This document shows, one piece after another, positions 1-37,181 of a stretch of DNA of 37,181 nucleotides. How positions within the stretch are numbered: the stretch's first letter is position 1; each line of letters begins with the position of its first letter. Both the position numbers and the translations under genes were made by a program. The notes under the pieces were generated by a model. That model had not been told where the DNA came from, ran no database searches, and worked only from the letters and a program-made list of their open reading frames with translations. Origin of the DNA: an uncultured Burkholderiales bacterium (lineage in GTDB: Bacteria > Pseudomonadota > Gammaproteobacteria > Burkholderiales > Thiobacillaceae); assembly GCA_938038385.1 (NCBI GenBank), contig CALHRD010000079.1, positions 1 to 37,181 of the forward strand. The letters are read 5' to 3'.

Positions 1-45
1 CGGACAGGGCGACATTCATGCTTTGGGGTGGCGTCGCCATGTCCG
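1..45. repeat. CGGACA-type hairpin repeat, copy 1
   Basis: Inverted repeat CGGACAGGGCGAC (1-13) against GTCGCCATGTCCG (33-45), 12 of 13 positions pairing, with a middle part containing TTCATGCT and GGGG. A near-identical copy lies at 11103-11147 and a diverged copy at 36545-36592. It may continue left of the window. It sits about 70 bases upstream of the dctP start, so it could affect the 5' end of that transcript, but nothing here shows that it does. Confidence 0.75.
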
Positions 46-117
46 TTATGCCGGCCCGAGGCGCTGCGGTTCGGCGTTCCGAGGCATGCATGCAAACTGC
101 GAGAGAAGGAGACGACC

Positions 118-1131
118 ATGAAGCTGCGCGCTGTGCTGACAACAATCGTGCTGGGAATGGGGGTATACGCTGCTCAGGCCTCCGAGCCGGTGATCATCAG
201 GTTTTCCCATGTCGTGGCTCCCAACACGCCCAAGGGCAAGGCGGCCGACTACTTCAAGCGGCTGGCGGAGGAGCGCACCAACGGCCGTGTCAAGGTGGAG
301 GTCTACCCCAACAGCCAGCTCTACAAGGACCGCGAGGAGATGGAGGCCCTGCAGCTCGGCGCTGTGCAGATGCTGGCCCCCTCGCTGTCCAAGTTCGGAC
401 CCCTGGGGGTGCGGCAGTTCGAGCTGTTCGACCTGCCCTACATCTTCCCCAACAAGGAGACCCTATACCGGGTCATGGACGGCGACATCGGCAGGCGGCT
501 GTTCGCCCTGCTCGAGCCCAAGGGGATCATCGGGCTGGCGTTCTGGGACAACGGCTTCAAGCAGATGAGCGCCAACCGGCCCCTGCGCAAGGTGGAGGAC
601 TTCAAGGGGCTGAAGATGCGCATCCAGTCGTCCAAAGTGCTGGAGGCGCAGATGAAGGCCCTGGGCGCCAACCCGCAGGTGATGGCCTTCTCCGAGGTGT
701 ATTCGGCCTTGCAGCAGGGCGTGGTGGACGGCACCGAGAACCCCATGTCCAACCTCTACACCCAGAAGATGCACGAGGTGCAGAAGCACCTGACCCTCTC
801 CGACCACGGCTATCTGGGCTATGCGGTCATCGTCAACAAGAAGTTCTGGGAAGGATTGCCCGCCGATCTGCGCGCCACGCTTGAGAAGGCCATGCAGGAC
901 GCCACCGCCTATGAGCGCGACATCGCCCAGAAGGAGAACGACGACGCGCTCGCCGCCGTGCGCCGGGCCGGCACCACCGAGATCCACATCCTGCCCAACG
1001 AGGAACGGCGCAAGTGGTGGCAGGTCCTGCTGCCGGTACACAAGGAGTTCGAGGACAAGATCGGCCGCGACTTCATCCAGGCCGCCTACGCCGTGGCGGC
1101 GCAGGTCGAGAAGGAGGGCAAGGCGCGCTAG
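118..1131 (+). CDS. dctP: TRAP transporter solute-binding protein, DctP family
   Basis: Periplasmic solute-binding subunit of a tripartite ATP-independent transporter; it captures a carboxylate ligand and delivers it to the DctQ-DctM membrane unit. The 337-aa product starts with a signal peptide (MKLRAVLTTIVLGMGVYAAQA), followed by IIRFSHVVAPNTPKG, typical of the DctP family. GLKMRIQSSK carries the arginine that in this family usually holds the ligand carboxylate, and the QQGVVDGTENP segment is also family-typical. The start at 118 was chosen because AAGGAG lies just upstream and the signal peptide begins there; the reading frame stays open upstream to 28 but without a signal-like sequence. 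It is followed after 22 bases by dctQ. The family resemblance is to C4-dicarboxylate binders; the actual substrate cannot be read from the sequence. Confidence 0.93.
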   Translation: MKLRAVLTTIVLGMGVYAAQASEPVIIRFSHVVAPNTPKGKAADYFKRLAEERTNGRVKVEVYPNSQLYKDREEMEALQLGAVQMLAPSLSKFGPLGVRQFELFDLPYIFPNKETLYRVMDGDIGRRLFALLEPKGIIGLAFWDNGFKQMSANRPLRKVEDFKGLKMRIQSSKVLEAQMKALGANPQVMAFSEVYSALQQGVVDGTENPMSNLYTQKMHEVQKHLTLSDHGYLGYAVIVNKKFWEGLPADLRATLEKAMQDATAYERDIAQKENDDALAAVRRAGTTEIHILPNEERRKWWQVLLPVHKEFEDKIGRDFIQAAYAVAAQVEKEGKAR

Positions 1132-1153
1132 AGACCCGCCACCGCTGCCGGGC

Positions 1154-1678
1154 ATGAGCCGGATCAACCGTGCCCTGGACCGCCTGGAGGAGGGCATCAC
1201 CCTCTCTTTCATGGCGGCCGCCACCCTGGTGACCTTCGTCTCGGTGGCCCTGCGCTATCTGTTCGGCACCGGCTTCACCTGGGCCACCGAGCTGACCATC
1301 TATCTGTTCATCTGGATGGCCAAGTTCGGCGCCGCCTACGGTGTGCGCACCGGCATCCACGTCGGCGTGGACTACGTGGTGAACAAGGCCGGGCCGGTGC
1401 TAAAACGTTTCCTGGTGGTCACGGGGATGCTGCTCGGGGTGATCTTCACCGGGGTCATCGCCTTCTTCGGCGCACGCTGGGTGATCTTCATCCACGGCAC
1501 CGGCCAGGTCTCCCCCGATCTGGAGTGGCCCATGTGGATCATCTACCTGGCCATCCCCCTGGGCTCGGGCCTGATGTGTTACCGCTTCCTGCAGGGGCTC
1601 ACCCATTTCTGGCGTACCGGGAAGGTGCCCGAGCACACCCTGGGTCAGGACTACGGCGAGGAAGAGGTTCGGCCGTGA
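1154..1678 (+). CDS. dctQ: TRAP transporter small membrane subunit, DctQ family
   Basis: Small integral membrane subunit of the TRAP transporter, 174 aa with four predicted membrane segments (about residues 15-35, 48-66, 90-112 and 130-150). The stretch AKFGAAYGVRTGIHVGVD is typical of DctQ, where GxHI/V-type motifs follow the second helix. The start is the first ATG after dctP in this frame (MSRINRALDRLEE); the Shine-Dalgarno sequence is weak, so translation may depend on coupling to dctP. Its stop codon overlaps the GTG start of dctM (GTGA), which implies one operon and coupled translation. Assignment rests on size, topology and position between dctP and dctM. Confidence 0.9.
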   Translation: MSRINRALDRLEEGITLSFMAAATLVTFVSVALRYLFGTGFTWATELTIYLFIWMAKFGAAYGVRTGIHVGVDYVVNKAGPVLKRFLVVTGMLLGVIFTGVIAFFGARWVIFIHGTGQVSPDLEWPMWIIYLAIPLGSGLMCYRFLQGLTHFWRTGKVPEHTLGQDYGEEEVRP

Positions 1679-3000
1679 CTGCTGCCCTCATCCTCGGCAT
1701 CCTGGCCCTGATGCTCATCACCGGCACGCCGATCTCCATCGCCCTGGGAATGACGGTGCTCGTCTTCCTGCTCGGTTTTTCCAGCTTCGACCTGACCACG
1801 GTCAACATCATCTCGCAGCGCCTGTTCACCGGGCTGGAGAGCTTCGCCATCATGGCCATCCCCTTCTTCGTGCTGGCCGGCGCCTTCCTCACCGACGGCG
1901 GCGTGGCCAGGAAGATCATCAAGTTCGCCGTCAACCTGGTGGGCTGGCTGCCCGGCGGGCTCGCCATGGCGACGGTGCTGTCCTGCGCCTTCTTCGCCAC
2001 CCTGTCCGGCTCGAGCCCGGCCACGGTGATGGCGATCGGCTCCATCATGCTGCCGGCCCTGGTCAAACAGGGCTATCCCAAGCGCTTCAGCACCGGGCTC
2101 ATCGCCTGCTCGGGCAGCATCGGCATCCTCATCCCGCCCTCCATCGTGTTGATCATCTATGCCGTGGCGACCTCGGAATCGACCGGCAAGCTGTTCGTCG
2201 CCGGCATCGTGCCGGGGGCGCTGCTCGCCCTGCTGCTGATGGGGCTGACCTTCGTCCATTCGAAAAGACACCATTTCCCCACCGTGCCGCGTGCCTCCTT
2301 CAGGGAGGTGTGGCGCGCCTTCCTGGATGCCTTCTGGGGATTGATGCTGGTGGTCATTGTCATGGGCGGCATCTATGGTGGCTTCTTCACCCCCACCGAG
2401 GCGGCGGCGGTGTCCGCCGTCTATGCCTTCGTCTGCGCCGTGTTCATCTACCGCACCCTGAAGCTCAGGGAGGTGCCCAGGGTCCTGCTCGCCGCGGCCA
2501 ACACCAGCGCCATGCTGCTCTACATCATCACCAACGCCATCCTGTTCAACTTCCTGCTCACCTCGGAGCAGATCCCGCAGTCCCTGGCGGCATGGATCAC
2601 CGAGCAGAACATGACCGCCTGGCAGTTCCTGCTCATCGTCAACCTCACCCTGCTGCTGGCCGGCCAGTTCATGGAGCCCTCGTCCATCATCCTGATCCTC
2701 GCCCCCCTGTTCCTGCCCATCGCCGCCCACCTGGGCATCGACCCCATCCATCTGGGCATCGTCATGACCGTGAACATGGAGATCGGCATGATCACCCCGC
2801 CGGTGGGGCTTAACCTCTATGTCGCCAGCCACCTCTCCCGCCTGGGGCTCACCGAGGTGTCCAAGGGGGCGCTGCCCTTCGTCGGCTTGATGCTTGCCTA
2901 TCTGGCCCTGATCACCTACGTGCCGGAGGTCTCGCTGTGGCTGGTGGACCTGCTCTATGGGCCGGGCCCGTCGGCCTCCGGCGGACAGATGTTCGATTGA
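1675..3000 (+). CDS. dctM: TRAP transporter large membrane subunit, DctM family
   Basis: Large inner-membrane subunit (441 aa, about 12 membrane segments) that carries the substrate driven by an ion gradient. Family features include the N-terminal LITGTPISIALGM, GSIGILIPPSIVLIIY around residues 145-160, FFTPTEAAAVSAVYA near 240, and the C-terminal MITPPVGLNLYV. The start is GTG at 1675, inside the dctQ stop region (GTGA overlap); an upstream extension of the frame to 1525 would run within dctQ and lacks any family similarity. It completes a standard dctPQM operon. No regulator gene is next to it. It is followed by a repeat-filled gap. Confidence 0.93.
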   Translation: MTAALILGILALMLITGTPISIALGMTVLVFLLGFSSFDLTTVNIISQRLFTGLESFAIMAIPFFVLAGAFLTDGGVARKIIKFAVNLVGWLPGGLAMATVLSCAFFATLSGSSPATVMAIGSIMLPALVKQGYPKRFSTGLIACSGSIGILIPPSIVLIIYAVATSESTGKLFVAGIVPGALLALLLMGLTFVHSKRHHFPTVPRASFREVWRAFLDAFWGLMLVVIVMGGIYGGFFTPTEAAAVSAVYAFVCAVFIYRTLKLREVPRVLLAAANTSAMLLYIITNAILFNFLLTSEQIPQSLAAWITEQNMTAWQFLLIVNLTLLLAGQFMEPSSIILILAPLFLPIAAHLGIDPIHLGIVMTVNMEIGMITPPVGLNLYVASHLSRLGLTEVSKGALPFVGLMLAYLALITYVPEVSLWLVDLLYGPGPSASGGQMFD

Positions 3001-3013
3001 GGGCTTGCACTTG

Positions 3014-3362
3014 GGGAAACGCTGAATAAATTGCTGCGCGGGCGCGGCTTGCGTTGTGCGTGTTGGCTTCGGCCGCTCGGCTACGCCTCGCTGGACGTGC
3101 GCTGCGCTCACACTGGCCTGCGCCGAAACTTCGCCTTCGGCTCGTTTTCGGATGCTCGCCTGACTGTTTCCTGAATCCGTGTCGATCACGACCACCCCGG
3201 TGTAGGTCGGACTCTAGTGCGACGCTTTGGGTGTCGGGCTGAAGCCCAACCTACAGGGCAACCGGCAGCATCGACATGGATTGAGGCATTTGAGATGTCT
3301 CGCATCCTGCGCTCCGTGCGCGCGGCGCTCAAACCCGCTCACGGCTTTGTTCAGCGTTTCCC
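3014..3362. repeat. MITE-like element with terminal inverted repeats, host of a nested element
   Basis: A 349-bp segment bounded by GGGAAACGCTGAATAAA (3014-3030) and its inverted copy TTTGTTCAGCGTTTCCC (3346-3362), 16 of 17 positions matching. It has no coding capacity that I trust. Its inner sequence is similar, in opposite orientation, to the element at 14337-14530; both have a shared GC-rich part (here 3040-3150) and a shared ATGTCTCGC...GCGCTCCGT part (here 3295-3325). A second palindromic element (3168-3288) interrupts it. Size, inverted ends and lack of a transposase suggest a non-autonomous transposon relic. The right end lies only 37 bases before the next gene. Confidence 0.7.
3168..3288. 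repeat. Nested palindromic element, GAATCCGTGTCGA family, copy A
   Basis: Ends TTCCTGAATCCGTGTCGA (3168-3185) and TCGACATGGATTGAGGCA (3271-3288) are inverted copies with 15 of 18 matches. The interior carries a GTCGGACT...GTGCGAC hairpin and a GTCGGGCTGAAGCCCA arm, variants of the REP-like core found at 10142-10158, 14689-14719 and 33817-33877. The related element at 14337-14530 lacks this block at the matching place, which indicates insertion. Relatives: 10090-10190 and 14644-14750. Confidence 0.7.
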
Positions 3363-3399
3363 TTGCCAAAAGCGGTTGGAACGAATCTAATCGCCACCC

Positions 3400-3774
3400 A
3401 TGCAACCGTTCCATCGCCGTCTGCTGGTACTCCTGTTCGCCCTGCTCCAGTGCGTGGCGCCGCTGTTGCATGCGCATGCGCATGCCGAAGGTCACCACGG
3501 CATCCATCTGCCAGGATTGAACGATACGCATGAACACGGGCACGAAACGGCATGGGCAGACGCCCACGACGCTGATTGCGAAGCGGCGGTCGGTCTGGCC
3601 CTTTCGATACAGCCCAAGCCGGACGGCGGCCATGCCATGGCGCAAACCGTCTCCCGTTTGCCGGGACTGCTCATCGCGCGGAGTGTCCGGAGTCCGCCGC
3701 CAGCCAGCCGCGAAGTCCTGCCTGGGTCACCTCCCCACCTGATCCCCCTTCCGGGCGCACCGCCCACCGTTTGA
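3400..3774 (+). CDS. Small exported histidine-rich protein at head of metal-efflux operon
   Basis: A 124-aa protein with a signal-peptide-like N-terminus (MQPFHRRLLVLLFALLQCVAPLLHA) followed by two histidine-rich patches: HAHAHAEGHHG (about 24-34) and HEHGHETAWADAHDADC (about 44-60). The C-terminal third is proline-rich and looks disordered. Such short His-rich exported proteins often precede czc-type efflux genes and are thought to bind metal in the periplasm; that role is inferred here from composition and position. No good Shine-Dalgarno sequence is visible before the ATG. A MITE-like element ends 37 bases upstream, so any promoter would lie in or next to that element. I do not recognise a named family. 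Confidence 0.65.
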   Translation: MQPFHRRLLVLLFALLQCVAPLLHAHAHAEGHHGIHLPGLNDTHEHGHETAWADAHDADCEAAVGLALSIQPKPDGGHAMAQTVSRLPGLLIARSVRSPPPASREVLPGSPPHLIPLPGAPPTV

Positions 3775-3957
3775 CCCTCCCCGACCGGGTGACCGGCCGG
3801 TCCACCCCCTGCCCTGCGTTCGTCCATGATGGGTCGAGGGCGGGGCATGCGACCTCCGCCTTACACCCACATGTCGTCCCGGTTGCCATGTATGTCGCCG
3901 CAGCGACTCACGTCGTCACCCGCTTGGTCTGCCCCCGTTCGTAACCGAGAGGTTGTC

Positions 3958-5043
3958 ATGAAGCGTTGTCTGTCCCTCCTGTTGGTCCTCGCCCTACCTG
4001 TCTGGGCCGGCGACAGGCTGATCCCCATCTCCGCCGCGCAGCGCAGCGCACTGCGCATCAGCACCGTCCCGGTCGCCGCCCATGCCGGCGCCATGACGGT
4101 GGGCCTGCCGGCCACCGTCACCATCCCACCCGCCCAGGAGCGGGCCGTCTCCGCCCCGGTAGCAGGGCTGGTCACCGAGGTGCGCGTCGCGGCCGGCGAC
4201 CCGGTGAGCGCGGGTCAGGTCCTGGCCATCGTGCGTGCCGAGGAACTGGTGGCCGCCCAGCGCGACCTGGCACAGGCCGCCGCGCAGCTGCGCCTGGCCG
4301 GGCAGACGGCCGAGCGCGAGGAAGCCCTGTTGCGCGAGGGCATCATCCCCGAGGCGCGTGTGCAGACCGCCCGTGCCAACCTCGCCCTGGCACGCGCCCA
4401 GGCGGAGGAACGACGCGCCTGGCTCCGGCTCGTGGGTCTGAGCAAGGCCAGCATCCAGGCGGCCGAACGTGGCGAGCGCCTGACCGACAGCGTCGGCATC
4501 GTCTCCCCCATCGCCGGTGTCGTGCTGGAGCAATCCGCCGTTGCGGGGACGCGGGTCGAGCCTGCCACCCCGCTGTTCCGCGTCGCACGGCTTGACCCCC
4601 TGTGGCTGGAGATCCAGGCCCCCGCGGAAGTGGCCGCCCTGGTGAAGATCGGTCAGGGGGTGAGCGTTCCGGGGACGGCGGCGACGGGCAGGGTGGTGTC
4701 TGTGGGCAAGGGAGTCAGCGCCGCCCAGACCGTGCCGGTGCGCGCCAGTGTGGCGAACCCGGACGGACGCCTGCGGCTCAACCAGAACGTCTCGACACGC
4801 CTGGATGGCCTGGCCGGTCTCAAACAGTGGCGGGTACCGAGCCGCGCCTTGGTACGCGCCCAGGGCCAGCACTGGGTGTTCGTGGAGCGGCCGGGCGGCT
4901 TCGAGCCGGAGCCGGTCCGGGTCCTCTCCCAAACCGCCCAGTCCGCTGCGGTGGATGGCCCCTTCAGCGGCCAGGAGCGTGTGGTGGTCGAGGGGGTGGC
5001 GGCGCTCAAGGCGGCGTGGCAGGGCATGGGCGGGGGGGAGTGA
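3958..5043 (+). CDS. czcB: Heavy-metal efflux membrane fusion protein, CzcB-like
   Basis: Periplasmic adaptor (HlyD/RND membrane fusion family, 361 aa) that links the inner-membrane RND pump to the outer-membrane channel. A signal peptide (MKRCLSLLLVLALPVWAG) leads into a barrel-sandwich half (VSAPVAGLVTEVRVAAGDPVSAGQ, about 65-90), an alpha-helical hairpin (about 95-170, rich in Ala/Glu/Arg), the second lipoyl half (VGIVSPIAGVVLEQSAVAGTRVE, about 180-203), then beta-barrel and membrane-proximal domains. It lacks the long His-rich N-terminal part of some CzcB proteins; the separate His-rich gene before it may fill that place. The start at 3958 is preceded by GAGAGG and begins the signal peptide; an upstream in-frame extension to 3826 has none. 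The pump gene follows after three bases. Confidence 0.88.
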   Translation: MKRCLSLLLVLALPVWAGDRLIPISAAQRSALRISTVPVAAHAGAMTVGLPATVTIPPAQERAVSAPVAGLVTEVRVAAGDPVSAGQVLAIVRAEELVAAQRDLAQAAAQLRLAGQTAEREEALLREGIIPEARVQTARANLALARAQAEERRAWLRLVGLSKASIQAAERGERLTDSVGIVSPIAGVVLEQSAVAGTRVEPATPLFRVARLDPLWLEIQAPAEVAALVKIGQGVSVPGTAATGRVVSVGKGVSAAQTVPVRASVANPDGRLRLNQNVSTRLDGLAGLKQWRVPSRALVRAQGQHWVFVERPGGFEPEPVRVLSQTAQSAAVDGPFSGQERVVVEGVAALKAAWQGMGGGE

Positions 5044-5046
5044 GGC

Positions 5047-8000
5047 ATGTTCGCCCGCCTGACCGAATTCGCCCTCACCCAGCGCCTGCTCATCCTTGGG
5101 CTCACGCTCCTGCTCACCGCTGCAGGCCTTCAGGCCTGGCGCGCGCTGCCCATCGACGCCTTCCCCGACGTCTCCACCACCCAGGTCAAGATCATCCTCA
5201 AGGCCCCCGGCATGACCCCGGAGGAGGTGGAGATGCGCATCGCCGCCCCGGTGGAGACGGAGATGCTGGGCATCCCCCGCCAGCGCATCCTGCGCTCCAT
5301 CTCCAAGTACGGGCTCACCGACATCACCATCGACTTCGAGGACGGCACCGACATCTACTGGGCGCGCAGCCAGGTGGCCGAGCGTCTGAACGGGGTCATG
5401 GCCGCCCTGCCCGAGGGCGTGGAGGGTGGGCTCGCCCCCATCACCACGCCGCTGTCGGAGATGTTCATGTTCACCGTGGACGCGCCGGACCTGGACCTCA
5501 CCGAGCGGCGGGCCCTGTTGGACTGGGTGATACGCCCCCAGCTCAGAACCCTGCCCGGCGTCGCAGACGTCAATGCCCTCGGCGGCCTGGTGAAGACCTT
5601 CGAAGTGGCGCCGGACAACGCCGCCATGAGTGCGCGCGGGGTCACGCTGATGGAACTGGCCGAGGCCATCAGGGCAAACAACCGCAACGACGGCGCCGGA
5701 CGGCTGACCGAGGGCGAGGAGGTGTGGCTGGTCCGGGTGGAGGGTGCGGTCAGGAACCTGGACGACCTCGCCGGCATCGTCGTCAAGACCGTAAATGGGG
5801 TGCCGGTGCGGGTCTCCGACGTCGCCGCGGTGCGCCTGGCGAGCCTCACGCGTTACGGCGGAGTGACCCAGGATGGTCGTGCCGAGGCGGTGGAGGGCCT
5901 GGTGCTGGGGCTGAAGGGGGCCAACGCGCGCCAGGTGGTGGCGGCGGTCAAGCAGCGCCTGGCGGAGATCGCCCCCAGTCTGCCCGAGGGAGTCAGCGTC
6001 AGGCCTTTCTACGACCGGTCTGCGCTGGTCGAGCGGGCGGTAGGCACCGTATCCAGGGCGCTCATGGAGGCCATCGTCCTTGTGCTGGTGTTGCTGGTGC
6101 TGTTCCTGGGCAATGCGCGTGCCGCCCTCACGGTGGCCCTGACCCTGCCCCTCGCGGCTCTGGCCACCTTCCTGCTCATGGGGTCCTTCGGCCTGTCCGC
6201 CAACCTCATGAGCCTGGGGGGGCTCGCCATCGCCATCGGCATGCTGGTCGACGGCGCGGTGGTGGTGGTCGAGAACATCGTCAGTCACCTCGCCCACGAC
6301 GAGAGCCCCCAGCCCAAGCTGCACCGGGTGTTCCGCGCCGTGCGCGAGGTGGCCACACCCACTGCCAGTGGGGTGGCCATCATCCTCATCGTCTTCCTGC
6401 CCCTGCTCACCCTGCAGGGACTGGAAGGCAAGCTGTTCATCCCGGTGGCACTGACCATCGTCTTTGCCCTGGGGGCGGCCCTGCTCCTGTCGCTCACCGT
6501 GGTGCCGGTGCTGGCCTCCTGGCTGCTGAGGGAGGGGAAACATGGTGACCCCTGGCTTGTGCGCCTGGCCCTGCGCCTGTACACACCGGTGCTGGACTTC
6601 GCCCTCAAACGGGTGAAGACCGTCGTGGCCGCGGCCGTGCTGATGCTGGCACTGGCCATCGGCCTATATCCTTTCATCGGCAAGTCCTTCATGCCCACCC
6701 TGGATGAGGGCGATCTGCTGGTGCAGCTGGAGAAGCTGCCGTCGATCAGCCTGGAGGAGAGCCTGGCGCTCGACATGGCAGTGCAGCGCGCACTGATGCA
6801 GCGCATCCCCGAGATCCGCGGTGTGGTGGCGCGGGCCGGCTCGGACGAGCTGGGCCTCGACCCCATGGGGCTCAACGAGACCGACAGCTTCCTCATCCTG
6901 AAACCGTTGACAGAGTGGCGCCGGCCGGACAAGGACTGGCTGATGGAGGAGATCCGCCGGGTGATGGCGGACTTCCCTGGCATCAACTACGCCTTCACCC
7001 AGCCCATCGACATGCGCGTGTCGGAGATGCTGACCGGCGCGCGCGGCGACCTGGCGGTGAAGATATTCGGACCGGACATCGACACCCTGAATGGTCTCGC
7101 CGACCGCGTCGAGGCCCTGCTCAAGACCGTACCCGGCGCACAGGACGTGTTCGCCAAGAAGAACGAGGGGGTGCAGTACTTCCGCGTCGAGGTCGACCGT
7201 CTGGCCGCGGGCCGCTACGGGCTCGGCGTCGACGACGTCGCCGCCTTCCTCAGGGCGCATCTGGAGGGCAAGACCCTGGGCATCGTGCAGGAAGGTGTGC
7301 GGCGCACCCCGCTCACGCTGCGGGCGGGCGAGAACATCCGTCTGTCGCCGGCCCTGTTCGAGTCCCTGCGCATCCCCACCGCCTCGGGACTGGCCATCCC
7401 CCTGAGGGAGGTGGCGCACCTCACGCGCGCCGAAGGCCCCGTGGCGGTCAACCGCGAGAATGCCGCCCGTTACGTCACGGTGCAGAGTAATGTGGCCGGC
7501 CGCGACCTGGTCGGTTTCGTCACCGAGGTGCGGGAAAAGATCGCCACAGAGGTGCAATTGCCGGACGGTTACCGGGTGGCCTACGGCGGTCAGTTCGAGA
7601 ACCAGCAGCGCGCCGCCGCCCGGCTGGCGGTGGTGGTGCCGGTGGCGCTCGCGCTGATCTTCGCCCTGTTGTTCGCCACCTTCAAGTCGGTCAAGCAGGC
7701 GGTGCTGGTGCTGGCCAACATCCCCTTCGCCCTGGTGGGGGGGGTCGCTGCCCTGTTCCTGACCGGTGAATACCTCTCGGTTCCGGCCTCGGTCGGCTTC
7801 ATCGCCCTCCTCGGCATCGCCGTGCTCAACGGCGTGGTGCTGGTCACCTACTTCAACCAGCTCGCCGCGCGCGGCTTCACTGCCGCACAGGTGGTGCGCG
7901 AGGGGGCCCTGCGGCGGCTGCGGCCGGTATTGATGACCGCCAGCATCACCGCCTTCGGCCTGGTGCCCCTGCTGCTGGCCAGCGGCCCGGGCTCCGAGAT

Positions 8001-8109
8001 CCAGAAGCCGCTGGCCATCGTCGTGGTCGGCGGCCTGGTCACCTCGACCGCACTGACCCTGATCCTGCTGCCGGTACTCTACCGGCGCCTAATCCTGAAG
8101 GAGGCATGA
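5047..8109 (+). CDS. czcA: Heavy-metal RND efflux pump, CzcA/CusA family
   Basis: Inner-membrane proton-driven pump of the heavy-metal RND family, 1020 aa, normal full length. The expected layout is visible: N-terminal helix and DAFPDVSTTQVKI (about 38-50), first periplasmic domain, membrane helices from about 340 to 510 including the NLMSLGGLAIAIGMLVD motif with Asp402 and VVVVEN, second periplasmic domain, and the C-terminal helix group ending LTLILLPVLYRRLI. In helix 4 the text is AIAIGMLVDGAVV; the first Asp of the DFG..VD motif of Zn/Co/Cd pumps is absent, so the metal (Cu/Ag, Ni or Zn/Cd) is not settled. The ATG follows GGGGGAGTGAGGC and its end overlaps the next gene by ATGA. Confidence 0.92.
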   Translation: MFARLTEFALTQRLLILGLTLLLTAAGLQAWRALPIDAFPDVSTTQVKIILKAPGMTPEEVEMRIAAPVETEMLGIPRQRILRSISKYGLTDITIDFEDGTDIYWARSQVAERLNGVMAALPEGVEGGLAPITTPLSEMFMFTVDAPDLDLTERRALLDWVIRPQLRTLPGVADVNALGGLVKTFEVAPDNAAMSARGVTLMELAEAIRANNRNDGAGRLTEGEEVWLVRVEGAVRNLDDLAGIVVKTVNGVPVRVSDVAAVRLASLTRYGGVTQDGRAEAVEGLVLGLKGANARQVVAAVKQRLAEIAPSLPEGVSVRPFYDRSALVERAVGTVSRALMEAIVLVLVLLVLFLGNARAALTVALTLPLAALATFLLMGSFGLSANLMSLGGLAIAIGMLVDGAVVVVENIVSHLAHDESPQPKLHRVFRAVREVATPTASGVAIILIVFLPLLTLQGLEGKLFIPVALTIVFALGAALLLSLTVVPVLASWLLREGKHGDPWLVRLALRLYTPVLDFALKRVKTVVAAAVLMLALAIGLYPFIGKSFMPTLDEGDLLVQLEKLPSISLEESLALDMAVQRALMQRIPEIRGVVARAGSDELGLDPMGLNETDSFLILKPLTEWRRPDKDWLMEEIRRVMADFPGINYAFTQPIDMRVSEMLTGARGDLAVKIFGPDIDTLNGLADRVEALLKTVPGAQDVFAKKNEGVQYFRVEVDRLAAGRYGLGVDDVAAFLRAHLEGKTLGIVQEGVRRTPLTLRAGENIRLSPALFESLRIPTASGLAIPLREVAHLTRAEGPVAVNRENAARYVTVQSNVAGRDLVGFVTEVREKIATEVQLPDGYRVAYGGQFENQQRAAARLAVVVPVALALIFALLFATFKSVKQAVLVLANIPFALVGGVAALFLTGEYLSVPASVGFIALLGIAVLNGVVLVTYFNQLAARGFTAAQVVREGALRRLRPVLMTASITAFGLVPLLLASGPGSEIQKPLAIVVVGGLVTSTALTLILLPVLYRRLILKEA

Positions 8110-8498
8110 TGGAACAGTCCCCGACGACACCGGTCGTCCCCCCCCAAGGGGGCAGTCAGCAGCACGCTTGGGACGGCCTGCCGCGTGCCGACGCGAATCT
8201 CGTGCAACTGACCCTGGCCGCGCCCAGGCAGCTTGAGGAAGACCTGGTCGACCAGCTCCTGGCCCACCCGGACTGGGCGGCCGGTTTCACGCTCTTTCGC
8301 GCCGAGGGTCACAGCCAGCGCGCGGAAACACTCACGACCCAGGAGCGGGTGCGTGGTCGTGCCGAGCGCATCAGTCTGCTGATCGTGCTGGAACCCGGGC
8401 AGGCACAGGCGCTGCTCGCCCACCTCAAACTGCACCTTCCCAAACGGGACGTGGCCTACTGGCTGACGCCGGTGATCGAATTCGGGAGACTCGCATGA
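8106..8498 (+). CDS. DUF3240-like small protein within the metal-efflux operon
   Basis: A 130-aa soluble protein with no signal peptide or membrane segment. The core from about residue 32 (NLVQLTLAAPRQLEEDLVDQLLAHP) through RAERISLLIVLEPGQAQALLAHLKLHL to the end VAYWLTPVIEFGRL fits the small ferredoxin-like DUF3240 family commonly encoded beside czc/cus genes; its function is unknown, perhaps metal sensing or chaperoning (inference). The start overlaps the czcA stop (ATGATG at 8106-8111); AAGGAGG at 8098-8104 fits the second ATG (8109) better than the first. The stop overlaps the following gene (ATGA). It is unusual in lying between the pump and channel genes. Confidence 0.75.
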   Translation: MMEQSPTTPVVPPQGGSQQHAWDGLPRADANLVQLTLAAPRQLEEDLVDQLLAHPDWAAGFTLFRAEGHSQRAETLTTQERVRGRAERISLLIVLEPGQAQALLAHLKLHLPKRDVAYWLTPVIEFGRLA

Positions 8499-9748
8499 TG
8501 CACAGGCTAGCCATCCTGGCCATCCTCCTCCTGTTCGCGTCCGTGAGCCGGGCGGCGACCGGGACACCGCCGGCAGACCTGCCCGACGCGCAGGCCGCGT
8601 TGGCCGCGCTCGACAACCATCCCCAGGTCCGCGCCGCGCAAGCCCGGTTGCGCGTAGCGCAGGCCGAGCGCCAGCGTCTGCAGGCCGGCAGCCATGAATA
8701 CGCTCTGCGTCTGAATGCCCAGCGGCGCGGCGTCAGGGGCGGCCCCGATCACGACGAATGGGAAGCAGCCATTGAGCGGGGGCTGCGGTTGCCGGGCAAG
8801 GCACGCCTGGACGAGCGCATCGGCGTCGTGGGCGTGGAGGAGGCCGAGGAGCGGGTGGGCGATGCCCGCCACGAGGCGGCGAAGCAGCTCCTCACCCTCT
8901 GGTATGCGGTCCTGCAGACCCAGGCCGAGGTCCGCCTCTGGCGCGAACAGGTCGAGCTGCTGGAAGCGGAGAGCCGTATCGTGCGCAGCCGGGTCAGGGC
9001 GGGCGATGCTGCCCGCATGCAGACCCTGCAGGCCGAGGCCGCTGTGGCCCAGGCCATCTCACAGCAGGGACAAGCGCAGGCCCGTGCGCGCATGGCGCTG
9101 GCCGAATTGAGCCGGCATTTCCCCGATCTGCCCGCTCCGGGCGACCGGGCCGCGGAGCCCGTTTTACCCGAGGGGGGCGAGGCACAATGGCTGGACCAGA
9201 CCCTGGCGCACAATCACGAGCTCCTGGCCGTCCAGCGGGCCGTGGAGCGGGCCCGACTGCTCGCCCAGCGCACCGACGCGGAGAGACGGCCCGACCCCGT
9301 GCTCGGCCTGCGCTATGCCAACGAACAGGGAGGAAACGAGCGCGTGCTCGGGGTGAGCCTCAGTATCGCGCTGCCCGGCGAAGCCCGGCGCGCGGCGGCC
9401 AGTCTGCAGGCGGCCGAGGCCGAGGCGCTCGCGGAGGTGGAGGCGGCCACACGCCGCCGGCTGACGGCCGAGGCCACGGCCAATTGGCTGCGGGCATCCG
9501 GTGCGGTGGAGGCCCACCGGCGCATGGCGCAGGCCGCGGCAGCGGCAACGCGTCACGCGGATCTGACCCGTCGTGCCCATGAGCTGGGTGAGCTGGGCCT
9601 GTCCGAAGTCCTGCTTGCGCGGCGAACGGCCCTGGAGGCACACATCGCAGCCGAACAGTCCCGTCTCGGCGCCAACGAAGCCATCGCCCGCCTGCTGCTG
9701 GATGCCCATCTCCTCTGGCCTTGGGCTGGCGAGAATGGGCACCACTAA
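8495..9748 (+). CDS. czcC: Outer-membrane efflux protein, TolC/CzcC-like
   Basis: Outer-membrane channel subunit of the efflux pump (417 aa), with signal peptide MMHRLAILAILLLFASVSRAA and two repeated long coiled-coil halves (about 35-215 and 225-405) typical of the OEP/TolC family; Ala/Glu/Arg-rich heptads such as RLRVAQAERQRLQAG are evident. The start overlaps the previous stop by ATGA, so translation is probably coupled. Gene order here is adaptor-pump-DUF3240-channel, whereas classical operons put the channel first. It ends 27 bases before a gene on the other strand; no clear terminator is seen in that gap. Confidence 0.85.
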   Translation: MMHRLAILAILLLFASVSRAATGTPPADLPDAQAALAALDNHPQVRAAQARLRVAQAERQRLQAGSHEYALRLNAQRRGVRGGPDHDEWEAAIERGLRLPGKARLDERIGVVGVEEAEERVGDARHEAAKQLLTLWYAVLQTQAEVRLWREQVELLEAESRIVRSRVRAGDAARMQTLQAEAAVAQAISQQGQAQARARMALAELSRHFPDLPAPGDRAAEPVLPEGGEAQWLDQTLAHNHELLAVQRAVERARLLAQRTDAERRPDPVLGLRYANEQGGNERVLGVSLSIALPGEARRAAASLQAAEAEALAEVEAATRRRLTAEATANWLRASGAVEAHRRMAQAAAAATRHADLTRRAHELGELGLSEVLLARRTALEAHIAAEQSRLGANEAIARLLLDAHLLWPWAGENGHH

Positions 9749-9775
9749 ACCGGACGTGAGCTGGCGGCTGACGAC

Positions 9776-10048
9776 TCAGTGGCCGGGTTTGCCCCAGGTC
9801 GGATTTCCGACCCCTGCCGCGCGTTCGATGGCAGCCACCAGGGTGCGCACTTCGTCGGGCGAGAGGTCGGGATAGGCCTCGTGCACCATGCGCAGGGCCA
9901 GGTAGTCGATGGAACTGCCGGCCCATTCCTTCTTCGAGTGGAAGAAATGGTCGAGCTTCTCCCGCACCTCGCCGTAGATGGTGCGCAGCCTCGGGTTTTG
10001 CCGTCGGTCCGGCCGTTCCTGACCGGTGTGATCGACATAGGTCTGCAT
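9776..10048 (-). CDS. Small conserved-looking protein of unknown function
   Basis: A 90-aa soluble, charged protein (MQTYVDHTGQERPDRRQ...) with a mostly helical middle (REKLDHFFHSKKEW, SIDYLALRMVHEAYP) and a DLSPDEVRTLVAAIERA helix near the end. I do not recognise a family. The start at 10048 is chosen for the AGGAGA ribosome-binding site seven bases upstream; the frame is open further to 10195 but runs through a palindromic repeat and is not believable there. It faces the czc operon tail to tail. No metal-binding pattern links it to that operon. Confidence 0.6.
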   Translation of the reverse strand: MQTYVDHTGQERPDRRQNPRLRTIYGEVREKLDHFFHSKKEWAGSSIDYLALRMVHEAYPDLSPDEVRTLVAAIERAAGVGNPTWGKPGH

Positions 10049-10089
10049 GGTCTGTCTCCTGTCCATCCTGTCCCCCTCTGGGAACATCT

Positions 10090-10190
10090 TCCTGAATCCG
10101 TGTCGATCACGACGCGACCCTGCGTGGGTCGGACTCGTAGGTCGGACTTCAGTCCGACGCTTGGGCGTCGCGCCAAAGCCCGACCCACGA
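10090..10190. repeat. Palindromic element, GAATCCGTGTCGA family, copy B (one end only)
   Basis: Starts with the same TTCCTGAATCCGTGTCGATC as copies A and C, continues into a perfect hairpin GTCGGACTTCAGTCCGAC (10142-10159), which is enclosed by CGTGGGTCGG (10124-10133) pairing with CCGACCCACG (10181-10190). The matching right terminal repeat is missing, so this copy appears truncated or diverged. It lies just upstream of the gene at 9776-10048. Confidence 0.65.
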
Positions 10191-10329
10191 GCCATGCCGT
10201 GTGTGGCCCACTGGTTCAGGTTCTCGTTTTATAGCCGAAAAATTCCCTGCCGTGGACAGAAACCTGGCAGCCTGCTGGAAGCCCTGTAACCTATACGTCG
10301 CTGCCGTCTCGTCCCGACACCGATCCGCC

Positions 10330-10728
10330 ATGACCCCGCCGACCAGACCCGCCCCCGTTCCGGAGGGGCTGCTCACCCTGAGCCACGTGATCTATGCCCT
10401 GCATGCCCTGACCGTGGTGACCGGCCTGCTGACACCGGCCTTCATCGTCACCACCTTCGTCACCGGATGGCCGTCGATCATCGCCGTCATCCTCAATTAT
10501 GTGAAACGGGGCGAGGCACGGGGGACCTGGCTGGAGTCGCATTTCAACTGGCAGATCCGCACGTTCTGGTATGCCGCCCTGTGGGTGCTGGTCAGCCTGT
10601 TGCTGATGCTCAGCTTCATCGGCATCCCCCTGGCCCTGGGCCTGATCGGCCTCGCCGGCCTCTGGGTGCTCTATCGGGTGGTGCGGGGTTGGCTGCGGCT
10701 CAACGATCGGCGGGAGATGCCGGTCTGA
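10330..10728 (+). CDS. Small integral membrane protein, DUF4870/COG3671-like
   Basis: A 132-aa protein with three or four membrane segments (about 20-40, 43-58, 77-97 and 99-118). The layout LSHVIYALHALTVVTG ... FNWQIRTFWYAALWVLVS ... GIPLALGLIGLAGLWVLYRVVRGW fits a family of small bacterial membrane proteins in which a short charged loop with HFxWQIRTFW links helices two and three. No function is known. The start is the ATG at 10330; the reading frame extends upstream to 10201 but that part is not membrane-like. The ribosome-binding site is poor. Confidence 0.75.
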   Translation: MTPPTRPAPVPEGLLTLSHVIYALHALTVVTGLLTPAFIVTTFVTGWPSIIAVILNYVKRGEARGTWLESHFNWQIRTFWYAALWVLVSLLLMLSFIGIPLALGLIGLAGLWVLYRVVRGWLRLNDRREMPV

Positions 10729-10806
10729 GCCGGTGACCGGGGCTGATCGGACAGGCCGGCACAGCGCGACGAATGCATGCGGACCCGGGCAAGGCAGCGG
10801 CGGCAC

Positions 10807-10872
10807 TCACCCGAACAGGCTGTCCACCTCGTTCTGGGAGACGCTGTCCGCCTGGTCATGAATCGTGTTTTT
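10807..10872 (-). pseudogene. Possible 3' remnant of a lost gene (SQNEVDSLFG tail)
   Basis: Reading this strand gives DQADSVSQNEVDSLFG followed by TGA, without a start codon and with an in-frame TAG just before it. The motif resembles the SQ(D/E)E(I/V)DxL segment found at the ends of some chemotaxis, flagellar-switch and response-regulator proteins. It could be the leftover tail of such a gene, but at this length chance cannot be excluded. Confidence 0.3.
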
Positions 10873-10900
10873 CTATGAATCGATGGGTTGTGCATATCAC

Positions 10901-11149
10901 GTGAATGTCGCGCAAGCGACCACGAAGTGCCCCTCCCCCCTCACCCCCGACCCCTCCCCCCATGGGGGAGGGGAGGCTCGACCCTCCTCTCTCCCCCAGG
11001 GAGAGAGGCCGGGAGAGAGGGCCGGAGGGGAGGCTCGACCCTCCTCTCTCCCCCAGGGCGAGAGGTCGGGAGAGAGGGCCGGAGGGGCTTAAGGTGAGGG
11101 AACGGACAGGGCGACATTCATGCTACGGGGTGGCGTCGCCATGTCCGTT
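10901..11149. repeat. Composite palindromic repeat with 57-bp tandem duplication
   Basis: Three blocks in order: a hairpin GTCGC-GCAA-GCGAC (10907-10920); C-rich then G-rich arms of the CCCTCTCCC/GGGAGAGGG kind, including two tandem 57-bp units (10974-11030 and 11031-11087, two differences); and a CGGACA hairpin (11103-11147) preceded by GTGAGGGAA. The same order of blocks recurs at 36474-36592. No gene is visible in the 10729-11185 gap apart from the doubtful remnant. Confidence 0.75.
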
Positions 11150-11185
11150 GGCCCGACAGGCTCCCAGGCTCGCACCGGGTTTGCA

Positions 11186-11800
11186 TCAGGGTGCGGTCGG
11201 CGCCGGGACCGGTGCATAGTCCACCACCACCGTTCCGAGCCGCGCCGTGAGCCCCATCACGGGAAGCACCAGACGTTTCTTGCCTTCGGCACCGGCCAGT
11301 ATGGCGACCTGGGGCGCACCGAGCAGCTCGGAAGGATACAGGGCGGTGAAGTCGCCGCCCTGGAAGCGCTTGTCGCTGGACAGCAGCACCTTGCCGTCCC
11401 GGTCGGCCAGCACCACCCGTTCCACCCGTTGCATCCGCACCATCTCGTTGAAGAACTGATCGACCTGGTCCAGGTTGTTGCGGATCAGCTCCCCCCGTAC
11501 CGCCCAGGCCAGGGCCATGCCGAAGCGGCGCTGCGATTCGTCGTCCTGGCGGGTGGTGAAATCCTGCATCCGCGCGAGCAGGGCGGACCTGTCCGACTCG
11601 AACTTCTGCGTCATCGCCTGGCGCTCCTTCTCCAGCCTGGCCTCGGCCGCACCGATCGATACGCGCGACCAGATGAAGACGACCGCCAGCAGCAGCGCCA
11701 ATAGCAGACTCACCCACAGGGGGAGCTTGGTCTCCCGCAATATGGCGAGGGGGTGGCGTTTTTGCGGCAGGTTTTGTTCCTCTTCATACAGTTCGGTCAT
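11186..11800 (-). CDS. Single-pass membrane protein with coiled coil and sensor-like outer domain
   Basis: A 204-aa protein: a short charged cytoplasmic start (about 1-26), one membrane segment (LWVSLLLALLLAVVFIW, about 28-44), a coiled coil (about 50-90, EARLEKERQAMTQKF) and a mixed alpha/beta outer domain (about 95-200) with VERVVLADRDGKVLLSSDKRF, resembling the strand-turn-strand core of a single Cache-type sensor domain. No histidine kinase, GGDEF or methyl-accepting part follows, so if it is a sensor it needs a partner. The start has a strong AAGGAGG five bases upstream. It lies downstream of the decayed symporter gene. I cannot name the family. Confidence 0.7.
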   Translation of the reverse strand: MTELYEEEQNLPQKRHPLAILRETKLPLWVSLLLALLLAVVFIWSRVSIGAAEARLEKERQAMTQKFESDRSALLARMQDFTTRQDDESQRRFGMALAWAVRGELIRNNLDQVDQFFNEMVRMQRVERVVLADRDGKVLLSSDKRFQGGDFTALYPSELLGAPQVAILAGAEGKKRLVLPVMGLTARLGTVVVDYAPVPAPTAP

Positions 11801-11850
11801 GGCATGTCCTCCTTGTCGACGTTGGCGGGTATTCCGATGATAGCGCCGGT

Positions 11851-12113
11851 TTAGCGCCGCGACTGCTGCCAGCGCGCCATGAGCAGGCAGGCGACCAGCT
11901 CGCCGGCCACGTCGATGGCGCTACGGCTCATGTCCAGGATGCGGTCCACGCCCAGGATCAGGGCGATGCCGGCGGCGGGCACGCCCAGGTTTTCCTCGGC
12001 GGCCTGGATGGACATGGGCATGACCGCCGCCGAGCTGGAGGTGAAAAGGCCAGCACCAGGGGGGTGCGCACCCCGCTGAGGAACCACAGGGGCGAGCGGC
12101 GCGCGACCGGCAT
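11851..12113 (-). pseudogene. Decayed dicarboxylate/amino-acid:cation symporter (SDF family)
   Basis: Two family motifs of sodium/proton:dicarboxylate symporters are fused and broken. Reading from 12113 gives ARRSPLWFLSGVRTPLVLAF, then the frame is lost near 12041-12048; in the next frame TSSSAAVMPMSIQAAEENLGV follows, then directly GIALILGVDRILDMSRSAIDV and a normal-looking C-terminus. In intact members roughly 70-80 residues with the NMDGT motif lie between LGV and the GVDRILDM segment, and some 250 residues precede the part seen here. So the N-terminal half is missing, there is a one-base frameshift, and an internal deletion removed essential helices. Its first ATG overlaps the slipin stop (TGATG), which may be chance or a relic of the old operon. 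Confidence 0.8.
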
Positions 12114-12874
12114 CAGCCCTTGTCGCCCCCCTGTCCGGTCTTGAACAGGCTGAGCAGGTCGCCCGGCACCGGGAAGACGATGGTGGTGGACCGATCGGTG
12201 GCGATGGCGGTCAGGGTCTGCAGATACCTGAGCTGCATGGCCTGCGGGGTTTTGGCCAGCATGTCGGCAGCAGCCAGCAGCTTCTCTGAGGCCTGCAGCT
12301 CGCCCTCGGCGTGGATCACCTTGGCGCGCCGCTCGCGCTCGGCCTCGGCCTGCTTGGCGATGGCCCGCACCATGGATTCGTCCAGGTCCACATGCTTGAT
12401 CTCGACGTTGGACACCTTGATGCCCCAGGCGTCGGTCTGGCTGTCGAGCACCTGTTGGATATCCATGTTGAGCCGCTCGCGCTCGGCCAGCATCTCGTCC
12501 AGCTCGTGCTTGCCCAGGACCGCGCGCAGCGTGGTCTGGGAGAGCTGGCTGGTGGCGGACATGAAGTCCTCCACCTGCAGGATCGCGCGCGCCGGGTCCA
12601 CCACCCGGAAATAGATGACGGCGTTGACCTTGACCGAGACGTTGTCGCGCGAGATCACGTCCTGGGTGGGCACGTCCAGGACGACGATCCTCAGGTCCAC
12701 CTTCACCATCTGCTGCAGGCCCGGGATGACGATGATGAGACCGGGCCCCTTCACCTTCCAGAACCGCCCCAGCATGAAGATCACACCGCGCTCGTACTCG
12801 CGCAGGATGCGCAGCGAGGCGAAGACGATGAAGAGCAGGAATACGAAGATGCCCAGGCCGCCGAAATCGAACAT
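12113..12874 (-). CDS. Slipin / stomatin-like SPFH protein
   Basis: A 253-aa membrane-anchored protein of the SPFH (band 7) family, partner of NfeD-type proteases. One N-terminal membrane segment ([20 protein letters not shown]) is followed by [29 protein letters not shown] and the SPFH domain with [21 protein letters not shown], then a helical arm (about 165-220; [26 protein letters not shown]) used in oligomerisation, and the C-terminal [23 protein letters not shown] motif typical of slipins. The start at 12874 has AAGGAG eight bases upstream; the frame is open further but overlaps nfeD. It follows nfeD on the same strand, the usual arrangement. Likely role: membrane quality control or microdomain scaffold (family knowledge). 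Confidence 0.9.
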
Positions 12875-12936
12875 GTCAGTCTCCTTTGTGAGTGAAGGGT
12901 GATGGGTGAGGCGCGACGGCAGGTAGCCGTTATGCC

Positions 12937-14334
12937 TCACTCCTGTATCGGTTCCACATCCAGGGTCAATCCTTCTATCCGTTTGACCCGGACACGCGTA
13001 CCACGGGTGAGCGGGCGGGGGCTGCGGATGCGCCAGGTCTCGCCGTGGATGTGCGCCCAGCCCTCCGTTTCGCAATCCTCCAGCACCGTCGCCTCGACGC
13101 CCACCAGCTCCTCGGCCCCGGTGACCACCGGGCGGCGGCGTGCCTTCAGTGCCATGCCGACGACGAAGAACATGAACAGGGCGGTACTGGCGGTCAACGA
13201 GAGGATGAGGCCCCAGGGCAGACCGTAGCCCGGGATATCGGTGTCGATGAGCATGACCGATCCCACGACGAAGGCGATGAGTCCGCCCAGGCCGAGGATG
13301 CCGAAGCTGGGCACGAAGACCTCGGCGACCATGAAGGCGATGCCGATGAGGATGAGGGCGAGCCCGGCATAGTCCACCGGCAGCATGTTGAGCGCGAACA
13401 TGGCCATGAGCAGGCTGATTGCACCGATCACGCCCGGCACGCCGAAGCCGGGGTTGGCGAATTCGTAGATCAACCCGTAGATGCCGATCAGCATGAGGAT
13501 ATAGGCGACGCTGGGGTCGCCGATCACGGCGAGCAGGCGGCTGCGCCAATCCGGCTCCAGTGCGGTCGGGCCGACACCCTTGGTGGCGAGCTTCACCTCA
13601 CCTTGCGCGGTCTTGATCGTGCGACCTTCGAGCTTGGCGAGCAGGTCGGCGACGTCCGCGGCGATCAGGTCGATCACGTTCTCCTTGAGCGCCTGCTCGG
13701 CTGACAGGCTCACCGCCTCGCGCACCGCCCGTTCCGCCCATTCCACGTTGCGGCCCCTCAGTTCGGCCAGGCTGCGGATGTAGGCGGTGGCGTCGTGCAC
13801 CTGCTTGCGTGTGAGGGCGTCTCCCGAGGGCAGGGCGGCTGGCGCCTTCTTGGCCTTCTCCGCCTCGTCCTGACCGGCCTTGTCCTTCTCCCCGGCCGGC
13901 GCCTGCGCGGGCTTGTCCTGGCCGGGCTGCGGCCCGCCGATGCCGATGGCCACCGGCGTGGCCGCCCCCAGGTTGGTGGCCGGCGCCATCGCCGCGATGT
14001 GGCTGGCATAGAGGATATAGGTGCCGGCACTGGCCGCGCGTGCCCCCTGCGGATAGACGAAGGTTGCCACCGGCACCGGCGAGGCGAGGATGGCCTGGAT
14101 GATGTCGCGCATGGAGGTGTCGAGCCCCCCCGGCGTGTCCAGCTTGATGACCGCAAGCTGGGCACCCTCCTCGGCCGCGTGTTTCAGGCCGCGGATGACA
14201 TAGTCGGCGCTGGCCGGGCTGATCGCCCCCTGCACGGTGAGCACGGTCACCGGCCGGGCCTGGGCGGCCGAGAGCGACAACATCAGCAGCAAAAACGAGA
14301 ACAGGCGTTGTGGCATGGCGTGGCGTTGGCACAT
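12937..14334 (-). CDS. nfeD: NfeD-type membrane serine protease (ClpP class)
   Basis: A 465-aa membrane protease. Signal-like N-terminus ([19 protein letters not shown]), a Clp/SppA-like protease domain with [16 protein letters not shown] and [11 protein letters not shown] (Ser102 the likely nucleophile) and Lys177 in [17 protein letters not shown] as the possible partner of a Ser-Lys dyad, interrupted by a low-complexity Gln/Lys/Ala/Glu linker (about 136-165). Four or five membrane segments follow (about 265-385) and a soluble OB-fold NfeD domain closes the protein (about 405-462). Members act on slipin C-termini. The start at 14334 is favoured by GAGGTG upstream; ATG at 14316 is an alternative. 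That ribosome-binding site lies inside the left end of a MITE-like element. Confidence 0.9.
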
Positions 14335-14336
14335 GA

Positions 14337-14530
14337 GGGCACCTCGAAAAACCGTCGCGAGCGGCCCGAGTGCAAGACGGACGGAGCGCGAGCCGCGAGA
14401 CATATCAAACAGATGGGCGAGGGCGCGCAAACGCAGTTTCGGCGAAGGCTAACGTGAGCGCAGCGAGCGGCCAAAGCCAACGCCGCCCAACGCAGCAATC
14501 GGGTGGCGCGGCAGGTTTTTCGAGATGCCC
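14337..14530. repeat. MITE-like element, shorter relative of 3014-3362
   Basis: A 194-bp segment bounded by GGGCACCTCGAAAAACC (14337-14353) and GGTTTTTCGAGATGCCC (14514-14530), inverted copies with one difference. Its interior matches 3014-3362 in reverse orientation, lacking about 22 bp of the GC-rich part and the whole nested element. The end sequences differ from those of the relative although each pair is self-consistent. A partial TTCGAGATGCCC copy follows at 14532-14543. The left end supplies the bases just ahead of nfeD. Confidence 0.7.
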
Positions 14531-14643
14531 ATTCGAGATGCCCATGAATCGATATCAACTCCACTTCAGTGTAGTACCTCGGAATGACCTACGCACACGC
14601 GTGTCGCGGCCAGGCAGGCAACCAGCGCAAGCGCGAAAAAAAT

Positions 14644-14750
14644 TTCCTGAATCCGTGTTGATCACGACCAATCCGGTGCAGGTCGGGCTCGTAGGTCGGG
14701 CTTCAGCCCGGCCTACGAGGCAACCGGCAGCCTCGACACGGATTCCGGAA
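14644..14750. repeat. Palindromic element, GAATCCGTGTCGA family, copy C
   Basis: Ends TTCCTGAATCCGTGTTGA (14644-14661) and TCGACACGGATTCCGGAA (14733-14750) match as inverted copies at 16 of 18 positions. The centre is a near-perfect hairpin: CTCGTAGGTCGGGCT (14689-14703) pairs with AGCCCGGCCTACGAG (14706-14720). The remaining gap 14751-14936 contains GC-rich minor palindromes (for example GTCGCCCGG-TGGCGACCGGGC) but no gene that I can support. Confidence 0.7.
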
Positions 14751-14936
14751 TCCGGCACTTCATCAATCGACCGTCGTTGCCCGCCAGCGTCGCCGCTCGG
14801 CCGGGCGCGACGCCTCCCATCCGTAGGCCGGCCGGATGCCGGCGAGGTTCCCGCCGGCGGGCGTCTTGTGCTCAAATCCGGCTTTTGCAGGCCAGTGAGC
14901 CAGCAGTGGTCGCCCGGTGGCGACCGGGCACGCAAC

Positions 14937-16598
14937 ATGCAGATCAGTGTCGCCGAACTCATCGTCGGTTTCATGCAGCGCCTGGGGGTCGAGGCGATCT
15001 TTGGCATGCCCGGCGCGCACATCCTGCCGGTGTATGACGCCCTCTACGACGCGCCCATCCGCACCGTGCTGGCCAAACACGAGCAGGGCGCGGCCTTCAT
15101 GGCCGGCGGCTACGCCCGCGCCACCGGGCGGGTGGGCGCCTGCATCGCCACTGCCGGGCCCGGCGCCACCAACCTCGTCACCGGCATCGCCAACGCCTAC
15201 GCAGACCGGCTGCCGGTGCTGGCGATCACCGGCGAGACCGCCACCTACATCTTCGGCCGCGGTGGCTTGCAGGAGAGCTCCGGCGAGGGCGGCAGCGTCG
15301 ACCAGGCCGAGCTGTTCCGGCCCATCACCCGCTATCGCAAACTGCTGGAGCGCACCGACTATCTGGAGGCTGTGCTGAACCAGGCCGCCGCCGCCCTGCT
15401 CGACGACCCACCCGGGCCGGTACTGCTCAGCCTGCCCTACAACGTGCAGAATGAGCGCGTGGACGCCGGCTTGCTCGATCGTCTGCGCACCACCCCCACG
15501 GCCACCCGGCTGGTCGCCGAGGAGCCCGTGCGCCGCCTGGCACGGATGCTCACGGATGCCCGCCAGCCGGTGATCGTCGCCGGCTACGGCTGCATCCGCG
15601 CCGGCGCCCAGGCCGAGCTTGCCCGGCTGTCGCAGACCCTGGGCATCCCGGTGGCCACCAGCCTCAAGGCCAAGGGGGCGGTGGATGAGGACGCCCCGCT
15701 CGCCCTGGGCAGCCTGGGCGTGACCTCCAGCGGCGAGGCCTACCGCTACATCGTCGAGCGCGCCGATCTGCTGCTGATCCTCGGCGCGAGTTTCGGCGAG
15801 CGCACCAGCTATGTCTGGGATGCCGATCTGCTGGCGGGCAAGTGCATCGTGCAGGTGGACCTCGATGCGCGTCAGCTCGACAAGGTCTTCCGCCCCGACC
15901 TGGCGATCCAGGGCGACATCCGCGCCGTGCTCGCCGCCGTGCTGAGCCAGCTGCCGAACGATCTCGGGCCGCCGGCGACCCAGGCGACGGAGATTCACGC
16001 CAACCGGCACGCGGTGCGGGGCGACTACGCCCTGTTCCGCGAGGGCTTTGCCACCGTGCGGCGCTTCTTCCGTGAACTCGCGCGCCAATTCCCGCGCGAG
16101 ACCCTGGTGTTCGACGACAACATCATCTTTGCCCAGAACTTCTACCGCGTCGTCGGCAACAACCGCTACTTCCCCAACACCGGCATCTCCTCGCTGGGAC
16201 ACGCGATCCCCGCGGCCATCGGCGCGCGTCTGGGCACACCCGGCACCGCTGCCACCTTCGCCATCCTCGGTGACGGCGGTTTCCAGATGTGCGGCATGGA
16301 GCTCATGACCGCCGTCAACGAAGGCCTGCCGCTCAACGTCGTGCTGCTGAGCAACGGCACCATGGGGCTGGTGCGCAAGAACCAGTACCAGCACTACGGC
16401 CAGCGTTACATCGGCTGCGATTTCGTCAATCCCGACTTCGGGCTCCTGGCGCGCGCCTTCGGTATCGCCCACCGGCGGGTGCAGACCGAGGCCGACGTGG
16501 ATGCGGTGTTCGCGGACATGGACCTGAGGGGCGGCATAAACCTGATCGAGATCGTGCTCGAACGCGACCTGTTTCCCAATTACTCCTCGCGGCGCTGA
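14937..16598 (+). CDS. Acetolactate-synthase-like ThDP-dependent enzyme, substrate unknown
   Basis: A 553-aa enzyme with the three-domain plan of the acetolactate synthase / pyruvate oxidase group. The N-terminal PYR domain has the catalytic glutamate (Glu49 in LAKHEQGAAFMAGGYARATG) and ATAGPGATNLVTGIANAY; a middle domain follows (about 190-325); the PP domain carries the metal/ThDP motif GDG (445-447) with SN at 472-473. No regulatory (IlvN-like) subunit gene follows, which argues against ordinary branched-chain amino-acid synthesis. The stop overlaps the next start (TGATG), tying it to a glycosyltransferase-like gene. A role in making an unusual acyl or sugar precursor is possible (inference). 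The start ATG lacks a clear ribosome-binding site; the upstream open frame runs through repeats. Confidence 0.82.
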   Translation: MQISVAELIVGFMQRLGVEAIFGMPGAHILPVYDALYDAPIRTVLAKHEQGAAFMAGGYARATGRVGACIATAGPGATNLVTGIANAYADRLPVLAITGETATYIFGRGGLQESSGEGGSVDQAELFRPITRYRKLLERTDYLEAVLNQAAAALLDDPPGPVLLSLPYNVQNERVDAGLLDRLRTTPTATRLVAEEPVRRLARMLTDARQPVIVAGYGCIRAGAQAELARLSQTLGIPVATSLKAKGAVDEDAPLALGSLGVTSSGEAYRYIVERADLLLILGASFGERTSYVWDADLLAGKCIVQVDLDARQLDKVFRPDLAIQGDIRAVLAAVLSQLPNDLGPPATQATEIHANRHAVRGDYALFREGFATVRRFFRELARQFPRETLVFDDNIIFAQNFYRVVGNNRYFPNTGISSLGHAIPAAIGARLGTPGTAATFAILGDGGFQMCGMELMTAVNEGLPLNVVLLSNGTMGLVRKNQYQHYGQRYIGCDFVNPDFGLLARAFGIAHRRVQTEADVDAVFADMDLRGGINLIEIVLERDLFPNYSSRR

Positions 16599-18151
16599 TG
16601 GGGCAGCCCCGGCACGACTTCTTCATCGTCATCCCGGTGGCCGACCGGCCGCGGCAGTTGTCCGACTGCCTCGACAGCCTGGCCGGACTGCTGCGGCGTT
16701 TCCCCTATGCCGGCGCGGTCTGCGTGCTGATCGCCGACGACAGCCTGGAGGCGGCGGCGACCGAGCGGCACCGCGCGCTGGCCGAGGCGCACACCCGCTC
16801 CGGCCTGCCCACCCATCACCTGGACCGCGCCGCACAGCAGGCCCTGGTTCTCGGTCTGCCCGACGCGCTGCGGGATCGGCTCGCCGGTGTCCTCGGCCGC
16901 CCCCGGGTCGACGCCGCCGAACGCCTGGGGCCGTCCGTCACCCGCAACCTGGCCTGCCTGTGGCTGAGCCGCCTGCCGCACGGCGGACGGCGCCGCCTGA
17001 TCTGGTTCGTCGACAGCGACGAGCGTTTCCAGGTCGAGGCGGAGACGACGACGGGCGAAGCACAGGCCCATGACCTCGACTACCTGCACACCCTGGACCG
17101 CCTCTTCGGCGAGCGGCCGATCGAGGTCCTGACCGGCAAGGTGGCGGGCGACCCACCGGTGTCGCCGGCGGTGATGGCCGGCACCCTGCTCGACGACGTG
17201 CTCGCCTTCCTCACCGAGCTGGCCGGCCTGGACCCGCACGCCCCCTGTCGCTTTCATGGCCAAGCCGCCCGGGCTGCCGGGGCCGCTTACCACGACATGG
17301 CGGACCTGTTTGGTTACCCTGCCTCTGCCGCCGTGCGCTACCGCTGCCCCCTGCCGGGAGAACACGATCACATCGCCTGTCTGGCCCGTTTCGCCGCCGG
17401 CCTCGGGCAGTTCTTCGACGGTGTGCACCCCACCCGCCGCAGCCGGTTCGATCCCGCCACGCCACTGGCGCTCGCGCCGGCGCGCACCGTCTACACCGGC
17501 AATTACGTCGTCACCGAGTCGGCCCTGGCCTGGTTCATCCCGTTTGCCGACCTCAGGCTGCGCATGGCCGGCCCCACCCTGGGGCGGCTGCTCAAGGCCG
17601 AACTGGGGGAACGTTTCGTCTCCGCCAACCTGCCCCTCTGGCACGGTCGGACCCTCGCCGACCTGGGCCGCTCGGAGTGTCGCCCGGGCATCGTGCATAC
17701 GGCGAGGGGGGTGGATCTCGGTGGCGAGTTCGAGCGTCAGTACTTTGGCGACGTACTGCTGTTCGCCATCGAAGCGCTTGCCCGGCTCGGCTACCCTGGC
17801 AGCGGTCCGGACGCAGAGGCGATCCGGCACGCGCTTGCAGCGGTCGAGGCGCGTCTGCATGCACGCTATCTCGCCCAGCAGACGACGGTGGCCGGACGCA
17901 TCGTCCGGCTGCAGGCGGAGCTGGAGGGCGTCGACCGGTGGTGGCGGCAGGATGCGGCATCGGCCCCGGCGCGGGCGGCCCTGGCGCACTTCCTGCGCGA
18001 CCTCGAACACAACTTCGGCCCGCAGTCCCACCCCTGGCGGCGGATCTTTGCCCCCGCTCACCGTGCAGCGCGGCTCGACGAATTGAGCGCGGCGCTCTCG
18101 CGTCATGCGGACGAACGCGCCGCCTGGCGGGAGGCACTGCGACCGGGATGA
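16598..18151 (+). CDS. Glycosyltransferase-like protein (GT-A type N-terminus)
   Basis: A 517-aa protein. The N-terminus (HDFFIVIPVADRPRQLSDCLDSLAGLLRRF, then VCVLIADDS) is the opening of GT-A (GT2-like) glycosyltransferases, and RRLIWFVDSDERFQV holds a DxD-type motif (Asp139-x-Asp141) for a sugar nucleotide and metal. The remaining 370 residues are not familiar to me; they include a helical C-terminal part and the segment YTGNYVVTESALAWFIPFADLRLRMAGPTLGRLL, which may bind the acceptor. No membrane segments are evident. Its start overlaps the stop of the ThDP enzyme, so the two are probably made together. The sugar and acceptor are unknown. Not a close match to any named enzyme that I can recall. 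Confidence 0.65.
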   Translation: MGQPRHDFFIVIPVADRPRQLSDCLDSLAGLLRRFPYAGAVCVLIADDSLEAAATERHRALAEAHTRSGLPTHHLDRAAQQALVLGLPDALRDRLAGVLGRPRVDAAERLGPSVTRNLACLWLSRLPHGGRRRLIWFVDSDERFQVEAETTTGEAQAHDLDYLHTLDRLFGERPIEVLTGKVAGDPPVSPAVMAGTLLDDVLAFLTELAGLDPHAPCRFHGQAARAAGAAYHDMADLFGYPASAAVRYRCPLPGEHDHIACLARFAAGLGQFFDGVHPTRRSRFDPATPLALAPARTVYTGNYVVTESALAWFIPFADLRLRMAGPTLGRLLKAELGERFVSANLPLWHGRTLADLGRSECRPGIVHTARGVDLGGEFERQYFGDVLLFAIEALARLGYPGSGPDAEAIRHALAAVEARLHARYLAQQTTVAGRIVRLQAELEGVDRWWRQDAASAPARAALAHFLRDLEHNFGPQSHPWRRIFAPAHRAARLDELSAALSRHADERAAWREALRPG

Positions 18152-18229
18152 AACGACCCCCTGATCCGCTATGCTCGTTTCCCCCCGAGGGGGTGGTCGG
18201 TTCCTTCGCGGCGGCCGTGCGCAACTGAC

Positions 18230-18769
18230 ATGAACGTCTTCGTCCTCACCGCCGGCCGCAGCGGCTCCACCACCTTCATCGCCGCCTGCCGGCACATCAC
18301 CAATTACACCTGTGGCCACGAAAGCCGCGTGCGCCGGATCGGCGCGGAGCGCCTGGCCTATCCCGAGCGTCACATCGAGGCGGACAACCGCCTGGCATGG
18401 TACCTGGGTCGGCTGGACGCCATCTACGGCGAGCGGGCACGCTACGTCCACCTGCTGCGCGATCCTGAGGCCTGTGCGGCGAGTTTCGCCCGCCGCGCGG
18501 ATTTCGGCATCATGCAGGCCTGGCGCGAGGGCGTGCTGCTGGGTGGCGAGACCGACCAGACGGCGCATGCGCTCGCGCTGGACTATCTCGCCACCGTCCA
18601 GGCCAACATCGTCCAGTTCCTGCGCGACAAGCCGCACGTGATGACCTTCCGGCTGGAGCGGGCACGGGAGGATTTCCGGGCCTTCTGGGACTGGATCGGC
18701 GCCGAGGGGGACCCCGTGGCGGCCCTGGCGGAGTGGGATCGCCGCTACAACGCCTCGCCCGATGGCTGA
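18230..18769 (+). CDS. Sulfotransferase-like protein
   Basis: A 179-aa protein with the two PAPS-binding signatures of the sulfotransferase family: an N-terminal P-loop-like VLTAGRSGSTTFIAAC (5'-phosphosulfate loop, about 5-20) and RYVHLLRDPEACAASFARR (3'-phosphate region, Arg77 and Ser85). It is shorter than most sulfotransferases (typically 250 aa or more), so it may have a reduced acceptor part or act on a small molecule. It lies 78 bases after the glycosyltransferase-like gene; that gap holds a CCCCCGAGGGGG palindrome. With the neighbours it suggests a sulfated glycan or metabolite (inference). Its last 25 bases overlap the convergent methyltransferase gene. Confidence 0.72.
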   Translation: MNVFVLTAGRSGSTTFIAACRHITNYTCGHESRVRRIGAERLAYPERHIEADNRLAWYLGRLDAIYGERARYVHLLRDPEACAASFARRADFGIMQAWREGVLLGGETDQTAHALALDYLATVQANIVQFLRDKPHVMTFRLERAREDFRAFWDWIGAEGDPVAALAEWDRRYNASPDG

Positions 18770-19407
18770 GGCTGTCGTTGCAGCATGGCACACCCCCGCC
18801 CGGTATCCATCTCGGTCACGACCAGGTCGGGAAATTCACGTCGCCAGCGCCTGAGGATCGCCTGTTCGTCCGGACGTGCCGCATCATCCAGGAAGACCGT
18901 GCCAGCAGGGCCGAGCCGGGCAAAGAGCAACGGCATGGCCGGATAGCGTGCCAGGGGTGCCAGACGGCCGGGCGGGCCGTCGATGACCAGGAGATCGATC
19001 ATCGTCTCGGGCAGGCCGGTGAGATCGTACCAGGCATGGGTCTCGGCACCCAGTGTGTAGGGACGCAGGGGGGCGTCCAGCACCGTGGCGTGACCTTCCA
19101 GGTCATAACGGGCCAGCTCGGCGCGACAGGCGTCCGCGTGCTCGGGCAAATGCTCCAGGCTGAGGACCCGGCCCACCCCCTTCAACGCGCAGCAACCCGC
19201 CAGCATGACGGTGGACAGGCCACTGCCGCACTCGACGATGTGACCCGGCCGGGTGACGAGGACATGCTCGACCAGCAGCGCCAGGAAGTCTGCACCGGCG
19301 CTCCAGTGACGCGTGTAGGGCAGGCCCTGGCGCAGGCCCAGCTTCGCGCCCAGGTCCAGATAGGCCTCCAGTTCCGCGACCCGCTGCCGCAGATCCTCAC
19401 CGGTCAT
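18745..19407 (-). CDS. Class I SAM-dependent methyltransferase
   Basis: A 220-aa soluble Rossmann-type methyltransferase. Motif I is HIVECGSGLSTVMLAG (Glu59-Cys-Gly-Ser-Gly), a form typical of the Methyltransf_24-like group; the acidic strand end RVLSLEHLPEHADACRAEL follows, and DLLVIDGPPGRLAPLARYP and AGTVFLDDAARPDE are later motifs. Substrate unknown. The start overlaps the stop of the upstream membrane-protein gene by ATGA, so the two are co-transcribed. It converges on, and overlaps by 25 bases, the sulfotransferase-like gene, which may be simple packing or may reflect a shared pathway. Confidence 0.82.
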   Translation of the reverse strand: MTGEDLRQRVAELEAYLDLGAKLGLRQGLPYTRHWSAGADFLALLVEHVLVTRPGHIVECGSGLSTVMLAGCCALKGVGRVLSLEHLPEHADACRAELARYDLEGHATVLDAPLRPYTLGAETHAWYDLTGLPETMIDLLVIDGPPGRLAPLARYPAMPLLFARLGPAGTVFLDDAARPDEQAILRRWRREFPDLVVTEMDTGRGCAMLQRQPQPSGEAL

Positions 19408-19802
19408 CTCACGCCGCGCAGACGATAGAAGACGTAGGGTGCCATGGCGGTCCAGATCGGGATCAGCACCCAGAGCCTGCCGGCGCTCAGGTCGTAGTCA
19501 CGCAGCAGGCGGCTCCAGGGGTGGCCCATCACATAGTGGAAGATGCCGAACTCGAACGCCAGGGTGAGCCCGAGCCAGAGTGCGCCCACACCGACCGCCA
19601 GGCCTGCGGAAGGCAGGGGCCAGCGCGCGGTGAACCAGCCGATGTAGAGCGTGAACAGCAGCAGACCGAGGAGGGTGGAGAGCTGGTGCGCGGCCAGTTC
19701 CGTCATTTGCGCTGCATAAAGACCCTCACGCAGCGCGCCATTCGCCATGGCGATGGCGAGCAGCCCCAGCCAGCCCAGGGCATAGAGTGTGAGGGTGGGC
19801 AT
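19404..19802 (-). CDS. Four-helix integral membrane protein of unknown function
   Basis: A 132-aa protein with four predicted membrane segments (about 4-22, 40-58, 66-86 and 106-126). Noticeable parts are GWLGLLAIAMANGALREGLYA near the start, HQLSTLLGLLLFTLYIGWFTARWPLP and FGIFHYVMGHPWSRLLRDYDLSAGRLWVLIPIW. I recognise it only as the type of small conserved membrane protein often annotated as hypothetical. It sits directly upstream of the methyltransferase (ATGA overlap) and nine bases downstream of the PNPOx-like gene. A weak GAGG lies upstream of the ATG. Confidence 0.7.
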   Translation of the reverse strand: MPTLTLYALGWLGLLAIAMANGALREGLYAAQMTELAAHQLSTLLGLLLFTLYIGWFTARWPLPSAGLAVGVGALWLGLTLAFEFGIFHYVMGHPWSRLLRDYDLSAGRLWVLIPIWTAMAPYVFYRLRGVR

Positions 19803-19811
19803 GGCCGGGCC

Positions 19812-20270
19812 TCAACCCCCTGCCACGGTCACCAGCCGCGTGTGGCCGAACCCCTTGGTGTAGTCCAGGATCGAGATCACCCTGGGCACCACCCTGACGA
19901 AGGCGATCAGGGCCGGGTCCTCCGGCTCGGGCATCTCCACCCATTGCGGGAACTTGCGCCTGAGCAGTTCCTGCGCGCGCCTGCGCTCGTCGGGGTCGGT
20001 GACCACATGGGCGGTGCCCCCCAGGGAGAGACCCCGTATCCGGTTCCAGTCCGGGTAATCCCGATCTATGGTGGCGGAAACCTTGTCGTTCAGGCCGACG
20101 TTGGCCACCTTCTGTCCGTCGGGGTCGCAGGCGAAGTACAGGATCAGGCCGTCATTGGCATAGGCCACGGTGGTCGCCTGCGGCCAGCCGTCCGGACGGA
20201 CGGTGGCCAGGGTCATGACGTTGTGGCTGGCCATCAGGTCGAGGATGAATTCGCGCTCGCTTGCTTCCAT
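19812..20270 (-). CDS. Pyridoxamine 5'-phosphate oxidase-like flavin-binding protein
   Basis: A 152-aa protein of the split-barrel PNPOx-like family. The N-terminus EFILDLMASHNVMTLATVRPDGWPQATTVAYAND is characteristic, followed by KVANVGLNDKVSATID and GTAHVVTDPDERRRAQELLRRKFPQ; such proteins bind FMN, F420 or haem, and most lack true pyridoxamine oxidase activity. The start at 20270 has AGGAGC nine bases upstream. It appears to head a three-gene strand with the membrane protein and the methyltransferase, starting after the dsrE2 terminator. Cofactor and substrate are not readable from sequence. Confidence 0.82.
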   Translation of the reverse strand: MEASEREFILDLMASHNVMTLATVRPDGWPQATTVAYANDGLILYFACDPDGQKVANVGLNDKVSATIDRDYPDWNRIRGLSLGGTAHVVTDPDERRRAQELLRRKFPQWVEMPEPEDPALIAFVRVVPRVISILDYTKGFGHTRLVTVAGG

Positions 20271-20401
20271 GCTGTGCTCCTGGATGGTGTGAATAACCTG
20301 GCTCGAACATAGGCTGATTCCAGAAAGGGCTCAAGGCCGACCTCTCCCCCCAGAGACGGCGGCATGTCCCCAACGCACTCTCATTCGCCAGACGGCCGGC
20401 C

Positions 20402-20435
20402 AAAACGACAAGGCCCGCCGAGGCGGGCCTTGTCG
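20402..20435 (-). terminator. Rho-independent terminator after dsrE2
   Basis: A 14-bp perfect stem (CGACAAGGCCCGCC at 20406-20419 with GGCGGGCCTTGTCG at 20422-20435) followed, on this strand, by TTTT (the AAAA at 20402-20405). It begins 16 bases past the dsrE2 stop and closes the rhd-tusA-dsrE2 transcript. Confidence 0.85.
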
Positions 20436-20450
20436 CGGATGCTGTCAGAC

Positions 20451-20960
20451 TCAGATGAACAGACAGATATCCGTCTCGCCGGCGAACTCGAAGAAGGTGG
20501 CGGCGCCACCGAACTCGATGCCGCTGATGAAGTCGCTGTGCTCGAAGCCGAACAGTTCCACGGTCATCTGGCAGGCGATGAACTTCACGTCCGCCTCCTG
20601 GCAGAGGCTCCTCAACTCGGGGATGGTCGCCACGCCGTTGTTCTTGATGGTCATCTTCATCAGCGTGGTGGCCAGCGATTCGTAACCGGGCACGATGGCC
20701 TGCACCGCGTTGGGGATGTTCCAGTTGATGTCGCGGAACCACTTCGGCCCGAACGGCATCTTCATGGGCATGCCCGGATTGCCCAAGGGGCTGACCTTGA
20801 GGTCGCTCACGTCCTTCTTGAGCAGTTGCAGGCCGTAGAAGGTGAAGAAGATCTGGGTCTCGTAACCCAGCGCGGCGGCCGTCGAGGCCAGGATGAAGGG
20901 AGGATAGGCCCAGTCCAGGGTCCCTTTGGTCGCAATGATCGCCAGCTTTTTCTCGTCCAT
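20451..20960 (-). CDS. dsrE2: DsrE2-family sulfur-carrier protein
   Basis: A 169-aa protein of the DsrE/DsrF/DrsH-like group, DsrE2 type. KKLAIIATKGTLDWAYPPFILASTAAALG is the typical opening, with MPMKMPFGPKW mid-sequence. Two cysteines, Cys120 and Cys130 in ELRSLCQEADVKFIACQMTVELFG, are the likely sulfane-sulfur carriers. In sulfur oxidisers such as Allochromatium, DsrE2 works with a rhodanese and TusA in moving sulfur in the cytoplasm; the gene order here (rhd-tusA-dsrE2) is the same. The ATG at 20960 follows GAGGTGG; a GTG lies one codon upstream. A GC-rich imperfect hairpin stands in the gap behind tusA. Confidence 0.9.
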   Translation of the reverse strand: MDEKKLAIIATKGTLDWAYPPFILASTAAALGYETQIFFTFYGLQLLKKDVSDLKVSPLGNPGMPMKMPFGPKWFRDINWNIPNAVQAIVPGYESLATTLMKMTIKNNGVATIPELRSLCQEADVKFIACQMTVELFGFEHSDFISGIEFGGAATFFEFAGETDICLFI

Positions 20961-21018
20961 CACACCACCTCGTTATTGGGTTGGCAGGCCGCCCCGCAAG
21001 GCGGGCCCCGGGGGGGTT

Positions 21019-21246
21019 TTACTTCTTCTTGATGAAGAAGGTGAATTCACCGCCGCCTTCGGTCGAGGACAGCAGCTCGTTGCCGGTCTGCTTGGCAAAG
21101 GCGGCAAAGTCCTTGACCGAACCCGGATCGGTGGCGATGACCCGAAGCACCTCGCCGGAGGCCATTTCGTTCAGGGTCTTCTTGGTGCGCAGGATGGGCA
21201 GGGGGCAGTTCAGGCCGCGTGCGTCGAGGTCTTTATTGAAATCCAT
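21019..21246 (-). CDS. tusA: TusA-family sulfurtransferase
   Basis: A 75-aa protein of normal TusA size. The active-site motif is CPLPIL with Cys14 (DARGLNCPLPILRTKKTL), followed by the usual two-layer fold ending in FFIKKK. TusA carries persulfide sulfur between partners; in dissimilatory sulfur oxidisers it passes sulfur between rhodanese, DsrE proteins and the Dsr or sHdr systems. A good GGAGAAG site precedes the start. It is flanked by the rhodanese and dsrE2 genes on the same strand. Which downstream oxidation system it feeds is not visible in this window. Confidence 0.93.
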   Translation of the reverse strand: MDFNKDLDARGLNCPLPILRTKKTLNEMASGEVLRVIATDPGSVKDFAAFAKQTGNELLSSTEGGGEFTFFIKKK

Positions 21247-21362
21247 TCGGGCTTCTCCTTCAACAAATTAGGAAGTGCTGAAAAAAGCTGGGCAACATTA
21301 AACCAGTTACAGCCTGATTGCAACCGGCGAACACCCGCTGCGCCTGATAGCTTGTCGAGGCG

Positions 21363-21692
21363 TCAGGACGGATAGGTGATGGGACGGCCCGAACGTGCCC
21401 AGGCCTGTATGCCCCCGGCCAGGTTGTGCATGTTGCGAAAGCCCTTGGCGGCCATGAAGGCGCAGGCCTGGGCGGAGCGGGCGCCGGAGTTGCAGTAGAT
21501 GACCACCGGCTTGTCCTCCGGCACCTCATCGGCGCGCAGGGGCAGCAGATGCAGGGGGATGTGGATGGCGCCGTCGATCACGCCGCGGGACACCTCCGCA
21601 TCGGTGCGCACGTCGATGAGGTGGATGCCTTCCTTGTTGCCGGCATCCAGAAAATCCACGCCCACTTCCTTGAAGTTGTACATGCCGTACAT
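21363..21692 (-). CDS. Single-domain rhodanese sulfurtransferase
   Basis: A 109-aa single-domain rhodanese, first gene of the operon. The active-site loop is CNSGARS with Cys67 (VVIYCNSGARSAQACAFM); HLIDVRTDAEVSRGVIDGAIHIPL is the usual CH2A-like region and NLAGGIQAWARSG the usual end. It probably takes sulfane sulfur from a donor (thiosulfate, persulfide or GSSH) and passes it to TusA. The ATG follows GAGGAGAGG. Equivalent to the rhodanese of the conserved rhd-tusA-dsrE2 clusters of sulfur-oxidising bacteria (family knowledge). A promoter and dyad lie directly upstream. Confidence 0.9.
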   Translation of the reverse strand: MYGMYNFKEVGVDFLDAGNKEGIHLIDVRTDAEVSRGVIDGAIHIPLHLLPLRADEVPEDKPVVIYCNSGARSAQACAFMAAKGFRNMHNLAGGIQAWARSGRPITYPS

Positions 21693-21710
21693 GATCCTCT
21701 CCTCGAAAAA

Positions 21711-21728
21711 TATTAGACATGGCTAATA
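21711..21728. promoter_or_regulatory. Operator-like dyad over the rhd promoter
   Basis: Perfect inverted repeat TATTAG-ACATGG-CTAATA (21711-21716 and 21723-21728), AT-rich in a GC-rich genome and overlapping the -10 box and probable transcription start of the sulfur operon. This is the usual place for a repressor site. A sulfur-responsive ArsR-type regulator is a reasonable guess, but none is encoded in this window. Confidence 0.55.
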
Positions 21729-21752
21729 TACGGATTTTCGTCATCTTATCAA
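21725..21752 (-). promoter_or_regulatory. Sigma-70-like promoter of rhd-tusA-dsrE2
   Basis: On this strand TTGATA (21752-21747), 16 bases, then TATATT (21730-21725). Both boxes are near consensus and the expected start would lie about 25 bases ahead of the rhodanese ATG. The -10 box overlaps the dyad at 21711-21728. Confidence 0.65.
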
Positions 21753-21830
21753 GTGCATTCGCTCACCTATCCCATTGCCGCATAAGGGTTTTGCGCACGC
21801 ACCCCCCTACCCTCCCGCGGCTGGTTCGCA

Positions 21831-21860
21831 TGACAACTGCGCCGACATCGGGGCTACAAT
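21831..21860 (+). promoter_or_regulatory. Candidate alaS promoter
   Basis: TGACAA (21831-21836), 18 bases, TACAAT (21855-21860), about 33 bases before the alaS ATG. A reasonable sigma-70 match in an intergenic region that also carries the divergent rhd promoter. Confidence 0.5.
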
Positions 21861-21893
21861 GCGCGGTGCCCTATTTTTCAAGCCCGCCGTGAC

Positions 21894-24536
<2,643 letters not shown>

Positions 24537-24542
24537 AAACGC

Positions 24543-26201
24543 ATGTTCGGGTTCTTCAGAAAAAGGAAAAAAGGCTCGGAAGACCCTCTGAGCGACCTGT
24601 CCACCGTATCGCGGTGGATGGAGAACCTGCCCGTTGGCGACATCTACTCTGCCCAGGAACAGGTGGTGCAGAGCCTGATCCAGTTCAACCACGCCCGGCT
24701 GCCGATGTCGAAGGAGCGGCTGGCCGTGCTCATGCACCTGGACGAGCAGGCACGCGACATGCAGTACACGCTGTGCCAGCAGTACCTGCGCAACCCGCGC
24801 ATGTCCAAGGTGATCGAGTCGCGTCTGTGGACCGGCATCCATGCCTACTACTGGGAGGTCACCCGCGGCTATCACGCCTTCCTCATGGACTTCGTCTCCA
24901 ACCCCGGTGGCAGCCGCATCCAGGCCATGGCGCCGCTGATCACGGCGCGCGCCATCCGCGGCTTCGCCGACATCTTCAAGTGGCGCTATTTCCGCTACGA
25001 AAAGGTGGAGGAAAAACTCTGGCTGCGACAGCACAATCTCTATCGCATCGCCGAATTCGACGGCTTCCAGGGCAACAAATTCAAGGTCTACGCCAACGAC
25101 GGCCAGGTCTCCAGCTGCGAGGCCGAATACCTGCATGCCCTGCTGCTGTCCCCCCTGGGCACCGGCAGACTCACCCCCAGGCAGCTGGAGATGGTGGACC
25201 GCTGGCTGGACAACTGGGCGCATCTGCTCACGCTGGAAACGATATACGACCCGCAGCGCCACCACCTCTACGTCGACACTTCCCAGGGCACGGGGCTGCG
25301 GCGGGCTCAGGGGGAACACGAGCCCACCCACCGCTATGTGGCGACGGAAAAGCTGCTCGACCACATCGACGTCGTGCAGCGCTCGATCAAGACCGGCACC
25401 ACCCCCGCCTCCCTCGGACTGGGCGAGGAGTTCCGTCTGCCGGAGGGCTATGAGCTGCTGGACCACGTCGTCGTCGAGTGGTCGGCGGTGAGCAACCTCG
25501 ACCGCCGGCGCACCCCCAGGAGGACGGAGAACAGCCGCTGGGAGGTGATCCGCGACCTGTACAACATCTGCCTGCGCATCCAGGCCGACAAGGAGCTGTC
25601 CGCCTCACCGGGCATCCGCGAAGGCCTCAGTCCCGAGGAGATCCTCGACATCAAGCTGTATGGCTTCGTCACCGAGCGCACCAAGGCCGGGCTGCATCAA
25701 CGCACCCTGAGCAGCAGCCGCCCCGATACCCACGAGCGCTGGCCGCTGCAGGATCTGAGCGAGCACGGCGCCGGCACCCTGATGCGTATCGACGACAGCG
25801 ACTGGCTCAAGATGGGCAAGCTGATCGCCCTGCGCCGGGACCCGGGCGACGACTGGCGCCTGGGGGTGGTGCGCCGCATCACCCGCATCGATCAGGAATG
25901 GCGCAAGATCGGCGTCGAGTTCATCAGCCAGCGCCCCCTGCTCGCCATATTGGAACCGGACGCGCCCTCCACCATGAGCTACAGCGTCGACGACGGCGGC
26001 CTGCTGCCCAGTTCCCAGGCCAGCCTGGCCCTGCTGCTGACCTATGGCGAGGCCTCGCTCCTGCTGCTGGAAAGCGCAAAATACACCCACGGCAAGACCT
26101 ATCGGCTCAAGTCGGAAGGCGAGACCCAGCATATCCGTCTCGATTCGGTGCGGGACCGGGGCGACGGATGGCTGCTGGTGACCTACACCGTGTTCGGCTG
26201 A
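24543..26201 (+). CDS. Uncharacterised protein with PilZ-like C-terminal part
   Basis: A 552-aa soluble protein with a basic start (MFGFFRKRKKGSED) and a long, mostly helical middle, including WRYFRYEKVEEKLWLRQHNLYRIAEFDGF. The C-terminal 160 residues look PilZ-like: WPLQDLSEHGAGTLMRI contains the (D/N)xSxxG motif (Asp404, Ser406, Gly409), followed by GKLIALR and WRLGVVRRITR, the usual beta-barrel order. The RxxxR motif that normally contacts c-di-GMP is not clear (QRTLSSSRPDTHER lies at the right distance), so binding is uncertain. No membrane segment. It follows alaS by six bases and precedes the response regulator and pilus genes, suggesting a regulatory or motility role. The family name is not known to me. 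Confidence 0.7.
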   Translation: MFGFFRKRKKGSEDPLSDLSTVSRWMENLPVGDIYSAQEQVVQSLIQFNHARLPMSKERLAVLMHLDEQARDMQYTLCQQYLRNPRMSKVIESRLWTGIHAYYWEVTRGYHAFLMDFVSNPGGSRIQAMAPLITARAIRGFADIFKWRYFRYEKVEEKLWLRQHNLYRIAEFDGFQGNKFKVYANDGQVSSCEAEYLHALLLSPLGTGRLTPRQLEMVDRWLDNWAHLLTLETIYDPQRHHLYVDTSQGTGLRRAQGEHEPTHRYVATEKLLDHIDVVQRSIKTGTTPASLGLGEEFRLPEGYELLDHVVVEWSAVSNLDRRRTPRRTENSRWEVIRDLYNICLRIQADKELSASPGIREGLSPEEILDIKLYGFVTERTKAGLHQRTLSSSRPDTHERWPLQDLSEHGAGTLMRIDDSDWLKMGKLIALRRDPGDDWRLGVVRRITRIDQEWRKIGVEFISQRPLLAILEPDAPSTMSYSVDDGGLLPSSQASLALLLTYGEASLLLLESAKYTHGKTYRLKSEGETQHIRLDSVRDRGDGWLLVTYTVFG

Positions 26202-26322
26202 GTCCGCCAGGCCGCCACGCCCCGCCTGCGTCTGGCGCAGCCCGCGCATAGCCTCCGACGGACGGCAAATCCCCTGAAGTTTCATCCCTTTCCTGCCGAT
26301 AAGACATCCAGGAGGAACACCC

Positions 26323-27750
<1,428 letters not shown>

Positions 27751-27822
27751 GGATGGGGAATGAGGAAGGGGTGAGGGCGCCGCCTGTCACCCGATCCCTC
27801 ATCCCCCTGCCCCTCCCCGCCC
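27751..27822. other. G-rich/C-rich inverted linker before the ATPase gene
   Basis: Starts with a purine-rich run (GGGATGGGGAATGAGGAAGG) and ends with a pyrimidine-rich run directly before the ATG (CCCTCATCCCCCTGCCCC), so the transcript could fold on itself and there is no ordinary Shine-Dalgarno sequence. A longer version of the same arrangement follows the gene (29518-29655). Confidence 0.5.
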
Positions 27823-29517
27823 ATGTCTACCCCCACCGACCCCCCCAAACTGGGCGAATGGCTGCTGGGCCAGGGACTCATCAGCCATGACCAGCTCAGG
27901 ATCGCCCTGACCGAACAGGGCGTAAGCGGCCTGCCCCTCGGGCGACAGCTCATCGCACTGGGTTTCGTCACCGAGGCGACGCTGCGCGACGTGCTGGCCA
28001 GCAATGCGGGCGAGACCAGCATCGACCTGGCCCAGGTGGTGGCCGACCCGGAGGCGGTGCAGATGACCCCGGAGCCTCTCGCCCGACGGCACAAACTGCT
28101 GCCCCTGGCGGTGGATTTCGATCGGCGCCTATTCACCGTGGCGGTGCCGGATCTGTACGACCTCGTTGCCCTCGACCAGTTGCGCGCCCACCTGGAGGGG
28201 CGTTTCGAGATCCGTCCCGTGCTGGCGGCGCAGGCGCAGATCCTGGAATGCCTGGACCGCTTCTATGGCTTCGACCTGTCAGTGGACGGCATCCTGCGCG
28301 AGATCGAGACTGGCGAAGTGGACTATCTGTCAGTGCAGAGCGGTGGCGGCGAGTACACCCAGCCCGTGGTGCGCCTGGTCAACGCCCTGCTCGCCGACGC
28401 GGTCAAGCGCGGCGCCTCCGACATCCATCTGGAGCCTGAGGCCGCCTTCCTGCGCATCCGCTATCGCATCGACGGCGTACTCGAGCACAACCGCAGCCTG
28501 CACCGCAAATACTGGACCGCCATCGCCGTGCGGCTGAAGATCGTCGCCGGACTCAACATCGCCGAATCGCGCGCCCCGCAGGACGGCCGCCTGTCGCTCA
28601 CCCTCTACGGTCGGCCGATCGACTTTCGCGTCTCGGTCCTGCCCACCCTGCACGGCGAGAACATCGTGCTGCGGGTGCTCGACCGCGAGAAGGCGATCAT
28701 CCCGCTCGAGCGCATGGGCCTGCCGGAAGACACCCTGACCGGGCTCAGGGACGCCATCGCCCGTCCCGAGGGCATCCTCATCGTCACCGGTCCCACCGGC
28801 TCGGGCAAGACCACCACCCAGTATTCGCTGCTCTCCCACCTCAACCGGGAGGACGTCAACATCATGACCCTGGAGGACCCGGTGGAGTATCCCCTGCCGC
28901 TCATCCGCCAGACCTCGATCAGCGAGCTGGTGAAGGTGGACTTCGCCAACGGCATCCGCTCCATCCTGCGCCAGGACCCGGACATCATCCTGATCGGCGA
29001 GATCCGCGACCGGGAGACGGCGGAGATGGCGTTCCGCGCTGCCATGACCGGCCACCTGGTGCTCTCCACCCTGCACACCAACTCCGCCCTGGGCGTGTTT
29101 CCGCGACTGCTGGACATGGGCATCCCGCCTGGCATCCTGGCCGGCAACGTCATCGCCGTCGTCGCCCAGCGTCTCGTGAGGCGGCTGTGTCCCCATTGCA
29201 AGGCGGGCTACGAACCGGGTCACGAGGAGCTGCGCTGGCTTGGCGATGTGGCCGGCCCGGTCTATCGGCCGGTGGGCTGTGTGCACTGCGCCTACAAGGG
29301 TTATCGCGGGCGCCTGCCGCTCATGGAGCTGCTGCGGGTGGACGACGCCATCGACGCGGCCATCGCCCGTAACGCCACCGTGCGCGAACTGGGGGAACTG
29401 GCTGCCGCCCGCGGGCTGCGCGCCCTCGCCGACGAGGGTCTGCGCCTCGTACTCGCAGGCGAGACCTCGCTGGCGGAAGTGGCGCGGGTGGTGGACCTGA
29501 CGAGGTACTCGGGATGA
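27823..29517 (+). CDS. Pilus/type II secretion assembly ATPase, MshE/GspE type
   Basis: A 564-aa hexameric ATPase that powers pilin or pseudopilin assembly. The N-terminal part has two copies of the MshEN-type motif (LGEWLLGQGLI...LRIALTEQ at 10-32 and LGRQLIALGFV...LRDVL at 39-58), which in MshE binds c-di-GMP; the usual first Arg is Lys9 here. Then the N2 domain and the ATPase core with DIHLEP, Walker A GPTGSGKT (323-330), Asp box LEDPVEY, Walker B RQDPDIILIGEIRD and a zinc tetracysteine (Cys456, Cys459, Cys486, Cys489). It is closer to MshE/GspE than to the retraction ATPase PilT, and no PilT is present. The start lacks an ordinary ribosome-binding site. Confidence 0.92.
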   Translation: MSTPTDPPKLGEWLLGQGLISHDQLRIALTEQGVSGLPLGRQLIALGFVTEATLRDVLASNAGETSIDLAQVVADPEAVQMTPEPLARRHKLLPLAVDFDRRLFTVAVPDLYDLVALDQLRAHLEGRFEIRPVLAAQAQILECLDRFYGFDLSVDGILREIETGEVDYLSVQSGGGEYTQPVVRLVNALLADAVKRGASDIHLEPEAAFLRIRYRIDGVLEHNRSLHRKYWTAIAVRLKIVAGLNIAESRAPQDGRLSLTLYGRPIDFRVSVLPTLHGENIVLRVLDREKAIIPLERMGLPEDTLTGLRDAIARPEGILIVTGPTGSGKTTTQYSLLSHLNREDVNIMTLEDPVEYPLPLIRQTSISELVKVDFANGIRSILRQDPDIILIGEIRDRETAEMAFRAAMTGHLVLSTLHTNSALGVFPRLLDMGIPPGILAGNVIAVVAQRLVRRLCPHCKAGYEPGHEELRWLGDVAGPVYRPVGCVHCAYKGYRGRLPLMELLRVDDAIDAAIARNATVRELGELAAARGLRALADEGLRLVLAGETSLAEVARVVDLTRYSG

Positions 29518-29521
29518 ACAA

Positions 29522-29647
29522 GGGATGGGGCATGGGGGATGGGGGATGGGGGACAGCAACCGCCATTCACGACGCATGCACTTGCCGGGAGGTGCTCGGC
29601 AAGACATGGGGGGTTCCCATTCCTCATCCCCCCTCCCCCATCCCCCT
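29522..29647. other. Long G-run/C-run inverted linker with G-quadruplex potential
   Basis: Five G-runs separated by 2-3 bases (29522-29552, in GGGG-CAT-GGGGG-AT-GGGGG form) followed 70 bases later by a matching C-rich run (29622-29647) that ends nine bases before the next ATG. The pair could form a long hairpin or, on either strand, a G-quadruplex. The rest of the 138-base gap shows nothing else. Confidence 0.55.
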
Positions 29648-29655
29648 GGTTAGCC

Positions 29656-30858
29656 ATGCCCTATTACCGCTACAAGGCCGCTGATCTGGCCGGCAATGTC
29701 AGCCGGGGCGAGACTTACGCCGTCAACGAGGTGGACGTCGAACTGCGCCTCAGACAGATGGGGCTCGTCCTCATCCGCCTGCGTCCCCGTACCCGCCTCG
29801 GCTGGTCCTGGCAAAGGCACGTCAGCCGACGGGAGTTGATCGGCTTCTGCTTTCATGTCCAGCAGATCGCCCGCGCCGGCGTGCCGCTGCTCGATGGCCT
29901 GCGCGACCTGATCGCGGTCACGCACAACTCCCACTTCCGCGATGTCCTGTCGCTGGTGGCAGACGACATCGAGGGCGGCAGACTGTTCTCACAGGCCCTG
30001 GCCCACCATCCGCAGGTATTCGATCCGGTCTTCGTCGCCCTGGTGCGAGCCGCCGAGGCCAGCGACCAACTGGGCGTCGTCTTCGAGCGCATGGAGGCGC
30101 GCCTCAAGGCACAGGACGAGCTGGCGTCGGAATTCACCCGCCTGCTCATCTACCCCGGCGTGGTCGGCCTCGCCGTCCTCGCCGCCGCGTGGGTGCTGCT
30201 GTTCCACCTGACGCCCAAGCTGGCCATGCTGGTGACGAGTCTCAACCTGCCGGTGCCCACCGCCACGCGCTGGCTCATGGCCCTGGCCGGCTGGACGCAA
30301 GCGCATGGCCTCTGGCTGCTGGGTCTGGGTGTCCTCCTGGCCGCGCTTGCCATCCTTGGCTGGCAACGGCAGGAGGGTTGGCGCGACCGCTTCGACACCC
30401 TGCTGTTGCGTCTGCCCCTAATCGGCGAGGCGGCGCGCAAGTCGGCCCTGGCACGCTTCACCGGCCTGTTCGCCCTCCTGTCGCAATCCGGGCTGAACAT
30501 CCTGGAGGCGCTCGCGGCCTGCGAGAAGAGCGTGGGCAACCGCCACATCGCCCGCCGGATCGGTCGTGCCGGAAAGCTCATCGCCGCCGGCGAGACGGTC
30601 AGCGCCGGCTTCCGCCAGGTCGACCTCTTCCCGCCCCTGGTGCTGCGCATGCTGCACACGGGCGAAGCGAGCGGAGCCCTGGCCGAGGCCCTGGACAACG
30701 CCGCCTGGTTCTTTGCCCGTGACGCCCGCGAGGCGATGGCACGCGCCCTGAAGCTGGTGGAACCCGCCCTGGCCCTGCTGCTCGGCGGACTGCTCGCCTT
30801 CCTGCTGCTGGCGGTGTTTCTGCCCGTCTATCAGGTCATCGGGGAAATCCGGCTATGA
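29656..30858 (+). CDS. Inner-membrane platform protein, GspF/PilC family
   Basis: A 400-aa polytopic platform protein that works with the preceding ATPase. The typical start PYYRYKAADLAGNVSRGE is followed by two T2SSF domains (about 65-185 and 270-390), each with a helical bundle and membrane segments (about 165-190, 215-240 and 370-395); family signatures include FCFHVQQIARAGVPLLDGLRDL, RLLIYPGVVGLAV and FTGLFALLSQSGLNILEALA. The start at 29656 fits the family N-terminus; the frame is open upstream within the linker. Its stop overlaps the next start (ATGA), giving one operon with the following genes. Confidence 0.93.
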   Translation: MPYYRYKAADLAGNVSRGETYAVNEVDVELRLRQMGLVLIRLRPRTRLGWSWQRHVSRRELIGFCFHVQQIARAGVPLLDGLRDLIAVTHNSHFRDVLSLVADDIEGGRLFSQALAHHPQVFDPVFVALVRAAEASDQLGVVFERMEARLKAQDELASEFTRLLIYPGVVGLAVLAAAWVLLFHLTPKLAMLVTSLNLPVPTATRWLMALAGWTQAHGLWLLGLGVLLAALAILGWQRQEGWRDRFDTLLLRLPLIGEAARKSALARFTGLFALLSQSGLNILEALAACEKSVGNRHIARRIGRAGKLIAAGETVSAGFRQVDLFPPLVLRMLHTGEASGALAEALDNAAWFFARDAREAMARALKLVEPALALLLGGLLAFLLLAVFLPVYQVIGEIRL

Positions 30859-32483
30859 ACGGGCGGTTGCTGCTCTATGTCTCTAGGGCCGGTGCCAGTC
30901 TGGCCCGCTGGGAGCGTGGCGTGTTGCGCGACATCCGTGCGCTGCCCGCCGACGCGGAGGGTTGGAGTCAGCTCAGCGACGCGCTCCAGGCTGCTCCGGG
31001 CATGCCGGTCCATCTGGTGGTCGACTCCGTGGAGGAACATTACCGTAGCGAAGTGCTGCCGCGTGCCCACGGCCGGGACCGCCGCGAGATGACCCAGCGG
31101 CGCCTGCGCCAGGTCCTGCACCAGACCCCTTATCGGTCGGTATTGCGTCAGGGCCCCGCAACCGGGAGAGAGGTCGGTGACCGTTACCTGTTCATGGGAC
31201 TGACCGCGCCGGAACTGCTGCGACCCTGGGTAGAGGTGTTGCGGCTGCGGCGTTCGCCCCTGGCGGGTGTCTGGCTGGTCCCCGTTCTGAGCCAGGACCT
31301 GCTGGCCAGGTTCCATCTGACGCACGGGCGAGCGCCCCGCCCAAGGGCAGGCTTCCGCTTCCTGGCCGGTCGGCAGGCCGGGGAAAGCGCTGCCGTGACA
31401 GGCAACGGTGACAGACTGCTGCTGGTCTCCGAACAGACTGGGGGGCTGCGTCTGAGCTATTTCTGCGACGGCGAGCTGCGTTTCTCGCGGCTGGCGCCGG
31501 TCGAGGGCAGCACCCATGCCGACCCGATGCAGGGTTATGTCGAACAGATCGAGCGCACACGCCAGTCCCTCCTCGCCCAACGTCTGCTCAGCCGAGGCGA
31601 CACCCTGCGCGTCTGCCTCATCGACCCCCTCAACACCTTGGAGGAGCTGAGACAGCGGTTGCACGGCGACGACGGCTGGCGGTGCGAGACCCTGCCCCGC
31701 CAGCGTCTGCTGGCCGAGCTGGGACTGCCACCTGCTATGCTCACCGAGTCGAGCGATGCCATCAGTCTGGCCCTCCTGGCCCGGCCACCAGCCGGCGGGA
31801 ACCTCCTGCCCGAGGAACTGCGGCGCGACTACGTGCATCACCGCCTGCGCCGCATCATCAAGGTGGCCGGCACGCTGTGGCTCATCACCACCCTGGTTCC
31901 CGCGCTCACCCTGGTCCTGGACACCTGGCGTCTCACCCGCACCGCCGACGATCTGCAGGCCCGTGCCCTGCAGGCGCGGGAACAGGCCGGGCAGATGCTG
32001 GAACCCGAGGGGGGCGGCGCTCATTTCGAGACCCTCTGGCAGACCCATGCGGCCTGGCGTTGGGTGCTCACCCACCGCGCCGATCCGGCCGTCACGCTGG
32101 AGCGCATCGGCGCCATCGCCGGCGGGCACCCGAACATCCACCTGGCGCAGATGCGCTGGGCAGGCCCAGAGGCCAACCAGCCGCAGCGGCTGTGGCTGGA
32201 GGGCGAGATCACCGGCTTCGATGGCGATTACCGCCTGGCCCATGGCCGGATCGAGGCCCTGGTGGCGGAACTGCGCCGGCAGGGCTGGCAGACCGAGGTC
32301 ACGCGTTGGCCCCTGGATGTCAGCGCTGGACTGGAGGTCCAGGGGGGATTCGGACGCGACCAGGCCGGACAGGCAGCACGCTTCGGACTGACCCTCAGTG
32401 CGCAGGAAAAGTCAGCGGCCGCAGGCATGCAGGCCATGGCGACGGACACCGGCGTGTCGAAGCTCGCAAGGACCCCACCATGA
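30855..32483 (+). CDS. PilM/PilN-like (GspL/MshI-like) assembly protein
   Basis: A 542-aa protein that looks like a single-chain combination of PilM-like and PilN-like parts. Residues 1-320 form a soluble alpha/beta domain (MNGRLLLYVSRAGASLARWERGVL, then DRYLFMGLTAPELLRPWVEVLR and LRLSYFCDGELRF), a plausible actin-like cytoplasmic part; a single membrane helix (about 335-356, AGTLWLITTLVPALTLVLD) and a coiled coil (about 358-380) follow, then a ferredoxin-like periplasmic part with LEGEITGFDGDY. This is the plan of GspL and of PilM plus PilN. Similarity to known members is low by eye, so function rests on topology and place. ATGA overlaps join it to both neighbours. Confidence 0.7.
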   Translation: MNGRLLLYVSRAGASLARWERGVLRDIRALPADAEGWSQLSDALQAAPGMPVHLVVDSVEEHYRSEVLPRAHGRDRREMTQRRLRQVLHQTPYRSVLRQGPATGREVGDRYLFMGLTAPELLRPWVEVLRLRRSPLAGVWLVPVLSQDLLARFHLTHGRAPRPRAGFRFLAGRQAGESAAVTGNGDRLLLVSEQTGGLRLSYFCDGELRFSRLAPVEGSTHADPMQGYVEQIERTRQSLLAQRLLSRGDTLRVCLIDPLNTLEELRQRLHGDDGWRCETLPRQRLLAELGLPPAMLTESSDAISLALLARPPAGGNLLPEELRRDYVHHRLRRIIKVAGTLWLITTLVPALTLVLDTWRLTRTADDLQARALQAREQAGQMLEPEGGGAHFETLWQTHAAWRWVLTHRADPAVTLERIGAIAGGHPNIHLAQMRWAGPEANQPQRLWLEGEITGFDGDYRLAHGRIEALVAELRRQGWQTEVTRWPLDVSAGLEVQGGFGRDQAGQAARFGLTLSAQEKSAAAGMQAMATDTGVSKLARTPP

Positions 32484-33025
32484 TCCCGACCGAACTGCGA
32501 TCACCCCTGGCCGCCCTGATCCTGATCCTCCTCGCCGGCACGGCCGCAGTGGGTGTCGCCCTCCACCTGCACGGCGAGGCAGTGGCAGCACGGCAACAGG
32601 CGGAACGGCAGTGGGCCGAGGCGCACACCCGGCTCGACCAGCTGCCGCAGCGCATCGCACTCGTCCGCACCCTGGGCAGACATTACGCCGATCTGCAACG
32701 ACGCGGCTTCGTGGGCGAGGCGCGACGCCTGGACTGGATCTCGGCCCTGGCCCGGACGCAGCGCGAGCTCGAGCTCCAGGCTGTCACCTGGCGTCTGGAA
32801 CCCAGCCGGCCGACGGCCCTGCCCGGACTCACCGCAACCCGCATGCACCTGAGCCTCGCCCCCATGGATCCTGCCCGCCTAGGCGTCTGGCTGGCGCGCC
32901 TGGATAGTCCAGGCCAGGGTTTGTTCACGGTGGAGGCTTGCGACTGGACCCTCGCCGAGCGGCCGCAACGCATGCAATGCACGCTGAACTGGTGGACCTG
33001 GAACGGGGGCGGGAGCGCGCGATGA
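32480..33025 (+). CDS. PilO/GspM/MshJ-like assembly protein
   Basis: A 181-aa bitopic protein: short start, membrane segment (about 9-29, PLAALILILLAGTAAVGVAL), a coiled coil (about 33-62, EAVAARQQAERQWAEAHTRLDQL) and a small alpha/beta domain with LHLSLAPMDPARLGVWLARLDSPGQGLFTVEACDWTL, the pattern of PilO, GspM and MshJ. In this operon it would pair with the preceding PilN-like part to form the inner-membrane alignment complex. Start and stop both overlap neighbours by ATGA (32480-32483 and 33022-33025). Sequence identity to known members is not evident, so confidence is moderate. Confidence 0.68.
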   Translation: MIPTELRSPLAALILILLAGTAAVGVALHLHGEAVAARQQAERQWAEAHTRLDQLPQRIALVRTLGRHYADLQRRGFVGEARRLDWISALARTQRELELQAVTWRLEPSRPTALPGLTATRMHLSLAPMDPARLGVWLARLDSPGQGLFTVEACDWTLAERPQRMQCTLNWWTWNGGGSAR

Positions 33026-33765
33026 GGCCGCCAGCCCCCCCACCCCGGCACGCTGTCCCGCCCGCCCGCAGCGGAGGCTTCACCCTCATCGAGCTGGCGA
33101 TCGTCCTGTTCATCCTGACCCTGCTCATGGCCGGGGCGATGACCCCGCTCTCGCGTCAGATCGTCGAACGGCAGTCGGCAGACACCCGACGCGGCCTCAT
33201 GGACGCCAAGACCGCCCTGCTCGGCTATGCCCTCAGCCATCGCGACCCGGCCGGCCGTCCCTACCTGCCCTGCCCGGACCGGCGCGAGGGCCCGCAAGCC
33301 AACGACGGCGAGGAAGACCGTCTGCCCGATGGCGGCTGTGCGGTGCCGAGCGGGAATCTGCCCTGGGTCACCCTGGGCGTGGCCCAGGCCGATGCCTGGG
33401 GCAACCGCTACACCTATGCCGTCGCCCCGGCCTATGCCCATGCCCAGGCCGGCATCATGGCCCACCCCGCCCCAGCCGCCGACCTGCGCGTCTGCCTGGA
33501 GCGGCAATGTGAGCGCCCACTCAAGGCCTCGGCACTGTGGCTGTCGCACGGACCCAACGGCCTCGGCGCCATGAACGCAGCAGGCAGGCCGAATCGGCTC
33601 CCCGTCGGGACGGATGAACGTGAAAACGCGAATGCCGACACGCTCTTCGTCAGCCGTCCCCCCACCGGCGCCGACCGGCTGGGCGGCGAATTCGACGACC
33701 TGGTGCTCTGGCTCGCCCCCGACTATCTCATCGGCCGGCTGTGCGGGGAGGTCGGGGCGTGCTGA
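33022..33765 (+). CDS. Type IV prepilin-like protein with long leader
   Basis: A 247-aa prepilin-type protein. The cleavage and methylation motif is GGFTLIEL: cut between Gly19 and Phe20, with Glu24 at position +5. The leader of 19 residues, rich in Pro and Arg (MRPPAPPPRHAVPPARSGG), is longer than the 5-6 residues of type IVa pilins. The hydrophobic helix (about 20-42) is followed by a large globular domain with WLSHGPNGLGAMN and several Cys (CPD, CAV, CLERQCERP, LCGEVGAC) that may form disulfides. It is the only pilin in this operon, so it may be a minor or tip pilin, or a major pseudopilin. ATGA overlap with the PilO-like gene. No prepilin peptidase, secretin or PilP/GspC gene is nearby. 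Confidence 0.82.
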   Translation: MRPPAPPPRHAVPPARSGGFTLIELAIVLFILTLLMAGAMTPLSRQIVERQSADTRRGLMDAKTALLGYALSHRDPAGRPYLPCPDRREGPQANDGEEDRLPDGGCAVPSGNLPWVTLGVAQADAWGNRYTYAVAPAYAHAQAGIMAHPAPAADLRVCLERQCERPLKASALWLSHGPNGLGAMNAAGRPNRLPVGTDERENANADTLFVSRPPTGADRLGGEFDDLVLWLAPDYLIGRLCGEVGAC

Positions 33766-33816
33766 ACGGGTGTGTCGAGAGGGCCAGCCCCTATTTCACC
33801 GTTGCCAAGGCTGTAG

Positions 33817-33877
33817 GTCAGGCTTCAGCCTGACGGGGTTGTTGCTGATCCTGTCGGGTGTCGGGCTGAAGCCCGAC
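33817..33877. repeat. Pair of REP-like palindromes
   Basis: Two short perfect hairpins in a row: GTCAGGCTTCAGCCTGAC (33817-33834) and GTCGGGCTGAAGCCCGAC (33860-33877), the same core as in the elements at 3168-3288, 10090-10190 and 14644-14750 but without the GAATCCGTGTCGA ends. It lies between two convergent genes, where it could also slow transcription. Confidence 0.7.
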
Positions 33878-33962
33878 CTGCAGCCCGACTCACAGCACGC
33901 AACCTACAGCACGACCCGCCAGGAGACTCGGCTTGATGACTGGGCACTCCCAACCGTGCCTG

Positions 33963-34724
33963 TCAGCCTGGACAGGCCACCTCCTCGAGAGCCACCCCTT
34001 CCGGCGCCGCCGCGCGCAACGCCGTGAGCTTGTCCCGCTCGGCGGCGGGGATGTCGAGATAGACCGCACGGATGCCGGGCCGCGGACCGTAGCGCAGCGC
34101 CTCCAGACCCCTGCGGGCGAGCACGTCGTGCTGGACGCGGGCATCCGCCTCGCTGGCGAACATGCCCAGGGAGATGGCCCGCGCCATCGGCCCCTGGCGT
34201 ATGGGCGCCACGTCCTTCACCCCGGCCCTGTCGATGGCCGCCAGGGCCTGCACCTGCTGCACTGGGTCATCCAGCGGCGGCCAGTACACCCACCAGCCCA
34301 GGCGTTCCTCGGTGCGCAGGGTCCGCCCGGCCAATCCGGCCTGACCCATGGCCCGGCGCAGGGCGGCATAGGTGGCGGACCCCGCCAGGTCAGCCTTGAG
34401 ACAGACGGGCCCGGTTGGCTGTGCCTTCCGCCCGACGACAGCGCCCGAGTCACCCTCCGCGGCGGCCATGTCGTTCGCCGGGCGCGCCGTCGGACCACTT
34501 GCAGTGGTGGCGGTCTGTGCCCCCTGCGCCTTCGCTTCGGCTCCATCGGCCGGCGTCACCCCGACCTTGTTCAGCAGGCGAACCTTGTCCGCGTTATAGC
34601 CGACCGGCCCCCGCGGCTGCGCGCGCCAGTGTTCCAGGGCCAGTCCTGCCACCAGGACGACGACATTGAGCAGAAGCAGGCCCAGCGCTATCGAGCCTGC
34701 GCGTCCGAACATCGGGCGATCCAC
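33963..34724 (-). CDS. SPOR-domain membrane protein
   Basis: A 253-aa bitopic protein: a short cytoplasmic start, one membrane segment (about 11-30, SIALGLLLLNVVVLVAGLAL), a low-complexity linker (about 55-105, Ala/Thr/Gly/Gln-rich) and a C-terminal SPOR-like domain with DVAPIRQGPMARAISLGMFASEADARVQHDVLARRG (about 175-210). SPOR domains bind denuded peptidoglycan at the division site (family knowledge). The start is GTG at 34724 with GGAGG seven bases upstream; ATG at 34712 is weaker. It overlaps the end of coaX by 37 bases, and the birA-coaX-SPOR order is common in proteobacteria. Confidence 0.82.
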   Translation of the reverse strand: MDRPMFGRAGSIALGLLLLNVVVLVAGLALEHWRAQPRGPVGYNADKVRLLNKVGVTPADGAEAKAQGAQTATTASGPTARPANDMAAAEGDSGAVVGRKAQPTGPVCLKADLAGSATYAALRRAMGQAGLAGRTLRTEERLGWWVYWPPLDDPVQQVQALAAIDRAGVKDVAPIRQGPMARAISLGMFASEADARVQHDVLARRGLEALRYGPRPGIRAVYLDIPAAERDKLTALRAAAPEGVALEEVACPG

Positions 34725-35434
34725 AGCAAACCCTCCAAGACCAGATCCTCCACCACCCGCCTGGGTTCATCGACGACGGCCGCGAGCGCCGTCGCCTCTC
34801 CGCCCGACAACACGACCAGCGGCTGCACGCCGGCGGCACGCGCCAGCCGTGCGCGCAGATCTGCCACCGCGCCGGCCAGCGCGCGCCAGATGCCCGTCTC
34901 CACGCCGTCACCGGTGCAGCGCGGGAAATCCTGCAACCGCCCGGACACCTCCATCACCCCCGCCGTACCCGCGGCCAGGGCCTGACGCATGAGGGCCGGC
35001 CCCGGCAGGATCATACCGCCGAGGAAGGCGCCCGCCGCATCCAGGGCATCCACCGTCACCGCCGTGCCCGCCCCGACCACGACACAGGGGGCCAAGCCCA
35101 GATGCAGGCAGGCCACCAGCATGGCATAGCGGTCCGGCCCCAGCCGTGCCGGCTCGGCATAGGCGTTGCGCAGACCATACGCCTGCGCCGACGCTTGCAG
35201 CCAGGTCACCCCTCCGCCCAGGCGCGCGAGGGCCGCGGCCAGCTCGGCGCGCGGCGCATCGCCCGCCACGCAGCTCACGAACGCCTTTTCGGGCCGCGCG
35301 GGCATGATCTGCGCATCCAGACACCCGGCCTCGCCCGCCGGCAGCACGCCCTTGCGCCGCCAGGCGCCGTCCTGCCACAGCCCCCACTTGAGCCGCGTAT
35401 TGCCGGCGTCGACAGTCAGGATCGTCCCGTTCAT
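34688..35434 (-). CDS. coaX: Type III pantothenate kinase
   Basis: A 248-aa ASKHA-fold kinase that makes 4'-phosphopantothenate in coenzyme A synthesis. The phosphate-1 motif DAGNTRLKWG (about 8-17), ARLGPDRYAMLVACLHL for the pantothenate site, and CVVVGAGTAVTVDALDAAGAFLGGMILPG for phosphate 2 are clear, as is the adenosine region LVVLSGGEATAL. Length is normal. The start overlaps the stop of birA (ATGA) and its end overlaps the SPOR gene, so the three are a coupled unit. No sign of decay. Confidence 0.95.
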   Translation of the reverse strand: MNGTILTVDAGNTRLKWGLWQDGAWRRKGVLPAGEAGCLDAQIMPARPEKAFVSCVAGDAPRAELAAALARLGGGVTWLQASAQAYGLRNAYAEPARLGPDRYAMLVACLHLGLAPCVVVGAGTAVTVDALDAAGAFLGGMILPGPALMRQALAAGTAGVMEVSGRLQDFPRCTGDGVETGIWRALAGAVADLRARLARAAGVQPLVVLSGGEATALAAVVDEPRRVVEDLVLEGLLWIARCSDAQAR

Positions 35435-36408
35435 CCTGCGCGCCGCAGGCTCACGTCGCCGGACAGGACGGGCTCGAGGCCGCTACCGGTGTCCAGCAGC
35501 AGGGCACCCTGAGCGTCCACGCCAGCGGCCCGCCCGGTGAGCAGCCGGCCATCCGCCCCGAGCACCGCGACCGGCCGATCCTGCCAGGCATGCCAGGCAA
35601 GCCATTCCTCGCGCAAAGGGGCGAAGCCCTGTTGGTCGAAGAAGGCGAGCACCGCCGCCAGCTCCTGCGCCACTGCCGCCAGCACGGCATTGCGGTCCAG
35701 CCGCCGGCCGCATGCCGTCTCCAGATCCGCCACCGGCATGCCCACCTCGCCGGTCAACTGCTCACCGGCGCGGATGTTGAGGCCGACGCCGATCACCGCC
35801 GACGGCGCCAGCATGTCGCCGGTCAGCTCGATGAGGATGCCGGCCAGCTTGTCCTCGCCCAGGAGTACGTCGTTGGGCCATTTCAGACCGATGCCCTCCG
35901 CCCCCAACGCGCGCATGGTGCGCACCAAAGCCACCCCCACCGCGAGGCTCAGGCCCGCGAGCTGCGCGACCGGCCGCTCGAAACGCCAGAGCAGGGAAAA
36001 GGCCAGGCTCGCCCCCAGCACGCCGAGCCAGCGGCGTCCACGCCGTCCGCGTCCGCAGGTCTGCCACTCGGCGGCAAGCAGGGTGCCGTGCGGCGCGCCG
36101 CCCGCGGCCAGCGCCAGCAGCCGCGCATTGGTCGAATCGACCTCCGGCAGGCAGAGTACATGCAGCCCCAGTGGCGCCAGTTCGCCCGCCAGCCGGGCCT
36201 CGTCGAGCAGTTCCAGAGGCCGGGCCAGGCGGTAGCCGCGGCCGCGCACCGACTGGACGTTCACGCCGTAAGTGGCGGCCTGCCGGATCAGGCCGTGCAC
36301 GCCGGCACGGGACATGCCCATGGTGCCGGCGATCTGCTCGCCGGAAATGAAGCCGTCGGCATCCATGAGCCCGAGGATGGTCAACAACCGGGGGGTCAAG
36401 GCGTACAA
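35431..36408 (-). CDS. birA: Biotin--[acetyl-CoA-carboxylase] ligase / biotin operon repressor
   Basis: A 325-aa bifunctional BirA: an N-terminal winged helix (about 3-60, ISGEQIAGTMGMSRAGVHGLIRQA) and a ligase domain with the biotinyl-AMP loop GRGRRGRRW (about 118-126), VDSTNARLLAL, KWPNDVLLGEDKLAGIL and the C-terminal SH3-like region. The presence of the winged helix suggests it also represses biotin genes. The start is uncertain: TTG at 36408 gives the expected LTPRLLTILG opening but has a poor ribosome-binding site; ATG at 36366 would cut the first helix. It leads the birA-coaX-SPOR unit. Confidence 0.92.
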   Translation of the reverse strand: MYALTPRLLTILGLMDADGFISGEQIAGTMGMSRAGVHGLIRQAATYGVNVQSVRGRGYRLARPLELLDEARLAGELAPLGLHVLCLPEVDSTNARLLALAAGGAPHGTLLAAEWQTCGRGRRGRRWLGVLGASLAFSLLWRFERPVAQLAGLSLAVGVALVRTMRALGAEGIGLKWPNDVLLGEDKLAGILIELTGDMLAPSAVIGVGLNIRAGEQLTGEVGMPVADLETACGRRLDRNAVLAAVAQELAAVLAFFDQQGFAPLREEWLAWHAWQDRPVAVLGADGRLLTGRAAGVDAQGALLLDTGSGLEPVLSGDVSLRRAG

Positions 36409-36473
36409 GGCTGCGGGACTCGCCCGCTGTGATGGAAGTCGTGCGGCAAACCGTGACGCCCCCCGACCTTAGC

Positions 36474-36592
36474 GTGAAAGTCGCGTCAGCGACTTCTCGA
36501 AGCCCCCCTCTCCCAGGGGGAGAGGGGTAGGGGGTGAGGGAAATCGGACATGACTTTCATACTCAGGGGCGTATTTCTCAAAGTCATGTCCG
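36474..36592. repeat. Composite palindromic repeat, second full copy
   Basis: Same order of blocks as 10901-11149: a hairpin AGTCGC-GTCA-GCGACT (36479-36494); CCCTCTCCC-AGGGGGAGAGGGG arms; GTGAGGGAAATC; and a CGGACA hairpin with a perfect 13-bp stem (CGGACATGACTTT 36545-36557, AAAGTCATGTCCG 36580-36592). It fills the gap between birA and the pilin gene; 36593-36689 shows nothing further. Confidence 0.75.
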
Positions 36593-36689
36593 TTGAGGGA
36601 AATCGCCGGCGAAGAGAGAACCATCCATGCCTGGCAGGCGCTTTCCACCAGTCGAAGCGGCTTTTCGGCCATGCACGGCTATCGGGACA

Positions 36690-37142
36690 TCAGCGGTTCC
36701 AGCAGGTCTGGATGTCGTCGGCATCCCCTGCCGTACCATCCTTATCGACATCTGCCGACACGCCCTTGGCTCCGGTATGGGTCAGGGTCAGGTTGCCGCA
36801 CTCATCGCCGGTCTGCGCACCGGTCGGCGCGGCCTGCAGGGTGTAGCTCTGCGCCGCGATGTCGGAGACGGTGATGTTGTAGCGCGCCGCGCCGTCTTTG
36901 GGTGACTGGGTCAGACCGGTCAGTGCAGGCGCGGTCGTGCCTGCCGCGTCGGTCGAATAGCGGCCATTCGTAGTGTAAAACCGCTCCATGAACCCCGCCG
37001 CCTCCATCAGCACCGCCTTGGCCTCCGCCCGCGCACTGCGCCGGATGTGGTCCTGATACGAGGCCACCGCCACCGTGGCCAGGATCGCGACGATGGCAAC
37101 GGCCACCAGCAGTTCGATCAGGGTAAAGCCCCGCTGCCGCAT
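36690..37142 (-). CDS. Type IV pilin, PilE-like
   Basis: A 150-aa type IVa pilin-like protein: leader MRQRG, cleavage before FTLIELLVAVAIVAILATVA, Glu at +5, long hydrophobic helix, then a globular domain with a C-terminal pair of cysteines (DECGNL and DDIQTCWNR) that forms the usual D-region loop. Inside that loop DVDKDGTAGDADD is an Asp-rich stretch with the DxDxDG layout of calcium-binding loops. The start at 37142 has GAGGTGAAC upstream; the frame extends to 37178 but lacks pilin features there. It may be the PilE-type minor pilin of a standard type IV pilus, separate from the locus at 27823-33765. Confidence 0.87.
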   Translation of the reverse strand: MRQRGFTLIELLVAVAIVAILATVAVASYQDHIRRSARAEAKAVLMEAAGFMERFYTTNGRYSTDAAGTTAPALTGLTQSPKDGAARYNITVSDIAAQSYTLQAAPTGAQTGDECGNLTLTHTGAKGVSADVDKDGTAGDADDIQTCWNR

Positions 37143-37181
37143 GTTCACCTCAACCTCCCGAAATATATGGCACGACAAAAG

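Follow-up and report, generated by a model that had tools for sequence, protein, structure and literature searches.

A conserved ThDP enzyme and GT-A protein gene pair with alternative third genes in Dsr/Apr sulfur oxidisers

A ThDP-dependent enzyme gene and a GT-A-fold protein gene form a conserved pair in the window (the whole 37,181-nucleotide stretch of DNA analysed, from an uncultured Burkholderiales bacterium), and their association across genomes is more than chance. The pair was observed with two alternative third genes, with a sulfotransferase and a methyltransferase that co-occur, and in genomes carrying dsrA and aprA; the proteins show recognisable folds and metal- and nucleotide-site motifs. 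The favoured reading, to which a probability of roughly 45% was assigned, is a conserved biosynthetic operon of Dsr/Apr sulfur oxidisers in which a two-enzyme core would make a sugar-containing product that is decorated differently by branch.

The genes and their coordinates are given in Table 1. The ThDP and GT genes overlap by one base at a TGATG junction, which was read directly from the sequence, the GT and sulfotransferase genes are separated by 78 bases, and the convergent sulfotransferase and methyltransferase genes have 25 bases (18745-18769) in common. Direct reading of the open reading frames and junctions thus bore out the gene order, the TGATG coupling and the 25-base convergent overlap described in the sequence-only reading. 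The methyltransferase gene overlaps the gene of a 132-residue protein by 4 bases, and 9 bases separate the latter from the PPOX-type gene. The place of these two genes in the system is uncertain; among the best 80 of 99 loci, a PPOX relative was found nearby in L031 only. The window also holds rhodanese-TusA-DsrE2 genes, after which the methyltransferase run comes.

Table 1. Coordinates of the genes of interest and of the run continuing from the methyltransferase gene
Feature	Position	Strand	Description
ThDP-dependent enzyme gene	14937-16598	+	ATG 14937 to TGA 16598; 553 aa; core gene 1
GT-A-fold protein gene	16598-18151	+	ATG at 16598; 517 aa; core gene 2
Sulfotransferase-like gene	18230-18769	+	compact PAPS-type, 179 aa; branch gene
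Methyltransferase gene	18745-19407	-	class I SAM, Methyltransf_24, 220 aa; branch gene
132-aa protein gene	19404-19802	-	without Pfam family; one run with methyltransferase
PPOX-type protein gene	19812-20270	-	PNPOx_N match; one run with methyltransferase

Gene neighbourhoods were compared in 80 loci. These are the best of 99 that patterns drawn from the GT of the window retrieved, a selection which over-represents near relatives. Four of these loci run up to a contig edge, and L040 breaks off within sequence resembling a sulfotransferase; neighbours were taken from a codon-scored gene call, in which gene starts are estimates. The ThDP gene lay directly upstream of the GT gene on the same strand in 78 of these best 80 of 99 loci and overlapped it in 40 of the 78, while L042 and L080 held a GT gene with no ThDP gene beside it. 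In a census of all 57 GT-positive genomes for the ThDP, sulfotransferase, ligase and methyltransferase genes, the ThDP family (at least 56% identity to P0001) was present in 56, and in 49 of those 56 it shared a contig with the GT. The two were clearly apart in G009, G012, G019, G026, G033 and G278, and in G034 they were probably split by a contig end. The remaining genome, G158, carried a GT match containing a stop codon and no ThDP relative. As a negative control, 80 of the 97 dsrA-matching, GT-negative genomes were searched, every one of them dsrA-positive. Some ThDP enzyme was found at E 1e-60 in 72 of the 80, and only identity sets the family apart; by identity the family was present in a single control genome, G350 (60% identity, a partial match over residues 1-462; the next best ThDP protein in the controls reached 38%). 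The GT of G350 may have been lost through assembly. In the class draw, co-occurrence extended over 15 family labels; the genomes are related and not independent, and Fisher p-values therefore overstate its significance.

The sequence-only reading had proposed the four genes as one set. Two parts of this held, since the ThDP and GT genes occur together and the sulfotransferase and methyltransferase genes co-occur, but the core proved to be the ThDP-GT pair only. The gene following GT was a sulfotransferase in 34 and a PaaK/CapK-type adenylating ligase in 27 of the best 80 of 99 loci, and no locus had both. In the census of 57 GT-positive genomes, 24 had the sulfotransferase, 22 the methyltransferase and 6 the CapK/PaaK-type ligase, counting strong ligase matches only; 27 had neither a sulfotransferase nor a strong ligase match, and decoration is therefore not universal. 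The methyltransferase was present in 22 of the 24 sulfotransferase-positive genomes and in 0 of the 33 sulfotransferase-negative ones. Both genes are thus real members of the set, although of one branch only. They lay on different contigs in G007, G011, G143, G300 and G395, perhaps in some cases owing to contig ends, and in G004, G015, G035 and G314 the two sat together on a contig separate from that of ThDP-GT. The sulfotransferase was found in only 2 of the 80 GT-negative control genomes; in these two the pair was absent, and the methyltransferase was absent from both short (3.5-kb) loci. A sulfotransferase homolog in the GT-negative genome G219 (L123) sits between GT2-like and flippase-like proteins, in what was read by eye as a glycan cluster.

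The ligase of the alternative branch, which is not in the window, resembles the PaaK/CapK/F390-type adenylate-forming ligases, its profile matching solved PaaK structures (9s3l, E 1.9e-32), and differs from them in being tied to the ThDP-GT pair. NCBIfam ligase models matched all 26 of 26 ligase rows, and the member shown in full scored far under every curated NCBIfam cut-off. Neither a transporter nor a flippase or polymerase was conserved beside the genes in the best 80 of 99 loci. Relatives of APS kinase were found in 6 of these 80, four of the six being from Thiodiazotropha or Ctena symbionts, and in L042 a Pfam-confirmed relative stands directly before GT; these are suggestive only of a PAPS supply beside the genes.

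The genes are linked with dsrA and aprA. In a class draw of 369 genomes, dsrA matched in 22 of 22 GT-positive versus 97 of 347 other genomes and aprA in 21 of 22 versus 91 of 347, fragments included and with oxidative and reductive DsrA counted together as one class. Above the curated cut-off, dsrA was found in 20 of the 22 (G268 and G324 hold fragments) and likewise aprA in 20 (fragments in G300, none in G278). Of the best 80 of 99 loci, 9 had an aprA relative in the flanking DNA retrieved, which reached at most 10 kb to either side; in G094, G185 and G197 one lay within 6 kb. Only 22 of the 119 dsrA-matching genomes carried the GT, so the genes are not required for the Dsr/Apr route.

The window sulfotransferase scored just under the cut-off of Sulfotransfer_3 (23.8 versus 27 bits), this Pfam family was matched in only 2 of 33 sulfotransferase rows at E 0.01, and the family profile had no sensible match among sequences of solved structures. 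Its structural model (pLDDT 93.7) matched the curacin sulfotransferase domain 4gbm with Z 14.0 over 164 residues (VIA); the first 27 VIA rows were sulfotransferases and row 28 was shikimate kinase at 10.6, families missing from the VIA lists not being counted as excluded. G9, R10, G12 and S13 (GRxGS) and R77...S85, which we take to be the PAPS 5′- and 3′-phosphate loops, were invariant in 33 of 33 rows. Fold and phosphate-loop motifs are common to the window protein, the curacin domain, Cpz8, SgdX2 and tyrosylprotein sulfotransferase; the window protein is set apart by its short length, an identity of 14-18% to the ones that appear by name in the VIA rows, and its other operon partners. The earlier description of a short PAPS-dependent sulfotransferase-like protein is in keeping with these results. 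The window methyltransferase exceeded the cut-off of PF13578 (30.5 versus 26.3 bits). An anti-phage system was considered and rejected, PADLOC returning only a weak mads_2 match of the methyltransferase (24.4 bits).

The window ThDP protein contains three Pfam TPP_enzyme domains (N, M and C), the activating Glu and the GDG...N metal motif of the superfamily, and by its domains and model matches is predicted to be of the carboligase/decarboxylase type. Its best NCBIfam model was TIGR00118, acetolactate synthase large subunit (355.8 bits against a cut-off of 538.35); the other 24 of the 25 models shown (51 matched) scored lower, each under its own cut-off. The three domains, GDG...N, E49 and an acceptor-type R289 are shared with AHAS (IlvB/IlvI), ALS-like enzymes and BbmA; E49 is presumably the ThDP-activating Glu and R289 the acceptor-site Arg of AHAS. 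Identity of the window protein was 55-79% within the family, 30.9% to BbmA (PDB 8x3x, the nearest solved chain by sequence), 30.7% to E. coli IlvB and 31.2% to a Phaeobacter AruI-type enzyme. In a tree of 20 family members, from which the Gemmatirosa reference was omitted and in which several reference branches are very long, the family rows grouped in a single clade (100/98) that excludes EcIlvB, EcIlvI and the genome's own IlvB. AruI falls beside the family in this tree and is itself among the long branches. The same genome has a separate ilvB on another contig (G000:C35), with ilvN, recognised by eye, directly downstream, whereas no ilvN-like gene adjoined the ThDP gene in the window or among the conserved neighbours in the best 80 of 99 loci. 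The window protein further differs from AHAS in carrying Asn482 at the Trp site and in a family-specific insertion around 115-119. The earlier claim that a regulatory subunit gene is lacking was thus upheld for the adjacent genes, and the protein did not fall inside the IlvB clade, an outcome that would have counted against the sequence-only reading; sequence comparison places it in a clade of its own, distinct from this genome's IlvB. A diverged acetolactate synthase serving branched-chain amino acid synthesis, with incidental neighbours, is a highly improbable reading: the top-ranking model and the retention of E49 and R289 would fit, but the score far below the cut-off, the position outside the IlvB/IlvI clade, the genome's own ilvB-ilvN, Asn482 and the near-constant partnership with GT all argue against it.

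For the GT protein no Pfam family scored above cut-off. Its AlphaFold2 model (pLDDT 92.4) was matched best, in VIA comparisons spanning residues 3-517, by MtdL (Z 19.6, 292 residues, rmsd 3.0) and then by rice UAM2 (Z 18.4, 282 residues, rmsd 3.6), the next enzymes reaching 16.7 or lower. The designation as a GT-A-type protein therefore held for the fold, but the nearest predicted fold is that of the GT75 NDP-sugar mutases and not of plain GT2. DxD (D139, D141) and HxR (H349, R351) were present in 59 of 59 rows; with the register to MtdL set by eye, D139, D141 and H349 match the GT75 metal site (DXD and a distal His), and the x-Arg after the His is a further feature in common with GT75. The model also has a GT75-like core and C-terminal helices, a common fold being no proof of family, and the family proteins are longer (490-633 aa as called, versus about 370 in GT75). 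Alignment by hhalign to a weak GT75 profile of two rows only gave a probability of 0.4%, and the GT profile had no sensible match among sequences of solved structures. When the 59 rows were scanned with Pfam, six matched DUF6271 (best E 0.0002) and four matched Glycos_transf_2 (best E 0.0097); neither assignment is convincing. No GT match was found among 72,556 plasmid records. The protein might instead be a GT75-type pyranose/furanose mutase feeding a furanose donor to another enzyme, with a branched sugar nucleotide as the product of the ThDP enzyme, as the two top fold matches would suggest. Such mutases need Arg159 (proposed nucleophile, MtdL) and Asp260 (proposed base) (PMC9937993). In the GT family, by the same by-eye register, no column is Arg at 90% in 117-279 and none acidic at 90% in 237-359 (at E335, 48 of 59 rows have Glu), leaving no conserved match to the two residues so described and making the mutase reading quite improbable. 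Since no acid is conserved where GT2 and GT75 keep their base, sugar-transfer chemistry is not assured either.

In the favoured operon, we infer the substrates, the order of steps, the product and its surface location and role. The ThDP enzyme would decarboxylate a 2-oxo acid and join the acyl unit to an acceptor, and the GT-A enzyme would bind an NDP-sugar and metal and transfer the sugar to the ThDP product or its carrier. Decoration of the product by the PAPS-dependent sulfotransferase and SAM methyltransferase would then follow in one branch; in the other, the ligase in third place would probably attach or activate a carboxylic acid. The product may be a glycoside or a glycan or lipid decoration of bacteria oxidising sulfur via reverse Dsr and Apr. 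The lack of conserved transporter, flippase and polymerase genes weakens the surface-glycan part, and favours a soluble small molecule serving the Dsr/Apr route (a cofactor, low-molecular-weight sulfur carrier or compatible solute). The tight dsrA and aprA link, the aprA relatives near some loci and the position of the methyltransferase run after the rhodanese-TusA-DsrE2 genes would agree with such a molecule, but the restriction to 22 of 119 dsrA-matching genomes, the absence of a cysteine-adding enzyme from the conserved set and the alternative compositions, which suggest a tailorable product, make it rather unlikely. Alternatively, the genes could stand side by side because sulfur oxidisers share ancestry, with separate functions for the pair, the sulfotransferase and the methyltransferase. 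More than half of the pair-bearing genomes do lack the latter two, which in four genomes stand on another contig; yet co-occurrence holds across separate contigs and the 15 family labels, the methyltransferase goes with the sulfotransferase (22 of 24 against 0 of 33 genomes) and the sulfotransferase is enriched over the controls (24 of 57 against 2 of 80, p-values being overstated among related genomes), so shared ancestry is an improbable account.

No described pathway with this gene set was found in the open-licence literature, which is weak evidence of absence and agrees with the sequence-only reading; among the papers listed for BbmA, none appeared relevant. A wider proposal, unlikely as it stands, is that many Dsr/Apr sulfur oxidisers make a dedicated, previously unseen metabolite with a ThDP carboligase and a GT-A glycosyltransferase family without the GT75 mutase residues, both of them new, the compound being matured by sulfation and methylation or by adenylate-type acyl activation, and serving sulfur handling as a carrier, cofactor or sulfur-contact surface glycan. 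The ThDP and GT families have invariant active-site residues and are ready for assay, and one core with alternative finishing enzymes is a clean natural experiment. Should the product act in sulfur oxidation, it would fill a gap in a much-studied pathway that occurs in soils, sediments and animal symbionts (Thiodiazotropha, Sedimenticola). Otherwise, the genes still define a ThDP clade outside the named models, together with a GT-A family that has no named relative at sequence level.

All four genes proposed in the sequence-only reading were found as claimed by reading the open reading frames and junctions and by Pfam searches. The ThDP and GT-like genes have one base in common, within TGATG, and the sulfotransferase-like and methyltransferase genes overlap tail to tail by 25 bases; both the claimed TGATG junction and the claimed convergent overlap were thus borne out in the sequence. 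A gap of 78 bases separates the GT-like and sulfotransferase-like genes. The window is contig 79 in a genome of 2.56 Mb in 140 contigs that also carries dsrA (contig C18) and aprA (contig C65).

Features of the window, with strand and basis of assignment
Feature	Position	Strand	Basis or content
TRAP transporter DctQ and DctM genes	821-3000		just ahead of the efflux operon
RND-type efflux operon	3826-9748	+	consecutive genes: HlyD family, AcrB family, DUF3240, outer-membrane efflux
NfeD gene, then a second gene	12113-14430	-	upstream of ThDP gene; second gene SPFH-type by eye
ThDP enzyme gene	14937-16598	+	ORF read; three ThDP domains (Pfam)
GT-like gene	16598-18151	+	ORF read; no Pfam family over cut-off
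Sulfotransferase-like gene	18230-18769	+	ORF read; Sulfotransfer_3 slightly under Pfam cut-off
Methyltransferase gene	18745-19407	-	ORF read; Methyltransf_24 over Pfam cut-off
Sulfur-relay run	20451-21692	-	the three genes below
DsrE2 gene	20451-20963	-	NCBIfam 262 vs cut-off 210
TusA-like gene	21019-21246	-	CPxP motif, by eye
Rhodanese gene	21363-21692	-	sulfur-relay run

After 180 bases the sulfur-relay run continues into PPOX, 132-aa protein and methyltransferase genes. The position of NfeD is kept in two close relatives (loci L031 and L051).

Conservation of the gene order was assessed in a scan of named-species genomes, which returned 99 GT loci. Among the best 80 of these, 78 had the ThDP gene immediately upstream of GT and in the same orientation, so that joint conservation held for this pair; the exceptions were L042 and L080. 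The median gap was -1 base and the genes overlapped in 40 of the 78, gene starts being estimates. The next same-strand gene in the 80 loci encoded a sulfotransferase (34), a ligase of ~428 aa (27) or another protein (15), or the contig ended (4); at L040, counted as other, the contig stops within a sulfotransferase-like stretch. Sulfotransferase and ligase occurred together in none of the 80. A methyltransferase relative (>100 bits) was present in the fetched stretch of 20 loci, 19 of them sulfotransferase loci and none a ligase locus. This ligase belongs with the adenylate-forming enzymes of PaaK/CapK/F390 type (profile match to 9s3l, E 1.9e-32; ligase models matched by 26/26 rows); the two members tried gave no match to Pfam models. 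At L042 (Candidatus Venteria ishoeyi), an APS kinase gene (9100-9738; PF01583, 225 bits) is immediately upstream of GT, and the ThDP gene is not adjacent.

The GT family was found in 36/61 genomes of the relatives search, comprising 34/37 of its own family (own genome counted; absent from G018, G020 and G030) and 2/24 of the remaining genomes of the order. Even draws gave 22/369 genomes with 15 family labels for the class, and 3/398 for the phylum, all three from the same order. Where a taxon was stated, the 80 kept loci were from Beta- and Gammaproteobacteria, with genera including Thiobacillus, Parasulfuritortus, Sulfurisoma, Sedimenticola, Thiodiazotropha, Thiolapillus and Tepidiphilus.

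Across all 57 GT-positive genomes from the relatives search and class draw, the claim of four genes forming one set stood for the core pair, the other two genes being confined to one branch: the ThDP family was present in 56, the sulfotransferase in only 24, and the methyltransferase in only 22, all within those 24 (absent from G029 and G361). The one genome lacking the ThDP family, G158, has a GT match interrupted by a stop codon (TGA). Strong ligase matches (>600 bits) occurred in six genomes, all adjoining GT and none with a sulfotransferase; weaker matches elsewhere (up to 226 bits), one in the window's own genome, were taken as paralogs. In 27 there was neither a sulfotransferase nor a strong ligase match. 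ThDP and GT shared one contig in 49 genomes and were clearly apart in six (G009, G012, G019, G026, G033 and G278), their separation in G034 probably being due to a contig end. Since these six keep both genes, and since sulfotransferase and methyltransferase lie on a different contig from ThDP-GT in four (G004, G015, G035 and G314), co-occurrence reflects more than linkage alone. A control set of 80 genomes, out of the 97 that match dsrA but lack GT, contained the ThDP family once (G350; partial, 60% identity, the next best protein reaching 38%) and the sulfotransferase twice (G184 and G219); by partly visual reading, no methyltransferase was seen in either 3.5-kb sulfotransferase locus. The methyltransferase match at G094:C1:96774-97294, in a one-contig genome, is in two overlapping pieces, suggesting a frameshift or sequencing error, and that of G143 contains a TGA.

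The best NCBIfam matches of the ThDP protein were acetolactate-synthase models, and it scored far below the cut-off of all 25 models listed of the 51 matched. The one other match in its genome (contig 35, 32% identity) has ilvN directly downstream and is therefore the genome's AHAS. When 20 family members and 10 references were placed in one tree, the family formed a single clade (support 100/98); BbmA and AruI fell on the same side as the family and IlvB/IlvI on a different one, in agreement with the proposal that the protein is distinct from IlvB; its exact sister is unsure, given several very long reference branches and a tool warning on AruI, which stands beside the family. Columns kept in >97% of 72 rows include the metal motif, a family-specific stretch (115-119), and E49, R289 and N482, which we take to be the activating Glu, the Arg of the AHAS acceptor site and the Asn at the AHAS Trp site. 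As an alignment control, E. coli Gcl has Val at the Glu position and E. coli IlvB has Gln at the Trp position, as expected for both enzymes.

The AlphaFold2 model of GT (59 rows; pLDDT 92.4, pTM 0.92) retrieved GT-A enzymes with modest E-values in Foldseek. By VIA, MtdL ranked first (Z 19.6, rmsd 3.0, 292 residues, model 3-517), then rice UAM2 (Z 18.4), with the next enzyme at Z 16.7. MtdL and UAM are GT75 NDP-sugar mutases, for which PMC9937993 describes Mn binding by DXD and His287 and proposes Arg159 as nucleophile and Asp260 as base. Like GT75, the window family has invariant DxD (139/141) and HxR (349/351) in 59/59 rows, in a register to MtdL set by eye. Unlike GT75, in the same by-eye register, it shows no Arg column reaching 90% within residues 117-279; within 237-359 no acidic column reaches 90% either, the nearest being E335 (Glu in 48/59). 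Alignment to GT75 by hhalign gave no match, the GT75 profile having two rows only. Donor and metal binding are thus likely kept, and neither the mutase residues nor the usual GT2 base is conserved, which makes a GT-A transferase with an unusual base more likely than a mutase.

The sulfotransferase model (pLDDT 93.7) aligned in VIA with sulfotransferases in all of rows 1-27, led by a curacin domain (Z 14.0, 164 residues); P-loop kinases came next (Z 10.6 and less). The phosphate-loop residues were invariant in 33/33 rows. Together these support PAPS use, notwithstanding the weak Pfam score.

In the class draw, dsrA matched in 119/369 genomes and aprA in 112/369. All 22 GT-positive genomes matched dsrA (20 over the curated cut-off; fragments in G268 and G324) and 21 matched aprA (20 over cut-off; fragments in G300, none in G278). 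Fisher p-values for the GT association were 4e-12 (dsrA) and 5e-11 (aprA), both overstated because the genomes are related. An aprA relative was present in 9/80 loci (best 80 of 99) and ≤6 kb from the operon in G094, G185 and G197. The link to sulfur oxidation is statistical and positional, not functional, and the 97 dsrA-matching genomes without the system indicate that the pathway does not require it. The aprA scores of 19 of the 21 matching GT-positive genomes fell within 899-934 bits, outside being G158 (1084) and the G300 fragments; many other matches scored 938-1117 bits, and some GT-negative genomes fall in the lower band too. A single AprA lineage may accompany the system. A CxxCxxCC (YkgJ-like) protein adjoins aprA near the operon at L075, L076, L083, L088, L097, L098, L104, L109 and L110, the L109 member being assigned to PF03692.

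We found no publication describing this gene set in the open-licence literature. The superfamilies of all the proteins are already known; the gene combination, ThDP clade and GT family look undescribed. The product may be a surface glycan or lipid or else a soluble metabolite. The stray sulfotransferase of G219, flanked by GT2-like and flippase-like proteins (read partly by eye), lies within a glycan cluster and favours a glycan; no export gene was among the conserved neighbours of the operon in the best 80 of 99 loci. The ThDP enzyme and GT form the core; sulfotransferase and methyltransferase make up one finishing branch and the ligase another, and many lineages carry neither branch. The reading that best fits these data is a glycosylated product with alternative decorations.
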